Source: an uncultured Gemmatimonadota bacterium
GTDB lineage: Bacteria > Gemmatimonadota > Gemmatimonadetes > Gemmatimonadales > Gemmatimonadaceae
Assembly: GCA_903882745.1 (NCBI GenBank)
Contig: CAIRYG010000010.1
Location: 1-64,000, forward strand
DNA length: 64,000 nt
Reading direction: 5' to 3'
Made by a program: the position numbers and the translations under genes. The notes beneath the pieces are model-generated. The model ran no database searches. It was not told where the DNA came from and saw only the letters and a program-made list of their open reading frames with translations. The stretch's first letter is position 1, and each line of letters starts with the position of its first letter. Of the stretch, positions 1-64,000 are shown piece by piece.

Positions 1-62
1 AGCGCCGAGGCCGCAAGCGGCAACAGGGCGAATGAAACGAGAAACTTCTTGGTCCGGCTCAT
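1..62 (-). CDS. Partial exported protein (N-terminus only)
   Basis: A minus-strand reading frame starts with ATG at 62 and runs off the left edge. The visible 20 residues read MSRTKKFLVSFALLPLAASA: a basic n-region, a hydrophobic core and an Ala-x-Ala-like end, so a Sec signal peptide is likely. A purine-rich GGGAGG lies about six bases upstream of the ATG and supports the start. It follows the exported protein at 152-670 on the same strand after about 90 bases, so the two may be co-transcribed. Function cannot be judged from this fragment. Confidence 0.6.
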   Translation of the reverse strand, partial: MSRTKKFLVSFALLPLAASA

Positions 63-151
63 GGTATCCCTCCCAGTGGGTATTGAGACCCTCAGTGGTC
101 TCATTGGTCAGTATCGACGGGGTTCTGAAAAACTTTAGCGGTCGTTTACGC

Positions 152-670
152 CTAGCAGTTATTCGACGAGTTTACGCAGTACTGCACGCTGACATTCATC
201 AGCGTCGGACTCGCCGCCGTCGTCGCTGAGAGTGTGTAGGTGAGCGTGTAAGCGTTGTTAGACGGAAGCTGCGAGGTCAAAATGTCTTGGTAGCTCGTGG
301 TCAGTGTGACGGAACCTGAAGACGAGTTCAAAGGGCCAACAGCCGCCGATACGGTGACAGTCACCCCTGATGGCAGCGAGGTCAGCAGCTTCGCTCGCAC
401 CTTGAGGCCTGTAAAGTAGGCGGCCGTCCCTGTCAGGAGATACGTCGACGACGTATTCGTGACGGGAGTCGGTTGAGCCCCTGCAATGGCCGAGCTCACA
501 ACCATTGACGGACTTCCGGCGAGCGTGACAGCAGTCTGCGCCCGCGCGACAAACGCCGAGGATCCCAGCAAGACCATACCGCACACGACAGTCCTCAAAA
601 CACGCAAAATGCGCGCTTCGAAGACTGTCCCGCGCAAGGCAGCGGGGCGGAGAGCCGGTGCAAGGTTCAC
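152..670 (-). CDS. Exported hypothetical protein, Ser/Thr-rich
   Basis: Up to 172 residues from a GTG at 670. A TTG at 607 would give a cleaner signal peptide (hydrophobic core, cleavage after FVARA), so the true start is uncertain. The mature part is rich in Ser, Thr, Val and Ala, lacks membrane segments, and ends with two cysteines (YC and NNC) that could form a disulfide. This composition resembles secreted beta-sandwich or fimbrial-type subunits, but I recognise no family. It lies upstream of another exported protein on the same strand, which is compatible with a small secretion or surface-structure locus continuing to the left. Confidence 0.55.
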   Translation of the reverse strand: MNLAPALRPAALRGTVFEARILRVLRTVVCGMVLLGSSAFVARAQTAVTLAGSPSMVVSSAIAGAQPTPVTNTSSTYLLTGTAAYFTGLKVRAKLLTSLPSGVTVTVSAAVGPLNSSSGSVTLTTSYQDILTSQLPSNNAYTLTYTLSATTAASPTLMNVSVQYCVNSSNNC

Positions 671-736
671 AACGGTTATTATCGGCGGGATCCTGCCAGA
701 GCTTTAGCCACGATGGGAACAGTTCCCCAAAGGCAT

Positions 737-770
737 CCGGGCGGCACCGACGTTCGTCGATGCCGCCCGG
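737..770 (-). terminator. Hairpin downstream of tldD
   Basis: A perfect 10-bp stem (CCGGGCGGCA paired with TGCCGCCCGG) closes a 14-base loop about 60 bases after the tldD stop. On the minus strand the stem is followed only by a weak T-run, so it may be a Rho-assisted terminator or an mRNA 3'-end stabiliser. Confidence 0.5.
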
Positions 771-829
771 CTACACTGCCCCTCCCCACGCCGCCTTCTA
801 TATAGAAAGCACGCGCTTGAACGCGAAGA

Positions 830-2554
830 TCAATCGAACGCCGCGCCCACCAACATCTTGCGGATCAACAACCAGGGCGAGCCATGGCTAATCGAGTTGG
901 TCTGCGTGGGCTGCCCCTTGGCATCGCCACCGGTCCCAAACTTCTGGTACTCCTTGGGTCCCGTAATACCGTCGAGGTTCGCCCAGAAATCGGTCGTGAT
1001 CGCGTTGTACGTCACATCCGTGACCATTCGCGTGATCTTACCGTTCTTGATCTCCCAGAACATGTGGCCGCCAAACTGGCCATTATACCGCTGCTGGTCA
1101 ATCGAGTAGCTGCCGCGCCCATCGATCATGACGCCGTTCTTCACGTCGCCAATGAGCTCGTCGCGACTCGGCGAGTTCACCGGCCCCGGCTCCAAATGCA
1201 CATTCGGCATGCGGAGGAAGGGATAATCGCGCCACGAGTTGGCGAACGTGCAGCCGCGGCTGAAGTTCTCGCCAATGAGGTGCGACGTCTCACGGTTCGT
1301 CGACAAACCAACCAGCACCCCCTCGCGGATAATCGGCCACTTCATCGACTTCACACCATCATCGTCATAGCCGGTGGCACCAAGGCCGTTGTCGGTCTTG
1401 TCGGCGGTGACGTTCATGTGTTTGGATCCGTACTTGAGCTTGCCGAGGTCCGACGTCTTTACGAAGCTCGTGCCCGCGTAGTTCGCCTCGTAGCCCATGA
1501 TGCGATCGAGCTCGGTGGCGTGCGCCACGATCTCGTGAATTGTGAGCATCGCGTGCGACGGCGACAAAATCAGGTCACGGAGCCCGCTCGAGCCGAGTGG
1601 CTTGGCGGTGCAGAACTCGACGGCTTCGCCAGCCACCCGTTCGGCGGACGAAAGCAAATCGGAGTTCTCGGCCACTTCCCAACCACCGCACGACGCGACC
1701 CCAGGGTACTGCCGAGTACGGGTTACATCGCCAACTTTGGCGGTGACACTCAGCGTCGGGGTGCAGGTGTGGAGTTCTTGCTCAATGTACGAGCCTTCAC
1801 TTGACGCAAAGTACCGCCACTCATAGCCGTGCTGCGCTGAGACGTTCACCGCGGTCACGCCCTTCACCGATGCGGCCTTATCGACAATCGCCTGCGCCCA
1901 CGCCTGCTTGTCGGCAACCGACACCGACATCGGCGGCTTGGTCATCGGGGTGACGTAGTTGTCGATGTACTTGGGGACCGGGGCGAGCTTAAGGTCGGTC
2001 TTCTTGGCAATCGCGGAGGCACGGGCCACTTCGACCGCCACGCGCGTGATGCGACGGATTTCGTCTTCGGTCACAATCGGGCTTGAGGCAAAGCCCCACA
2101 CGCCGCTGTGTACGACACGCACGCCGAAGCCCGCGGGCTGACGATTCGCCTCGGTGGGAATCTCGCGGAGCTGTGCGCCCCCGCGACCACCGCGACCGCC
2201 ACCACCTCCCCCGCCGCCGCCACCACCGCCGGCTCGGCCACCCGCACCGCCACCGCCGCCGCCGCCGCGTCCGCCACGTCCGCCAGCTCCACCACCAGCG
2301 GGAGCATCAGCGCGATAGTTGACCGTCGCACCTGGCGGGGTTGCCGTCAGGGTGAAGCGCACGTCGGCATAGCTCGCACCGGCGATCTTGGCTTCGCCGA
2401 GTACGATGTCGGCGAGCCCTTTGAACTTGGACTCCATGACCCGCCCCTTGGGCGAGGTCGCAATGATTTCAGCTACGAGATCATTGGAGTAAAACGAGAG
2501 CGCGGCACCAGTGACGCCGAGGCCCTTGAGGAAATCACGACGCGAAGAGCTCAT
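830..2554 (-). CDS. tldD: TldD-family metalloprotease with Tat signal
   Basis: 574 residues. The TldD/PmbA family forms zinc-dependent TldD-TldE heterodimers that degrade small peptides and mature microcin or PQQ precursors. The metal motif HEIVAH is at residues 340-345, so the catalytic subunit looks intact. The N-terminus MSSSRRDFLKGLGVTGAALS has the twin-arginine pattern RRDFLK followed by a hydrophobic stretch, which suggests Tat export; classical TldD is cytosolic. Residues about 86-127 form an almost pure Gly/Arg low-complexity insert. The gene follows tldE by 27 bases and is probably the last gene of the MoxR/Bat-type operon. Family assignment is firm; location and substrate are inferred. 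Confidence 0.92.
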   Translation of the reverse strand: MSSSRRDFLKGLGVTGAALSFYSNDLVAEIIATSPKGRVMESKFKGLADIVLGEAKIAGASYADVRFTLTATPPGATVNYRADAPAGGGAGGRGGRGGGGGGGAGGRAGGGGGGGGGGGGRGGRGGAQLREIPTEANRQPAGFGVRVVHSGVWGFASSPIVTEDEIRRITRVAVEVARASAIAKKTDLKLAPVPKYIDNYVTPMTKPPMSVSVADKQAWAQAIVDKAASVKGVTAVNVSAQHGYEWRYFASSEGSYIEQELHTCTPTLSVTAKVGDVTRTRQYPGVASCGGWEVAENSDLLSSAERVAGEAVEFCTAKPLGSSGLRDLILSPSHAMLTIHEIVAHATELDRIMGYEANYAGTSFVKTSDLGKLKYGSKHMNVTADKTDNGLGATGYDDDGVKSMKWPIIREGVLVGLSTNRETSHLIGENFSRGCTFANSWRDYPFLRMPNVHLEPGPVNSPSRDELIGDVKNGVMIDGRGSYSIDQQRYNGQFGGHMFWEIKNGKITRMVTDVTYNAITTDFWANLDGITGPKEYQKFGTGGDAKGQPTQTNSISHGSPWLLIRKMLVGAAFD

Positions 2555-2581
2555 GAGGGATGTCCGTTGGGTAGGTTCGGG

Positions 2582-4012
2582 TCAGACCGCGGGAGAAACA
2601 GAAGTCATATAGAACTCTTCAATGCGCACCGGTGGGACCAGAGCAGCGTTGCCGCCGCCAAAGGCCTCGCCCATGTCCATGGGGACAGGCTTACCGACGA
2701 GCGTAAGATTGTTGTAGCCAACGAGCGGCGACATGTTCCAGCGGAAGTTCTGAACGGGGCCAACAATTTCGCCGTTCTCGATCAGGAAGAGACCGTCGCG
2801 CGTCATGCCAGTGTTCAGCAGGGGCTGATCTTGTGACGGCACACCTCGGATATACCAGAAGCTGGTCACGAGCAGTCCGCGACGGGTCTTCTTGATCATT
2901 TCCTCAAGGGTCATCTCCGAGCCGCCCATAACGAGTGACTGGTTGGTGCTCGCACTCTGGCCGGCGCCCATCGCCTTGAGCACGCCATTCTCGATCCAGG
3001 TGACCGGTTTGGCGGGCTTGTTGTCCTGCATGATTGTCGACTGACGCAGCGTGCCGTTGCCGATGTCGGACTTCAGGTTGAAGAGATCACTGAAGATTTT
3101 GTCGCCGATTTTCTTTTTGGCCATGAACTCCTGCGGGCCGCCAATGCCGCCGCCGAGTCCACCGCCGCCTCCGCCACCACCTGGCGGCCCGCCGGCGGCC
3201 AGGGCCGCTGCGTCAGGAGGCGCACCGCCGGCACCGCCGGCACCTCCCGGGAAGCCGCCGCCACCGAACCCACCACCGCCGAAGATGTTGGTCATCAGCG
3301 AGAGGAATCGGGCGTTCGCGCGCGGCTCGAGGATGACCGTGTAGCGGCCCGGCTCGAGCGCCTTTGCCTTGCGGCTCTTGAGCGCCTTATCCGACGCGAC
3401 GTTGGTCAGGGCCGTGGCGTCAATGTTTCGCGGATCGCGGATACCGGTGGTGCCAGCCCAGCCGGAGCCTGTGCCGTCTGGCGTCCGGCAGGTCAGCACG
3501 AAGCCGGACTCCGCGGTGCGATAATACGCGAACAAGCCCTTGGAGTTCGCGTTGCAGGTCGCAATGTCGCTCTTGGGGATGAAGCCTGCGCCCAGCACGC
3601 CCTTTTTGGCCGCGATGTCGAGGCTGTCCTTCACCATCCGGGCCCGTTCAGCTGGGCCGTTCCGGATCATGTCGGCGCTGGCGCCATCGATCGGGATGTA
3701 TTCCTGCGCCCCGAGCAGCTCGGGGAGATTGGGAATGTCCATCCCTTTTGCGGCTTCAGCGGTGGCCTCGTCGACCATCTTCTGGAGGCCTGCGTCGGTG
3801 AAATCCCGCGTGCTGGCCGAGCCCGTCTTTTGTCCGACGCGCACCGTCGCGGTGACGTTGCGGTCGTACTGGACCAGGTTGGTCGTGATGGTCGAGTTGG
3901 CCCAACGGGTGCCGGAGCGCTCGCTGGCGGTCAGGTTGATCTCGACGGCGTCGGCCTTGGCCATGTTGATGACCTTATCGACGATCGCCTTGCTCTCTTC
4001 GCGTGTGATCAT
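2582..4012 (-). CDS. tldE: TldE/PmbA-family protein
   Basis: 476 residues from the ATG at 4012 (MITREESKAIVDKV). A longer frame to 4186 overlaps the previous gene by about 100 bases and adds nothing family-like, so I reject that start. The protein matches the PmbA/TldE fold (N-terminal domain, central and C-terminal beta-rich domains) and lacks the HExxxH motif, as expected for the non-catalytic subunit of a TldD-TldE pair. No signal peptide is visible, unlike its partner. A Gly/Pro/Ala-rich insert covers residues about 245-292. It sits 76 bases after the preceding membrane-protein gene and 27 bases before tldD. Confidence 0.88.
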   Translation of the reverse strand: MITREESKAIVDKVINMAKADAVEINLTASERSGTRWANSTITTNLVQYDRNVTATVRVGQKTGSASTRDFTDAGLQKMVDEATAEAAKGMDIPNLPELLGAQEYIPIDGASADMIRNGPAERARMVKDSLDIAAKKGVLGAGFIPKSDIATCNANSKGLFAYYRTAESGFVLTCRTPDGTGSGWAGTTGIRDPRNIDATALTNVASDKALKSRKAKALEPGRYTVILEPRANARFLSLMTNIFGGGGFGGGGFPGGAGGAGGAPPDAAALAAGGPPGGGGGGGGLGGGIGGPQEFMAKKKIGDKIFSDLFNLKSDIGNGTLRQSTIMQDNKPAKPVTWIENGVLKAMGAGQSASTNQSLVMGGSEMTLEEMIKKTRRGLLVTSFWYIRGVPSQDQPLLNTGMTRDGLFLIENGEIVGPVQNFRWNMSPLVGYNNLTLVGKPVPMDMGEAFGGGNAALVPPVRIEEFYMTSVSPAV

Positions 4013-4088
4013 GAGTGGGCGTGGGGCGTGAAGGAAACTCGCACGGACTCCTGCAATAATGCGCTTAAGTACAGCCTTTCGTTGAGGG

Positions 4089-5861
4089 CTAGGCCAATCC
4101 GGAGCGACGGCGGGACCACCACTCAAAGCCCAGCAGCAGGGCGAGCGGGACCATCCACCAGGGGGAACGCATCGGGTGAGTCTCACCGCGACGGGCTTTG
4201 CGCTGCATCACGCGAGCGAGCCGCCCTGGGAGGCTGGCGAATTCCCGCTCGGACAGCGTCTCTCCCCCCGTAGCGGCGGCGAGGCGCCTAAGCAGCGCGG
4301 CGTCATCGCCGGCCGGTGCCCGGTTCGTGGGGGCGACTCCCAGTGCGGCGGAATCGGTGGTTCCGGAGCCCGTGACCCGCACGAGGTAGTTCCCGGTGTG
4401 AGCCGGCGCGCGGAAGTCGCCCTCAATAAGCCCCCGCCGCGAGGACGCCCGTAGGGCGAGCGCGGCTCCTGCCCCACCCTGTTCGGTCACGAGCTGCGCT
4501 GAGATTGGCGATCGCGCAGCCGACCCTCCGCCGAGAATGACCGCGCGATCCTCAATCCGGACCCGCACCGCGTCGCCCGGGCGCACCGCACTGGGCGACA
4601 CGGTCACACGGAGCGCGGGGAGAGCCGACGAGGCCGCCTGCCCGACCAGCCCCTGCCAGAACTGGGAGAACCGGGTACCGGGCACGGCACGAGCCTTCCA
4701 CGTGTCGGTCGCTCCGCTCACAAACAGGCGGCCGCCACCAACTGGGACTGACCATATTGCCGGGATCGAACGAGCCGGGCTCGACTTCTGCGCCGATACC
4801 GTGACTGCCGCGAGCACCTCTGCGCCCGGCGGGAGTACGCTCGGCCAGACAAAATCCCCGCCCGCGACCACAGTACTCGACTGTGTCCCACGAAGATGCA
4901 CCGGAACGGCGGTCGCGAGCGATCGGTGCTGCCACGCGCCGGAGTACCCCACGAGACGATCCAGCGCAGCGGGCGGCGCCTGCTCCAAGAGCACCACGAC
5001 ACTCCCGCCGCGCGAGCGCATAAAATGTTCAACACCCGAGAGCTCAGCAGCGGTGAGCGCTTCAGGTGCACTGAGCACCACCACGTCGTACGGCGCCAGC
5101 GCAGCGGCCTGCTCCAATCGCGCTGGGGGAACACCTGCGTCGCGTGTAATGCCACGCGACGTGACGGTGCGACTCACCACATTCAGGCGGGCATCCTGCT
5201 CGAGGACGCGGCGCACAAAGGTAGAGCCCCAACCCGGATGCGGCTCGTACACGAGCGCCTTCCAACGGGCATCACGCGCGAGCGTTGACAGATCAGCAAT
5301 CGCCGGTTCGCCGGTTCTTGCGCCGACTTCAACGCGCAGGCTCTGAACGCCCGGCTCGAGCGGCACGATACCAAGGCCTACGAGTGCTGTTGCATCCGCA
5401 GTTCCCTGCGCGTCGACTCGGTCGGTGGCCACGCCAGTACTCCGTAACAGCGCAGTAGCGGAATTTCCCGGCGGCAATCCTTGAACCACCACCTCGACCG
5501 GCGTTCGCCCCGCCGTAAGAACGTCGTGGCTGGTTTCGATGGCTCGCACCGCAATGCTTGGCGCGTTCTCTACGACGAACAGCGGCGCGGCGCTCTGCTC
5601 AAGCTGCGGCACGAGTGCGCGGCCCACATACACGACGGCATCAGCACTGGTGAACGGAGCCTCCACGACGCGCACGACACTGTGTAATACGTTGCGGACG
5701 TCGCTCGCTGCCACGCTATCGGCCGTGCGCGACCCCTGCACCACCGCGACGACTGCGGCATCGTACCTCAGCACACTGATCGCGGGATCCACAATCGCCA
5801 GAAGCACGATGCCAACTGCCGCGCCTCGCGCCACACGACGCACCGTCGATGCGTGGATCAC
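4089..5861 (-). CDS. Bat-operon membrane protein, GATase-like lumenal domain
   Basis: 590 residues. There is one hydrophobic segment near the N-terminus (about 13-32) and another near the C-terminus (PWWMVPLALLLGFEWW) followed by a basic tail. The large region between them is probably periplasmic. The middle part (YDVVVLSAPEALT, then a Gly-rich VVVLL strand) resembles the class-I glutamine-amidotransferase-like fold often found in large proteins of MoxR/BatA clusters. No catalytic Cys-His-Glu triad is evident. Its ATG overlaps the stop of the upstream gene by 4 bases, so it belongs to the same operon. The precise function is unknown. Confidence 0.7.
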   Translation of the reverse strand: MIHASTVRRVARGAAVGIVLLAIVDPAISVLRYDAAVVAVVQGSRTADSVAASDVRNVLHSVVRVVEAPFTSADAVVYVGRALVPQLEQSAAPLFVVENAPSIAVRAIETSHDVLTAGRTPVEVVVQGLPPGNSATALLRSTGVATDRVDAQGTADATALVGLGIVPLEPGVQSLRVEVGARTGEPAIADLSTLARDARWKALVYEPHPGWGSTFVRRVLEQDARLNVVSRTVTSRGITRDAGVPPARLEQAAALAPYDVVVLSAPEALTAAELSGVEHFMRSRGGSVVVLLEQAPPAALDRLVGYSGAWQHRSLATAVPVHLRGTQSSTVVAGGDFVWPSVLPPGAEVLAAVTVSAQKSSPARSIPAIWSVPVGGGRLFVSGATDTWKARAVPGTRFSQFWQGLVGQAASSALPALRVTVSPSAVRPGDAVRVRIEDRAVILGGGSAARSPISAQLVTEQGGAGAALALRASSRRGLIEGDFRAPAHTGNYLVRVTGSGTTDSAALGVAPTNRAPAGDDAALLRRLAAATGGETLSEREFASLPGRLARVMQRKARRGETHPMRSPWWMVPLALLLGFEWWSRRRSGLA

Positions 5862-7927
5862 GGGCGACCAGCCGGCTTCACACGCACACGCGCGTCCAGC
5901 ACCGACCCCGCGATCGCCGCATCAGCGGAGGTCGCTCCACCGCCGGAGGTTGCGGTGGCCTCGCGAATCAGGCGCTGCACGGCGAGCGCCCCTTCGTCGA
6001 GCGCTTGCTGGCCGGCCGCGAACTGCTTGCTGCGGATCGCCGTAGCGGCAGCGGTCCACTGCTGTGACGCACGCTGCAATAACGGCTGTGACGGGCCAAG
6101 CCTGAGCGCGCGTTCGGCGAGCTCCATCAGCACAGTGCTGCTCGACGGCAGCTGCACCGATAGCCGCTGCACGTCGCGTAAGAGCGCGAGAGCGGCGCGC
6201 GCATCGCCTGGCAACGATGGAGCAGCCACGGAATGCACCGACCGCGCGGCGTCGCTCAGCGCGCCTCCGAGGCGACGCGTGAGATCCAGGCGTTCATGAT
6301 CGGCAAGCGCCCGCAAAATGATTCGGCTGTGCGAGAAGGCAACTTCCAGCTGTTTGAGCGCGGTTTTCTCGTGGGTGAGCGCTGAGGCCACGTCAACAGC
6401 CGTCAGATCAGCGGCGGCACGACTCATGTTGCGGATCGCGCCGAGCAGTGCGACTCGTCCGCGATTGACCATGCGCCCAGCCGCGAGCTCGTCTTCTCCC
6501 GCGGCCTCGGCTTCTTCATTCAGGTCGGTCATCGAAGCATCGTCGACCTGAGGCGCGTCTTCCATTTCGCCGCCCATCATAAACACAAACTCGGCGCGCA
6601 CTCGCCGCTGCTCGACCGCGATCTCCGCCGCGGCATTCGCAAACGAATCCGAGGCCATTTTCGACTTTGCGGCGAGCAGCCGCTCGGTTTTGAGGATCAC
6701 CATCTGCTCGCTCAATGCATAGCGCTCCTGCTCCGGATCGAGTGCAAATCCCGCCGCCGCAACACCTCCGGGAGATGTCACCTCGGCAATCAGCGCATCG
6801 GATTCAACCGGGAGTGCACCCGGACGTTGATCGGAGGCCAAGGCGCGGTAGACCACCATGTCACCGGCGTCGAGCTTTAGTGGAGTGAGATCCCACTGCG
6901 CGCGCCCTTCCCACTCGCGACCGTTGCGCCGTGTGAGTACAAGGGGAACCTCGCCCTCCGTGAAGGTGAACCGTTCTCCTGAGCCGGAAACGCGCGTGTA
7001 CCGGAGCGTGAGCGCCTGTAGTGCGATGTCGTCGGTGGCGCGGATGGTGAGTCCGATGGATTGGCGGCCATTCGGCAACAGCAGGTCACGGCCAGGGGCG
7101 GCGATTGTCACGCGGGGCGCACTGTCGATGCTGACAGCGACCGGAATCAGATGAACGCTCTGTTCACTCGCTGCGGCGCCAAGGGTGCGGTACGACAGGA
7201 ATCCGTCTGAGTCGGCGACCACCTGGGCGGTGAAGGCGGCGCTGGTGCCACGGCGCACGACCTGAACCGCGGCTGCGGTTCGGAGCTCGAGTGAATCGCC
7301 CGGTGCGGACACGAGCACCGTAAGGGTGCTGCCGCGCATGACGGTGAGCCGCGTCGGGTTTTGGACCGTCTCGTCGCTTCTCTTGAGATACTTGGGTGGA
7401 CTGACTCGCACTGTGACCGCGGCGTCCGCGCCGCGCAGCAGTAGGCCCGCGCCGCCGGCACTGCCGCGCCATACGGCGCTGGTCACCAGCATCATCAGCG
7501 CAACGCCGAGTGCGGTGACGGCTCTCGTTGCTGGAACCACGCGAGCTGCGGAAATCGCGTCAATACGCTGGCCCGCCGAGGCGAAAATCTGTTCGAGCAC
7601 TGCGTGAGGGGGGGTCGGCGCGTGCATCCGCAGCAACTCTTCGGCGGTGACGACGACATTTCTCGCCGACGGATCCAACTGTTCTATCCGTAGCGCGATG
7701 ATGCCGCGGCCCGGCGTTCGCCACCTCATCCAGGCAGCGCCACATACGACGGAGGCAATGCACGCCACAACGGCGGGGATCACCCCGCCCCAGAACGTGA
7801 CTGGCGCCGCAACGAAGAGCCCACCAGCGAGCCCTTCGCAAAAAGCCACCCGTTGAGCGCGCCGATGGAGCGCCGCAAACCGGTCGGCAATCCGGACCGC
7901 GTCAGCGCTCGCCATCACGACCTCCAA
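5858..7927 (-). CDS. DUF4175-like membrane protein of the Bat operon
   Basis: 689 residues; an alternative ATG lies four codons in, at 7915. The N-terminal 60 residues hold two hydrophobic segments, then another (VTALGVALMMLVTSAVW) near residue 150. A long soluble region follows with beta-sandwich-like stretches, then an acidic patch (GGEMEDAPQVDDASMTDLNE) and helical, Ala-rich segments. This layout matches DUF4175-type proteins found next to BatA and DUF58. It overlaps both neighbours, which points to translational coupling. The role is probably structural in a membrane complex driven by the MoxR ATPase, but this is inferred from context. Confidence 0.65.
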   Translation of the reverse strand: MEVVMASADAVRIADRFAALHRRAQRVAFCEGLAGGLFVAAPVTFWGGVIPAVVACIASVVCGAAWMRWRTPGRGIIALRIEQLDPSARNVVVTAEELLRMHAPTPPHAVLEQIFASAGQRIDAISAARVVPATRAVTALGVALMMLVTSAVWRGSAGGAGLLLRGADAAVTVRVSPPKYLKRSDETVQNPTRLTVMRGSTLTVLVSAPGDSLELRTAAAVQVVRRGTSAAFTAQVVADSDGFLSYRTLGAAASEQSVHLIPVAVSIDSAPRVTIAAPGRDLLLPNGRQSIGLTIRATDDIALQALTLRYTRVSGSGERFTFTEGEVPLVLTRRNGREWEGRAQWDLTPLKLDAGDMVVYRALASDQRPGALPVESDALIAEVTSPGGVAAAGFALDPEQERYALSEQMVILKTERLLAAKSKMASDSFANAAAEIAVEQRRVRAEFVFMMGGEMEDAPQVDDASMTDLNEEAEAAGEDELAAGRMVNRGRVALLGAIRNMSRAAADLTAVDVASALTHEKTALKQLEVAFSHSRIILRALADHERLDLTRRLGGALSDAARSVHSVAAPSLPGDARAALALLRDVQRLSVQLPSSSTVLMELAERALRLGPSQPLLQRASQQWTAAATAIRSKQFAAGQQALDEGALAVQRLIREATATSGGGATSADAAIAGSVLDARVRVKPAGRP

Positions 7928-9230
7928 GCCCTACGATTGCGTCTGAGATTCGCCGACGAACAAACCACTCAGCTGCCAGCAACAGTAGCACCGCGCACCA
8001 AAGCAGCCGAGCGAGCGATGCACCCGCGTCGGCGGTGGCTGGACGCGTAGCCGCACTCACCGGAGCGGCAGGGGTACGATTCCAGCTCTGGAGCACAGAA
8101 TCCGCGAGAACCGGAGCGCCGATCGCGGACTCACGCGGCGCGATCGCTTCTACAACCGCCGCAACGACATGAGCGACCACCGGCGAACGTGCGGGAAGAG
8201 TGCTGAACAGCAACAGCCGCGGCCCCGCCGTGACCGAGTCTTCCATCGCCCAGAGGGCGACCGAACCTTCGCGTGTCCGGGCAACGGCCACCGCCGAGGC
8301 GGGCACGGCCACGCTCACCCGTTCTGTGCCCTGACCACTCGCAGCAACCGCTGGTGCTGAGACGTCCACGTCGAAAGGGAGCGCAAACGATTCTCGCGTA
8401 AGACGCGCCGCAAGCGCGACAATCGATGGCGATGTGATGGCCCGTGCTGACCGGAGCAACTCCGTACGACCGTCGGCCCCACTGAGCACGACCGCCGCTC
8501 GAACGGAGCCACCCGATTGATCTGCGGCTACGCTCCGAGCGACCACTTTAAGCACGGCGTCTCGAACGTCAGCGTCTTGCGGTGCCGCGATGAGATCGAC
8601 GGAAAGCGCAGCTGGAGCTGGCGATGCCCTCCACGAGACGCTCGGGGCGCCGACATTCGTGGAGGCTGTGCCTGCCGATCCAATTCTGACAGTTCGCACA
8701 CCAATCGAAGACGCGACCAGCTCGGGCAGATTCGCCGGATATCGCTCGCTCGCAAAGTCAGAGACAATCACGATGTCTGCGAAACCGGGCTCGTGCGCGA
8801 GCCAGCTCGCGGCGCCCTGCAGCTCCCCGGCGGGGTCATTGGACGTGACGAGCAGAGCGGTGTTCGCGGAATCAACGAGTGCCTGCGCAACAGCACGCGC
8901 TCCACCAGGATTCTCGCGGTATCCGACTCCGGACGTATCCAAGAGAACCACGCGAGCCACACGCGACGCAGCATCTCCTGAGACCGCGGCTTGCCTACGA
9001 TAGGGCCGAGCCAAGGCGACAACGGCGGCCGCGAGTACCGCGCACCGCACCGCGAGCAACAGCGGATCATGAATCCGCGACCAGCGCGTGGGGAGCAATC
9101 GCGACGCCGCGATGAAACGCAGCGTCGGGAAGGCTCGGCGAGTTGCCGGATCTTTCCCGAGCAGATGGATAATTACGGGCAGCGCAACCAGGAGCAGACC
9201 CGTAAGTGCGCCGGCACTGCCCCAGCTCAA
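7902..9230 (-). CDS. BatA-like aerotolerance protein
   Basis: 442 residues. The N-terminal region (LLLVALPVIIHLL, then FPTLRFIAASR and a second hydrophobic helix ending VALARPY) is the hallmark of the BatA N-terminal domain (PF07584). A central VWA-like/Rossmann region follows, but without a clear DxSxS metal site, and a C-terminal hydrophobic helix with a basic tail (AAEWFVRRR). The Bat proteins are inner-membrane proteins linked to envelope stress and aerotolerance. Its start overlaps the end of the DUF58 gene by 4 bases, and its end overlaps the DUF4175-like gene. Confidence 0.8.
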   Translation of the reverse strand: MSWGSAGALTGLLLVALPVIIHLLGKDPATRRAFPTLRFIAASRLLPTRWSRIHDPLLLAVRCAVLAAAVVALARPYRRQAAVSGDAASRVARVVLLDTSGVGYRENPGGARAVAQALVDSANTALLVTSNDPAGELQGAASWLAHEPGFADIVIVSDFASERYPANLPELVASSIGVRTVRIGSAGTASTNVGAPSVSWRASPAPAALSVDLIAAPQDADVRDAVLKVVARSVAADQSGGSVRAAVVLSGADGRTELLRSARAITSPSIVALAARLTRESFALPFDVDVSAPAVAASGQGTERVSVAVPASAVAVARTREGSVALWAMEDSVTAGPRLLLFSTLPARSPVVAHVVAAVVEAIAPRESAIGAPVLADSVLQSWNRTPAAPVSAATRPATADAGASLARLLWCAVLLLLAAEWFVRRRISDAIVGLGGRDGER

Positions 9231-10147
9231 CGGCGCCCCAGCCCGAGCGGGCCGATTGATCCACCAGCGAGTGACCGCTGCCGGAGATAATCACGAAGAA
9301 TGATTTCTGGCGGCTGCTCGGTGGGGAGCAGTACGTGATCGATGCCGGCGCTCGCCGCTGACTGGCGCGTCCGCTCGACAAATGCCGCGACCGATTGCGC
9401 GTACTCTGCACTGATCGCCTGCACATCGGCCATGCGGCGCTCGCCCGTCTCCAGATCCTCAAACTCGACCGCAGCCTTTCCCGCAAGCGAGCGCTCCTCC
9501 GCGCTCAGCACCTGCATGGCAATCACATCGTGGCCGTGCTGCGCGATATGCCGCAGCTCGCGCTGCACCCCTTCTTCGTTGTCGTAGAAGTCCGAAAGCA
9601 CAATCATCAAGCCCCGGCGCTGCAGCAGTTGCGCGCCGAGTGACATCGCCCGGGCACCATCCCAACGGCCGTCCGCCTTCACGCCATCAAGCTGCGCGAT
9701 CAGTGCGCGAAGATGCGGACGTCCCCCACGCGCCTTGAGCATCACACCGCTTTGCGCGGCGGTGGTCATCAACCCAACCGCGTGCCCCTGTGTGATGGCG
9801 AGGTGTGCTAACGCCGCCGCGACGATTGCCGCGTAGCGCAGTTTGCTGGGCTGCGCGCTGTTGTTCGGGAATCCCATCGACGCACTGGTGTCGATGACCA
9901 GCATGATCGACACGTTGGTCGTCTCACGAAACTGTCGACTGTACAAGCGATCACTCCGACCGAAGAGCTTCCAGTCGAGATGCTTGAGGTCGTCGCCAGC
10001 CCTGTAGGGGCGGTGCTGACGGAACTCCGTGCTAAACCCGTGGAATGGGCTCCGGTGTCCCCCGGTGCGCAGCCCCTCGACAATCAGCCGCGCCGACAAC
10101 TCGAGGTCGTCGATCGCCGCCACCACCGCCGGGGAGAGCGACGACAT
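9227..10147 (-). CDS. DUF58 domain protein
   Basis: 306 residues from the ATG at 10147 (MSSLSPAVVAAIDDLELSAR); a longer frame to 10378 lies inside moxR and is rejected. The DUF58 signature YRAGDDLKHLDWKLFGRSD is present, followed by a VWA-like strand with a metal-site motif DTSAS. DUF58 proteins are the usual partners of MoxR AAA+ ATPases, probably acting as substrate adaptors. The gap to moxR is only 8 bases. Confidence 0.88.
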   Translation of the reverse strand: MSSLSPAVVAAIDDLELSARLIVEGLRTGGHRSPFHGFSTEFRQHRPYRAGDDLKHLDWKLFGRSDRLYSRQFRETTNVSIMLVIDTSASMGFPNNSAQPSKLRYAAIVAAALAHLAITQGHAVGLMTTAAQSGVMLKARGGRPHLRALIAQLDGVKADGRWDGARAMSLGAQLLQRRGLMIVLSDFYDNEEGVQRELRHIAQHGHDVIAMQVLSAEERSLAGKAAVEFEDLETGERRMADVQAISAEYAQSVAAFVERTRQSAASAGIDHVLLPTEQPPEIILRDYLRQRSLAGGSIGPLGLGRR

Positions 10148-10155
10148 TCCTGTGC

Positions 10156-11166
10156 TCAGGGCCGGACAGCGCCAAGCAGCTTGTCGATCACGTCGTCGCT
10201 GGAGACGCCGTCCGCTTCGGCGCGGAAGTTCACGAGAATGCGATGACGCAGCACGGGATGCGCGACGCGTGTCACGTCGTCCAACGAGGGAACCGGACGT
10301 CCATCGAGCAACGCGGCGGCCTTGGCGCCCAGGAGCAGCGCCTGCCCAGCGCGCGGCCCTGCCCCCCATCGGATCCAATCGCGAATAAAACTCGGCGCCG
10401 TCGATTCCGCGGGCCGCGTTGCGCGAATCAGTCGCAGCGCATAATCCACGACGTTCTCGGCGGCCGGCAATGACCGAACCAGCGCCTGCGCCTGCTCGAG
10501 CTCCTGACCGGTCGCGACGGGCTGCACCACCGCACCGGGCCCACGCGTGGTTTCCGCGAGGATGCGCCGTTCATCGTCGGCGGCTGGGTAGTCCATGACC
10601 ACGTTGAACATGAAGCGATCCAGCTGTGCTTCGGGAAGCGGGTACGTGCCTTCCTGTTCAATCGGATTCTCGGTCGCCAGCACGAAGAGCGGGCGATCCA
10701 ACGCGTGGCGCACGCCGCCGACCGTGACCTGGAACTCTTGCATGGCTTCGAGGAGGGCGGCCTGCGTGCGCGGCGGCGTGCGGTTGATCTCGTCCGCGAG
10801 AATGATGTTCGCGAAGACTGGCCCGGGGATAAAGCGCACATGCCGTTTTCCCGCGATCGCGTCGTCCTCAATCACTTCGGTACCCAGGATATCCGACGGC
10901 ATCAAATCCGGCGTAAACTGGATCCGGCTGAACTTGAGGTGCACGGCGTCGGCGAGGGTCTTAATCAGGAGCGTTTTCGCGAGCCCGGGAACCCCACGCA
11001 GCAGGCAGTGCCCACCGGCGAACAGGCAGGTCATGATCTCGCGCCGAATCTGCGCCTGACCAATGACGACCTTGCCGATTTCGTCGTCCAGGCGTCGGGC
11101 TAGGGCGCCCGCCCCTTCAATGGTTAGCGGGGTCGGTGGGGACACCGCGGAATCGCGAATGCTCAT
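10156..11166 (-). CDS. moxR: MoxR-family AAA+ ATPase
   Basis: 336 residues from the ATG at 11166 (MSIRDSAVSPPTPLTIEG). The Walker A region is GVPGLAKT, Walker B is ILADEINR, and ATENPIEQEGTYPLPEAQLD is the characteristic MoxR sensor region. MoxR ATPases act as chaperones that activate or assemble protein complexes, commonly with VWA/DUF58 partners. It is the first gene of the minus-strand cluster that ends with tldD. The 114-base gap to the divergent DUF2177 gene must hold its promoter, but no strong -35/-10 pair is obvious. An in-frame extension to 11493 is not MoxR-like. Confidence 0.93.
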   Translation of the reverse strand: MSIRDSAVSPPTPLTIEGAGALARRLDDEIGKVVIGQAQIRREIMTCLFAGGHCLLRGVPGLAKTLLIKTLADAVHLKFSRIQFTPDLMPSDILGTEVIEDDAIAGKRHVRFIPGPVFANIILADEINRTPPRTQAALLEAMQEFQVTVGGVRHALDRPLFVLATENPIEQEGTYPLPEAQLDRFMFNVVMDYPAADDERRILAETTRGPGAVVQPVATGQELEQAQALVRSLPAAENVVDYALRLIRATRPAESTAPSFIRDWIRWGAGPRAGQALLLGAKAAALLDGRPVPSLDDVTRVAHPVLRHRILVNFRAEADGVSSDDVIDKLLGAVRP

Positions 11167-11280
11167 AGTCTGGAGTTTACATCGTGGGACGGGGGGCGTC
11201 ACTGGGCTATGCATTCCATCTACGCTGGCCGAGGGCTCCATGTTGCCCAGCGCGAGGTTCCCGGCGAACTTCCCTACACT

Positions 11281-11685
11281 ATGCCGACACTCCTCAAAAC
11301 CTACGCCGCCGCGATCGTCGCCTTCTGTATCCTCGACTTCACCTGGATCGGCTTCGTCGCCAAAGGGCTCTACAACGAGCAGATGGGGCACCTCCTCCGG
11401 CCCGACGTACAATGGGGCGCGGCGGTGCTTTTTTATCTGATTTACGTTGCCGCAATCGTCATCCTCTGCGTCCAGCCTGCCGTCGAGCGTCACTCGGCGC
11501 TCCGAGCGGTCACATTGGGGGCGGTATTCGGACTCGCGGCCTACGCCGCCTTTGACCTTACGAGTCTCGCATTACTGAAGGACTTCCCCGCCAAAATCGC
11601 CTACATCGACTTGGCCTGGGGCACCTGCCTGACCAGCGCCGTCAGCTACGCCGCGTACAAGGCGAGCACCACCTTCGTCGGATAA
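11281..11685 (+). CDS. DUF2177 family membrane protein
   Basis: 134 residues from the ATG at 11281 (MPTLLKTYAAAIVAFCILD). Four hydrophobic segments are visible, and the sequence from the first helix (LDFTWIGFVAKGLYNEQMG) fits the DUF2177 pattern of small bacterial inner-membrane proteins. The biochemical function of the family is not established. It ends 5 bases before the acylase gene, so the two are probably co-transcribed. Confidence 0.85.
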   Translation: MPTLLKTYAAAIVAFCILDFTWIGFVAKGLYNEQMGHLLRPDVQWGAAVLFYLIYVAAIVILCVQPAVERHSALRAVTLGAVFGLAAYAAFDLTSLALLKDFPAKIAYIDLAWGTCLTSAVSYAAYKASTTFVG

Positions 11686-11690
11686 CACGG

Positions 11691-13868
11691 ATGATTTCGA
11701 TTTCGCCGCTCCGCAACCGTTGGTCGCGCTTCGCGAGTATTGCCGCCGTTGCGCTGCTGGCCGTCGGATTTCGCGCATACCGCGGCGCACCTGAGCTCTG
11801 GGACCAAGTCGAGATTTTTCGCACTGAGGCTGGCGTGCCACACATCCGTGCGGAGAACATGCGAGCCGCCGGGTATGCGCTCGCCTGGATCCAGCTGGAG
11901 GACTACGGCGCCAAGACCGCGCTCTCCATTCTGAGTGGCCGTGGCACCCTTGGCGCGGTGTTTGGCCGCGACAGCATTACCTCAGATTTCACCTCGCAAT
12001 TTGCACATGAGCAGGCCGAGAAGCAGTTCTCGCAGCTACAGCCCGCGACACGTGATTTGTATGAAGGCTTTGCCGCTGGGTTGAACCGATATATCACGCT
12101 GCATCCCGCGGACTTCGCGGAGCGTATGCCCGCCGACTTCACGACTGTCGACGTGCTCTCCGCCGATGTCACGGAACCCGCGTGGGGCGTGGCGCGCACC
12201 TTCATTACGAAACTCAACGCACGCCGTGGAACGCGCGGTGCGAGCGGTACGAGCGGGAGCGCCGCCCCGGAAGCGCCCGCTGTAGAGGAGTCGAACGACG
12301 ACGTTGGCTCCAATGCCTGGGCCTTTGCCCCGTCGCGCACGAAGTCTGGGCGCGCCATCCTGCTCCGCAACCCACACCTCGCCTGGTCGGCCGGTTATTA
12401 CGAAGCGCACCTCACGGTGCCCAACGTCATGGATTTCTACGGAGACTTCCGGATCGGGGGCCCATTCGCTGTGATCGGCGGCTTCAACTCCTCGCTCGGC
12501 TGGTCCACCACGAACAACGCACAGACGCTGAGCGAGATTTACGAGTTGCAGGTCGATCCTGCGCATGCCGATCAGTACCTGTGGGACGGTGCCTCGGCGC
12601 CGCTCGAGAAGCGGTCCGTGACTGTGAAATACCGCACCGCGAACGGCACGGCGTCAGAATCGCGCGACTTTAGTTTCTCCCGCGCCGGCCCAGTCATTCA
12701 TCGCACGGCCACCAAGCTTTACGTCGTCAAGACCGCAGGTGAGTGGAGTTACCGCGTTGGGGATCAGTTCATTGGCATGATGCGCGCCCACTCGCTTGAG
12801 GAATGGAAGACCGCGATGCGCGTTCGCGGCCGCCATACGTCGAACTTCACATATGCCGACCGCGCGGGGAACATTCTGTTCCTCTGGAACGCGACGCTCC
12901 CTGCCCTGCCGCACCCCTCAGGTGGTGACAGCATTGCCACACCGGCCAACGGCGTCAAAGACATTTGGTCGCGCTACGTGCCCTTTGACTCGCTTCCGCA
13001 GGTGCTGAATCCGAAGGGGGGCTACGTACACAACGAGAATAGCTCCCCGCACTTTACGAATATCGCCGGGCCAATCGACACCACGAATGCCTATCCAAAC
13101 TTCGAGCGCCCCTCGCTATCGCTTCGGAGTCAGCTTGCCCTTCAGCTGGTCAGTGACACGCAGAAGGTTGACCTCGAGACGGTTATGGCACGCAAGCACA
13201 ACTACCGGATGCTGCTCGCGGATCGCGTGAAGCCGGAGCTGCTTCAGGCCCTCAAAGCGACCCCACCGACTGCAGACGTCGCGGCCGGAGTGGCCTTGCT
13301 CGAGAGCTGGGGCAACGACGTGGCACCAGAGAGTCGCGGCGCGGTGCTCTTTGACATCTGGTGGCAGCATTATGGGCAGGGGCTCACCGAAGCCACGCGC
13401 TACGCCGCCGCCTGGAGTGCCGCAGATCCGTTCAACACGCCGCGCGGACTCGCGAATCCGGCGAAAGCCGTGGAGTCGTTCCGCTGGGCGCTGACCGAAA
13501 CCTCCAAGCGCTACGGGCGCACCGATGTCGCCTGGGGTGATGTCCATCGGGTGCACCGTGGCACGGTCGACGTTCCGGTGGGTGGCTGCGGGAGCGCGTT
13601 GGGCTGCTTCCGCGTCCTCACCTTCGAGAAGGAGGCCGACGGCCGCCTCGCCGCGAACGCCGGCGACGGCTGGGTGCTCGCGGTAGAGTTCACCGACACG
13701 CCGCGTGCGTGGTCCGTGCTGGCGTACGGAGAAAGCAATCGCCCCGACTCGCCGTGGTATTCGGCGCAGGCGGAGCGATTTGCAAAGGGGCAACTGAAGC
13801 GGGTTGCCTTCACACCAGCCGACGTGGAAGCTGGGGCAGTGGTCCGGTATCGACCGGGCGCGCCCTGA
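11691..13868 (+). CDS. Penicillin-acylase family N-terminal nucleophile hydrolase
   Basis: 725 residues. A hydrophobic N-terminal segment (about 14-27) suggests export. The protein follows the family plan: an alpha chain with the motif TEAGVPHIRAEN near residue 45, a low-complexity spacer at about 180-205, then the autocleavage site GSNAW in which Ser207 would become the N-terminal nucleophile of the beta chain. Members hydrolyse amide bonds of beta-lactams, bile salts or acyl-homoserine lactones in the periplasm. The true substrate cannot be inferred here. It follows the DUF2177 gene after 5 bases. Confidence 0.9.
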   Translation: MISISPLRNRWSRFASIAAVALLAVGFRAYRGAPELWDQVEIFRTEAGVPHIRAENMRAAGYALAWIQLEDYGAKTALSILSGRGTLGAVFGRDSITSDFTSQFAHEQAEKQFSQLQPATRDLYEGFAAGLNRYITLHPADFAERMPADFTTVDVLSADVTEPAWGVARTFITKLNARRGTRGASGTSGSAAPEAPAVEESNDDVGSNAWAFAPSRTKSGRAILLRNPHLAWSAGYYEAHLTVPNVMDFYGDFRIGGPFAVIGGFNSSLGWSTTNNAQTLSEIYELQVDPAHADQYLWDGASAPLEKRSVTVKYRTANGTASESRDFSFSRAGPVIHRTATKLYVVKTAGEWSYRVGDQFIGMMRAHSLEEWKTAMRVRGRHTSNFTYADRAGNILFLWNATLPALPHPSGGDSIATPANGVKDIWSRYVPFDSLPQVLNPKGGYVHNENSSPHFTNIAGPIDTTNAYPNFERPSLSLRSQLALQLVSDTQKVDLETVMARKHNYRMLLADRVKPELLQALKATPPTADVAAGVALLESWGNDVAPESRGAVLFDIWWQHYGQGLTEATRYAAAWSAADPFNTPRGLANPAKAVESFRWALTETSKRYGRTDVAWGDVHRVHRGTVDVPVGGCGSALGCFRVLTFEKEADGRLAANAGDGWVLAVEFTDTPRAWSVLAYGESNRPDSPWYSAQAERFAKGQLKRVAFTPADVEAGAVVRYRPGAP

Positions 13869-13874
13869 CCTCGG

Positions 13875-14555
13875 TTACGGGGTGCCGGTGGCGGAGAGCA
13901 CAACTGGCGTGAGGGCGGCCGTGCTCACCGTCGCCGTATTCTGACCGGCCACCGAGCCCAGCGTCCACTTCGCCGTCGCTTCGCCGAGGGCGTTGGTCAG
14001 GATCGTCTGTGGGGTGATCGCGCCGCCCCCTGACGAGACCTGGAATGCCACCGGAACGCCGACCATCGGCAGGTTGCCGGTCCCCGTCACGCGGACCACG
14101 ATGCTGTTCGTGAGAACAACCCCGGCCTTCCCCGTCTGATTGTTGCCCTGCGCCACCGAAATGTCGCTCGGGAGAATCGCCTGGGCACTGATTCGAACCG
14201 GCGTCACCCCAGATGCCGACGCCGTGAGCGTCTGAACCGGCTGTACTGGCCCGAGCGTCCACTTGACCGTGACTTCGCCACGAGTGTCGCTGGTCGCCGA
14301 CGCCGGCGTCACTGACCCACCACCATCGCTCAACACGAAGGTGACGGGAATGTTCGGCATCGCCAAGCCGTTCTTGTCGATGACGCGAATCACGACGGGT
14401 GTCGGCAAGAGCAATCCCGCCTGCACGGACTGCGCGTTACCCTGCACAATCGCGATGGCATCGGGCAGAACGACCTCGGTGGTCGCCTTTTTGCACGCGG
14501 CGGTGGACAGCAGAACGCCGAGCGCGAGCGTGAGGGAGCGAGTGAAGGAATGCAT
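13875..14555 (-). CDS. Putative lipoprotein with two Ig-like domains
   Basis: 226 residues from the ATG at 14555 (MHSFTRSLTLALGVLLSTAA then Cys21). Cys21 follows a hydrophobic segment and STAA, a plausible but imperfect lipobox. The mature part has two similar Ig-like repeats, each with the pattern P-V-x-F/V...GGG...T...GEA/V-T-x-K-W-T-L-G, as in bacterial Big_1/invasin-type domains. Such proteins usually sit on the cell surface and mediate adhesion or scaffold other proteins. It is convergent with the acylase gene (7-base gap) and divergent from the S9 peptidase gene. Confidence 0.7.
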   Translation of the reverse strand: MHSFTRSLTLALGVLLSTAACKKATTEVVLPDAIAIVQGNAQSVQAGLLLPTPVVIRVIDKNGLAMPNIPVTFVLSDGGGSVTPASATSDTRGEVTVKWTLGPVQPVQTLTASASGVTPVRISAQAILPSDISVAQGNNQTGKAGVVLTNSIVVRVTGTGNLPMVGVPVAFQVSSGGGAITPQTILTNALGEATAKWTLGSVAGQNTATVSTAALTPVVLSATGTP

Positions 14556-14714
14556 AATACCTGCATTATCGGCATCCGCGGACCAGACTAAAGTTCCGCG
14601 GTGGCGCCCTCCGGCCCCGAGACGCACATTTCAACACGCCGAGGCACGGAACTGGCGGTCATCGGACCGTCGCGTCCCGCTGCCTACGAGGCTGAACCAC
14701 ACTTCAGAGGACCG

Positions 14715-17045
14715 ATGCTTTTCATCCTTCGTCCCTCGCGCGCACTCGCCGCGCTCCTGCTCATTGCTTCGACGGCCCCGTTCGCGCTGCATGCGCAGCA
14801 GAAAGCCACGGTCGAGCAGTTCCTGAGTCCTGCATCCCCACTCGAGGTCACCGCCGCGCGAAACGCTGAGCGCGTCGCGTGGATGGCCTACGACCGTGGC
14901 ATGCGTAACGTCTACACGGCGGCGGCTCCGGATTTCAAGCCGGTCCGTCTCACCAAGTTCCTCGACGACGACGGCACGGACCTGACCAACGTCGAGCTCT
15001 CCGAAGATGGCAGCGTCGCGATCTTCGTGCGCGGATCGGCGCCGAACCGTCTGGGTTGGGTCGCCAATCCATCGCACGACGCGGCCGGCGCCGAGCGCGC
15101 GATTTGGGCGGTGCGCACCAATGGATCAGGCACAGCCTGGCGCGTGGCCGAGGGGAGCAGCCCGGCACTCTCGCCTGACGGCAAGTATGTCCTCTTTGTG
15201 AAGGACGGCCAAATCTATCGCGGCCGCGTCACCGGACAGGGGCCAAAGACGGCCGTCGATACCGGTGGCATTCCATTCATCAAGGCGTGGGGGAACAACA
15301 GCAACCCGCGTTGGTCGCCCGACGGCTCAAAGATTGCCTTTACGAGCGCGCGCGAGAACCATGCGCTGATTCTCGTATATGACATGAAGACGCGGAAGGT
15401 GAACTACATCGCGCCAAGCGTCGACTGCGACGCGAGCCCGACCTGGTCGCCCGACAGCAAGCGGTTGGCCTTCATCCGGCGTCCAGGGGTGCCGTTCGGA
15501 GCCCAGGCGCAGCAGGGCGGCGGCGGTATCGGCAATCCGCAGGCCCCGATGTACAGCCCGAACGCCGCGGCCGCTCAGCAGGGGCGCGGTGGGCCTGCAG
15601 GAATCGGCGGTGCCAGCGGTTGCGGTGGTGGCGGCTTCGGCGGTGGTGGCGGTGGTGGAGCGCGAGGCGGCCAAGCCGCAGGCACAACGCCTGCAGCGGC
15701 TCCTGCGCGCTCGCCGGGCCTCTACACGGCGACCTTCCGTGGCGGCTACACCCTGTCGTTGATGGTCGCCGATGTTGCGACCGGTGAAGCGAAGGAGTTC
15801 TGGCACACGCAGCCCACTGAGCGCGTCTGGACCGGCATCAACAACGTGCGTTGGGCGGCCGAGCATGTGGTCTTCCAGATGCAGATGCCGAACGACGAGT
15901 GGGATCGGTATTTCAGCATCAAGGTCGACGGTGCCGCCGAGAACCCAATCCCGCTCATCCGCACGGACGGGATGATCGAGGATGCCACGTCGGTGACCTA
16001 CTCCCCTGACGGGAAGACGCTGTATTACTGCACCAACGCGACCGATATCGAGCGCCGCCACATCTGGGCGGTTTCGACGGCGGGTGGCGAAGCGCGCCGC
16101 GTCTCGACTGGCACTGGGATTGAGACGTATCCGGTCGCGATGGGCAATGGGAAGAACCTTGCGGTGATCTATTTCAACGCGGCGCAGCCTGCCTCGATCG
16201 GGATCGTGCCGACCGCGGGCGGTGACCCGAAGATCGTCTTCCCAACGCTGGGCAAGGATTTCCCGAAGGATGCGCATGTGATGCCGCAGACCATCATCAC
16301 GAAGGCTGCGGACGGCCTCGAGATCCACAACACGCTCTTCATGCCGAAGGACATGCGTCAAGGCGAGAAGCGCCCGGCTATGATTTTCGTGCACGGTGGT
16401 CCGCAGCGTCAAATGATGCCGGGATATCACTACTTCCAGTTTTATCACTGGGCGTACGCGTTCAATCAGTGGCTCGCCGACCAGGGCTACATCGTGTTGT
16501 CGATCAACTATCGCAGCGGCGTCGGGTATGGCCGCTCGTTCCGGAACGCGCCAAACGTTGCAGCTCGCGGAAACGCCGAGTACCAGGACGTCCTAGCCGG
16601 CGCGCATTATCTGCAGGCCAATGCCAATGTCGACGCGGCCCGGATTGGTATCTGGGGGCTGAGCTACGGCGGACTGCTCACCTCGCAGGCACTCGCGCGG
16701 AATAGCGACATCTTTGTGGCTGGCGTTGACCTCGCGGGCGTGCACCTCTACGGACCGTCGCTTGATTCGACAAACGTCTCGTACAGCTCCAGCTCCATCT
16801 CGCAGATCGATAAGTGGAAGTCCCCCGTGTTCCTCGTACACGGCGACGACGACCGCAACGTGGACTTCTCGCAGACGGTGGGCTTGGTGCAGCTCCTGCG
16901 CGCGCGTGGCATCTACCACGAACTGGTGGTGGTTCCCGACGACGTGCACGAATCACTTATCCATAAGAACTGGGTCTACACATTCGGCCGCATGGGTGAT
17001 TTCCTCAAGCGTTTCGTGTGGAACAAGGAAGCGCCGCCGAAGTAA
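14715..17045 (+). CDS. Secreted S9 family serine peptidase
   Basis: 776 residues from the ATG at 14715, which is preceded by AGAGGA and encodes a signal peptide (MLFILRPSRALAALLLIAST). Residues about 50-500 form a WD40/TolB-like propeller with repeated SPDG motifs. The C-terminal alpha/beta hydrolase carries the triad: Ser650 in GLSYGG, an Asp near 713 in HGDDDRNV and His745 in PDDVHES. This matches DPP-IV/prolyl-oligopeptidase-type enzymes. Residues about 264-332 are a Gly/Ala/Gln-rich insert within the propeller. The protein is probably a periplasmic or secreted peptidase for peptide use. Confidence 0.93.
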   Translation: MLFILRPSRALAALLLIASTAPFALHAQQKATVEQFLSPASPLEVTAARNAERVAWMAYDRGMRNVYTAAAPDFKPVRLTKFLDDDGTDLTNVELSEDGSVAIFVRGSAPNRLGWVANPSHDAAGAERAIWAVRTNGSGTAWRVAEGSSPALSPDGKYVLFVKDGQIYRGRVTGQGPKTAVDTGGIPFIKAWGNNSNPRWSPDGSKIAFTSARENHALILVYDMKTRKVNYIAPSVDCDASPTWSPDSKRLAFIRRPGVPFGAQAQQGGGGIGNPQAPMYSPNAAAAQQGRGGPAGIGGASGCGGGGFGGGGGGGARGGQAAGTTPAAAPARSPGLYTATFRGGYTLSLMVADVATGEAKEFWHTQPTERVWTGINNVRWAAEHVVFQMQMPNDEWDRYFSIKVDGAAENPIPLIRTDGMIEDATSVTYSPDGKTLYYCTNATDIERRHIWAVSTAGGEARRVSTGTGIETYPVAMGNGKNLAVIYFNAAQPASIGIVPTAGGDPKIVFPTLGKDFPKDAHVMPQTIITKAADGLEIHNTLFMPKDMRQGEKRPAMIFVHGGPQRQMMPGYHYFQFYHWAYAFNQWLADQGYIVLSINYRSGVGYGRSFRNAPNVAARGNAEYQDVLAGAHYLQANANVDAARIGIWGLSYGGLLTSQALARNSDIFVAGVDLAGVHLYGPSLDSTNVSYSSSSISQIDKWKSPVFLVHGDDDRNVDFSQTVGLVQLLRARGIYHELVVVPDDVHESLIHKNWVYTFGRMGDFLKRFVWNKEAPPK

Positions 17046-17058
17046 TCGGGAGCAAAAC

Positions 17059-17093
17059 AAAGGGCCGCCCGCGAATCTCGCGGGCGGCCCTTT
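17059..17093. terminator. Bidirectional intrinsic terminator
   Basis: A perfect 15-bp stem from 17059-17073 pairs with 17079-17093 around a 5-base loop, with an A-run before it and a T-run after it. It lies between the convergent S9 peptidase and argJ genes and can serve both strands. Confidence 0.92.
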
Positions 17094-17110
17094 TGTTGTG
17101 GTGCGTGTGC

Positions 17111-18274
17111 TCAGCTCGAATAATACGACGCGTTCTCCTCGATGTACCCCTTCGTCAGGTCACAGCCCCACGCCTGCGCATACCCCGTGCCAACACCAAG
17201 CGCCACCTCAAGGTCTACCACCTCGGCGGCGAGCGCCGAGCGCACTGTCGCCTCGTCGAACACCATGCGCGCCCCGCCCTTCACCACCGCAAACCCGTTG
17301 ATCCACGCATCCGTCGACGTTGGATGGATCGTGCAGTCCGTGCACTTCCCAACCGCCATCAGAATGCGCCCCACGTTGGGATCCGCACCATGCACCATCG
17401 TCTTGATGAGCGGCGAGTTCACGATCGCCTTGGCAATACGCTTGGCTTCGGCCTGCGTGCTCGCCTGACGGACCGTCACGCGCAGCAGATGCTGTGCCCC
17501 CTCACCGTCGCGCGCCAGAATCTCGGTCATGCGCACGCACCCCGCCGTCAGGACGCGCTCGAACTCGGCCAGGTCCACAGCGCCAGCCAATCCATTCGCC
17601 AGAATCGCGCAGGTGTCCGAGGTGCTGGTATCGGTGTCGACCGACAGCATGTTGAACGAGGCGTCCACCGCGCGGCGCAACATCGCATCCAACACAGCTG
17701 CCTCAATGGCCGCATCGGTAAAGATGTAGGCGAGCATCGTGGCCATGTTCGGCTCGATCATCCCCGAGCCCTTCGCGACCCACGTGATCGTCGCATTCCC
17801 AACGGTGGCTGAGAGCGCCTTCGGATGCGTATCGGTTGTCATGATCCCTTCAGCACCGACCATCGGGTCGTCCTGAAGATCCGCGGTAATACCCACGATA
17901 CCAGCTTCAACTTTCTCAATCTGCAACTGCACGCCGATCACGCCGGTCGAGCTCACCAACACGCGATCGGCCGTCGTGCCGATTTCCGCCGCCGCCGCAG
18001 CACCCATCCGCCGAGCATTCTCCACCCCCTGCGCACCGGTGGCCACATTGCTGCACTTGCTGTTCGCCACGACCGCACGCAACCGGCCGGCGCGAATGGT
18101 CTCGCGTCCCAGAATGATCGGCGCGCCGGGAAAATGGTTCCGCGTGAACACCGCCGCCGCATTCGCCTCAACCTCGCTCACAAAGAGCGTCAGGTCGCGC
18201 GCCGACGGTTTGAGTCCAACGTTACGGCTCGCGCACCGGAAGCCGCGAGGAAAAACAGCAGGAGCGTGAAACAT
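17111..18274 (-). CDS. argJ: ArgJ, glutamate N-acetyltransferase
   Basis: 387 residues, full length for the family. ArgJ transfers acetyl from N-acetylornithine to glutamate in arginine synthesis and is made as a precursor that cleaves itself before a Thr nucleophile. The cleavage site ATML is present, with Thr179 as nucleophile, as is SSTGVIG. The normally conserved NSGNANACTG-type segment reads NSKCSNVATG at 71-80, an unusual variant that keeps the terminal TG. No other arg genes are in the window. The gene ends against a bidirectional terminator. Confidence 0.93.
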   Translation of the reverse strand: MFHAPAVFPRGFRCASRNVGLKPSARDLTLFVSEVEANAAAVFTRNHFPGAPIILGRETIRAGRLRAVVANSKCSNVATGAQGVENARRMGAAAAAEIGTTADRVLVSSTGVIGVQLQIEKVEAGIVGITADLQDDPMVGAEGIMTTDTHPKALSATVGNATITWVAKGSGMIEPNMATMLAYIFTDAAIEAAVLDAMLRRAVDASFNMLSVDTDTSTSDTCAILANGLAGAVDLAEFERVLTAGCVRMTEILARDGEGAQHLLRVTVRQASTQAEAKRIAKAIVNSPLIKTMVHGADPNVGRILMAVGKCTDCTIHPTSTDAWINGFAVVKGGARMVFDEATVRSALAAEVVDLEVALGVGTGYAQAWGCDLTKGYIEENASYYSS

Positions 18275-18394
18275 GGCTGTACGGGGCTAATGCGAAGCGT
18301 GCAATCCGCCACTCAGCAGTGCGCGGGTGAGCGTGAGGAAGATAGTGCCTTTTTCAACAGGGCGCGCCAGGGGTCCGATATATGCACCATATGC

Positions 18395-18430
18395 AAAGCG
18401 GGCCCGCACCAGTCGGTGCGAGCCCGCTTC
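18395..18430 (-). terminator. Terminator-like hairpin after the M14 peptidase gene
   Basis: Arms AAGCGGGC...GCCCGCTT plus an inner GCACC/GGTGC stem flank a 4-base loop about 22 bases after the M14 stop codon. On the minus strand a short T-run follows. It separates the M14 gene from argJ. Confidence 0.7.
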
Positions 18431-18452
18431 TTCACGCCATTTCACAAACGGA

Positions 18453-21380
18453 TCATCGGCCGGCGTTCAGGTCGTTCCAGTTCATGATGGCATTGAAGCC
18501 CAGGGAGTAGGTCCCCTGCGTCTGCCAGCGCCAGAACGGACGGATCGCAAACATCACGACATGCCCCTTCCCGATCGGCGAATCGATGAGCTGCGCACGG
18601 TTCACGAGCCCCTCGGCGTTCGCCAACGTCCCGGAGAGCAGCATGTCCGCCGTGTTCGACGGGAACTGGAGCACCACACGAGGACGATCCCCTGCACCGC
18701 CGCCCGCTCCGCCACGTCCACCGCCGCCAGCACCACCACGACCGCCACCGCCCGCGCCACCGCGGCCACCACGCCCGCCAGGCGCAGCATCAGCCGACGC
18801 AACGGCGTCCGCCGCATCCCACGGCGACAACCGGAGCGGGGTGGCGTTCGGCGTGACGTTCTGGCTCAGCACCGAGCCACCGCGCCCGCCACCACCCATC
18901 GCCAGATCAACGCCACCGCCACCTGCATTCAGCACAGGCGCCTGATTGTAGTACACGGGGATCTGCGTTCCAGCATACCCGTACATCAGCGGGCTCTTGT
19001 TGTCCGTGATAATGCCGCGCATCAGCGTGCCACGCGCGAACATCCCAGCGGGGTTCTCCACCGTCACACCCGGGGTCAGCTTGTACTCCGGGAACAGGGT
19101 CGACGTCGCGCCTTCCGTGATCAGCGTGCCGCCATCCTGCACGAACTTGTACAGGTTCATGAGCCCTTCGTAGCCCATGCCGCCGCGAATGTCGTCGGAG
19201 GAATCGGGAAAGCCGAGTGCCTGATACTTCTCCGACTTCTTGTACGGGATCGGGCTCGCGCCGCCAGCCACGCCGGCCACAATGCTCTCGGCCGTGCCAC
19301 CCACGTGCGGGAAGATGATGACGTCGTACTTGGCCTTGATGTTCGTCATCGTGCGGAAGTCCTTATCGCCGAAGTAGCTGTACGGCACGCCATACGTGTC
19401 GAGCGCGGCACGCACCCACCCTTCGTCCTGCGTACGGCTCCAGCTATGCGCGTAGCCGATACGCGGAATATCGAGATCGTGCGTCTTGACCGCAGGAGCC
19501 GCCGAAACGGCCCACGCCGAAAGCCCGAGGCTCTTGAGCGACGCCTCAATCGCGGCGCGGTTCGAGCCCGCGTTCACGATGAAAGCACCGGCCGCAAACT
19601 TATGGCCAGCGGCCTCAAACGGCTCCTCAGCCGCCGACATCTTGGTGTCCTTGTTCTTGAAGCGGAAGGAGACGAGCGTATTGTCCGCCGTGTTCTCGAC
19701 CACGATCACATCGCCCGCGCCGGCGATTCCACCCGGAGCCGTGACGGTGCTCGTGATCAACGTCATCTTCTGATCGAGAATCGCCTTGTCGCTCACCGGC
19801 GTGATGGTGAGGTTGCGCATCAGCTGAAAGGTCCAGCCGGTGTCATCGTACGGCGCCGGGTTCCCCGGTGGATAGTTCTGCAGCGAGAAGTACATGTCGG
19901 CCAGCGTGCGGTATGGCTGATCGCCACGCACGATGTAGTCGCCCGCGCTCACACTCAGATTCCCCGCCTTGAACGACGCCTCGGCGCGATGAATCTCGAG
20001 CCCCTGCGTGCGCAGGTCGTTGACCGCCTCAGCCGCATTCTGCTTGTGCAACTGCGCCGCCGGCATCACCCACGCGTAGGTCGGGCCATTCTTCCCCTTG
20101 TCCACGGCGCGCTTGTTCTTGATCCAGTAGTTCTCGAGGTACATCTCCTTGTTCTTCGCCACGTGCGACAGCGAGAACATGATCGCCGATTCCTGGATAT
20201 TCGTGTTCGCGCGCGGGCCCCAGTTGATCGTCTTGAGGGGCGGATTCGGACGGAACCACTCGCGGCTTGTCACCGACGCCGCCGGCGTGACGGTCGTGGC
20301 ATCAGGGCCGTAGCTCTGCACTTCGTAAAAACGTCCGACCGAATTGTGCGAGTGCGCAATGAAGAACATGTAGTTCGGCACCCACCCGTCGTAGAACCCG
20401 TAGGTCCAGACGCCAGGGACGCCGCGCTTGGTCATCTCCATGACGTCGTTCTGGGCCAGCGTCCACCACTCGTCGATCGTGATCGCGTCAATCGCGTCGT
20501 TGTACGGCCCCGTACCGGTGGAGGTGTAGAGATACGTCTGCGCCTCATGCAAATCGTGCATGATGGTCGGCGTCCACTCGAGGAACGTCTTCGTCGTGTT
20601 CTTCGTAAGGTCGAGGAACTGCCCCATGCCGTCACGGTTGTTGTCGTGCTGCACGTACTTGCCCCAGTACATCAGGGGAAGGTTGGCGCCCTCGGCCGCG
20701 TGCTCTTTGTTGAAGTAGTAGTTGTCCACCATCTTCTCGCGACCATCGACTTCGATAACCGGCGTGATGAAGGTGACCACGTTGTTGCGGATGTTCTGCA
20801 CGAACGGGGACTCTTCCACCACGAGACGGTAGGCGAGCTCCATCAGCATCTCGGGACCGCCCTTTTCTGGCGAGTGGATACCCGAGGTAATCCAATAGAT
20901 CGGCTTCGAGGAATGAATGATCTTCTGCGCCTCGGCCTCGCTGGTCTTGCGCGGATCGGTTAGCGCCTTGAGGTCGCCTTTGTACTTCTCGAGGTTCTTG
21001 ATGGTGGCTTCATCGCCGATCGCGAGCATCACCATGTCGCGCCCTTCTTCGGTCTTGCCAATCTTCCAAAATTTCGCACGCGGCGACGCCTTGGCGATGG
21101 CTTCGAGATACCGATGGATATCCTTAGCGTAGGTCAGCTCGCCGGGCGTGCCGACAATCTTTCCTAAGAACTTGAGCGGGGTCGGCACCGTGTTCGAGGC
21201 CGGCAGGTGATCGACAAGCTCGGTCGAGATGCGCGAGTCGGTTAGGTATTCTTTGATTTTCTTGCCGTATTCCTCGTCCATCTTCTGCTGCGCCTGAGCT
21301 GGGCGACTGATCGCCAGCACGCTCAGCGCGGCGAAAAGGGCGACGGCCATTGGGCGCGTAACACGATTCCTGCGCGACAT
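18453..21380 (-). CDS. Secreted M14 zinc carboxypeptidase family protein
   Basis: 975 residues from the ATG at 21380, chosen because AAGGAGG stands just upstream; a GTG five codons earlier would include that site. A signal peptide ends near AQAQQ. The M14 zinc motif HxxE is seen in GIHSPEKGGPEML and a later His lies in MHDLHEAQTYL. Long downstream regions beyond the catalytic domain are beta-rich and include a Gly/Arg-rich insert at about 866-897. The size is two to three times that of a minimal M14 enzyme, which is typical of large exported M14 proteins of this type. A role in extracellular peptide degradation is likely. Confidence 0.88.
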   Translation of the reverse strand: MSRRNRVTRPMAVALFAALSVLAISRPAQAQQKMDEEYGKKIKEYLTDSRISTELVDHLPASNTVPTPLKFLGKIVGTPGELTYAKDIHRYLEAIAKASPRAKFWKIGKTEEGRDMVMLAIGDEATIKNLEKYKGDLKALTDPRKTSEAEAQKIIHSSKPIYWITSGIHSPEKGGPEMLMELAYRLVVEESPFVQNIRNNVVTFITPVIEVDGREKMVDNYYFNKEHAAEGANLPLMYWGKYVQHDNNRDGMGQFLDLTKNTTKTFLEWTPTIMHDLHEAQTYLYTSTGTGPYNDAIDAITIDEWWTLAQNDVMEMTKRGVPGVWTYGFYDGWVPNYMFFIAHSHNSVGRFYEVQSYGPDATTVTPAASVTSREWFRPNPPLKTINWGPRANTNIQESAIMFSLSHVAKNKEMYLENYWIKNKRAVDKGKNGPTYAWVMPAAQLHKQNAAEAVNDLRTQGLEIHRAEASFKAGNLSVSAGDYIVRGDQPYRTLADMYFSLQNYPPGNPAPYDDTGWTFQLMRNLTITPVSDKAILDQKMTLITSTVTAPGGIAGAGDVIVVENTADNTLVSFRFKNKDTKMSAAEEPFEAAGHKFAAGAFIVNAGSNRAAIEASLKSLGLSAWAVSAAPAVKTHDLDIPRIGYAHSWSRTQDEGWVRAALDTYGVPYSYFGDKDFRTMTNIKAKYDVIIFPHVGGTAESIVAGVAGGASPIPYKKSEKYQALGFPDSSDDIRGGMGYEGLMNLYKFVQDGGTLITEGATSTLFPEYKLTPGVTVENPAGMFARGTLMRGIITDNKSPLMYGYAGTQIPVYYNQAPVLNAGGGGVDLAMGGGGRGGSVLSQNVTPNATPLRLSPWDAADAVASADAAPGGRGGRGGAGGGGRGGAGGGGRGGAGGGAGDRPRVVLQFPSNTADMLLSGTLANAEGLVNRAQLIDSPIGKGHVVMFAIRPFWRWQTQGTYSLGFNAIMNWNDLNAGR

Positions 21381-21543
21381 CCTGCCTCCTTGCACTTACG
21401 GTCGTGGGGTGATCGGCCTCAGCTGGACCGATCTGCTGCGGAAATCCGCAACTCATACTTACGCAATTTCACCGAGAATCGTTAGCACTCGTACGGGGCG
21501 AACCAAGCGCCGTCGCCTGGTGCCCCTGAGGCCGCCGAGGACA

Positions 21544-22539
21544 CTACCGATGCCTCATCCCGCCCAGCTCGACGGCCGTGCCCCGCCCAGCGGCCTTGGC
21601 GCGGTCGTAGAGGTACCGAAGTGCCGCCACATCCTCCACCGCCAGGCCGAGCGACTTGAATACGGTGCGCTCGGACGCGCTCCCGCGCCCCGCGGCTCGC
21701 CCCGCCACCACATCGCCGAGTTCTGCGACGATATGGGCGTCCGTGATCAGCCCCTCGCTCTTCGGCACCAAGAAATCCCCCGACTCCGCGAGCGTCGACT
21801 CCCGCCGATCCACAAAAAGGCGCGAACCCACTACGGTTGCCGAATCGAGCTCCCGCGCGTGCGCGAGCGACGCTCCCACCGCATTGATATGGACACCGGG
21901 GGCGAGCCAACTGCTGTCGAGGACCGGGGTACGCGACGCGGTAATGGTGCAGACGATATCCGCCCCATCAACGGCCCGTTGCGCCGAATCGCAGACCTCG
22001 ATCATGATCCCACGCTCGGCGCCCGCGCGATCCGCCCAGTCCTGCGCGCGGTCCACCGACCGGCTCCAGACACGGACGCGCCGCACCTCGCGCACCGCAC
22101 GTATCGCGTCGAGATGCGGCGAGGCAAGCACCCCAGCCCCCAAGATCGCCAGGTCCCGCGCGTCCGGGCGGGCCAGCAGACGCGTGGCAAGCCCGGAAAC
22201 CGCCGACGTTCGGATAGCGGTAATGGAGCTCGCATCGGCAATCGCCAGCAACTCGCCATGCTCCGCTCCGAACAGGAGCACAACGCCCACATGACTGTCA
22301 AACGGGGTGGTTGAGTTCCCTGGGAAAACCGTGATGATCTTGGCCCCGATCGAGCCCGCGACCGTGGCCGGCATCGTTCCGAAGGCGTTGGCGCCACCGG
22401 GGAGGCGCAGGATGGTCCGCAACGGGAGCTGCGCCGAGCCGTCGGAGACTGCGCGGAGCGCGTCGGCCATAACGTCAATACAGGCTGCAACCGGGAGCAG
22501 GTCACCGACCTCTCGGTCGGTCAGCAGAAGTGTAGGCAT
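21544..22539 (-). CDS. Ornithine cyclodeaminase / mu-crystallin family protein
   Basis: 331 residues. It resembles the OCD/mu-crystallin family throughout: an N-terminal half with LPLRTILRLP and GAKIITVFPGN, then a Rossmann domain whose dinucleotide motif is ILGAGVLA rather than the usual GTGVQA, and the family segment VGASLAHARELD. Family members deaminate ornithine to proline or reduce cyclic imines and ketimines with NAD(P)H; the substrate is not predictable here. It is divergent from the VPS10/BNR gene and lies upstream of the M14 gene on the same strand after 163 bases. Confidence 0.87.
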   Translation of the reverse strand: MPTLLLTDREVGDLLPVAACIDVMADALRAVSDGSAQLPLRTILRLPGGANAFGTMPATVAGSIGAKIITVFPGNSTTPFDSHVGVVLLFGAEHGELLAIADASSITAIRTSAVSGLATRLLARPDARDLAILGAGVLASPHLDAIRAVREVRRVRVWSRSVDRAQDWADRAGAERGIMIEVCDSAQRAVDGADIVCTITASRTPVLDSSWLAPGVHINAVGASLAHARELDSATVVGSRLFVDRRESTLAESGDFLVPKSEGLITDAHIVAELGDVVAGRAAGRGSASERTVFKSLGLAVEDVAALRYLYDRAKAAGRGTAVELGGMRHR

Positions 22540-22561
22540 CGAGGGGGTGGGTGGATAAAGA

Positions 22562-22608
22562 CTCTGGAAGTTGGTACGGGGGGCGCCCTAGCGCCAACGC
22601 TTCCAGAG
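22562..22608. promoter_or_regulatory. Inverted repeat in divergent intergenic region
   Basis: CTCTGGAAG at 22562-22570 pairs perfectly with CTTCCAGAG at 22600-22608, extended by TTGG/CCAA inside with a two-base bulge. It lies between the divergent OCD-family gene and the VPS10/BNR gene, so it is either an operator or a hairpin in the 5' leader of the latter. No T-run follows, so it is not a simple terminator. Confidence 0.4.
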
Positions 22609-22649
22609 CGCGAACGTAAACAGTTCATACACCTTTTCCAGGACCCAGA

Positions 22650-25600
22650 ATGACCCTAGCCGAGAGTCTCCGACTCGCACGCCGCGCCGCCCCGATGGCG
22701 GCGCTCACCCTGATGTCCATGGCATTGCCGGCGCAGGGTCGACGTGGCGGAGAAGCCGTAACCGGCCCGATGATCAATGCGTCGGTCGATCCGCTCTTCC
22801 GCCCCTTCCGTTTCCGCTCGATCGGCCCTGCCTCGATGGGCGGCCGTATTGACGATATCGCGGTCAGCGAGAGCGACCCGAACACGATCTACATTGGCTA
22901 CGCAGTAGGTGGCGTATTCAAGTCCGAGAACAATGGGACGACGTTCAGCCCCGTGTTCACCGAGTATTCCGTGGCCAGCATCGGCGACATCGCGATCCAT
23001 CCGACCAACCCGAACATTGTCTACATCGGGACCGGTGAGCCGAACAATCGTCAGACATCGTCGTTCGGCGACGGTATCTACAAGACGACCGACGGCGGCA
23101 AGACCTTCACGAATATGGGGCTGAAGGAGGTGCAGTCGATCGCGCGTATCGTGATTGATCCGCGCAATCCGGAGGTCGTGTACGTGGCGTCGCCGGGCCA
23201 TCTGTTTGGACCGAACCCCGATCGCGGCGTCTACAAGACCACCGACGGCGGCAAGACCTGGACCAAGATCAAGTACATCGACGAAAACACCGGCTTCACC
23301 GACATCACCATGGATCCGTCGAACAGCAATGTGCTGTTCGCGTCGAGCTATCAGCGTCGGCGTAGTGGATGCTGCTTCAATGGCGGCGGCGCTGGCAGCG
23401 CACTCTGGCGCACCGATGACGGCGGCAAGAGCTGGAACAAGGTGAACGGCGCGGGGATGCCCCCGGGAACCTACGGCCGCATCGCTGTTGAGATCTCCCG
23501 CAGCAACGCAAACATCGTGTACGCGCAGATCGAAGCTGGCGAGAGTGGTACGCCGATTGCCGCCCGTGCTGGCGGTGCGGCCAATATGGAAGGAGCCCCC
23601 GACGCAGCTGGACCCGGTGGCCCCGGTGGTGGTCGCGGCGCGCAGTACGACGCGTGCAACAACGGTGGCCCCGGCGGCGGCTTCGGTCGTGGCGGCTTTG
23701 GCGGTGGACGCGGTGGCGATGCGGCCGCGGCTCCGGCCGCTCCTCAGGTGCCGCCGGCGCTCGATCCGGCCAAGGGCGGTGTCTTCCGCTCCGACGATCG
23801 CGGTCGCACGTGGAAGCTCCAGAGCAACTGCAACTCGCGCCCGATGTACTTCAGTCAGCTGCGCGTGGACCCGCAGAATCCGAACACGATCTACGTCGCC
23901 GGCCTCCCGGTCGCCAAGTCGATGGACGGCGGCAAGACCTTCGCCACGCTCGACGACGCGGGTGGCAACGGCGCTCCGGCGCACGTCGACCAGCACGCGA
24001 TCTGGATCGACCCGAAGAATCCGAAGCACCTCATGATCGGCAATGACGGCGGCCTCGACATCTCGTACGATCAGGGGAAGTGGTGGGACTTCGTGAACAC
24101 GATGGCCACCGGCCTCGCCTACTGGGTGACGGCCGACATGCAGCACCCGTACAACGTCTATACCGGCCTCCAGGACAACGGCAGCTGGGGCGGACCGAGC
24201 CAGACGCGCAGCCGCAACGGCATCCTGAACACCGACTGGTTCGGCATTGGCGGTGGCGACGGGTTCCAGACGGCCGTTGATCCGAACGACCCGAACATTG
24301 TCTTTACGGAATCGCAGGACGGCTCCACCAGCCGCTACAACCTCAAGACCGGCGAACAGCGGAGCATCCGTCCGAGCGCTGGTGGTGGTGGACGTGGCGG
24401 CGCCGGTGGCGCGTGTGGTGACGCCTCCGCGCAGGGCGGTGGTGGTGGTGGGCGCGCCCTAGCGGCCGCAGCCGATGCAACCGCAGCAGGAGCCGCAGCA
24501 GCCGGTGGACGTGGTGGCCGCGGTGGACGTGGCGCAGGCGCAGCTGGTGCAGCGGGCGCTCCTGGCGCTCCGGCTGGCGCTCCTGGAGCTCCGGCTGGCC
24601 CTCCGGGTGGGTTCGGCGGTGGACGCGGCGGCGCGAACGTGCTCAACGCGGCCGCAAACGACCAGTACCGCTTCAACTGGAACACCCCGTACATGCTCTC
24701 CCCGCACAACTCGAGCATCGTGTACTTGGGCGGCAATCGCCTCTTCAAATCGTACAACCACGGCGACACCTGGGTCGCGAGCGCCGACCTCACCAAGAAC
24801 ATCGATCGCTGCAAGGTGACGATGATGGGTGTGGCCGGTGACTACAACCAGCTCTCCAAGAACGACGGCGTGGTGAGCTACAGCACGATCATCTCGGTCA
24901 ACGAGTCGCCGGTCATGCCGGGCATCGTGTGGGCGGGTACGGACGATGGGCTGCTCCAAGTCAGCCGCGACGGTGGTGCCACCTTCACCGAAGTTGGCAA
25001 GAACATCCCCGGCCTCCCGGCGAACCACGAGTACTGGTTCTCCCGCATTGAGACCTCGCACTTTGATGCCGGCACCGCGTACATCTCCGTGGACGGACAT
25101 CGCAGCGACGACCTCAAGCCCTATGTCTTCGTCACCACGGACTACGGCCGCTCCTTCAAGAGCATCTCGAACAACCTTCCCGTCGGCAACGTGCAGGTCG
25201 TGCGCCAGGACCTGAAGAACAAGGACCTGCTCTTCGTCGGTACCGAGTTCGGGCTCTACGCCTCCACGAACGCGGGCGGCGAGTGGAAGAAGTTCATGAA
25301 CAACCTCCCCACCGTGCGCGTCGACGACATCCTCGTGCACTCGCGCGAGAGCGACCTGATCGTCGCCACCCACGGCCGGAGCCTCTGGATCGCCGACGAC
25401 ATCTCGGCGCTGCAGCAACTCACCCCCGCGGTCACCGCGGCCGATGCCACCCTGTTCGACATCCGCACCACCGTGGCCTACCAGAACGACCAGACCCTTG
25501 GCTCGTACCTTGGCGGTCAGAAGAACTGGGTCGGCGAGAATGCCCCACGCGGTGCGGCGATCTCGTACTACCTCAAGAGCGACGCGACGGGTGATGTCAA

Positions 25601-25871
25601 AATCACCATCGCCGACGCCACGGGGCGCGTGATCCGCACCATCGACGGCACCAAAACTGCTGGCCTCAACCGCGTGGAGTGGAACCTCCAGCCCGACGCA
25701 CTCGGCGGCGCTGGTGGACGCGGCGGCTTCGGCGGCGGTGGTGGTGGTGGTGGACGCGGCGGCGCCGGCGCCAATACGGCGGGCACCTACGTGGTCAAGC
25801 TGCTGGTCGGCGGCCGCGAGTACACCAAGAACCTCACCGTACTCGAAGACCGCTGGAAGACGGGGCGATAG
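22650..25871 (+). CDS. Secreted VPS10/BNR-repeat (sortilin-like) protein
   Basis: 1073 residues with an N-terminal hydrophobic signal (about 12-30, ending LPAQG). At least seven Asp-box motifs (S/T-x-D-x-G-x-[TS]-[WF]) are visible, such as KTTDGGKTWTKI, RTDDGGKSWNKV, RSDDRGRTWKL and VSRDGGATFTEV, so the body is one or two beta-propellers of the sortilin VPS10/BNR type. Three Gly/Ala-rich stretches interrupt it (about 310-370, 570-665 and near 1015-1045). The C-terminal part resembles a FlgD-like Ig domain (GRVIRTIDGTKTAGLNRVEW). Similar proteins are often annotated as glycosyl hydrolases, but the propeller alone does not show enzymatic activity. Confidence 0.88.
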   Translation: MTLAESLRLARRAAPMAALTLMSMALPAQGRRGGEAVTGPMINASVDPLFRPFRFRSIGPASMGGRIDDIAVSESDPNTIYIGYAVGGVFKSENNGTTFSPVFTEYSVASIGDIAIHPTNPNIVYIGTGEPNNRQTSSFGDGIYKTTDGGKTFTNMGLKEVQSIARIVIDPRNPEVVYVASPGHLFGPNPDRGVYKTTDGGKTWTKIKYIDENTGFTDITMDPSNSNVLFASSYQRRRSGCCFNGGGAGSALWRTDDGGKSWNKVNGAGMPPGTYGRIAVEISRSNANIVYAQIEAGESGTPIAARAGGAANMEGAPDAAGPGGPGGGRGAQYDACNNGGPGGGFGRGGFGGGRGGDAAAAPAAPQVPPALDPAKGGVFRSDDRGRTWKLQSNCNSRPMYFSQLRVDPQNPNTIYVAGLPVAKSMDGGKTFATLDDAGGNGAPAHVDQHAIWIDPKNPKHLMIGNDGGLDISYDQGKWWDFVNTMATGLAYWVTADMQHPYNVYTGLQDNGSWGGPSQTRSRNGILNTDWFGIGGGDGFQTAVDPNDPNIVFTESQDGSTSRYNLKTGEQRSIRPSAGGGGRGGAGGACGDASAQGGGGGGRALAAAADATAAGAAAAGGRGGRGGRGAGAAGAAGAPGAPAGAPGAPAGPPGGFGGGRGGANVLNAAANDQYRFNWNTPYMLSPHNSSIVYLGGNRLFKSYNHGDTWVASADLTKNIDRCKVTMMGVAGDYNQLSKNDGVVSYSTIISVNESPVMPGIVWAGTDDGLLQVSRDGGATFTEVGKNIPGLPANHEYWFSRIETSHFDAGTAYISVDGHRSDDLKPYVFVTTDYGRSFKSISNNLPVGNVQVVRQDLKNKDLLFVGTEFGLYASTNAGGEWKKFMNNLPTVRVDDILVHSRESDLIVATHGRSLWIADDISALQQLTPAVTAADATLFDIRTTVAYQNDQTLGSYLGGQKNWVGENAPRGAAISYYLKSDATGDVKITIADATGRVIRTIDGTKTAGLNRVEWNLQPDALGGAGGRGGFGGGGGGGGRGGAGANTAGTYVVKLLVGGREYTKNLTVLEDRWKTGR

Positions 25872-25893
25872 TCGGCCTCGCCAGACCAATACG

Positions 25894-25927
25894 AAAGGGC
25901 CCCGGGACAATGTCCCGGGGCCCTTTT
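25894..25927. terminator. Intrinsic terminator of the VPS10/BNR gene
   Basis: A 16-base arm starting AAAGGGCCCCGGGACA pairs with its complement across a 2-3 base loop and is followed by TTTT. It begins 23 bases after the stop codon. Confidence 0.92.
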
Positions 25928-25943
25928 GCGCGGTCGCAAAAAC

Positions 25944-25978
25944 CGTTGGCGGCTCCCGCACCGGGAGCCCAGCCGCCA
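25944..25978 (-). terminator. Hairpin directly after the 103-residue hypothetical gene
   Basis: GGCGGCTCCCG pairs with CGGGAGCC...GCCGCC around a short loop with a small bulge. On the minus strand it starts right after the stop codon and a TTTTT run follows a few bases later, which fits an intrinsic terminator. Confidence 0.6.
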
Positions 25979-26290
25979 CTAGTCCAGATCGCCCATCTCT
26001 TCCTGCTCGGCTTCCTTGGCCGCCGCAACCGCCTTGGGAGGACGACCACCCCAATGCTTGCGCGGCTCTTCCGGCATGGCCAGGCGCGCCAAACGGGCCT
26101 CGTAGAACTTCACGATTCGATCCTTCACCGAGCGCTGGGTGTCCTTCTCCGCCGCCTCAAACGGGGCGTAGCGCTGCTGGTCATCTGACGTCGCGAACCA
26201 CCACCACACTCCAGTCGGAGGCGTCGTCCGCTTCTCGATCGTGCAGGAATACTTGCGGCCACCGCTTTCGAACTCAAACGGTCCAATCAT
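25979..26290 (-). CDS. Small hypothetical protein with AT-hook-like motif
   Basis: 103 residues from the ATG at 26290 (MIGPFEFESGGRKYSCTIEK). An upstream in-frame extension to 26398 looks non-coding. The first half is aromatic (VWWWFATSDD), suggesting a compact beta-fold. The second half is helical and charged (VKDRIVKFYEARLARL). The motif HWGGRPPKA contains the GRP core of an AT-hook, and the tail is acidic (EAEQEEMGDLD). No signal peptide or membrane segment is present. I do not recognise a named family; DNA binding is only a suggestion from the GRPPK motif. Confidence 0.6.
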   Translation of the reverse strand: MIGPFEFESGGRKYSCTIEKRTTPPTGVWWWFATSDDQQRYAPFEAAEKDTQRSVKDRIVKFYEARLARLAMPEEPRKHWGGRPPKAVAAAKEAEQEEMGDLD

Positions 26291-26458
26291 CCCATCGCTC
26301 CCGAAAAAGTCCCTAAAGATAACAAAATCCCGCCCTAAATGCCTACTTTCCTGCCGTATTTCCTGATTTTCAGGGTCCGCATGGCGCCAAACCAGCACAT
26401 TCGCGAGGGGCGGTGGCTGTCCATCGACCGGCCGGAACGGTCACTGTGCGACGAAACA

Positions 26459-26485
26459 GGGGGCCGGCGCATCACGCCGACCCCC
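26459..26485 (-). terminator. Terminator-like hairpin after the TonB receptor gene
   Basis: GGGGG-C-CGGCG pairs with CGCCG-A-CCCCC around CATCA, with one C-A mismatch. On the minus strand it lies about 38 bases after the receptor stop codon and is followed by TGTTTCG. Confidence 0.6.
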
Positions 26486-26522
26486 CGACTCCATCCCTAC
26501 CCGACCCAGGTTCTAGGTCGGA

Positions 26523-29333
26523 TTAGAACGTATAGCGCAACTGCACCGACGTGGTGGCACCGTACAGCTCGCGCTGCTTGATCGCTGACTTGTCGCCACC
26601 GAAGTAGTAGCCGAACGGCGCGTTGTTCAGGTTCAGCACCTGGAACACCATCTGCGCGTTCTTCAGCACCTGCACGTTCATCGACGCGTCAATCTGCATG
26701 TGCTCCATCATGTACGTGTCGCCGGTCTTGACGCTCTTGCTGGCGTCACCGAGCGTGTAGATGTACGGGCCATTGTACTGCGCGGTGATCCGCGAGCTGA
26801 TGCTACGCTTCGCGTACGTCAGCGCCACGTTGCCATTCCAGTTTGCCTGACGCGGGAACGCTGACCCCACTCGGCCCGGAATCTTCGCCGTCGACTGCGT
26901 ATAGGTCGCGTTCGCGTCGATGCCAAGCCCGCTCAGCGCGCCGGGAAGATCCGCAAAGCGCTCGACGAACGCGGCTTCTGCTCCATAAATCGTCCCACCT
27001 TCCCCGTTCTTCGGCATGGTGGCGTTATAGCCATCGAACGGTGCGCCCGAGTAGATGAACGTCTGGTTGTAGATAAAGTTGGACAGCTGCTTCGCAAACA
27101 CACCAACCGAGCGCACGCCAACATCACTGTTGAAGTGTTCAAGCATGATGTCGTAGTTGATCGACGTCGTCGGCGTCAACAGGGGATTGCCAAGCGACAC
27201 CGCGTTCGGGTCGCCAGCCGTGGCGCCAGGGGTGACCGAGGTGTGCGGGGCGAGGTCGTAGTACAGCGGGCGGGCGATGCCGGAGCTTACCGCAAATCGG
27301 AGGTTCGTCGCTTCGGACAGCGAAATACGAACCTGCGCGCTCGGGAACAGGTTCGTGTAGCTGCTGGAGCCGGAGACGGGCGACACCGTAATGACACCAG
27401 CACGGTCCGTGACGGCCTTGTTTGCCGTGTACGTCGTGGCCGTTTGCTCAACGCGCATACCAGCCAGCCAGTGCCAGGCCCCGCGGTCGGCGCTGTAGCT
27501 CATGTAGCCGGCGGAAATCTTTTCAGTGCCGTCATAAATGTTCAGCGCCGCAATCAGATCGCCGGCAGCCGTCTTCGTGAACTTGGCGGGATTGTTCTTG
27601 TAGTACAGCTCGTTCGCCACCGCATCGGGGGCCACGTACAAGGGGTACGAACCCCAGAAGTGCTTCGGATTGGTGAACGTGCTGACAACATCCGCCATCG
27701 TGAACGTCTGACCCGCATTGAGCGTGTACACCGGCGAGCGATCGTCAAAATACCGATGTTCCGTACGATACTTGACGCCGAACTGCAGGCTGCTGGCTTC
27801 GTCCGTCTTGAACGGGAGCTTGAAGTTCACGAGCCCCGACACATCGCGACCACGAGCCCACTGATTCGCAATCGTGTAGGCCGGACTCACATACTTTGAG
27901 GGATCGTTCGGATACGGGATGGTCGGCACGACCATCGGCAGCAACGGGTTCGACCGGTCAAACATCATCGGCACGCCTTTCTGCGTGAACGTGATGTCGC
28001 CGGCATTGATGCGCACCAGTTCATCCTGCGTGCCCGACAAGGCATAGTCCACAAAGAATCGCCCGGGTGCAGCGTTTCCGGTCAGGCCGATCATGTAGTT
28101 CTGGTCGACCGGCGTCCGCTGCGCAACATTACTCGTAACACTGCCACCGGCTCCGTAGCCCGTCGTCGGCGACGTCGCAACGACACTGGTGATGGCCGGC
28201 ATCTTCTGGTCCTGGCGATAGCGGATCGCGCCGTCATCAAAGCGCGACCACATCCCCTTGAAACGAATCGACGTGAAGGCATCCCACCGATAGTCGGTCG
28301 AGAAGGCGGCACCGGTGCGAATGCGCTGCGTAAAGTACTCACGCTTGCTCGTGGCCATCGGTACAATCACCTTCTCGCCGAGCAAGGTGGCGTAGTCATA
28401 GTTCGGCTCCACATCGTCGTAGATGCGGTTGTTGCGATCGTAGCTGAAGCCGGCGTAGAAACCCAGCTGCTTCTTGGCGCCAAACGTCTTTCCGATGGAT
28501 GCCGCCCACAACTTCTGTGGCGCATTCTGGAGGTCGCTCTGTCCGAACGATCCAACGAGCGTGATACCAGGGGCATCCGCGGCGGTCTTCGTATCAACGT
28601 TCACCGAGCCGCCAATCGCATCGGCATCCAGATCGGGCGTCAACGTCTTGCTGACCTGCGCAACCGACAAGATCTCAGCCGGCACGCCATCCATCTTTGC
28701 CACACGTGAACCAACGCCACCCTTGTCATCGGCGTTACCGGCCATGTGCGCGCCGTTGATCGTGATGTTCGAGAGATTACCGTCGATGCCGCGAATCTGG
28801 ATGTACGAGCCTTCGCCTTCGTGGCGCTGCAGCGAAACACCCGCCAAGCGGCTCACCGCGTCGGCCGCGTTCGCGTTCGGCAGCGCGCGAATCTCCTCGG
28901 CGACCGTCAACACCTTCAAGTTTTCCGCGTTCTTCTGACGCGAGAGCGACAGCGCCGTACCTGTGGCGCGCTGCGCTTCCACGCGCACTTCGCTCAGCGC
29001 CGTCTTCGCCGTCTCGAGCGTGAACTGCACGGTCCGCATGGACGCGGTCACACGAATCGAGTCCGGCTTAAAACCGAGCAAGCGAGCAACGAGCCATCCA
29101 TCCGCGGAACTCGAGCGAGCCAGCGAGAAGGCACCATCGCGATTGGTGCGCACGGTCGCCGGGGAACCACTGATGCGGATCACGGCCCCTTCGAGGGCGC
29201 GGCCGGCAGGATCGGTCAACCGACCGCTCAGCGGCTCGGCGCCCTGCTGCGACAACGCAAGCGAAGGAATACCAGCCAGGGTGACGAGCACCGCAGCGCA
29301 GTTGGCTGCGACGGACAACGAACGGGGAATCAT
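26523..29333 (-). CDS. TonB-dependent outer-membrane receptor
   Basis: 936 residues. A signal peptide (hydrophobic core ending LALSQQG) leads into a carboxypeptidase-regulatory-like domain (SGRLTDPAGRALEGAVIRIS), a plug domain (near LPNANAADAVSRLAGVSLQR and IQIRGIDGNLSNITINGAHM) and a long beta-barrel. The last residue is Phe in VQLRYTF, the usual assembly signal for outer-membrane barrels. The layout matches CarboxypepD_reg-type TonB receptors that import oligomers or chelates. It lies 131 bases downstream of a secreted metallophosphoesterase on the same strand, so a role in taking up a phosphorus compound is possible but unproven. Confidence 0.93.
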   Translation of the reverse strand: MIPRSLSVAANCAAVLVTLAGIPSLALSQQGAEPLSGRLTDPAGRALEGAVIRISGSPATVRTNRDGAFSLARSSSADGWLVARLLGFKPDSIRVTASMRTVQFTLETAKTALSEVRVEAQRATGTALSLSRQKNAENLKVLTVAEEIRALPNANAADAVSRLAGVSLQRHEGEGSYIQIRGIDGNLSNITINGAHMAGNADDKGGVGSRVAKMDGVPAEILSVAQVSKTLTPDLDADAIGGSVNVDTKTAADAPGITLVGSFGQSDLQNAPQKLWAASIGKTFGAKKQLGFYAGFSYDRNNRIYDDVEPNYDYATLLGEKVIVPMATSKREYFTQRIRTGAAFSTDYRWDAFTSIRFKGMWSRFDDGAIRYRQDQKMPAITSVVATSPTTGYGAGGSVTSNVAQRTPVDQNYMIGLTGNAAPGRFFVDYALSGTQDELVRINAGDITFTQKGVPMMFDRSNPLLPMVVPTIPYPNDPSKYVSPAYTIANQWARGRDVSGLVNFKLPFKTDEASSLQFGVKYRTEHRYFDDRSPVYTLNAGQTFTMADVVSTFTNPKHFWGSYPLYVAPDAVANELYYKNNPAKFTKTAAGDLIAALNIYDGTEKISAGYMSYSADRGAWHWLAGMRVEQTATTYTANKAVTDRAGVITVSPVSGSSSYTNLFPSAQVRISLSEATNLRFAVSSGIARPLYYDLAPHTSVTPGATAGDPNAVSLGNPLLTPTTSINYDIMLEHFNSDVGVRSVGVFAKQLSNFIYNQTFIYSGAPFDGYNATMPKNGEGGTIYGAEAAFVERFADLPGALSGLGIDANATYTQSTAKIPGRVGSAFPRQANWNGNVALTYAKRSISSRITAQYNGPYIYTLGDASKSVKTGDTYMMEHMQIDASMNVQVLKNAQMVFQVLNLNNAPFGYYFGGDKSAIKQRELYGATTSVQLRYTF

Positions 29334-29422
29334 TCAGGAAACTCCAAAGACGGGGGCGAGATGACCATCAACATTGCAACGGTTGGTAGCATCTCTTCCG
29401 AATGTCCCGAGCAGTTCACCGT

Positions 29423-29451
29423 CGCGTGACAAGTACGTCACAAGTCACGCG
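29423..29451. promoter_or_regulatory. Candidate operator upstream of the TonB receptor gene
   Basis: Perfect 8-bp arms CGCGTGAC and GTCACGCG surround a 13-base centre that holds a further GTCAC half-site, so three GTGAC/GTCAC half-sites are spaced through 29 bases. The element lies 90-118 bases before the receptor ATG and just after the metallophosphoesterase stop, in the only gap between the two genes. It could bind a dimeric regulator; which one cannot be told. Confidence 0.45.
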
Positions 29452-29464
29452 CTGTGCGTGAACG

Positions 29465-30694
29465 CTACTTCAATAAAACAGTTCGCGTCTCGCCCCAGCT
29501 GATGGCACCGGCGCCGGCATTGGCGCCGGCATTGGCGCCGGCATTGTAACGACACTCACGCGCCGTCAGGCGCGCGCCATCGGCGCTAATCGAGATGACC
29601 ATAAAGGAAAGAAGCGTTTCGTCCGATGCAGACTTTGCCCCCTTCATCGGAGAGTCTACGCGGAACACCGGCAAGCGAATGTCTCCGTCCGGCCCCGTCC
29701 AATCATAGAACTCATGCGCGTTGCTGTTGCCGTGAAAATATCCGCGAATGTTCGGATAGCGACGAATGAAGCTCGCCAGCGATCGTTGTTCGACCACAGC
29801 CGGAGATTCCGTCGACAATCCAGAGCGTAGTCGCTCCGTCAGTAAATTTTCAAACTTATCGCGCGGGTTGATGTCGCCCGCGCCGTTTGGATTGATAAAG
29901 TGCTTGGACTCAACGACGGGTTGGTCGTGCGTGAACAGCACCACGGGCATCGTCGCGGGAATCCGTGACAGTTCGCGTGCGATCCACGCCCGCTCCACCG
30001 AATCCGGCCAGATATGGACAAACAGAAAGTGCACCCCGCCCACATCGCGCATGAAGTGGACCCGGTCGCGACTCTCCTTGAAATTTCCAGCCGTTAGCGG
30101 AGCAGCTGGGCGCATGGTCATGTTGTAAATGCCCAGCCAGGCCACCGGATCGGTCCCGGGCGCGAGCGGACGATAAAACCCGATGGCGTTGGAGGCGTCG
30201 TGATTTCCAACAATCGGCCACAGGGCGGTTGGAGCGCCCGAACGATCGGTGGTGTGCAGTCCGTCGCGATACACGGTGAGGAACTGCTGCCAGCTTCTGA
30301 GCGCCGGCTGCACCCCTCCCTCTGCACGATTCGCGATGTCCCCCCCTTCGATCAACGCCTCAATGCGCCCAATCGAAGCACCGGCGCCGACACCGCCATC
30401 CGCAGGGAGCGCGAGCGTCGGCAAGCGGTTGACGGCCGCCATGAGCGCCGTATTGACCACCACCGCGTCGACAGAATCCGACCCACGGAAGTGCGGTCGC
30501 TGTAAGCCGAAATGTGCGTCAGAGGTAAAGACCACATGGAACGGGCCTTCGACAACCGGCGTGCGCACCGGAGTGCGAACATTCGCGCCACCTTGCGCGC
30601 CACCGAGCGCGGGGATCAGCGCGGGAACCAGACCGAACAATAGCCAGCACAATCGGGTCAACATTTTCATGCGTGAAGACAAGGTCAGATCCAT
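29465..30694 (-). CDS. Secreted metallophosphoesterase
   Basis: 409 residues from the ATG at 30694; a start at MKMLTRLCWLL (30670) is also possible. A signal peptide is clear (LLFGLVPALIPALGGAQG). The calcineurin-like metal-site motifs appear in order: SDAHFG, GGDIANR, GNHDA and FTHDQP, so the di-metal centre is probably intact. The enzyme would hydrolyse phosphomonoesters or diesters in the periplasm. The C-terminus has a short Asn-Ala-Gly-Ala repeat encoded by a 12-base tandem repeat. It lies between the tRNA-Leu gene and the TonB receptor. Confidence 0.9.
   Translation of the reverse strand: MDLTLSSRMKMLTRLCWLLFGLVPALIPALGGAQGGANVRTPVRTPVVEGPFHVVFTSDAHFGLQRPHFRGSDSVDAVVVNTALMAAVNRLPTLALPADGGVGAGASIGRIEALIEGGDIANRAEGGVQPALRSWQQFLTVYRDGLHTTDRSGAPTALWPIVGNHDASNAIGFYRPLAPGTDPVAWLGIYNMTMRPAAPLTAGNFKESRDRVHFMRDVGGVHFLFVHIWPDSVERAWIARELSRIPATMPVVLFTHDQPVVESKHFINPNGAGDINPRDKFENLLTERLRSGLSTESPAVVEQRSLASFIRRYPNIRGYFHGNSNAHEFYDWTGPDGDIRLPVFRVDSPMKGAKSASDETLLSFMVISISADGARLTARECRYNAGANAGANAGAGAISWGETRTVLLK
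29511..29546. repeat. Three perfect 12-bp tandem repeats in coding sequence
   Basis: The unit GCGCCGGCATTG occurs three times in a row, with a degenerate copy beside it, and encodes (NAGA)n near the C-terminus of the metallophosphoesterase. The unit length keeps the frame, so copy-number change would only alter tail length. Confidence 0.9.
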
Positions 30695-30733
30695 CACACA
30701 CGCGTCTCCTCTGTGTCACAACCGTGTAATGCA

Positions 30734-30765
30734 CACGAGGCCGGCACAGATGTGCCGGCCTCGTG
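30734..30765 (-). terminator. Strong hairpin downstream of tRNA-Leu
   Basis: A perfect 14-bp stem (CACGAGGCCGGCAC with GTGCCGGCCTCGTG) around a 4-base loop begins a few bases past the 3' end of the tRNA gene on the minus strand. No T-run follows, so termination may need Rho, or the hairpin marks the processing end. Confidence 0.6.
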
Positions 30766-30768
30766 CGA

Positions 30769-30854
30769 TGCCGAGAGTGGGAATCGAACCCACACGAGGA
30801 TTGCTCCTCGTCAGATTTTGAGTCTGATGCGTCTGCCAGTTCCGCCATCCCGGC
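30769..30854 (-). tRNA. tRNA-Leu (anticodon CAA)
   Basis: The minus strand folds into a full cloverleaf. A 7-bp acceptor stem pairs GCCGGGA with TCTCGGC (one G-U). The D-arm contains AACTGGCAGACGC. The anticodon stem TCAGA/TCTGA encloses CTCAAAA, giving anticodon CAA. A long variable arm (CGAGGAGCAATCCTCG) and the T-loop GGTTCGATTCC complete the type II structure typical of tRNA-Leu. The discriminator base is A, and the 3' CCA is not encoded. Confidence 0.96.
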
Positions 30855-30969
30855 CTACCCCGTCCCTTCTACGATACCCCAAAACGCGCATCGCCGTCAC
30901 GTGCGTGAAGCTAGTGACGGCGACGCGGTCATACCAGTGGAGGAGGCCGATTTCGCGAGCCCGAAAGCC

Positions 30970-31653
30970 TCAGGGCGTCGGACCCGGCCCACGATCCGGC
31001 CCGCGGCCCTGCCCCGGCCCCTGTTTCGGAGCCGGCCCGCGATCCGACCCACGCCCCTGCCCGCGGCCCTGCCCGCGGCCCTGCTGGCGCAGATTCTGGA
31101 TCTGACTCCGAATTGTCTCCTGCAGCCCAAAATACTTGGCCCGCTGCAGCGGCGTCAGAAACGCGCCGAGATCCTTCTGCTCCTGCTCGGCAAGATCCAC
31201 CCGTTGCCGCTCGTTTTTCACATACCGATCCAACAGCGCCGACATCTGCGTCCCACGCGTCGAGTCCGCACGCAGCACCTCCTCGCGCAGCGACATGCGC
31301 ACATCGCGCTCCTGGTCCTGCAACACACGGTGCTTTTCCTCGTACCGGCGATTCAGCTCCGTCAGCTTCGTCATCTGCGCGTCGTTCAACCCAAGCGCCT
31401 CGCGCATCCGTTGCCCAAGTCGCTGGCGAATCTGCTGCTCAAGCCGAGCGCGGGGCGGCTGATTACCGTTGTCATCCTGCGGACGTGGCGGACGTGGCGG
31501 CCGCTGCGCCCCACCGCCCTGACCAGCGGGACGACCCGGCTGCGGGGGCTGCTGCCCCCCACCCTGCGCAACGGCACCGGCCGACAGCATCGGCTGCGCG
31601 AGCGTCATCCCGAGTAGCGCACCCATCACCACCATACCTCGCGTCCTCATCAT
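30970..31653 (-). CDS. Spy/CpxP-like periplasmic protein
   Basis: 227 residues with a signal peptide (LLGMTLAQPMLSAGAVAQG). After a Pro/Gly/Gln-rich linker, residues about 70-190 are helical and charged with the pattern LNDAQMTKLTELNRRYEE and FLTPLQRAKYFGLQ, resembling the LTxxQ fold of Spy, CpxP, ZraP and CnrX. The tail is repetitive GRGQGRGQ. Its start overlaps the anti-sigma factor gene by 4 bases with a good GGAGG site. By analogy with CnrX or CpxP it could be the periplasmic sensor or effector of the linked sigma/anti-sigma pair. Confidence 0.78.
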   Translation of the reverse strand: MMRTRGMVVMGALLGMTLAQPMLSAGAVAQGGGQQPPQPGRPAGQGGGAQRPPRPPRPQDDNGNQPPRARLEQQIRQRLGQRMREALGLNDAQMTKLTELNRRYEEKHRVLQDQERDVRMSLREEVLRADSTRGTQMSALLDRYVKNERQRVDLAEQEQKDLGAFLTPLQRAKYFGLQETIRSQIQNLRQQGRGQGRGQGRGSDRGPAPKQGPGQGRGPDRGPGPTP

Positions 31654-32210
31654 CCACCTCCTGTGTGGCCAGCGGCACCCGCTGGCACGATGATCGGCGA
31701 CGTGCGCGCCGTGGGTTCCAGACTCGGCACCGGATCGGCACCGTCAATTGATTCCAACAGTTGCTTCAACTGATCGTACGACAGGTCCGACCACCCGCGC
31801 TCCGCCGCAGCAGCCGGAACGCCACTGTCGCTGACATTCACCACCGGGCGCTGCTCAACCGGCGCGGGAGGCCGCGTCCGCAGCAGCTGCACCGACGCCC
31901 CGCCAACGAGCACACACGACACGCCGGCTGCGATCGCCCACTGCGACAGGCGCCGCGGCCGCGCTGATGCCGTCACCGCGCGCGACTCGACCGACGTGTT
32001 CGACGCCAGCCCCCGCACGATCGCGTCAACATTGACCACCGGCGTCGGAAACGCGTGCCGCGCACCGCGCAAGAATGCCAGCTCCTCCGTGCACACCAGG
32101 CATGCCGCGAGATGCGCCTCCACACGAGCTCGCGTTACCGCGTCGTGCCGCCCGTGCATGTACTCGGGCAACACATCGCGAATCTCGCCGTTATCGCATT
32201 CATGCATCAT
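31650..32210 (-). CDS. Anti-sigma factor with zinc-binding domain
   Basis: 186 residues. The N-terminal domain carries the ZAS/zf-HC2 pattern HxxxCxxC in HLAACLVC near residues 33-40. A single membrane helix follows (WAIAAGVSCVLVGGASVQLL, about 95-115), then a periplasmic tail. This is the layout of membrane-bound anti-sigma factors that hold an ECF sigma factor at the cytoplasmic face. It overlaps the sigma factor gene by 11 bases and the Spy-like gene by 4 bases. Confidence 0.9.
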   Translation of the reverse strand: MMHECDNGEIRDVLPEYMHGRHDAVTRARVEAHLAACLVCTEELAFLRGARHAFPTPVVNVDAIVRGLASNTSVESRAVTASARPRRLSQWAIAAGVSCVLVGGASVQLLRTRPPAPVEQRPVVNVSDSGVPAAAAERGWSDLSYDQLKQLLESIDGADPVPSLEPTARTSPIIVPAGAAGHTGGG

Positions 32211-32775
32211 GGAGGAACCCCCTCACCGATCGGACCGCATTGTGATAGTGCACCCGACATGCGCCTTCCGTGCTGCCAACAAGCTGCGCGATATCGCTAT
32301 ACGCCATTCCTTCCGTCACCCGCAACGTGAACACCTCGCGCTGCAGCGGCGAGAGTCGCGCCACCCCGGCGCGCACCCGAAGCGCGGTCTCTTCTGCCAC
32401 CAGCGCGTCGAGTGCATTGTACTCCTCAACCGCCTGTCCTTCATCGAGCTCGGTGTCGTCGCGCCGTCGCTTTTCCACCCGCGTGCGATCCAGCACCAAA
32501 CGCCTGAGGATCGTGAAGAGCCATGTCCGCAACGTGCTGTCGGCACGAAACCCATCGAGTGAACCAAACGCCCGAACAAACGTGTCCTGCACCAGCTCGT
32601 CGATCTGCTCGCGTACCCCGCAACTGGCCGCAAATCGCGCAAGCGCCGGTGCGTGACGCGAAACCAACGCGGCAGCCGCCAGCTGGTCTCCACGTTGCCA
32701 ACGCGCAATCAGCGCTGCGTCGGAAGGCTCCGACACCTCGCCCGCGCTCTGCTGAGGGCCTTCAGGCGGCTGCAT
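32200..32775 (-). CDS. ECF-type RNA polymerase sigma factor
   Basis: 191 residues from the ATG at 32775. Region 2 is seen in ELVQDTFVRAFGSLDGFRAD and STLRTWLFTILRRLVLD, and region 4 in LSPLQREVFTLRVTEGMAYS and IAQLVGSTEGACRVHYHNAV. Regions 1.1 and 3 are absent, as in sigma-70 family group 4. It heads the three-gene sigma / anti-sigma / Spy-like unit, so envelope stress or metal response is the likely trigger. No canonical promoter or strong ribosome site is seen upstream. Such factors often autoregulate. Confidence 0.93.
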   Translation of the reverse strand: MQPPEGPQQSAGEVSEPSDAALIARWQRGDQLAAAALVSRHAPALARFAASCGVREQIDELVQDTFVRAFGSLDGFRADSTLRTWLFTILRRLVLDRTRVEKRRRDDTELDEGQAVEEYNALDALVAEETALRVRAGVARLSPLQREVFTLRVTEGMAYSDIAQLVGSTEGACRVHYHNAVRSVRGFLHDA

Positions 32776-32909
32776 CAAGTCAGGAATAAGACGTACGCAT
32801 GGTTAGGAACGTTAAGGGCACAATATTAGCTTACCCTCCAATGGGCCGGTCGGAGCACCCGCCGCACCACTCCCGTCGAGAACACGACCACCACTCGAGC
32901 CACCCGCTG

Positions 32910-33599
32910 ATGCCGACTCCAGAAATCATCGCCCATCGCGGCGCCTCGGGGGAATGTCCGGAAAACAGCCTCGCGGCCTTTGCGCGGGCCATAGACCTCG
33001 GCGCGGACGGCATCGAGCTCGACGTCCACCGCACCTCCGACGGCACCCTCATGGTGCACCACGACCCGGCCCCGCAGCACGCGCCCCTCGCGGCCCTCCA
33101 GGGCGTTCCGATCCACCAGCTGTCGCGAGATGCCCTCCGCACCTTCCGCGCCTTTGGCGAGCCCATTCCGACCCTTGAGGACGTGCTCACCCTGGTCAGC
33201 CGTCAGCTGGTGGTCTATTGCGAGCTAAAAGGCGTGGGCACTGCCGCCCCAGCCTGTGCCCTGCTCGCTGATCGCCCGGCGCACGCCGCCGTGCACTCCT
33301 TTGATCACCGCATGGTCGCAGAGGCCCGACGCCTTGCGCCAAACCTCCCACGTGGCGTGCTCCAGTCGAGCTACCCCATAGAGCCCGAGCGGTCCCTCGC
33401 GTCGGTGGACGGGCGCGACCTCTGGCAGCAGCACGAGTACCTGGATCAGGCGCTCGTGAACGCGGTCCACGCGCGTAGCGGACGTGTCATTGCCTGGACC
33501 GTCAACACCCCGTCCGACATCCTCCGCGTTGCGGCCCTCGGCGTGGACGGCATCTGCACCAATAAAGTCGCGCTGGCCCGAACCACACTCGGCCTGTAG
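32910..33599 (+). CDS. ugpQ: Glycerophosphodiester phosphodiesterase
   Basis: 229 residues from the ATG at 32910 (MPTPEIIAHRGASGECPENS). The GDPD hallmarks are present: HRG and ENS near the start, then ELDVHRTSDG with the metal-binding E and D, HHDP, and YCELK. No signal peptide is seen, so it is probably a cytosolic UgpQ-like enzyme that splits glycerophosphodiesters into sn-glycerol-3-phosphate and an alcohol. It is divergent from the ECF sigma factor gene and convergent with rpmA. The gene symbol is by family similarity. Confidence 0.88.
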   Translation: MPTPEIIAHRGASGECPENSLAAFARAIDLGADGIELDVHRTSDGTLMVHHDPAPQHAPLAALQGVPIHQLSRDALRTFRAFGEPIPTLEDVLTLVSRQLVVYCELKGVGTAAPACALLADRPAHAAVHSFDHRMVAEARRLAPNLPRGVLQSSYPIEPERSLASVDGRDLWQQHEYLDQALVNAVHARSGRVIAWTVNTPSDILRVAALGVDGICTNKVALARTTLGL

Positions 33600-33612
33600 C
33601 GCACCACGCAAA

Positions 33613-33640
33613 ACGGCCCCCGGAGTAATCCGAGGGCCGT
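33613..33640 (-). terminator. Intrinsic terminator of rplU-rpmA
   Basis: ACGGCCC pairs with GGGCCGT, extended by CGGA/TCCG after one mismatch, around a short loop. On the minus strand a TTTT run follows. It may also slow read-through from the convergent GDPD gene. Confidence 0.8.
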
Positions 33641-33667
33641 GCGCACGACACAGTCATCCCGCAGTGC

Positions 33668-33958
33668 TTACGCGACCGACTCTTCAGCCGGGGGAACGTA
33701 CGCCGGGGCCGGATACACCGACACCTTGAAGCGGGTCTTGCTCTTGTGCTCGAACTTCACGACGCCCTCGATGAGCGAGTAGATCGTGTAGTCGGTGCCG
33801 AGGCCAACATTGTTGCCCGGGTGCCAGCGCGTGCCGCACTGACGGACAATGATGTTGCCGGCAATCACCTTCTCGCCGCCGAACTTCTTAATCCCACGGT
33901 ACTGCGGATTAGAATCGCGACCGTTGCGGGAAGAGCCTACGCCTTTCTTATGAGCCAT
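33668..33958 (-). CDS. rpmA: 50S ribosomal protein L27
   Basis: 96 residues. The sequence starts [20 protein letters not shown] and contains [20 protein letters not shown], both diagnostic for L27, whose N-terminal tail reaches the peptidyl transferase centre. There is no N-terminal extension of the Firmicutes type that needs cleavage. The C-terminal tail ([13 protein letters not shown]) is slightly extended. It follows rplU after 27 bases, the usual bacterial order. Confidence 0.97.
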
Positions 33959-33985
33959 GGGATACTCTCTCTGAGCAGACCGGCG

Positions 33986-34303
33986 TTAGCCGAGCGTGAT
34001 GTCGTGGATGCGGACTTCGGTGAAGCCCTGACGATGTCCCTGCTTCTTCGCGTAGTTCTTACGACGACGGAACTTGAACACGACGATTTTGTCGCCGAGT
34101 CCGTGCTTCACGATCTCGCCGGTGACCTTCGCGCCGGCCAGCATCGGGACGCCGGCCTTGACCGTCGTGCCGTCGCTGCCAAGCAGGACGTCGTTGAACT
34201 CGACCTTCGTGCCCGCGTCACCCAACATCGTGGGCAGGCGGAGCGACTTACCCGGCTCGGCGCGGAACTGCTTGCCGCCGGTCTTGATGATTGCGTAGGA
34301 CAT
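33986..34303 (-). CDS. rplU: 50S ribosomal protein L21
   Basis: 105 residues, normal length. MSYAIIKTGGKQFRAEPGKS and the C-terminal RRRKNYAKKQGHRQ are diagnostic of L21, which binds 23S rRNA. It is the first gene of the rplU-rpmA unit and has a good promoter about 40 bases upstream, so the 5' leader is short. Confidence 0.97.
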   Translation of the reverse strand: MSYAIIKTGGKQFRAEPGKSLRLPTMLGDAGTKVEFNDVLLGSDGTTVKAGVPMLAGAKVTGEIVKHGLGDKIVVFKFRRRKNYAKKQGHRQGFTEVRIHDITLG

Positions 34304-34344
34304 AGGTACCGCTCAGTTACGGATGGTATTTGGCAGAGCCTAAG

Positions 34345-34373
34345 AATATATCCACCTTAGGCTTGGGGGTCAA
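34345..34373 (-). promoter_or_regulatory. Sigma-70-type promoter for rplU-rpmA
   Basis: On the minus strand TTGACC (complement of 34368-34373) and TATATT (complement of 34345-34350) are 17 bases apart, close to the ideal -35/-10 arrangement. Transcription would start near 34338, about 35 bases before the rplU ATG. The -10 box is flanked by a perfect 8-bp inverted repeat, AGCCTAAG/CTTAGGCT, at 34337-34344 and 34356-34363, which could be an operator. Confidence 0.78.
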
Positions 34374-34420
34374 GTGCTGGGTCCTGCGTCAATCGGGAGC
34401 TGTTCGGGGATCCCCCGGCA

Positions 34421-34472
34421 GCGACTGGCCGAGGCGACTGGCCGAGGCGACTGGCCGAGGCGACTGGCCGAG
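34421..34472. repeat. Four perfect 13-bp tandem repeats
   Basis: The unit GCGACTGGCCGAG occurs four times without interruption in the gap between the RNase gene and rplU, ending 5 bases before the RNase stop codon. GGCC in each copy lets neighbouring copies pair, so the transcript could form small hairpins. Copy number is likely to vary among strains. Confidence 0.95.
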
Positions 34473-34477
34473 GGACG

Positions 34478-36115
<1,638 letters not shown>

Positions 36116-36609
36116 AGACCGCAGCGGAACCCGTGGGCGGCGACCCTGCTAGATCGCCCGCGGACGCGCGGAAAGGAAAAGGTGTATGAGCGAGCGGCTG
36201 GCCGGCGCGGGAGCGGGATGTGCCCCAACGACTGGTCCGCCGCACTTCACGGATGGTCTGGCCCTTCATGTCGCGGTTGATCGAACAAGCTCCAGACGCC
36301 TGACAATCCCCATCCCGGACGTCCGGGGCGGGCAGAGTCAGCAAAGTGCGGCTGAGCAAGCGATCGAAAGCTGGGAGCAAAGAGGTCCCGTAGGGTACAC
36401 GCAACAGAAAAGCGGGTGGACGGAAATCATCCAGTCGAACTGCACCGACCGGGTGCCCACCCTCTCAGGTGACTTCTCGCCAAACCGGGTCGCGGGCGGC
36501 GAGAAATCGCGATGTCGTACTATATAGGTAACGACTGGACCCGCGGGTCTGCAACTACCCGGGGGGTCGGAGCCGGCGGCGGAGAGGCCGCCAGACTCCA
36601 ACCTCGGGG
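36116..36609 (-). other. Long intergenic region upstream of rng
   Basis: 494 bases between the acyl-CoA dehydrogenase stop and the RNase start hold no convincing gene. Short frames on both strands (36186-36527 plus, 36036-36404 minus) have no family resemblance or ribosome site. The region is GC-rich with several inverted repeats. I see no RNase P, tmRNA or SRP RNA core motifs. The most likely content is a promoter plus a long 5' leader for rng. Confidence 0.55.
36430..36539 (-). ncRNA. Candidate structured leader or small RNA
   Basis: TCCAGTCG at 36430-36437 and CGACTGGA at 36532-36539 are perfect 8-bp complements that enclose a nested perfect pair TTCTCGCC/GGCGAGAA (36474-36481 and 36498-36505). 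On the minus strand CGACTGG can instead pair with a nearby CCGGTCG, giving two exclusive folds. A TATATA-like box lies just inside the outer arm, so the transcript boundaries are uncertain. It matches no RNA family that I recognise. Confidence 0.35.
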
Positions 36610-37830
36610 CTAGAGCGCCGCGAGATCCTTGAGCAGATGGCGGGCAATCACGATCCGCTGGATCTCGGACGTCCCCTCGCCAATCTCGCCAATTTTGGCG
36701 TCGCGGAACATGCGTTCCACGGGATAGTCCTTGGTGTAGCCGTACCCACCATGGACCTGAATGGCCTTGGTGGTGTTGCGCATGGCCAGCTCGGAGCAAA
36801 AGAGCTTCGCCATCGCGGCTTCCTTGCCGTAGGGACGATCGTTTTGCGCGAGCCAGGCGGCGTGGTACACCAAATGACGGCCGGCCTCGAGCTCGGTGGC
36901 CATGTCGCTCAGCTGGAACTGGATCCCCTGGAACTCGGCGATCGCCTGCCCGAACTGCTTGCGGGTGGCAGAGTACTGCAACGCCTGCTCAAAAGCACCC
37001 TGGGCAACACCCAGCGACAGCGCGGCAATGCCAATGCGCCCCGCATCGAGGGTTCGCATGAAGTTCACAAAGCCCTGCCCTTCCTGGCCGATCAAGTTCT
37101 CCGCCGGCACTTCAACGTCCTCGAACAGCAGCTCACGCGTATCACTCGCGCGCCAGCCCAGCTTGTTCTCCTTCTTTCCCGACCGAAAGCCCTTCATCGG
37201 CGTGAGTTCGGTGCTGTGCCCCATCCCAAGATCCTTCACGCGCTCGAGATCGCAGGTCTCCTTGGTCAGCACGAAGGAGCTGATGCCCTTGGTGCCCTTC
37301 GAGGGATCCGTGACGGCGGTGACAATGAAAATCTCGCCAACACCCGCGTGCGTGATGAAGCGCTTGGAGCCGTTCAGCAGGTAGTGATTCCCCTTCTTCA
37401 CGGCTGTGGTGCGCGTGCCGCCTGCATCAGAACCGGCGCCGGGCTCGGTGAGCCCAAAGCCACCGAGCACCGAGCCGCTCGCCAACAGCGGCACGTACTT
37501 CTTGCGCTGTGCATCGTTGCCGAAATTCACAATCGGCGATGTGCCAAGCGTCGTGTGCGCCGAAACGACAATCGAGTGCGACGCGCAGACGCGCGCCAAC
37601 TCTTCGATCGCAATCATAAAGCTGATCGTATCGAGGCCGGCACCGCCGAGCTCTTCACTCCAGGGAATGCCGAGGAGGCCAAGGTCGGCCATCTTCTTGA
37701 CGTTGTCCCAGGGAAATTCCTGCGACTCGTCGAACTCAGCGGCTACAGGCGCGACTTCGTCGCGGGCGAACGAGCGCACCATCTCGCGAACGGCGAGGTG
37801 CTGCTCAGAGAAATAGAGAGAATCATGCAT
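36610..37830 (-). CDS. Acyl-CoA dehydrogenase
   Basis: 406 residues with the full FAD-dependent ACAD plan: [15 protein letters not shown] for flavin and substrate binding, the middle beta-domain, [16 protein letters not shown], and the catalytic Glu at about 385 in GEGTSEIQR. These enzymes introduce the alpha-beta double bond in acyl-CoA during fatty-acid or branched-chain amino-acid breakdown. Between SSFVLTKET and GKKENKLG there are roughly 20 residues more than in standard short-chain enzymes (including [16 protein letters not shown]). Chain-length preference cannot be read reliably. It lies 35 bases after recQ on the same strand. Confidence 0.93.
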
Positions 37831-37865
37831 GGGTCAGAATATATGCGGGGTGCTCGTCACAATGG

Positions 37866-39923
37866 TTACCCATTGCGTAACAAGTCGAGAAATTGCTCTC
37901 CGTAACGTTCCATTTTCGTAGGACCGACGCCATGGATGTCGCCGAGGGCTCCGGGGGTCCGCGGGCGGACACGCGCCATCTCGCGGAGCGTCCGGTCCGG
38001 GAACACCACATAGGCCGGGACCCCATCATCTTTGCTGAGGTTCGACCGCAGCTCGCGGAGGCGCGCTAGGAGCGTTTCCTGCGCCTCCGTGAGATCGGGG
38101 AGCTCGGCGCTCTTTGCCCCCGAGCCGGCCTTCCCCCGCCCCGCTGCGGTACCGCCCTTGGCCTTGGAGCCGCGGGCACCGCCTGCGCTGGGCATCGTGC
38201 TCACCGCGGCGTGGCCGAGGTGCAGGCAGTTGTCGCACTGCTGGCAGCTCGCTGTGGCAGCCGGGTCGCCGAAGTAGCGCAGGACGAACCCACGGCGGCA
38301 GCGATCGGCGTAGGCGTACTTCTGCACCATCTCCAGTTGGGCGAGTTCGGAAAGCCGCCGCCGCTCCAATGTCTCCCAGTCCACTGGCCACCGGCTGAGG
38401 GGTGCCTTGCGATCGACCATCGACGTGCCCTCGCCCACCCGCGACCAGACCAGCATTTGCTTGGCTTGCAGGTCGTCAAGCATACCGGGAACCATCATCT
38501 GGCCACCGAGCCCTGGCGGCAAGCGGTCGAGCTCGAGCGCGACACCGTCCGCAACAGCACCCTTGGTCATCCTCCAGAGCGCGCGCAGCAGGTCGAGCTC
38601 CATAGACGGAGCATCACCCAGCTCGTCCTTGATGCGCTCAGGGGTGGCGAGCAAGCGGACGCGGACATGCCCCATGTCGCCAGAGGCTTCGACCACCGCC
38701 CCCGCGTGGCGAAGAATGCGCATGGCAGAATCGACCTCGCGGTCCGAGATCTTGCCCTTGGCCGCAGCGGCGAGTTCGGCGCTGTCGAGCGCAAGCGAGC
38801 CATCGGCGGCTGACTTCCGACAGGCGGTGGCGTAGACATCGGCCACGACCTCCTTTTCGGGACTCGCGCCCTTAATAAAAAACTCGTGGGTGAAACGATC
38901 TTGAAAGGCGTGGAGCAAGAAGCAATCGGCGGTGAGGCCGTCGCGTCCTGCGCGTCCGGCCTCCTGGTAATACGCCTCGAGTGAGCCCGGCATGGCGTGA
39001 TGCACCACGAGCCGCACGTTCGCTTTGTCGATGCCCATCCCGAACGCATTCGTCGCCACAATGACGCGTGCGCGCTCCTGCATGAAGTCATCCTGCACCG
39101 TGCGCCGGCGCTCGTCGTCCAAGCCGGCGTGGTAGGCCACGGCAGAAATCCGGTGCTTTTGCAACATGCTCGCCACACGCTCCACGGTCTTGCGCGTGCT
39201 CGCATAGACGACCGCGAGTCCAGGGCGATCACTCAGGATTGAGACCAGCGTGCCATCCTTCTCCGCGTCGTTCTTGGTGCGCACGACATGCCAGCGCAGA
39301 TTCGGCCGATCGAATCCGGTGAGCACGACTTCGGGATCGCGCAGCCCAAGCACCCGCGCAATGTCTTTGCGCACGTCCGGGGTGGCGGTCGCGGTCAGCG
39401 CTACCGTAGGCGGCGCGCCAAGTCGAGCCCGGATGTCACGGACCTTGCGATAGCTCGGCCGGAAATCGTGCCCCCACTCGCTGATACAGTGCGCTTCGTC
39501 GATGGCGAGCAGGCTCACGCCGATGTTCTTCAAGCGTTCGGCCGTCGTGCCCGCGTCGAACCGCTCCGGCGCAAGGTAGAGCAGCTTGATCTCGCCGCGA
39601 TGCACCTGTGCCAGGCGGCTCGCAATCTCCGACTGTGAAAGCGAGCTGTTGATGAACGTCGCCGGGATACCGCGCGCGTCGAGCGCATCGACTTGATCTT
39701 TCATCAACGAGATCAGCGGAGACAGCACCACGGTGAGCCCCTCCAGCTGCATCGCCGGCACTTGGTAGCAGACCGACTTTCCGCCGCCGGTCGGCAGAAT
39801 CACCAGCGTGTCGCGCCCGGCGAGCACCGCTTCAACCGCGCGTGCTTGTCCCGGCCGAAAGTCGGGATGGCCGAAGCGTTCCCGCAGCGTAGCGCGGGCG
39901 ATGTCGAGTGGTGCGAGCGTCAC
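37866..39923 (-). CDS. recQ: ATP-dependent DNA helicase RecQ
   Basis: 685 residues from a GTG at 39923, which begins one base after the stop codon of the U32 peptidase gene; ATG starts further upstream would lie inside that gene. Walker A is PTGGGKS, the DEAH box is in AIDEAHCISEWGHDFRPSY, and motif VI lies in QEAGRAGRDG. The RQC zinc site has CRRGFVLRYFG and CQQCDNC. A C-terminal HRDC domain is preceded by an Ala/Gly/Lys-rich linker. RecQ unwinds DNA 3'-5' in recombination and replication repair. Translation is probably coupled to the upstream gene. Confidence 0.95.
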   Translation of the reverse strand: MTLAPLDIARATLRERFGHPDFRPGQARAVEAVLAGRDTLVILPTGGGKSVCYQVPAMQLEGLTVVLSPLISLMKDQVDALDARGIPATFINSSLSQSEIASRLAQVHRGEIKLLYLAPERFDAGTTAERLKNIGVSLLAIDEAHCISEWGHDFRPSYRKVRDIRARLGAPPTVALTATATPDVRKDIARVLGLRDPEVVLTGFDRPNLRWHVVRTKNDAEKDGTLVSILSDRPGLAVVYASTRKTVERVASMLQKHRISAVAYHAGLDDERRRTVQDDFMQERARVIVATNAFGMGIDKANVRLVVHHAMPGSLEAYYQEAGRAGRDGLTADCFLLHAFQDRFTHEFFIKGASPEKEVVADVYATACRKSAADGSLALDSAELAAAAKGKISDREVDSAMRILRHAGAVVEASGDMGHVRVRLLATPERIKDELGDAPSMELDLLRALWRMTKGAVADGVALELDRLPPGLGGQMMVPGMLDDLQAKQMLVWSRVGEGTSMVDRKAPLSRWPVDWETLERRRLSELAQLEMVQKYAYADRCRRGFVLRYFGDPAATASCQQCDNCLHLGHAAVSTMPSAGGARGSKAKGGTAAGRGKAGSGAKSAELPDLTEAQETLLARLRELRSNLSKDDGVPAYVVFPDRTLREMARVRPRTPGALGDIHGVGPTKMERYGEQFLDLLRNG

Positions 39924-39924
39924 C

Positions 39925-42414
39925 TCAGACCGCGCGTGCGAAATGCCCGCGGGTGAACTCCCCACCAAGTGCGGACCGCACGGCGGCGATGTCGGGGGTC
40001 TCGCCATGCTCGAGTGCGTCGAGCACGCCGCGATAGGCGGTCACGATGCTCTGCACTGGCTCGCCGCGCGTATTGAACACGAGCCGGAAGCCACGAATCC
40101 CCGCACGCCACAGCCGCGGCGCGAACTCGCTGCCGTCCACCGCGCGCGAATGCAGCAAGCGATTCCGGCAGGCGCTGTCGGTGGCCACAGGAAAGGTGTA
40201 CCCCGTGGGATCCGTGAGCGCGACGTCGGGATGTTTCTGGACGCACAGATCGCGGCAGGTGGTAACCTCGCGATCGAACGCCGCGGAGAGCGTGCAGTGT
40301 TCGATCGTCATTCCTTCCGGACGGCCGTGCAACATGACGTCAAAACCCGCGCCGGCCCATGGCGCCGTGAGTCCCTCGATCTCTTCCGCCGTCAGTTCGA
40401 CCGAGGCGGTAATGCGACGCGCGCCGAGTGCGAAGAGTTCTTCGGCGGTGCGCGGGTTGAAGGCGTTCACCCCGTAATCGGCAATCACATCGCGCCCAGC
40501 CGAACCGAACTCGGCGACCAAACCGAGGTGACCGGAGAGCAGCGGCGTGTCGAGAGCGAGCCATTTGTCCAGCGCGCGCCGCTCCTCGGGGCGCACAATG
40601 GTCGGCGTGCGCAAACGGAATCCGATGCCACGCGCGGAGAGTTCCTCCGCGAGGGCCTTCACACGCGTGACCGGTGGGGTCGGGTGACGCAGGAAGGGGT
40701 CGAGCACCAGTTCGGTGGCTCCACCGTCGGCGGCGGCACGCGCGTCCTCGAGGGTGAAGACTTCGGCGCGAAGTGCGAATGCCGCGGTGGTATTCGCGCT
40801 GGCCGACGGCACTGTGGGGGTGAAGGCAATCGCGGCCGTGACCCGCGCCTCGCGTTCGGCCATCACCGCAGCGCGCGCCCAGTCGCGACGCACCATGAGA
40901 TCATCCACCGCGCGCTGGCGCAGGTGGTTGAGTTCGCTGACGGGGAGAAAGAGCCCGTCGGCCAAGCCACTCGTGTCGAGCGCGGCCAAGGCGAAGGGTG
41001 AATCGCCGAGTCGTCCCAGCTGCTCGCGGAGCTGCGGAACGTCGAGGGCGCGCTTACTGGCGGGCGCGAGTACGATTTCGCTCTGCACCGTGATTTCCTC
41101 GCCATCCGCCACGAAGATCGCCTTGAGCGGAGCACCAGCCTGGCCAAACAGTCGCACGTCAATGGCCGTGCGTCGTTCCTTTGCCGGACCCGCAAGCGCG
41201 GCGAAACTGGAACGCGCACGCTCGAGCAGTGCCGCGTGCGAGGAGCGCAGCACACGCCACCCCGTCGGCACCCGCATACGGCTCGCGATTGCCTGACGAA
41301 ACCCGGCGGGCCCCTTGGACAGAGTGCGCACCGCGGTCACGCTGAACCCCATGCTTTGCTCGTGCGTGGTCCCTTCCTGCGGCTCGAACCCGAGTCCATC
41401 GCCGACTTCGATTTCATACAGCGAGTCAAACACCACCTCGCCGGGACCGCTCGCGATCACCGTGCCAAGTTCGACGCCATGATTGTCCGGCTGATTGCGC
41501 GTGATGTACTCGCGGCCTGCTCGCCCACCGTACATGCCGCCGGTGAAGCCACGGCTGAAGATCTGCACGAGCGGCTGCACGGCCTCGTCGCTGGGCGGCG
41601 TAAAGGTTCCCTTCTCGACCTGCGTCAGGAAGTCGGCGTAGCCACGCGTGACGGTCGCCACATACTCCGGCTTCTTCTTGCGCCCCTCAATCTTGAGGCA
41701 GCCGATTCCCGCGTCGGCGATGTCCTTGAGATGGTCATACGCGCCAAGATCTTTCGCCGAGATCAAAAATCCACGGTCAAGTTCCTCGCCACTCGCGGTA
41801 TCGCGCAGGACGTAATCCTTCCGGCACGACTGCGCGCACGAGCCCCGATTCGCACTCCGCTCAGAGATCATGCCGGACATGAAGCACTGCCCGGAATACG
41901 AAATGCAGAGCGCGCCGTGCACAAAGCTCTCTAATCCGATTTCAGGAACAGCCGCCTTGATGGCGCGGATATCGTCGAGGGTGTTCTCGCGGGCAAGGAC
42001 GACGCGCTCAATGCCCAGGCGCTGCATGACGGCCGCGCCACTGGCATCGTGCACGGTCATCTGTGTGGACCCGTGGATTTCGAAGCCTGGGTAGACTGCT
42101 TGAATCAGGCGCACGAGGCCGACGTCCTGCACGATTGCCGCATCAATCCCGCGGTCGATGCACTCCCCCAGATGCATGAGTGCTTCATGGAGCTCGTGCG
42201 GCTTGACCAGAATGTTCATGGTCAGGTACACCCGCACGCCGCGGCCATGCGCGATCAGGCAGGCCTGCGCGAGGTCGTCTAGGGTGAGCTGAGCCCCTTC
42301 GTCGCGGGCGTTGAACTTCTCGACGCCGAGATACACGGAGTTGGCACCATTCGCGACGGCAGCGCGAACGGCGTCGAGGGTGCCGGCAGGAGCGAGAAGT
42401 TCAGGACGGGGCAT
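39925..42414 (-). CDS. U32 family peptidase / RNA hydroxylation protein
   Basis: 829 residues from the ATG at 42414 (MPRPELLAPAGTLDAVRAAV). The U32 signature is clear: ESFVHGALCISYSGQC followed by a Cys-rich NRGSCAQSCRKDY. The length and the additional C-terminal domains resemble RlhA/YdcP-type proteins (DUF3656), which are needed for hydroxylation of a 23S rRNA cytidine, rather than true peptidases. The original 'collagenase' label is therefore doubtful. It is co-transcribed with recQ. The start codon lies in the right arm of an 11-bp hairpin. Confidence 0.85.
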   Translation of the reverse strand: MPRPELLAPAGTLDAVRAAVANGANSVYLGVEKFNARDEGAQLTLDDLAQACLIAHGRGVRVYLTMNILVKPHELHEALMHLGECIDRGIDAAIVQDVGLVRLIQAVYPGFEIHGSTQMTVHDASGAAVMQRLGIERVVLARENTLDDIRAIKAAVPEIGLESFVHGALCISYSGQCFMSGMISERSANRGSCAQSCRKDYVLRDTASGEELDRGFLISAKDLGAYDHLKDIADAGIGCLKIEGRKKKPEYVATVTRGYADFLTQVEKGTFTPPSDEAVQPLVQIFSRGFTGGMYGGRAGREYITRNQPDNHGVELGTVIASGPGEVVFDSLYEIEVGDGLGFEPQEGTTHEQSMGFSVTAVRTLSKGPAGFRQAIASRMRVPTGWRVLRSSHAALLERARSSFAALAGPAKERRTAIDVRLFGQAGAPLKAIFVADGEEITVQSEIVLAPASKRALDVPQLREQLGRLGDSPFALAALDTSGLADGLFLPVSELNHLRQRAVDDLMVRRDWARAAVMAEREARVTAAIAFTPTVPSASANTTAAFALRAEVFTLEDARAAADGGATELVLDPFLRHPTPPVTRVKALAEELSARGIGFRLRTPTIVRPEERRALDKWLALDTPLLSGHLGLVAEFGSAGRDVIADYGVNAFNPRTAEELFALGARRITASVELTAEEIEGLTAPWAGAGFDVMLHGRPEGMTIEHCTLSAAFDREVTTCRDLCVQKHPDVALTDPTGYTFPVATDSACRNRLLHSRAVDGSEFAPRLWRAGIRGFRLVFNTRGEPVQSIVTAYRGVLDALEHGETPDIAAVRSALGGEFTRGHFARAV

Positions 42415-42438
42415 CCGACAAATATAATCGGATGCCCC
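42408..42438 (-). promoter_or_regulatory. Perfect hairpin covering the U32 start codon
   Basis: GGGGCATCCGA pairs with TCGGATGCCCC (11 bp) around a 9-base AT-rich loop. On the minus strand the right arm contains the ATG of the U32 gene, and the loop holds TATATT six bases before that ATG. If TATATT is the -10 box the message would be leaderless; if transcription comes from DinB, the hairpin would hide the start codon. Confidence 0.5.
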
Positions 42439-42452
42439 GTTTCGTTCGCCGT

Positions 42453-42992
42453 TCAGACGGTCGCGAGCGCGGCCTTGAGTTGGTCGAGGTGGCGTGCCTC
42501 GTGGGCGCCAAACAGCGCCAACCACTCGTAGCCGTTCAGCGGACCGAACAGCGGATGCGGCACGGCGAGTTTGGTCAGGTCGCGGCCATCGAGAGATTCC
42601 ATAAATGCGACCGCACCAGCCCGAGCGCTCTGCAGCAGTGGCCAGGCGACATCGAGATCGGCGTCCGACGGCGGCACCACTCGCGCGGGGGCCTGAATCG
42701 GGCTGGCCTTGCGGTCGGTCACATTGAACCGCGCGAGTGCGGCGACCATCGAACTTGTCTCCGTCTCCATCGGGAGCGTTCCCTCGGCGAGCATCTTAGT
42801 GGCGATTCCCTCGAGTGCTCGGGTGACGCCACCTTCGACTTGCGCGAGGTGATGAATGATCTGATGCCCGTTCCATCCATCGGGCGTTTCACGTCGGTCA
42901 AATGCCGACTTGGGGTGTGCGGCAACGACCGCCGTCAGTTCTGCGCGAATCGCGGCGTTGTAGTCGGCAATCTCCTGCAGGCGCGGATGCAT
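42453..42992 (-). CDS. DinB superfamily protein
   Basis: 179 residues from the ATG at 42992 (MHPRLQEIADYNAAIRAELT). It is predicted to be a four-helix bundle with His residues at the positions expected for the DinB metal site: QIIHHLAQVEGG near the middle and HEARHLDQL at the C-terminus. Members include thiol transferases dependent on bacillithiol or mycothiol and many uncharacterised stress proteins. No partner genes reveal a substrate. It ends 38 bases before the U32 gene. Confidence 0.82.
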   Translation of the reverse strand: MHPRLQEIADYNAAIRAELTAVVAAHPKSAFDRRETPDGWNGHQIIHHLAQVEGGVTRALEGIATKMLAEGTLPMETETSSMVAALARFNVTDRKASPIQAPARVVPPSDADLDVAWPLLQSARAGAVAFMESLDGRDLTKLAVPHPLFGPLNGYEWLALFGAHEARHLDQLKAALATV

Positions 42993-43111
42993 AGTGTACT
43001 CGGGTATGTGGTGAATCTTTCCGAAAATTGGCGCGCGGCCTGCATCCGTGCGAGGGGTTGCTGAAACCCGTGGCCTCGGCGCAACGTATAGACAGTCAAC
43101 CGGAGGTTTAC

Positions 43112-43423
43112 ATGTTCTTCTCGCTGCTCGCCCTTTCTGCCTCACTCGTGGTGTGCTGGATCACCTTCGGCACGGCTCGGCGCTTCGTGCGCCAGCGGTT
43201 GCGGTATGTGGACGCTGCCCTGCGCCCATCGGCCCCGATTATTGCCGGGCTCGGCGTGGCACTCTTGGCGGTCCCGATTTTCAACCTCCTGCACCTGATC
43301 CCCCTGGTTGGGGCTATTGTCGGCAGCGGCACGGGGCTGATCGCCGCGATTGGCGTGGGGCTGGGCGTTCGGCAGGGCGCGACGGACATCCGGAATGGCT
43401 ACGTCATTGGCGCTGGGCGCTGA
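43112..43423 (+). CDS. Small integral membrane protein
   Basis: 103 residues from the ATG at 43112, preceded by GGAGG at a good distance. Two to three hydrophobic helices are visible (MFFSLLALSASLVVCWITFG, APIIAGLGVALLAVPIFNLL, LVGAIVGSGTGLIAAIGVGL) separated by a basic loop. No signal peptidase site and no known family are recognised. It stands alone between DinB (divergent) and the plug-domain protein. Confidence 0.7.
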   Translation: MFFSLLALSASLVVCWITFGTARRFVRQRLRYVDAALRPSAPIIAGLGVALLAVPIFNLLHLIPLVGAIVGSGTGLIAAIGVGLGVRQGATDIRNGYVIGAGR

Positions 43424-43478
43424 CCCTGTGACAGGGGGGTCTGCACCTCTGGGTGGGTTCTAGGGTAGAATTCTCCTT

Positions 43479-44318
43479 ATGATGCCTCGTCGCCTTCCCG
43501 CTTTCGCGTTGCTGCGCTTCTCCATGCGCACCGCTCTGCTCGTATCGCTCGCGTGCCTGACGCTCCCCACCGTCGCGGTCGCGCAGCGGTTCTCGGCGAT
43601 TAAGGGGCAGGTGCTCACCGACTCGACCGAAAACCCGATTCGGGGAGCAGAGGTTTCGATTCCGCAGCTGCGGCTCAGCGTCCTGAGCGATTCCGCAGGA
43701 CGATTCCGCATCACCGGCGTGACCCCGGGACGTCAGCTGATTTCCGTGAAGCGCATCGGTTTCAGCCCCGTGACGGCGGTGTTCGACTTCCGCTCCGGCG
43801 ATACGGTCGACACCGATTTTTTGATGATCAAGCCGATTACGGCACTCAAGGCGGTGAAGGTTCAGGGCGCCAAACCATTTCTCGGGATGGCCCAGTTTGA
43901 GCTGCATCGCGCGAACGGCTTTGGACGGTTTCTTGGGCCCGAAGAGTTGGAGAAAAACTCAAACCGGCAACTGGTTGAAGTGTTGCAGATGCTGCCGGGA
44001 CCCACGTTGTTCCGCTCGAATGTGAGTTCTTCCGCCTGGGTGGCCGGTGGACGCGGGCAGCAGAGCGCCGGCAACACCTTTCAACTCGAGCAGTACGACA
44101 AGGCCAAAGGGGCACCGGGCGGTCAGTGCTGGGCGGCTGTGTACCTCAATGGGGCTCCCGTCTTCCAAGGACTCCCGGGCGAGCAGCTCTTTGACCTGAG
44201 CACGCTCAATGTCGCGACGATCGCGGGGATCGAGTTCTATAACGGCGCGGCTTCAGTCCCGACCGAATACAATGCGACCCGCAACACCTGCGGCGTGCTC
44301 GTGATCTGGCTGCGCTAG
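43479..44318 (+). CDS. Carboxypeptidase-regulatory plus plug-like protein without barrel
   Basis: 279 residues (ATG at 43479 or 43482). A signal peptide is present (LLVSLACLTLPTVAVAQ). Next comes a carboxypeptidase-regulatory-like domain (KGQVLTDSTENPIRGAEVSI, SDSAGRFRITGVTPG), then a region resembling a TonB-receptor plug (LVEVLQMLPG, VYLNGAPVF, IAGIEFYNGAASVPTEYN). No transmembrane barrel follows, and the protein ends right after the plug. It resembles an orphan receptor head and may bind ligands or proteins in the periplasm. Its stop overlaps that of the convergent small membrane gene by 4 bases. Confidence 0.7.
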   Translation: MMPRRLPAFALLRFSMRTALLVSLACLTLPTVAVAQRFSAIKGQVLTDSTENPIRGAEVSIPQLRLSVLSDSAGRFRITGVTPGRQLISVKRIGFSPVTAVFDFRSGDTVDTDFLMIKPITALKAVKVQGAKPFLGMAQFELHRANGFGRFLGPEELEKNSNRQLVEVLQMLPGPTLFRSNVSSSAWVAGGRGQQSAGNTFQLEQYDKAKGAPGGQCWAAVYLNGAPVFQGLPGEQLFDLSTLNVATIAGIEFYNGAASVPTEYNATRNTCGVLVIWLR

Positions 44319-44509
44319 TCGTTCGCCGGGGAGTCGGACTGCGCGGACTCGGCCTGCGGCGGTTCCTTTAGAAAGCGAAGGAACCACGCGACGGCAACAA
44401 TACCAATGCCGGTCCAGCGGAGCCCTTCACTCCCCGTGCGCATCCCCGCACCGAAGACGAGAAGGCCGGCGAGCGCCGACACATACTTAGCGATAACAAT
44501 CGACCTCAT
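44315..44509 (-). CDS. Small two-helix membrane protein
   Basis: 64 residues. Two hydrophobic stretches (IAKYVSALAGLLVFGAG and WTGIGIVAVAWFLRFL) are followed by a polar acidic tail. It overlaps the stop of the saccharopine-dehydrogenase-like gene by 4 bases, so it ends the six-gene operon. Function is unknown. Confidence 0.65.
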   Translation of the reverse strand: MRSIVIAKYVSALAGLLVFGAGMRTGSEGLRWTGIGIVAVAWFLRFLKEPPQAESAQSDSPAND

Positions 44510-45582
44510 GCCGTTGACGTCGGCAGATCCTCGCGGACCGTCCCCTCAACTTCCAAAATGAAGTCGGCCCCGAATGCCATCGATGGCGTGCGGTATCCAG
44601 GCTGCGCGCCACCCTCGAGCACTTTCTGCGCAGCGGCGACGGCTGTGATGGCGGTGAGGGTGTAGCCATCCGGAGCGCGCAGGCGCGATGCCACGCGAGT
44701 GCCGCTGTCGTCCCACGCCACGCCCCACAGTTGAGCCTCTCCACGAGCGCGCTGCGCATCGCTCGGCCCTGGCTTCCCGGCACGAATACGGCCGAGCATG
44801 AAGCGCTGCATTGGCGCGGTCTCGAGCAACCAGCCGATGTAGCGTGAGAGCATCATCCCGCGAATCGTGCCTGGCGAGGTGGCGGTGAAGACTTCGATGT
44901 TGGGGATCTTGGTGCTGTGCCAGGCGGTGGACACGTCGCCCCACGGGATCGTGACGGAGAGGCGCGGCTTGTCGCCATAGGCAATCTCACGCGTACGCCA
45001 AGCCGCAGGCACTCGCGTGATCTTACCGTTGCGACGTACCGCTCCGCCCTGCCCGATGTTCTGGACCATGGTGGTCGCCGTTCCGCGCGAGAGTCCAACC
45101 CCGCCGTTGAAGGCGAGGGTCAGCCAGGTCGCGCTCGGCAGCCGCCGCTTGAGATGCGCGGCGAGGCAGTCGCTCGGAACCACGTCAAAACCAACGCCGG
45201 GCATGAGCATGACGCCGGCGCGCTCCGCTTCTGCACTGCGCGCCGCCATTGTTTCAAAGACCGAGATCTCACCCGTGATGTCGAGGTAGTGCGCCCTGTT
45301 GCGCATGCAGGCGTCGGCCATCGCGCGCGCCGTGCTCGAGAATGGCCCGGCGCAGTGCAGCACCACGGTGCACCCTGCCATCGCGCTGTCGAGTGCCGCT
45401 GGGGTATCGAGTCCACAGGGACGCGCGAGGAGTCCGTGTTCTGCGGCGAGCGCGTTGACCTCGGCTGCGTTGCGCCCCGACAGTACGGGGCGCATTCCGC
45501 GACGTACCGCTTCTTTCACGATCAGTCGGCCGGTGTAGCCGTTAGCGCCGTAAATCAGCACCGGATCGTGAGCGGTTGTCAT
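44506..45582 (-). CDS. Saccharopine dehydrogenase-like NAD(P)-binding protein
   Basis: 358 residues. The N-terminal Rossmann motif is IYGANGYTGRLIVKEA, followed by LSGRN and VLHCAGPFSSTA, as in the saccharopine dehydrogenase NADP-binding family that includes trans-acting enoyl reductases. The rest of the chain fits that family (YLDITGEISVFE, GVGFDVVPSDCLAAHL). It overlaps both neighbours by 4 bases. In this operon it may act on an acyl or enoyl intermediate made by the carboxylase/AtuA genes, but this is inference. Confidence 0.82.
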   Translation of the reverse strand: MTTAHDPVLIYGANGYTGRLIVKEAVRRGMRPVLSGRNAAEVNALAAEHGLLARPCGLDTPAALDSAMAGCTVVLHCAGPFSSTARAMADACMRNRAHYLDITGEISVFETMAARSAEAERAGVMLMPGVGFDVVPSDCLAAHLKRRLPSATWLTLAFNGGVGLSRGTATTMVQNIGQGGAVRRNGKITRVPAAWRTREIAYGDKPRLSVTIPWGDVSTAWHSTKIPNIEVFTATSPGTIRGMMLSRYIGWLLETAPMQRFMLGRIRAGKPGPSDAQRARGEAQLWGVAWDDSGTRVASRLRAPDGYTLTAITAVAAAQKVLEGGAQPGYRTPSMAFGADFILEVEGTVREDLPTSTA

Positions 45583-45941
45583 ACGGCGGCGGTGTAGGCG
45601 GGGAGTGCGAGCGCCTGTGCTTCCGCGTCCGGCACGTCAATCACCATGCGGAGCATTGCGGTAGAGAAGACCTTGCCCTGCGCGTCCGTCTTGAGCGAGA
45701 GCGTGCCGCCACCGTCGAGCGCGCCATGCAACAGAAAGTTCAGCGCGCGGAGGTTCGGCAGTTCATAGCGCTGCACGCCACCGGTAATGACACCCGTGAA
45801 GTGTGTGACCGCCGCTGCTTCGGTGACGTATGTCACGAGCACGTCGTACCACTCCGGCTTGAGCGCAATGAGCCCGACGTTCGCGGTATCACCCTTGTCA
45901 CCGGATCGCGCGTGCGCGATGTCGAGGAGACGGACCTTCAT
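45579..45941 (-). CDS. AtuA-related small protein
   Basis: 120 residues. The N-terminal motif [18 protein letters not shown] is characteristic of the small domain that is either fused to or encoded beside AtuA (DUF1446) proteins. Here it is separate and follows atuA with a 4-base overlap. It is probably a subunit of an AtuA complex in acyclic terpene or branched acyl-CoA breakdown. Confidence 0.85.
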
Positions 45942-47311
45942 GACAGCACCTCCACGTGGGTGGTGACGACCGTCTTGTCGACAAGCGCCGGCCAGTAGGC
46001 GACAATCTCTTCGGTCTTCGGCCGACCCGCAGCGAAGCCGGTGACACTCGGCGGTCCATTGAGCACGAGCGGCACGATCTCTCGTGTGAACCGCTCGACC
46101 TTGGCCTTGTCGGCATCACGTACACCGATGCGGTACTGAATCTCGGGCGCATCTTTTCCCGCACCGACACCCGCGAGCGGGCCGTGCGTTGCGCTAGCGC
46201 CCACAAACTCGCTCAGCACCTGTTCGAACGTGAGCCCGAGTCGGTCGAGGCGCTCGCGGAGAATCCGGTCGGCCATCTGTGCTTTTTCGAGCGCGTCCGG
46301 CCAGGAGTAGACCAGCGAGCCCACGGCCTTGTAGCCACTCCGATAGGCAATGGACACTTTGAGTTTGTCCGTCGCTGCACTGCCCTTGATGCCATGCACC
46401 TTCACGCGATCGGTGCCACCGTCGGCGAGCTGGATGCTCGTGAAATCGGCAACAACGTCTGGCGTGATGTAGCTATGCGGATCACCCATCTCATAGACGA
46501 GCTGCTCCGTGACCGTCGGCACGGACACGCGCCCGCCCGTGTTGTCGTGCTTCGTGACAACAAAGGTGCCGTCGGGGGAGCACTCAACAATTGGGTAGCC
46601 GATATCGGCAAGGTTGGGAATGTTGCGCCAGTCGTGGAGGCAGTTGCCGCCCGAGCATTGTGCGCCGCACTCAATGATGTGCCCCGCGATGATGCCCGCG
46701 GCGAGTTTGTCCCAGTCGTTGGCGGCCCATCCGAACTCATAGCGCAATGGTGCCATGGTGAGCGCGGTGTCAGTTGAACGGCCGATGATGACGACATTCG
46801 CGCCACGGTTCAGCGCCTCGACAATCGGCTCACTGCCGATGTAGGCATTGGCCGCAATCACCCGATCGCGCACGAGCGACAGCGGCTCGCCCGTGTCCAT
46901 GTTGCGCAGCTCGTGTCCGTTGGCGAGCAGTTCGTCGATGCGCGGCAGGAGATTGTCGCCGGTAATCACGCCGATCTTCAGCTTGCCCGCGGCGCCGTGC
47001 TTGGCGGCCATCGCCTGCACCGCAGCCGCGCAGGCTTCTGGATTCACGCCGCCGGCATTCGCAATGACTTTGACGCCTTTGTTCACAACAGCGTCGAGCA
47101 CCGATTCCATGGCGCCAACGAAGTCGCGCGCGTAGCCCATGTTCGGGTCGCGTTCCTTCTGCTTCTGCAGAATGGACATCGTGACTTCGGCGAGATAATC
47201 GAGCATGAGGTAGTCCACCTGACCACCCTCGACCTGCCGACGCGGCGCTTCGAGCCAATCGCCCCAAAAGCCTTGGCCACCCGCGACGCGTACCACCGTC
47301 TTGCCACTCAT
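45938..47311 (-). CDS. AtuA family (DUF1446) protein
   Basis: 457 residues matching the AtuA/DUF1446 family along its length: [17 protein letters not shown] at the start, [23 protein letters not shown], and [13 protein letters not shown]. In Pseudomonas AtuA is needed for growth on citronellol/geraniol, but its reaction is not settled. It overlaps the carboxyltransferase gene by 1 base and the small AtuA-related gene by 4 bases. Confidence 0.88.
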
Positions 47312-48921
47312 TATGCGATCTCCGGACGTGCGGGAAGCACGAAGGGCCCAAGGTGCGGACCGGGATTCTGCAGGGCGCTGCGGAGGGCGATGGTCAGCAC
47401 CGTCCGTGTGTCCTCAGGGTAGACGAGCGCGTCAATAAATCCGCGCGCGCCCGCGTATTGGGCATCCAACTGATGTTCGTAATCGGCGCGCATCTCGGCT
47501 ACGGACGCTGCGACTTCGGGCGAAACGTCGACGCCAGCGGTCTTTGCTGCCGTGATGGTCGGACCGTGGACGGCGGTGACCGCGGCCTCGCCCTCCATGA
47601 CCGCCATACGACCGGTGGGCCAGGAGAAGATGAAGTCCGGATCGAAGCCCTGCCCCGCCATCGCATAGTAGCCCGCGCCGGAGGCGTGATTCACCGTCAG
47701 CACGATCTTTGGAACGATCGCCGTGGCCATGGCCTCAACAAAGCGAGCGCCAGCCCGAATGATCCCCGAGTGCTCGGCGTCAGCCCCGACCATGAAGCCG
47801 GAGACATCCTGCACAAAGAGAATCGGGATCCCCTGCCGCGAGCATTTGTCGATATAGAACGCCGCTTTCTCCGCGCTTTCGGTATAAATGATTCCGCCGA
47901 AGCGAGGACGTTCCCCTTCGCGCGGCTTGATGAGCCCGCGCTGGTTGGCGATGATCCCGACCGGCATCCCCGCAATCCGCGCATCGCCGCAAATCAGCTC
48001 CTTGGCGAGGTTGGGCTGGAACTCGTCGAGCGAGCCCTCGTCCAGAATGGCGCGGAGCACATTGTGCATGTCGTAGGACATGCGATGATCGGCGGGGAGC
48101 ACGTCATACAGGGTCTCGGCGGCCGCGCCGGGTTGGGCGTCGCTGAGTTCGGGGGGCTTCACCGGCTGCGGGAGCCGCGACACGAGATCGCGAATCTTGC
48201 GCAAGCATTCGGCATCGGTCTCCACCGCGTAGTGCGCCACACCACTGATCTCGGTGTGGGTGTTGGCGCCTCCCAATGTTTCCCCGTCGATCGTCTGCCC
48301 GGTGGCGCCCTTCACGAGGTTGGGGCCGCCGAGTCCCATGAAGCTGGTGCCCTTCACCATTAGGATGACGTCGGAGAGGGCTGGGAGGTACGCCCCGCCG
48401 GCCACGCACTGTCCCATCACCGCCGCGATCTGCGGGATGTGGAGGTAGCGTCGCATGAGCGAGTTGTAGTAGAAAATGCGCGCCGCACCATACTGCCCCG
48501 GGAAGACCCCGCCTTGGTACGGGAGATTCACCCCCGCACTGTCGACCAGGTAGAGGATCGGGATGCGGCAGCGCATGGCCAGCTCTTGGGCGCGCAGCAT
48601 CTTGGTGATCGTCTCGGGCCACCAGGAGCCCGCTTTGACCGTCGCATCATTGGCGACCATGACGCACTCGCGGCCGCTGACCGAGCCAATGCCCGTGATG
48701 ACCCCTGCGCCGGGCGCTTGCCCGTCGTACTGATCGTACGCGACCAGGAGGCCGATTTCGAGGAAGTGGGAATCGGCGTCGACGAGCTGGGTGACGCGCT
48801 CGCGAGCCGTGAGCTTGCCCTGCTTATGTTGTCGGGCCGCTTTATCGGCCCCGCCGCCGTCGCGCAGCGTTGCTTCGAGCGCGCGTGCGGCGGCGCTGAG
48901 GTCACGAAGTCGGGCGCTCAC
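47311..48921 (-). CDS. Acyl-CoA carboxylase carboxyltransferase (beta) subunit
   Basis: 536 residues with the two crotonase-like carboxyltransferase halves: [20 protein letters not shown] and [12 protein letters not shown] in the first, and [15 protein letters not shown] and [14 protein letters not shown] in the second. It is closest in style to methylcrotonyl- or geranyl-CoA carboxylase beta subunits ([22 protein letters not shown]). The biotin carboxylase/biotin carrier alpha subunit is not encoded in the window. It overlaps the B12-binding small subunit by 4 bases and AtuA by 1 base, so all act in one pathway by context. Confidence 0.92.
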
Positions 48922-49328
48922 ACGTCCTGCGGACGCTGTGCAAACCAGCGACGGATGTAGTCGATCAAATCCTGGGTCGACGTGCCAGGACCGAACAGTT
49001 CGCCGGCTCCCTGTGCACGGAGCGTCTCCATATCCTCTTTCGGGATAATGCCGCCGCCCGTGAGAAGAATGTCGCCCCGGCCCTGCTCGTCGAGCAGCGC
49101 TTTGACGCGCGGGAAGAGCGTCATGTGGGCACCGGAGAGGATCGACAGGCCCACGACGTCCACATCCTCTTGGACGGCCGCGCTCGCGATCATCTCGGGG
49201 GTCTGATGCAGACCCGTGTAAATCACTTCCATGCCGGCATCGCGGAGTGCGGCGGCAACAACTTTGGCCCCCCGGTCATGACCATCTAGACCGGGCTTGG
49301 CGACAAGGACACGAATGGGACGGGACAT
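48918..49328 (-). CDS. Cobalamin-binding acyl-CoA mutase small subunit
   Basis: 136 residues from the ATG at 49328 ([20 protein letters not shown]). The B12 motif DxHxxG is DGHDRG, with the His as lower axial cobalt ligand, followed by GLSILSGAH and the TGGGIIP segment that line the nucleotide tail. It is a stand-alone cobalamin domain, as in IcmB or archaeal-type mutases, and would pair with a separate large subunit such as the one at 56286-57980. It heads the AtuA/carboxylase operon. Confidence 0.92.
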
Positions 49329-49384
49329 ACTCGAAAAGTACTCGGCGCGTCCCGACTGCGGCAACTCATCAACGACGGAAAATT

Positions 49385-49401
49385 GAGCGATTTCGGCGCT
49401 C
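49385..49401 (-). terminator. Terminator of the methyltransferase gene
   Basis: GAGCG and CGCTC form a 5-bp stem followed on the minus strand by AATTTT. It lies 17 bases after the methyltransferase stop codon. Confidence 0.6.
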
Positions 49402-49418
49402 GTTTTAGAGTCCGTCGA

Positions 49419-50198
49419 TTAGTCCCGTCGTGCCACCAGCAACATTTCGCTCGACTCACGCGTCAGCGGGGCGTCCGTCCACCCGTCAAAGGCCTGCTCG
49501 ACCACCAGTCCCGCCGCGCGGCAGAGCTCGGCGAGTTGGCTCGCGGTATAGAGCCGAATCCGGTGCTCGCGCTCGAAGGTCCGCTTGCCCTTGATCGTGG
49601 TGCGCACGGTGATGAACCCGGTCAGCGGATCGAACTCACGTTCGTGCCCGATCATCGTCCCGTCGTCGGTGGTCCACCAGTCGCGATCCAGGAACTTGGC
49701 CATCACGCCGTCGCGGCTGCCGCCGTGCCAGATCAGGGTGCCGCCCGGCTTCAGTACGCGGGCAAAGCCCTCAATCACCTGCTGGTCGTCCTGGGGGTCG
49801 GCAAAGAAACCGAAGCTGGTAAAGAGATTGACGACCGCATCAAACTTTCCCGTCCATCGCGCGGGGAGGGTCCGCATGTCGCCCCGCGTGTAGCGCAGGG
49901 TGCGCCCCGTCCCGCGAGCCTTCGCCTTTGCGATGAGCGTGGCGGAGTAGTCGAGGCCGGTGACGTCGTGTCCCGCTTCGGCGAGCAAGTGCGCATGGCG
50001 CCCCTGGCCGCAGGGGACATCGAGGACACGGGATCCGTGCGGGAGCTCGAGCAACTCGAGGAGACGCGTGACCTGCGCGCGGTCGTCCTCGAGCGAAAAG
50101 AGCGGCTCGTATTCCAGCAGATAGCGCGTGTCGAAATACTGGGCCCACCACTCGGTGATGGACGGGCGAGCAGGCGGGCGGCGGCGGGAAGCAGTCAC
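49419..50198 (-). CDS. Class I SAM-dependent methyltransferase
   Basis: 259 residues from the GTG at 50198; a TTG at 50246 is also possible. Motif I is VLDVPCGQGRHA, followed by GLDYSATLI (acidic residue that binds ribose) and VNLFTSFGFF. The N-terminal ITEWWAQYFDTRYLLEYEPL is typical of small-molecule methyltransferases of the ubiE/bioC-like type. The substrate is unknown. It is divergent from the cytochrome bc operon and does not obviously belong to it. Confidence 0.85.
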   Translation of the reverse strand: MTASRRRPPARPSITEWWAQYFDTRYLLEYEPLFSLEDDRAQVTRLLELLELPHGSRVLDVPCGQGRHAHLLAEAGHDVTGLDYSATLIAKAKARGTGRTLRYTRGDMRTLPARWTGKFDAVVNLFTSFGFFADPQDDQQVIEGFARVLKPGGTLIWHGGSRDGVMAKFLDRDWWTTDDGTMIGHEREFDPLTGFITVRTTIKGKRTFEREHRIRLYTASQLAELCRAAGLVVEQAFDGWTDAPLTRESSEMLLVARRD

Positions 50199-50266
50199 CC
50201 GTGAAAGGTGTCGGCGCGCACGCGCCGCGTCCACTGCGTGGGGCAATTATCGGTCCGACTTTATGA

Positions 50267-50306
50267 GGGATTTCCCCCAGCATTTGTCAGGGGAAATACC
50301 CTTTTG
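50267..50306 (+). promoter_or_regulatory. Terminator-like hairpin in the bc operon leader
   Basis: GGGATTTCCCC pairs with GGGGAAAT-A-CCC (11 bp with one bulge) and is followed by CTTTTGT, the form of a plus-strand intrinsic terminator. No plus-strand gene lies upstream, so it would sit either before the promoter or in the leader as an attenuator of the cytochrome operon. Confidence 0.4.
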
Positions 50307-50340
50307 TCGCCCCCCGCCCTGCGCTTGCGTGCACCCACAA

Positions 50341-50364
50341 GGAGTAACAGCCCCTCGTTACTCC
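50341..50364. promoter_or_regulatory. Inverted repeat before the Rieske gene
   Basis: GGAGTAAC at 50341-50348 and GTTACTCC at 50357-50364 are perfect 8-bp complements separated by 8 bases, about 80 bases before the Rieske start. It could be an operator for a dimeric regulator or a leader hairpin. Confidence 0.45.
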
Positions 50365-50445
50365 CCGTGAGCAGGTGCCGAAATGGGCGACATGGCCCAG
50401 TCAGACAGGGCTCCTGCGTCGAGACCACCACTGTGGAGGAGTACT

Positions 50446-51000
50446 TTGAGCGACAGCACGCATTCGGAATCGCAGTCCGCGCCGAGCGAGGCCCTTACCG
50501 CGCGGCGTCGTTTCCTGCGATTGGTCAGCGGAGTATCCGCCGCGCTCGGCGCGGTGCTTGTCGGGGTTCCCCTGACACGCAGCATTGCGACCCCGGTCCT
50601 CGCAAAGCCCCCCAAGGACAACTGGATTAAGGTCGCCGACGACATCGCGCTGCTCGACATCGGCGTCCCGATTCGCCGTGACTTCACGATCACCATGCAA
50701 GACGCTTGGGTCGAGAGTCGCGCGATGAACGGCGTATGGCTGTACACAGAGGACGGCGAGAAGTTCAAGGCGTACAACGCGCACTGCACGCACCTGGGCT
50801 GCGGATACGTCTACGATCCAACCGAAAAGATCTTCTTCTGCCCGTGTCACCGCGGCCAGTTCGAAATTAAAACCGGAAAGGTGCTCGGGGGCCCACCGCC
50901 CCGTCGACTCGACGAACTCGAGGTCGAAGTCCGCGACAGTGCCGTGTATGTGAAGTACAAAGACTTCCGGCTCGGCGTCGAAGCACGGATTGAGGCCTAA
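50446..51000 (+). CDS. Rieske iron-sulfur protein of a bc-type complex
   Basis: 184 residues from a TTG at 50446, chosen because GGAGGAG lies 4 bases upstream; ATG at 50383 or 50395 would add residues with no known role. The N-terminus ARRRFLRLVSG followed by a hydrophobic helix is a Tat-type anchor, as in other Rieske proteins. The 2Fe-2S ligands are in CTHLGC (114-119) and CPCH (132-135). It passes electrons from quinol to the cytochrome c domain. It is the first gene of the operon and lies 3 bases before the cytochrome b gene. Confidence 0.95.
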   Translation: MSDSTHSESQSAPSEALTARRRFLRLVSGVSAALGAVLVGVPLTRSIATPVLAKPPKDNWIKVADDIALLDIGVPIRRDFTITMQDAWVESRAMNGVWLYTEDGEKFKAYNAHCTHLGCGYVYDPTEKIFFCPCHRGQFEIKTGKVLGGPPPRRLDELEVEVRDSAVYVKYKDFRLGVEARIEA

Positions 51001-51003
51001 TCC

Positions 51004-52497
51004 ATGTCTATCTATAAATGGCTCAATGAGCGCGTCGACCTCGACGGCATGTACACGGGGCTGCTCGACCGCAAAGTGCCTAGCGGCCTCAGCTGGGCGC
51101 ATACCCTCGGCAGTGCGACACTCGCGGTATTTGTGGTGCAGGCGCTGACCGGCATCGCGCTCGCGATGTACTACGCGCCATCACCCGACCATGCGTATGA
51201 CAGCGTCCGATACATCCAAACGGCGGTCATCAGCGGCCCCTTAGTTCGCGGGATCCATCACTGGGGTGCGTCGGCAATGGTCGTGCTCGTGGTGGCGCAC
51301 ATGATTCGCGTCTTCACCATGGGGGCCTATAAGTACCCCCGCGAGGCGAACTGGATGCTGGGCGTCGTGCTCTTCATCCTGACCATGGCGTTCGGCTTCA
51401 CGGGCTATTTGCTGCCCTGGGATCAGAAGGCGTACTGGGCAACGCAGGTCGGCACGAACATCGCGGGGACCACACCCGTGATTGGCGACATGCTAGTGAA
51501 GCTGCTCCGCGGCGGTAGCCAACTCGGCGCCGGCACGCTGACCCGTTTCTATGCGATGCACGTGCTGCTCTTTCCCATGCTGATCGCCGGCGTGATCGGG
51601 TTGCACATGGTGCTGGTGATTCGCCAGGGGATCGCACCAAAGCCCAAGCTGCTCGAAGACGGCTCACCGCTCACGACATCGGATGCTCAGTACCCCGCCT
51701 ACTACCAGGCGCAGTACAAAGCAGCGAAGCGTGGCGACCAGCGGTTCTGGCCCGACGTGATTGCCAAGGATGCGGCGGTCGCGGTGCTCACCATTCTTGT
51801 GCTCGTGTTGCTGGCGAAAACCTTTGGCGCTGGCCTCGAAGCACCGGCGGATCCGAGCGACTCATCGTACAAACCGCTGCCGGAGTGGTACTTCCTCCCG
51901 TTCTTCCAGCTGCTCAAACTGGTGCCAGGGTCGCTCGAGAGTGTCGTCGCTGTCGGGATTCCAGGTGCCGGCATCCTGGCACTCCTGTTCCTGCCCTTCT
52001 ACGACCGGAAGAGTACACGCTCGTTCCGTCATCGGCCGTGGGCGATGGCGATTCTTGGGACCCTCATGGTGAGCTGCGCGCTCCTCATCGGCGCTGCGTA
52101 TCGCGATATCGGTCCCGTGGTGGAACCCGACACCGGACGCCCATTGACCTCGGCGGAACGTGCGGGCCGAGCCCTCTTCAAGGGACAGGGATGCAACTCC
52201 TGCCACCAGGTCGGCGCGAACAAGCCGACCGGAAAAGCTGGCGATTTGCCAGATGCACCTGACCTCACAGAGGTCGGTCTGAGACACACGGGTGTCTGGA
52301 TGCACTCGTTTATGGAAGATCCGTTGCGCTTCCATAAGAACTCCAAGATGCCGGCGTTTGGCCCTCCGATTCTGTCGCACCAGGAAATCGAAGAGTTGAG
52401 CCGCTACATGAGCTCACTGCGTGGCAAGAATGGCGACGCCAAGCAGCCACAGTTCGTTGACACCTTCCCAGAAACTCCCAAACACAAGGAGCCATAA
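51004..52497 (+). CDS. Cytochrome b fused to a cytochrome c domain
   Basis: 497 residues. The b part has eight or so hydrophobic helices, heme ligands at about H85/H186 and H99/H201 (spacings 14 and 15, as in cytochrome b6), and the quinol-site motif PEWY at 292-295. The subunit-IV-like half is in the same chain. After the last helix a cytochrome c domain begins, with CNSCH at 397-401 and a probable Met ligand in KMPAFG (about 449). The protein oxidises quinol in the inner membrane and passes electrons to the periplasm. Its stop shares a base with the next ATG. Confidence 0.95.
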   Translation: MSIYKWLNERVDLDGMYTGLLDRKVPSGLSWAHTLGSATLAVFVVQALTGIALAMYYAPSPDHAYDSVRYIQTAVISGPLVRGIHHWGASAMVVLVVAHMIRVFTMGAYKYPREANWMLGVVLFILTMAFGFTGYLLPWDQKAYWATQVGTNIAGTTPVIGDMLVKLLRGGSQLGAGTLTRFYAMHVLLFPMLIAGVIGLHMVLVIRQGIAPKPKLLEDGSPLTTSDAQYPAYYQAQYKAAKRGDQRFWPDVIAKDAAVAVLTILVLVLLAKTFGAGLEAPADPSDSSYKPLPEWYFLPFFQLLKLVPGSLESVVAVGIPGAGILALLFLPFYDRKSTRSFRHRPWAMAILGTLMVSCALLIGAAYRDIGPVVEPDTGRPLTSAERAGRALFKGQGCNSCHQVGANKPTGKAGDLPDAPDLTEVGLRHTGVWMHSFMEDPLRFHKNSKMPAFGPPILSHQEIEELSRYMSSLRGKNGDAKQPQFVDTFPETPKHKEP

Positions 52498-52835
52498 TGC
52501 GCCCCCGTTCGATGATGCTCTTCGCAGTATTCGCCGCGGCCGCCACCGGCAGCCGGCTCGGTGCCCAGGCCGCGGATGCCAAAGCCAACTACGACGAGAA
52601 CTGCCGCAAGTGTCACGGCGTGCGCGGGACCCCGCCGAAGACCATGAAGGAGAAGTTTCCGAAGATCGCGACCTTCGACGCGAAGTTCTTGGAAACCCAC
52701 TCCGTGGACTCCATGGTGAAGGTCCTCACGAAGGGCAAGAACGACGACATGAAGTCGTTCAAGGAGAAGATGTCCCCCGCGGAGCTCAAGGCCGTGGCCG
52801 AGTACGTACATGAGCTCCAGAAGGCGAAGCCGTAG
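52497..52835 (+). CDS. Small monoheme cytochrome c
   Basis: 112 residues with a signal peptide (MRPRSMMLFAVFAAAATGSR). One heme motif, CRKCH at 36-40, is followed by a cytochrome c fold with a candidate Met ligand in DDMKSF. It starts at the stop codon of the cytochrome b-c gene (TAATG), so translation is coupled. The context suggests a periplasmic carrier between the bc complex and the decaheme cytochrome downstream. Confidence 0.93.
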   Translation: MRPRSMMLFAVFAAAATGSRLGAQAADAKANYDENCRKCHGVRGTPPKTMKEKFPKIATFDAKFLETHSVDSMVKVLTKGKNDDMKSFKEKMSPAELKAVAEYVHELQKAKP

Positions 52836-52901
52836 TTCCCCGGACTCCTACTCCCAGACTCGCAGTGCCGCCCCGGAGATGGGGCGGCCAGAGGAAGCGA
52901 A

Positions 52902-53834
52902 ATGACTGATACCCGATTCCTATTCCGACACGCCGCGTATGGCCTAGGCTTGAGCCTGGCGGTTCTGGGGTTCGTGCCCAGCGCGCTATCGGCACAACAG
53001 AAGGCCGCGTCGGCGTATGCCGGCTCGGCCTCTTGTCTTGATTGCCACAAGAAGATGGCGGCGCCGTTTCTCGAGTCCGCCAAGGGCCAGCAACTCATGG
53101 GGCGCCCACGTACCGAGCACGAGAAGAAAGGGTGCGAGTCCTGCCACGGCCCAAGCAAGCAGCACGCGAATTCCGGCGGAGAAGAGCGCGGCGATATGAT
53201 CGTATACAGCCGCAAGTCTCCGACACCCGTGACCGAGCGCAACGCGATCTGCCTGCAGTGTCACCAGAAGACTGCCCGCACGTTATGGAAGGGGAGCGCC
53301 CACGAAGCACGCAACGTGGCATGCACCGACTGCCATGTGGTGATGCATCACGAGTCCGAGCGCGGCGCGCTCAAGAAGTCGTCCGTCGCCGCGACCTGCG
53401 GATCGTGTCACCAGCAAAAGGTTGCCGCGATTCAGAAGAACTCGCACATGCCGTTGGGCGAGCAAAAGATGGAATGCACCAGCTGCCATAATCCGCACGG
53501 CTCGCCGAATGAAAAGCTCTTGATCAAGTCGTCGGTCAGCGAAACGTGCTACCAGTGTCACCAGGAGAAGCGTGGCCCGTTCCTCTGGCAGCACATCCCA
53601 GTCGCGGAGAGCTGCGCCAACTGCCACGACTCCCACGGCAGCAACAAGGAGAAGATGCTCAAGCTCTCGCGTCCGCGTCTCTGCCAGCAGTGCCACCCGA
53701 CTGGGCATGGTGGTCCCGTTGCGCGAGCCACCGATGCCGCAGCTGTCCGCTTCACCTACAACAAAAGTTGCTCCAACTGCCACGTCAACATTCACGGATC
53801 GAACCACACCGCCGGCGCCTTCTTCACTCGCTGA
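52902..53834 (+). CDS. Decaheme cytochrome c, MtrA/DmsE type
   Basis: 310 residues with a signal peptide ending near ALSAQQ. Exactly ten CxxCH motifs occur, beginning at residues 45, 78, 117, 141, 166, 192, 216, 238, 261 and 290. Length, number and spacing match MtrA, DmsE and PioA-core decaheme cytochromes that thread through an outer-membrane barrel as a heme wire. The next gene encodes such a barrel, 24 bases downstream. It lies 66 bases after the monoheme cytochrome gene with no terminator between, so it is part of the bc operon. Confidence 0.94.
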   Translation: MTDTRFLFRHAAYGLGLSLAVLGFVPSALSAQQKAASAYAGSASCLDCHKKMAAPFLESAKGQQLMGRPRTEHEKKGCESCHGPSKQHANSGGEERGDMIVYSRKSPTPVTERNAICLQCHQKTARTLWKGSAHEARNVACTDCHVVMHHESERGALKKSSVAATCGSCHQQKVAAIQKNSHMPLGEQKMECTSCHNPHGSPNEKLLIKSSVSETCYQCHQEKRGPFLWQHIPVAESCANCHDSHGSNKEKMLKLSRPRLCQQCHPTGHGGPVARATDAAAVRFTYNKSCSNCHVNIHGSNHTAGAFFTR

Positions 53835-53858
53835 CGCCATTCGCGCAAGGACATCCTA

Positions 53859-56216
53859 ATGAAGCGCTACCAGCTGAGTCTTACCCTGTGCGCCGTGGCG
53901 TGTGGGATTGCTTGGGGGATCCCCACGATCGGATTCGCCCAGGCCACACCGCCTCAGACACCGGCCCATGCACCACCCGCACAGGCCGGCGGGATCACCA
54001 CCGCTGCCGAAGTGGGCATTCGAAACTTCTTGAAAGAGCCCTCCGCACTCGACAAAGGAAAATTCGAGCAGTACACCTCCACCCAGGCGGGCCCCGTTCT
54101 CGAGCGCCTGAAGATTGGCTACGTACCCAAGGACAGTTTCGGCATTTATCAGTTCACCTATCGCCGCCCGAGCGACCGGGACCAGAGTGCGTGGCTCCAG
54201 GCGAAGCGCCCCGGCGCGTATGATTTTCAGCTCCACTGGGAACGGTTGCAGCATACCTTCTCGACCGATGCGCACTCGCCGGGAGTGGAAAACAGCCCCA
54301 TGGGCTTCAACACGCTACCAACCCCGCGTCCGGACTCCACGGCGTGGCGCAATGCTCCGTACATCGGCGCCATCCGCACTGTTTGGGAGCCGATGAAAAT
54401 GTCGTTGGGGCTCACGCCGTCAGTAGATGCCGACTTCCTGGCCGAGTATCTGCGGACGACGAAGCTCGGCGGGATCCCGAGCTCGATGAGCTTCAATGGA
54501 TCGAGTGGCCCGCAGCGTGAGTTCGTCTCGCCAATCAACCAGACGACAAGCGAGTTCCGCATTGCGCATTCCTTCACGTCGCGGGAGTTGACGCACCCGG
54601 AAGGATACTCGCCGATCAAGAACTACCAGTTTACGGTCGCGTACGAGTACTCGCGCTTCCAGAACGCGCTCACCTCGGTCATGGTTGATAACCCGATGCA
54701 GGCCGTGAACTCGAGCACACTGGGCGCCGCAACCTCGCGACTGTCGCTCGCACCAAACAATTCGGCGCATTCCGCGTCGTTTGTCGGCGCGGTCACACTG
54801 CCCCTCCGCACGCGTTTCACCGGATCGGTGGCGACGAGCTGGCAGTATCAGAACGACGCATTCCTGCCGCAAACGAACAACGATTCACTCAAGACGCTCG
54901 CCACCTACAGCAACGTCGCAACGCTGGCACGCCCGAGCCTCGACGGTAAGGTTGTCACGTCGACCCTGAACTTCGCGCTGTCGAGTCACCCATTCGCAGG
55001 ACTGACGCTCGCCGCGCGCTACAGGAGCTACGACTACAAGAACGAGACGGCAATGTTCCACATCGAAGCGATGGTCGTGAGCGACCGCTCCATTGCGCTG
55101 GCCGACTCGCTGTACACAGAAGCCAGTCCGTTCTCCAAGCAGAACTCCGACATCAGTGCGACCTACGACATCGCACAAGGCCTCGCGATGCAGTTGGGGA
55201 TGGGCACGGAGAACTGGACGCGCGAACTCGACGTGCGCGGCGTTGGTTCCACAAAGGAACAGACGCCACGCGTCAGCTTTGACTACCGGGGCTTCGACTG
55301 GGGTACGCTCCACGCGAGCTACTCGAAAGGCGAGCGCCGCTCCGACAGGTATATCGAGTCAGGCACAGAACTCATCGCCTTCCGCCGTTTTGACACCGCG
55401 GATCGAAGCCGTGAACAGCTCAACTTGATGGCGTCGATCACCCCGATCGACCAAGTCACCCTCGGACTGAGCTATACCACCGGGTCGGATCTTTTCCCGA
55501 ACTCGCTGTACGGCACGCAGAGCGACAAGAGTGTCACAACCGGCGTTGACCTTGACTGGACGCCGACCAAGCGGCTGTCGATCAGCCTCGGCTACTCGGA
55601 CGAAGCGGTCGATAACATCCTGAACATGCGCTATCGGACCGGTACTGCCACGTCGGCGACCTACGACAACTACACCTATCGCTGGACGAACACCAACACG
55701 GACCGCACCACCGTCGTGTCGGCGGGGCTGATTGCCGCGGTCATTCCGGACCGTGTTGACTTCTCCGCCACGGTCTCACGGATCGACGGACGGTTCTGGG
55801 TGCTCAACAGCAACCCCAACTCCCCCGCCGGAGGAACGATTGCGCAGAATCTCGCGGCAGTTGCACAAGACTGGCCGGAGGTCACGCAGTCACTCACGCC
55901 GGTCACGATGGCGCTACGGCTGCGCCTGAGCGACAACTGGGGAGTCACCCTCAAGTACCAGGCTGAGAACTACACGCAGAACGACTTCCGAACCTTAGCG
56001 CCGATCTTCACGTCGACCACGCTCGCGGGCCTGACCCCGAACGTGAACTTCACGGGGAATCTCCCGGGTAACGTCGGTGCCACAACGGGCACGAATACCG
56101 GGCAGTATCACTTCCTCGGCAACAACTACAACCCGTACCAAGCGAACTGGCTGACCTTCACGATCAGTTGGCACCCGTCAGCGCTTCCGCTCGACGTCGG
56201 ACGTCCGGCGTTCTGA
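53859..56216 (+). CDS. MtrB/PioB-type outer-membrane beta-barrel
   Basis: 785 residues. A signal peptide (about 1-28) is followed by a Pro/Ala-rich linker and a region similar to MtrB/PioB openings (GKFEQYTSTQAGPVL, then WERLQHTFSTDAHSPG). The remainder is a long series of alternating strands, ending in Phe after LPLDVGRPAF, as expected for a BamA-assembled barrel. Family members sheath a decaheme cytochrome and make it span the outer membrane. No CxxC pair is seen in the mature N-terminus, unlike Shewanella MtrB. No outer-surface MtrC-type cytochrome follows; a terminator comes next. Confidence 0.88.
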   Translation: MKRYQLSLTLCAVACGIAWGIPTIGFAQATPPQTPAHAPPAQAGGITTAAEVGIRNFLKEPSALDKGKFEQYTSTQAGPVLERLKIGYVPKDSFGIYQFTYRRPSDRDQSAWLQAKRPGAYDFQLHWERLQHTFSTDAHSPGVENSPMGFNTLPTPRPDSTAWRNAPYIGAIRTVWEPMKMSLGLTPSVDADFLAEYLRTTKLGGIPSSMSFNGSSGPQREFVSPINQTTSEFRIAHSFTSRELTHPEGYSPIKNYQFTVAYEYSRFQNALTSVMVDNPMQAVNSSTLGAATSRLSLAPNNSAHSASFVGAVTLPLRTRFTGSVATSWQYQNDAFLPQTNNDSLKTLATYSNVATLARPSLDGKVVTSTLNFALSSHPFAGLTLAARYRSYDYKNETAMFHIEAMVVSDRSIALADSLYTEASPFSKQNSDISATYDIAQGLAMQLGMGTENWTRELDVRGVGSTKEQTPRVSFDYRGFDWGTLHASYSKGERRSDRYIESGTELIAFRRFDTADRSREQLNLMASITPIDQVTLGLSYTTGSDLFPNSLYGTQSDKSVTTGVDLDWTPTKRLSISLGYSDEAVDNILNMRYRTGTATSATYDNYTYRWTNTNTDRTTVVSAGLIAAVIPDRVDFSATVSRIDGRFWVLNSNPNSPAGGTIAQNLAAVAQDWPEVTQSLTPVTMALRLRLSDNWGVTLKYQAENYTQNDFRTLAPIFTSTTLAGLTPNVNFTGNLPGNVGATTGTNTGQYHFLGNNYNPYQANWLTFTISWHPSALPLDVGRPAF

Positions 56217-56228
56217 AGGCACAACGAA

Positions 56229-56266
56229 AAAGGGCGGTGGGGCCGAAAGGCTCCACCGCCCTTTTG
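56229..56266. terminator. Bidirectional terminator of cytochrome and mutase operons
   Basis: A stem of about 16 bp (AAAGGGCGGTGG... with ...CCACCGCCCTTT, one G-T) closes on a GAAA tetraloop, with A-rich and T-rich flanks. It lies between the convergent barrel and mutase genes. Confidence 0.92.
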
Positions 56267-56285
56267 CATCGTTCCACACGAGCGA

Positions 56286-57980
56286 CTAGAAGAACACCGG
56301 CTCGCGGTAGGCGCCAAAGACATCCTCGAGCGCCGCACGAATCTCAAAGAGCGTGCAATAGGCGCGCGCGCACTCCAGGATGTAGGGCACGACGTTCTCC
56401 TTCCCACGCGCGGCTTCACGCAGCGCATTAATGCGGCTCGTGCACAGCGCATTGTCGCGCGACGCACGAAGCTGCGCCAACTTGGCGGCTTGGTCGCGCG
56501 CCGCCTGCTCGTCGATCTTGAGCAGTGGGATGCTCAACGCATCTTCTTCGCTCACGAACTCATTGACGCCGACAATCACTCGGCGATGCTGCTCGATCTC
56601 CCACTGCTGGCGCGCGGCCGCCTCGGCGATCTTCTTCTGGAACCACCCCTGCTCCAGGCCCGCAACGACCCCGCCCTGCTCTTGGATCTGCTCGAACAGC
56701 GCTTCGGCCTCCTGTTCCATCTGGTCCGTGAGCGCCTCGACGTAGTACGAACCACCGAGGGGATCAATGACATTGGGGACGCCGGTCTCGTACGCCAAAA
56801 CCTGCTGCGTACGGAGCGCAACCTGCACGGCGTGCTCGGTCGGAAGCGCGAGCGTCTCATCCATTGAGTTCGTGTGCAACGACTGCGTACCGCCCAGTGC
56901 CGCCGCCATCGCCTGGTAGGCGACGCGCACGATGTTGTTCATCGGCTGCTGTGCGGTGAGCGTCACGCCTGCGGTCTGCGAGTGGAACCGCATGACCAAC
57001 GAACGCGGGTCCTTTGCGCCGTACCGCTCCTTCATGTGACGGGCCCAGATCCGACGCGCCGCACGAAGCTTCGCGATTTCCTCGAAGAAGTCGTTGTGGA
57101 CGTCCCAGAAGAAGGAGAGCCGCGGGGCGAAGTCGTCGACATTCAATCCGCGCGCGATCCCACGCTCGACGTACGTAAAGCCATCCGCCAAGGTGAAGGC
57201 CAGCTCCTGCGCGGCGGTCGCGCCAGCTTCACGAATGTGGTAGCCGGAAATCGAGATGGTGTTCCACTGCGGCGCGTTCGTCGCGCCCCACTCGAACATG
57301 TCGACAATCAGCCGCAGGGCCGGCTCGATCGGAAAGCACCAGGCGTGCTGCGCCATGTACTCTTTGAGAATGTCGTTCTGGACCGTTCCCCGGAGCTTCT
57401 CGGCGCTCACGCCCTGCTTTTCCGCTGCCGCGATGTAGAAGCACCAGAGAATGATGGCGGGACCGTTGATCGTCATCGATGTGGAGACGTCGCCGAGGGG
57501 AATCCCCTCGAAGAGCGTTTCCATATCGGCGAGCGAACTAATGGCGACGCCGCACTTACCGACCTCGCCCTCGCTACGGACATGGTCCGAGTCGTAGCCC
57601 ATGAGCGTGGGGAAGTCGAAGGCGACGGAGAGACCGGTCGTCCCTTCTTGCAGCAGGAACTTGTAGCGCTGGTTCGTTTCGACGGCCGAGCCGAAACCTG
57701 CGAACTGGCGCATGGTCCAGAGCTTGCCCCGGTAGCCTGTCGGGTGGATGCCGCGTGTGTAGGGAAACTGTCCCGGAACTTCAAAGGCCGTCCCGCCAGA
57801 CCCTTCGAGATCGAGCGCCGTGTACAGTGGCGCCAGCTCGTGACCCGAGTTGGTGAAGTTCAGGTCGCGCACCTTGCCCTTCTCGTAGCGCGCGCGCCAG
57901 CCGGAGACTTCCGATCGAAGGGAGTCCAGTTCCTGCTGCATCGCCGCGATTGTCGCGTCCACGTCGTGACTGCCGGTCAT
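56286..57980 (-). CDS. Acyl-CoA mutase large subunit, isobutyryl-CoA mutase-like
   Basis: 564 residues from the ATG at 57980 ([14 protein letters not shown]). It is the TIM-barrel subunit of B12-dependent acyl-CoA mutases without the cobalamin domain. The substrate-site residues differ from methylmalonyl-CoA mutase: RQFAGF has Phe93 where that enzyme has Tyr89, and YMAQHAW has Gln211 where it has Arg207. The following SGYH gives His248, keeping the 37-residue spacing to the Arg/Gln position. Phe plus Gln is the pattern described for isobutyryl-CoA mutase. Its start overlaps meaB by 4 bases. The partner B12 subunit is probably at 48918-49328. Confidence 0.9.
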
Positions 57981-59074
57981 TGTATCACTCCACTGAGGAG
58001 GGAGCCGCTGCGTGCAAGCAACGCATCGGCCACCGCATATGGGGTTGTCGTCCCCTGTTCGAGCCCATCGATTTGCGCGTCCAGCCACGCTGTGGTCCCT
58101 GCATCGGTCCACAGCCGTCGCCGCACCCGCTGTTCCACGACATCAACCACGCGCTCCCGCAACCGCGTTCGCCGCCGGTGCTGGAGTGTGCCACTGCCTT
58201 CAAGATACGCAAAATGGCGGTCCATGGCGTCGAGGAGCTCAGCCACGCCCTCGCCGGTCACGCCAACGGACCGGAGCACCGGCGGCACCCAGCGCGCCGC
58301 ATCCGGCTGCTGGGCCGCGGCCCGGGCGGCCTTCGCCGGGTTGCCGATTGTTCTCAGGTCGACGCCATGATGCGCCGGCGTGTCCTTGAGCGTGAGCCCA
58401 CCGCGGAGTCCGAGCATGAGTTCGAGGTCGTTCCGCAGGCGATCCGCGCCTGGACGATCCGCCTTGTTCACGCAGAAGAGATCCGCGATCTCCATGAGCC
58501 CCGCTTTCAGCGTTTGAATCGAATCGCCCGACTCGGGCACGAGCACAACCGCGCTCGTATCAACCGTTCGAGCGATATCGAGTTCACTTTGCCCCACGCC
58601 GACGGTCTCCACGAGGATTCGATCAATACCGAAGGCATCCATCACGTCGCACACTTCGCGCGTCGCTCCGGCGAGCCCACCTAACGACCCGCGCGTGGCC
58701 ATGGAGCGAATAAACACACCGGGGTCGAGCGCCACTGCCTCCATGCGCACGCGGTCGCCAAGCAGTGCGCCTCCGGTAAAGGGGCTCGTGGGATCCACGG
58801 CCACAATGCCAACCGTAAGCCCCTGCTGGCGAAGCGCAGCCGCCAACAACGTCGTCAGGGTGCTCTTCCCTGCCCCTGGCGGCCCGGTCAGGCCGATCCG
58901 CCGCGCGCGCCCAATCCGTGTATGCATGGCGGCGAGCAGCAGGTCGGACCCCACGCGCTGATTCTCCACAATGCTCAGCGCCCGCGCCAAGGCCGCCTTA
59001 CGGCCAGCGGAAAAGTCGGCCGCAAGCGTGCGGAGCCCCTCGCTCGCCTCGGGACCAAGAACAAGAGCACTCAC
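57977..59074 (-). CDS. meaB: MeaB/ArgK-type G-protein chaperone of B12 mutases
   Basis: 365 residues. The P-loop is GPPGAGKST, with [11 protein letters not shown] as the switch/Walker B region and [11 protein letters not shown] as the guanine-specificity motif (NKAD). MeaB proteins gate cofactor delivery and protect acyl-CoA mutases from inactivation. The overlap with the mutase gene (ATGA) fits that role. It overlaps the upstream CNNM/CBS gene as well. Confidence 0.95.
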
Positions 59075-60033
59075 GAGAGCTGCCCCTGTGGTTCGTCGTG
59101 TTCGTCGCTAATATCGCCCACCAGTTCCTCCACCAAGTCCTCGAGGGTCACCAGTCCGACCGTGGCCCCCGTCGCATCCTGAATAATCGCTAAATGAACG
59201 CGCTCCCGCAGCATGCGCCGAAGAATTTCCTGAGCGGGCGTGTCGGCGCTCCACTGCGACAAGCGACGTGGCGCGTCCAGCGGGGTATCGGGATGTGCAA
59301 GCACGTCAAACGAGTGCACGAGTCCAACGCAATGATCTAGGTCGCCAACGTACACCGGCACACGGCTGTATTTCGACTGGGCCATCAACCGAATGACCCC
59401 TTCCGCCGGGAGGGCCCGATCGACCGCGACGATCTCCGACCGCGGAGTCATGACATCGCGGGCCTTGAGGAGCCCAAAGGCCACCACACCGGTGATGATG
59501 GCACTCTCCGAGGCCTCGCCCACGCCTTCCATTTCGCCTTCTCGCAGGAGCTCATCCAGATGCTCCCTCGCCTCTTCCGATTCGCTTCCCAGAGGTTCGG
59601 CGACTCGCCCAGCGACAGCACCGGCTATCGCGAACACAGGGCGGCATACCACTTCCAAGACGTTCAATATCGGCAGGAACACCGGCAAGAGCTGTGGCGC
59701 CCACCGTCGCGCCGCCGCTCTCGGCACGAGCTGACCAACCACAAGCAGCGTGAGGGCACCCCACGCCAGATGCGAAACCATCGCCCCTTGCTGCTCGCGC
59801 ATGCCGAGCATCGCCCCGAGCGCAAAGACAAGCGCCGCGATACCAGTCCCGGCGGCCATCAGGAGGCGCTTCGGCCGCTCGACAACCAGCGCCATACCGT
59901 CCTCGGCGCCAGCGAGCCTGCGCTCCGCCCAGTGGCGCAACCAAATTCGGCTCGCCGACCGCACCGCGGTCGCCCCCGCCGTCAGGCAGGCAACAGCAAG
60001 CGCCAACACCGTGGTCCAGGTCAGGGACGTCAT
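59071..60033 (-). CDS. CNNM/CBS-domain membrane protein (short form)
   Basis: 320 residues. Three or four N-terminal hydrophobic helices form a CNNM-like domain, followed by a CBS pair (ARDVMTPRSEIVAV and LEDLVEELVGDISDEHDE). The CorC/HlyC C-terminal domain found in most relatives is missing; the chain ends just after the second CBS motif. Such proteins are linked to Mg2+ or Co2+ transport. It is a paralogue of the next gene upstream and overlaps both neighbours by 4 bases. Confidence 0.85.
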   Translation of the reverse strand: MTSLTWTTVLALAVACLTAGATAVRSASRIWLRHWAERRLAGAEDGMALVVERPKRLLMAAGTGIAALVFALGAMLGMREQQGAMVSHLAWGALTLLVVGQLVPRAAARRWAPQLLPVFLPILNVLEVVCRPVFAIAGAVAGRVAEPLGSESEEAREHLDELLREGEMEGVGEASESAIITGVVAFGLLKARDVMTPRSEIVAVDRALPAEGVIRLMAQSKYSRVPVYVGDLDHCVGLVHSFDVLAHPDTPLDAPRRLSQWSADTPAQEILRRMLRERVHLAIIQDATGATVGLVTLEDLVEELVGDISDEHDEPQGQLS

Positions 60034-61280
60034 GAGTCTCCACCGCCCGTGACCGGCACAATCCGCTCGAAGTACACCCGCTCAACACGCCGCCGAACGA
60101 CGCGCTCTACTACCACGCGGAACTCCCCGACCGTCATCCGCTCCCCATTACGAGGCACGCGCCCGAGCAGCTCGGTCACAAGCCCACCAACGGTCTGGAC
60201 ATCCTCCCGATGAAAGTCCGCGCCAACAATCTCGCTCAGCTCGTCGAGACTCACCCCCGCGGCCACCCACCACCGGTCTTCCCCTTCCTGCTCGACATCA
60301 GGCTCCTCAATGTCGTGCTCGTCGCGGATCTCCCCTACAATAAGCTCAAGCGCGTCTTCCATCGTCACGAGCCCCGCCGTGCCGCCATACTCATCAACCA
60401 CAATGGCAATGTGTCGATGCGTCGAGCGAAACTCGCGCAACTGCTCGTCAACGGATTTTGTGCCTGGAATAAAGACCGGAGGCCGCACCAGCGCGGTCCA
60501 CCCACCCTCGGGCTCAACATCGTCCACAATCGACGGAAGCAAATCCTTGGCGTACAGCACGCCGACGATCTCATCAATCGTTCCGTCGTAAACGGGCAGT
60601 CTCGCATGCCGCGCGCTCCGCACCTTGTCGACCACCTCCGACCAGGAGGTCTCGCGCTCGATCCCAACGATATCCACGCGCGGCACCATAATCGCTTGCA
60701 CCACGGTGTCTCCGAGCGAGAACACCCCATGCAGCAACACAGAGGCCGGACTGTCGGGCTCTGCCTCAGCCTCGGCGGCAACGACCTCGCGGAACTGTTC
60801 GAGGTGCTCTTCGCGCTCCTCAGCGTCTGGAACACGGATGGGCAGCAACCGCAGTAAGGCCGCATCGAAGCGGGATCCGAAGAACACCACCGGCGCAAAA
60901 ATCCGCTCGATCCCGTGAATCCACTCCACACAGCGCGCTACGCCCAGCACACCGGCGGAATCACCAGCAGTACGCGCGACGATTTCCGTTACCGCGATGA
61001 CGACAATGCCAATCGCAACCGCAACGGCGGTAAGCTCCGACGCAGGAACAGCTGCGGCACGAAGTGCAACGGCAACCGCTGCGCCGGCAAGCAGCTGTCC
61101 GACGATCCGCCCGAATGCGAGTGCGCGGTGCACCGCCTCGCGCCGCGCGAGGAGGTCGGCGACGCGAGGTGATGACGGAGGCTCGTCGTCCTCAAGCGCG
61201 AGAAGGGCGCCGTCTGCGTACGCACAGAGGGCAGCCAACGACATTGCGAGCAGCGCGCAACAGACCGCAAGCAGCGTCAT
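60030..61280 (-). CDS. CNNM/CBS/CorC-HlyC membrane protein (hemolysin family)
   Basis: 416 residues from the ATG at 61280, which overlaps the ybeY stop. Hydrophobic helices (LLAVCCALLAMSLAALCAYA and later ones) form the CNNM domain. A CBS pair follows (VVQAIMVPRVDIVGIE, MEDALELIVGEIRDEHD), then a CorC/HlyC domain with VAAGVSLDELSEIVG and TVGGLVTELLGRVP. Members are probable Mg2+/Co2+ exporters or transport regulators. Position after ybeY matches the common phoH-ybeY-corC order. Confidence 0.9.
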   Translation of the reverse strand: MTLLAVCCALLAMSLAALCAYADGALLALEDDEPPSSPRVADLLARREAVHRALAFGRIVGQLLAGAAVAVALRAAAVPASELTAVAVAIGIVVIAVTEIVARTAGDSAGVLGVARCVEWIHGIERIFAPVVFFGSRFDAALLRLLPIRVPDAEEREEHLEQFREVVAAEAEAEPDSPASVLLHGVFSLGDTVVQAIMVPRVDIVGIERETSWSEVVDKVRSARHARLPVYDGTIDEIVGVLYAKDLLPSIVDDVEPEGGWTALVRPPVFIPGTKSVDEQLREFRSTHRHIAIVVDEYGGTAGLVTMEDALELIVGEIRDEHDIEEPDVEQEGEDRWWVAAGVSLDELSEIVGADFHREDVQTVGGLVTELLGRVPRNGERMTVGEFRVVVERVVRRRVERVYFERIVPVTGGGDS

Positions 61281-61744
61281 GCAGTCGGGCGAAGAATGCG
61301 CGCCAATAGCCGCTCTTGCCGCTTCCACATGGCAGAGTGCTCGCGCCGCTCATCCACGGGATGATCGTGGCCCAACACATGCAACACGCCATGCACCACG
61401 AGTCGCAACAGTTCTTCCCGAACGCTCGCGCCATGTGCCTTGGCGTTCTCGCGGGCCACGGCGGGGCAGATGTAAATGTCCCCAATAACCCCTGCCCCTT
61501 CTGCTGCCAAGAAGCCGAACGAAATGACATCGGTCGGTCCTCGGTGGCCGAGGTGCTCACGATTCAGGGTCGCCATCGCTCGCGAGTCCAAGAGCGTGAT
61601 TGAAATCAGGGACTGCTTGACCTTCTCCGCGCGCAGCACAACTCGCGCAGCGTCCGCGATGCGTACCGCCGACACCGGGGCACGAACGCCCTCCGCCGAC
61701 ACCGCAACGCCGAGTGCTGCCGGCTGCTTTCGCGGAGCGCTCAC
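61277..61744 (-). CDS. ybeY: Endoribonuclease YbeY
   Basis: 155 residues. The single zinc site H-x3-H-x5-H is HGVLHVLGHDH, and the family motif NREHLGHRGPTDVISF is intact. YbeY matures 16S rRNA 3' ends and takes part in ribosome quality control. It lies between phoH and a CorC-like gene with 4-base overlaps on both sides, the conserved order in many bacteria. Confidence 0.95.
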   Translation of the reverse strand: MSAPRKQPAALGVAVSAEGVRAPVSAVRIADAARVVLRAEKVKQSLISITLLDSRAMATLNREHLGHRGPTDVISFGFLAAEGAGVIGDIYICPAVARENAKAHGASVREELLRLVVHGVLHVLGHDHPVDERREHSAMWKRQERLLARILRPTA

Positions 61745-62706
61745 GATTCCGCCTGATCTGCGGCGTAGGCTCGCACGATGTCGCGCACCAGCCGATGCCG
61801 GACGACGTCGGCCTCGTTGAAATAGTGAATCGCGATCCCCTCGATGCCGGGCAAAATGCGCTCGATCTGCGTCAGCCCGCTGTCTTCGCGTTTCGGCAAG
61901 TCAATCTGCGTCTTGTCGCCTGTAATCACAGCACGCGAGTTCACGCCGAGTCGGGTCAGGAACATCTTCATCTGGGCCGCCGTCGCGTTCTGCGCTTCGT
62001 CGAGAATCACAAAGGCGTCAGCTAGTGTCCGTCCGCGCATATACGCGAGCGGCGCAATCTCGATCACGCGAGTTTCTAAGCACTTTTGGACCCGGTCAAC
62101 CGGCATCATGTCCTCGAGCGCGTCGTACAGCGGACGAAGATACGGATCAACCTTGGCCTGCATATCGCCGGGCAGGAAGCCAAGCGACTCGCCGGCCTCA
62201 ACGGCAGGGCGTGCGAGCACAATGCGCTTCACCCGCTTTCGCGCGAGTGCATCGACGGCAGCCGCGACGGCAAGGTAGGTCTTTCCGGTGCCAGCAGGAC
62301 CGATCCCGATCACAATGTCATGATCCACGATCGCCTGCATGTAATCACTCTGCCCGGCAGTTTTCGGCTGAATGATCTTGCGCACGCCGGGCAATACAAT
62401 ACGCGACGGGCTCGACGCTTCGCGCCCACCTTCCAGCGAATAGCGCAGCACATCGTCGGGCTCGAGCGGGTTCCGCTGCTTCGCCGCGTCAATCATCCGC
62501 TGCGCCACCGGCACCGCACGCTCAACCACATCGGCAGCACCCGTCAATGCGAGCGCATCGCCGCGCAGCGTTACGCGAATCGGAAAGAGCTTCTGCAGCT
62601 CCACCAGATTCCCGTCCGCGACACCGGCAAGCGTCAACAGATCTGCCCCTTCGGTCGACAGGCGTTGCGTGATCGCATCGACTGTCGACGCCACATGCTC
62701 CGACAT
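61741..62706 (-). CDS. phoH: PhoH-family ATPase (PhoH-like)
   Basis: 321 residues. Walker A is GIGPAGTGKTYLAV, Walker B VILDEAQN, and the MRGRTL and SRAVITGDKTQIDLP motifs are present. The N-terminal segment is a KH-like RNA-binding domain (LVELQKLFPIRVTLRGDALA). PhoH-like proteins next to ybeY are thought to act in RNA metabolism. Its ATG overlaps the aspS stop by 1 base. Confidence 0.94.
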   Translation of the reverse strand: MSEHVASTVDAITQRLSTEGADLLTLAGVADGNLVELQKLFPIRVTLRGDALALTGAADVVERAVPVAQRMIDAAKQRNPLEPDDVLRYSLEGGREASSPSRIVLPGVRKIIQPKTAGQSDYMQAIVDHDIVIGIGPAGTGKTYLAVAAAVDALARKRVKRIVLARPAVEAGESLGFLPGDMQAKVDPYLRPLYDALEDMMPVDRVQKCLETRVIEIAPLAYMRGRTLADAFVILDEAQNATAAQMKMFLTRLGVNSRAVITGDKTQIDLPKREDSGLTQIERILPGIEGIAIHYFNEADVVRHRLVRDIVRAYAADQAES

Positions 62707-64000
62707 CAGCCCTCCTGGACGCGGATATGCAACTCCGCGAGCCCCTCGGGCGGAACTGGCGTCGGCGCGCCCTCAAACAACGAGCGAGCCGTGGTCGTCT
62801 TCGGGAACGCAATCACATCGCGCAGCGACGTCGCACCCGCGAGCAACATCGTGATGCGGTCAAAGCCAAAGGCGATCCCGCCGTGCGGCGGTGCTCCGGC
62901 CCGCAGCCCCTCGAGCAGGAAGCCAAACCGACGTTCCTGCTCGTCCGTATCGCCAATCCCGAGCAGCGCGAACATCCGCGACTGGACCGCCGGATCGTGG
63001 GTGCGGATGCTTCCGCCGCCGAGCTCCAGTCCGTTCAGCACCACGTCATACGCGGTCGCACGCCAGCGGTGCGGCTCATCCGGGAATGCCGCCATGTCGG
63101 CAGCGTTCGGCGAGGTGAACGGATGGTGCACCGCACCAAGCGCACCGGTCGTTGGGTCCTGCTCAAACATGGGGAAGTCGGTCACAATCAAGAACCGGCG
63201 CTCGTCGGGCGATGCGAGCCCGAGTCGCGCCGCGCACTCCTGGCGCACCCGATCCAGCGCGGGATTCGAAATACGATCTGCGGCCGCGACAAAGAGCGCC
63301 AGTTCCCCTTCCTCAAGCGCAATCGCCTGCTCAGCCTCGGGCGTCAGGAATTTGGCAATCGGACCGTCGTACTTGCCGTCGGCCTTCCGCACGCGGAGCA
63401 ATCCACCCGCGCCGGCGCCCTTCGCGAGCGACTCCAGTTCGTCCACCTGCTTGCGGCTCCAGGCTGCGCCACCGGGAATACGAATCCCCCGAATGCGATC
63501 GCCACGCGCGAGCGCCGCCTGTGTAATCCCGAACTCCAGCGGCCGGAACGCGTCGCTGTAATCCGCAATCTCCAGTCCGTAGCGCACGTCAGGTCGATCG
63601 CAGCCATACCGTTCCATCGCGTCGGCGTAGGTCATGCGCGGGAACTGCGCGGGCGCATCCTGACCTCCCGTGCGCCAGAGCGATCCAATCAGCCCCTCTG
63701 CCATCGCCAGAATGTCTTCTTGATCGACGAAGCTCGCTTCAATATCGATCTGCGTAAACTCAGGCTGACGATCCGCTCGCAGATCCTCGTCGCGGAAGCA
63801 CCGCGCGACTTGGAAGTACCGGTCAAAGCCACAGGTCATGAACAACTGCTTATAAATCTGCGGCGACTGCGGCAGCGCGTAGAACTCACCGGGATTCACA
63901 CGACTGGGCACGAGATAATCGCGTGCCCCTTCGGGCGTCGGCTTGGTGAGAATCGGCGTCTCAAGTTCCAAGTAACCGCGCTCGGCTAGGTAGCGACGCG
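62706..64000 (-). CDS. aspS: Aspartate-tRNA ligase, C-terminal part (cut by window end)
   Basis: The frame is open to the right edge; the residues before the apparent start (RRYLAERGYLELETPILTKP) continue the AspRS sequence, so the N-terminal anticodon-binding part lies outside. Motif 2 is FRDEDLRADRQPEFTQ and motif 3 is GIAFGFDRITMLL. A bacterial-type GAD insertion domain lies between them (near the RMTYADAMERYGCDRPD and KYDGPIAKFL segments). Whether it is discriminating or also charges tRNA-Asn cannot be told from this part. It heads a chain of seven overlapping genes. Confidence 0.95.
   Translation of the reverse strand, partial: RRYLAERGYLELETPILTKPTPEGARDYLVPSRVNPGEFYALPQSPQIYKQLFMTCGFDRYFQVARCFRDEDLRADRQPEFTQIDIEASFVDQEDILAMAEGLIGSLWRTGGQDAPAQFPRMTYADAMERYGCDRPDVRYGLEIADYSDAFRPLEFGITQAALARGDRIRGIRIPGGAAWSRKQVDELESLAKGAGAGGLLRVRKADGKYDGPIAKFLTPEAEQAIALEEGELALFVAAADRISNPALDRVRQECAARLGLASPDERRFLIVTDFPMFEQDPTTGALGAVHHPFTSPNAADMAAFPDEPHRWRATAYDVVLNGLELGGGSIRTHDPAVQSRMFALLGIGDTDEQERRFGFLLEGLRAGAPPHGGIAFGFDRITMLLAGATSLRDVIAFPKTTTARSLFEGAPTPVPPEGLAELHIRVQEG

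Follow-up and report, generated by a model that had tools for sequence, protein, structure and literature searches.

A predicted menaquinone-type Rieske/cytochrome b-c complex encoded in one putative operon with an MtrAB-type conduit: a proposed module for extracellular electron transfer in Gemmatimonadota

Five adjacent genes of an uncultured Gemmatimonadota bacterium, which encode a Rieske protein, a cytochrome b-c fusion, a monoheme cytochrome c, a decaheme cytochrome of MtrA type and an outer-membrane barrel of MtrB type, probably constitute one portable module for extracellular electron transfer between menaquinone and the outside of the cell. They were found in a window of 64,000 nucleotides (the whole stretch of DNA analysed here, from contig CAIRYG010000010.1). 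What we observed are the content and order of these genes, the conservation of this order, the gain and loss of the genes as a block, the fold of MtrB, and the exchange of MtrAB for Cyc2-like partners in related genomes.

All five ORFs are intact, are located on the plus strand within positions 50446-56216 of the window, and are separated by gaps of 3, -1, 66, and 24 bases (Table 1). This organization, together with a single terminator following the last gene, had been proposed in a preliminary description of the window and was confirmed by the ORFs, Pfam and NCBIfam matches, and folding. The Rieske gene is assigned to start at a TTG (50446) with GGAGG upstream, and an alternative ATG start at 50383 is possible. 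The monoheme cytochrome c, of CBB3 type by its family match (PF13442), is likely a periplasmic carrier. The terminator region downstream of mtrB (56215-56275, -38.9 kcal/mol) forms a long stem between convergent genes. A further hairpin, in the gap between cytC and mtrA, sits just before the mtrA ribosome site, and hairpins are present in the same gap of relatives; judging by this position and recurrence, it could influence the relative expression of the bc and conduit halves or uncouple them. A scan of the region for consensus promoters revealed no site.

Table 1. Coordinates of the module and its features in the window
Feature	Position	Strand	Basis or remarks
Whole module	50238..56285	.	Block absent in its entirety from G315, of the same genus (blastn, junction alignment)
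Rieske [2Fe-2S] protein	50446..51000	+	PF00355, E 1.2e-9; RRRFLRL Tat-like motif
Cytochrome b-c fusion	51004..52497	+	PF00033, 1.1e-53; PF00032, 2.3e-13; PF00034, 6.9e-8
Monoheme cytochrome c, small, secreted	52497..52835	+	PF13442, 2.1e-11; one CxxCH, signal-like N-terminus
GC-rich hairpin without T tract	52866..52887	+	Strand folding; cytC-mtrA gap
MtrA/DmsE/PioA-type decaheme cytochrome, 10 CxxCH	52902..53834	+	TIGR03508, 2.3e-74
MtrB/PioB-type outer-membrane barrel	53859..56216	+	PF11854, 3.2e-73; AlphaFold2 model vs. PDB
Bidirectional intrinsic terminator	56228..56267	.	Fold z -8.1 (+), -7.4 (-)

The b part of the cytochrome b-c protein corresponds to cytochrome b6 plus subunit IV, and its nearest solved chains are those of cytochrome b6. 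Histidines 85, 99, 186, and 201 are the heme-b ligands, with the b6-type spacing of 14 and 15, the PEWY motif is at position 293, and the heme motif of the c domain (CNSCH) is at position 397. The Rieske protein, the four heme-b histidines, and PEWY assign the complex to the bc type, but not to cytochrome b6f proper, as b6, subunit IV, and c are fused in one protein and the alignment places Val at the position of b6f Cys35, so that the extra heme c of b6f is not expected. In the cluster motif of the Rieske protein (CTHLGC...CPCHRGQF), the Ser and Tyr hydrogen-bond donors are both missing. Wherever the survey of all loci located the motif in Gemmatimonadota members of this family, it read CPCH-x-G-x-F. 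In the yeast Rieske protein, Ser raises the potential by ~130 mV and Tyr by ~65 mV, as cited in PMC12954380, where one protein departing from this trend is also reported. With both residues absent, the complex is predicted to be of low potential and menaquinone type; the quinones of Gemmatimonadota isolates are MK-8 and MK-9 (PMC9426454).

The conduit half consists of a ten-heme cytochrome and an adjacent barrel, as in the MtrAB, PioAB, and MtoAB conduits. The cytochrome scores 250 bits against TIGR03508 (cut-off 192), a model named DmsE that extends to MtrA types as well, and matches the solved MtrA chain 6r2q_A with an E value of 7.5e-61; its single-chain structure model is poor (pLDDT 66). 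The barrel scores 248 bits against PF11854 (cut-off 23) and 180.5 bits against TIGR03509, which is below the cut-off of 240, and a sequence search of the PDB gave no match for it. Its AlphaFold2 model (pLDDT 81) is most similar in the PDB to MtrB (6r2q_B, E 3e-35, TM 0.89 by target), the next-best matches being TonB-dependent receptors with TM near 0.35. The modelling of the barrel around the decaheme protein had been proposed as a check of the assignment; with the two proteins modelled as single chains, the part of it that stands is that MtrB alone adopts the MtrB fold. No surface decaheme cytochrome of the MtrC or OmcA type is encoded in the operon, as the preliminary description held, and MtrA is the sole PF09699 protein of the genome.

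A search for the five-gene order in other Gemmatimonadota, which had been suggested earlier, was performed in a sample of 395 genomes of the phylum, taken by species and mostly represented by draft assemblies, 36 of which contain PF11854 matches. The tight order Rieske-cytochrome b-c-(monoheme c)-MtrA-MtrB recurs in 12 sampled genomes of family f1 (genera g1, g3, g5, and g6), f2, and f4. Four of these belong to the genus of the window (G000, G062, G082, and G168), five to other genera (G010, G061, and G380 of g3, G190 of g5, and G024 of g6), and three to other families (G012 and G273 of f2, and G083 of f4). The monoheme cytochrome c gene was resolved in 10 of the 12; in G024 and G380 there is a gap of suitable size, in which ORF picking did not resolve it. 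In G315, a member of the same genus (L225), the sequences corresponding to window positions 45500-50237 (93.9% alignment identity) and 56286-60500 (91.5%) are separated by 5 bp only. Thus, the five genes and the terminator are missing there as one piece, leaving a clean empty site, and neither cytochrome b nor MtrB was found in this genome. Near-complete members of the genus that lack any cytochrome b do exist. Since the order recurs across genera and the whole block is absent from G315, the arrangement of the operon is not a matter of chance.

A methylmalonyl-CoA mutase/carboxyltransferase/MeaB cluster (window positions 45938-60033) is split by the operon in the genome of the window and is uninterrupted in several other members of the genus. 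At this cluster, MtrAB is present in two genomes of genus g10 (G114 and G201), and different genes are found in G027 (L226 7286-14241); it may therefore be an insertion hot spot.

The cytochrome b-c fusions form a sharply bounded family, the members of which score above 515 bits, as compared to at most 229 bits for every other cytochrome b examined. The family is represented in 32 of the 395 genomes, and in 27 of these a conduit is encoded near the cytochrome b-c gene, namely, MtrAB in 14 (including G016, with a different type of MtrAB, and G238, where it lies ~9 kb away) and a Cyc2-like cytochrome-porin in 13. In the remaining five, the gene is at a contig end (2), has multiheme genes close to it on short or cut contigs (2), or has no such neighbour (1). 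Fisher tests of the association with cytochrome b-c, which ignore shared ancestry, gave p values of 3e-10 for MtrB and 1e-13 for the Cyc2-like proteins. On the tree of cytochrome b-c, the partner label changed at least four times. While the MtrA of the window groups with those of G062 and G082 at 100/100, the same grouping is rejected for cytochrome b-c (p-AU 0.0009), which indicates that the bc and conduit halves have had different histories. In G273, the bc genes are paired with an MtrA of a different clade.

The assignment of the second kind of partner as Cyc2-like cytochrome-porins is a putative one, based on motif and association. The features described for Cyc2 include AxPxFAR[Q/K][T/Y] before CxxCH, PxL after it, and a fused porin (PMC8406198). 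The motif is nearly exact in the proteins of L109 and L110 (IPSFSRQTGLACSxCH) and exact in one protein of L213 (IPAFARKY), while most of the others read IPAWARKYNMNCSGCH, a variant with W for F. In the L213 locus (522-13934, genus g13), two Cyc2-like genes adjoin genes of 8-, 18-, and 16-heme cytochromes. Taken together, it appears likely that the complexes with the cytochrome b-c fusion represent a menaquinone-type bc family specialised for extracellular electron transfer, in which a fixed inner half has been repeatedly joined to conduits of different kinds (MtrAB of more than one type, Cyc2-like) and which is acquired or lost in the form of one cassette.

The halves also occur apart. Locus L106 contains the bc trio with no adjoining conduit, and L064 and L069 (g10) contain MtrAB of the window's clade with no adjacent bc genes. 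At L069 (6063-12400), mtrA and mtrB are followed by genes of a tetraheme cytochrome, a 4Fe-4S protein, and an NrfD-type protein, which resemble NetBCD; as no bc genes are present there, an exchange may also occur on the quinone side. Other Rieske/cytochrome b genes of the phylum adjoin genes of multiheme cytochromes with 8 to 21 hemes (L218, L220, L221, L222, and L224).

Among the matches listed from outside the phylum, two Acidobacteriota MAGs contain clusters of bc and conduit genes unlike that of the window. The row in Granulicella UBA5172 (L193 1605-8951) comprises genes of a monoheme c, a Rieske protein, cytochrome b, a nine-heme cytochrome, MtrA, and MtrB, and that in Solibacter (L145 9929-20623) comprises genes of MtrA, MtrB, seven-heme and nine-heme cytochromes, and a pyridine-nucleotide/4Fe-4S protein, followed by those of a Rieske protein and cytochrome b. 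A third case, L126, assigned to 'Candidatus Sulfotelmatobacter' (Acidobacteriota), was rejected as an example of horizontal spread, since its contig is of 4.2 kb and its DNA is 88.7% identical to that of the Gemmatimonadota genome G061, which makes mis-binning probable.

The genome of the window (3.06 Mb, 14 contigs) encodes one PF11854 protein and one PF00033 cytochrome b, both from the operon. It also contains, in one cluster, genes of an alternative complex III (ACIII) with an NrfD-type subunit, ActD (PF11821, 4e-43), and a pentaheme protein, and two strong COX1 matches; the bc complex is thus additional to a general complex III. No quinone-side protein of the CymA, CbcL, or ImcH type is encoded in the operon, and the NapC/NirT-type family PF03264 is absent from the whole genome, in agreement with the earlier statement that CymA is lacking. 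In view of the presence of ACIII and oxidases, and of the lack of a CymA-type protein or another cytochrome b, the bc complex looks dedicated to the conduit. The dedicated route between quinone and the cell exterior that had been postulated is therefore well supported by genomics (gene order, the empty site in G315, ACIII, no CymA, the MtrB fold, and the pairing with Cyc2-like proteins), while its direction and activity, as well as the co-transcription of the five genes, have the status of proposals. A Cyc2-like protein was not found in this genome, nor was carbon fixation of the RuBisCO type. The PF00016 match (L208 1474-2748) scores below every NCBIfam cut-off and was classified as a RuBisCO-like protein.

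From these observations, we infer how the module would be assembled, how electrons would pass through it, how it would react with quinone, and in which direction. MtrA, placed inside MtrB, would conduct electrons across the outer membrane, the monoheme cytochrome c would carry them across the periplasm, and the Rieske/cytochrome b-c complex would exchange them with menaquinone at the inner membrane. The path would thus lead from the outside by MtrA in MtrB, the monoheme c, the c domain/Rieske protein, and cytochrome b to menaquinone, and the module would function beside ACIII and not instead of it. In inward use, MtrA and the cytochrome c would receive electrons from a donor outside the cell, for example Fe(II) or reduced humics; some of these would reach the oxidases, and others would be driven by way of the bc complex to menaquinone. 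Among the readings that accept the module, inward flow is slightly favoured. It is suggested by the Cyc2-like partners, by the lack of MtrC, as in MtoAB and PioAB, and by the role of bc1 in Fe(II)-oxidising Zetaproteobacteria, where bc1 rather than ACIII has been linked to reverse electron flow (PMC7029218). The lack of RuBisCO-type carbon fixation weakens this lithotrophic reading.

The same lack, along with the energy that could be conserved by a Q cycle, suggests outward use, and it is possible, with a distinctly lower probability, that the module operates outward only. Menaquinol would then be oxidised by the bc complex in a Q cycle, and under oxygen shortage the electrons would leave by way of the cytochrome c and MtrAB, with Fe(III), Mn(IV), or humics as acceptors. 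A Rieske protein without both potential-raising residues would fit menaquinol oxidation, given the effect sizes in PMC12954380, and a possible export of electrons by heterotrophs that possess porin-cytochrome clusters is argued for in PMC13264449. However, Cyc2 has been shown to oxidise Fe(II) (PMC8406198), and in relatives this bc trio is combined with Cyc2-like proteins. The outward transfer would, moreover, be uphill unless the MtrA of the window is unusual. This is because hemes of MtrA-type cytochromes usually have a lower potential than the Rieske centre.

Two other explanations have to be weighed against a module of either direction. That the bc trio is an ordinary respiratory complex and MtrAB an unrelated neighbour, linked to it by accident, would agree with the occurrence of the parts in separation (L106 on the one hand, L064 and L069 on the other), but we consider it improbable: ACIII and oxidases are present in the genome, near-complete members of the genus live without any cytochrome b, the five genes are present or absent together as a block, and a conduit is near the bc genes in 27 of 32 genomes, most of the others stopping at contig ends. 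The name of the decaheme family model, DmsE, might in turn point to an extracellular terminal reductase, of the DmsEFAB kind, as the partner of MtrAB in place of a mineral or Fe(II). This seems about as improbable, as the operon ends in a terminator and is flanked by genes of methylmalonyl-CoA metabolism, with no molybdoenzyme gene beside it, and relatives use Cyc2-like proteins instead; the model itself includes MtrA types as well.

The proposed module between menaquinone and the outside shares certain features with known systems. Like it, MtoAB of Sideroxydans and PioAB of Rhodopseudomonas combine a decaheme MtrA-type cytochrome with an MtrB/PioB barrel and lack MtrC, and Mto includes a monoheme carrier, MtoD, comparable to the monoheme c of the window. 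Their quinone side, however, is CymA or MtoC, or they use the HiPIP carrier PioC, whereas the operon of the window encodes a Rieske/cytochrome b-c complex. The preliminary statement that known systems depend on CymA or a separate bc1 complex was incomplete, as CbcL, ImcH, and NetBCD have been described (PMC6295460, PMC8805035), in addition to the ext cluster and clusters with petB/petC; Baker 2022 names NetBCD and one MtrCAB of Gemmatimonadetes (PMC8805035). In the ext cluster of Geobacter (extHIJKLMNOPQS), the genes of a Rieske protein (ExtO) and cytochrome b (ExtP) likewise accompany those of an outer-membrane protein and multiheme cytochromes, but the porin ExtI is different and smaller, the cytochromes have 4, 5, 10, and 12 hemes, cytochrome b (23 kDa) is not fused to c, and the phenotype of the ExtI mutant concerns selenite and tellurite reduction (PMC5877670). 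The porin of the window has the MtrB fold, and no ExtKL-like gene is present in the operon.

Another arrangement is that of porin-cytochrome clusters in karst MAGs (PMC13264449, June 2026), in which a small decaheme cytochrome is encoded beside a porin of 25-36 strands and bc1 cytochrome b and Fe-S genes. These petB/petC clusters are probably the same as or similar to that of the window. They are mentioned there briefly, for a few clusters in four MAGs, without treatment of lineages, of an exchange of partners, of a fusion, or of the properties of the Rieske protein. In PCC4, a porin and periplasmic multiheme cytochromes are similarly associated with an inner-membrane protein proposed to reach quinone and likely to bind two b hemes, but this five-helix protein is no Rieske/cytochrome b complex (He et al. 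2017, PMC5566968). In the Cyc2 pathway of Acidithiobacillus and Zetaproteobacteria, an outer-membrane conduit, a periplasmic c, and bc1 form a functional chain as they may in the window, but the rus (cyc2) and pet operons of Acidithiobacillus are separate (PMC10654088); in the Gemmatimonadota relatives, bc and Cyc2-like genes occur together, and MtrAB takes the place of the latter in the window. In view of the ext cluster, the clusters of PMC13264449, and the Acidobacteriota loci L193 and L145, the linkage of bc and conduit genes is not unheard of. The family of fused cytochromes b-c, its cassette behaviour, and the exchange between MtrAB and Cyc2-like partners are, as far as the literature was searched, undescribed.

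Among the steps of extracellular electron transfer, that on the quinone side is the least settled. Unlike CymA, a bc complex with a genetic link to a conduit would make it possible to conserve or spend proton-motive force at this step, and the swaps between MtrAB and Cyc2-like proteins on one bc core are natural experiments on its direction. In the literature searched, iron or electrode metabolism of Gemmatimonadota is little described. The module may help to account for the restriction of bc complexes to a minority of these bacteria, of the genomes of which only 23% contain petB (PMC9426454). As far as can be judged from genomes, the same inner half equipped with a different outer wire in relatives suggests a modular electron exchange of Gemmatimonadota with their surroundings.
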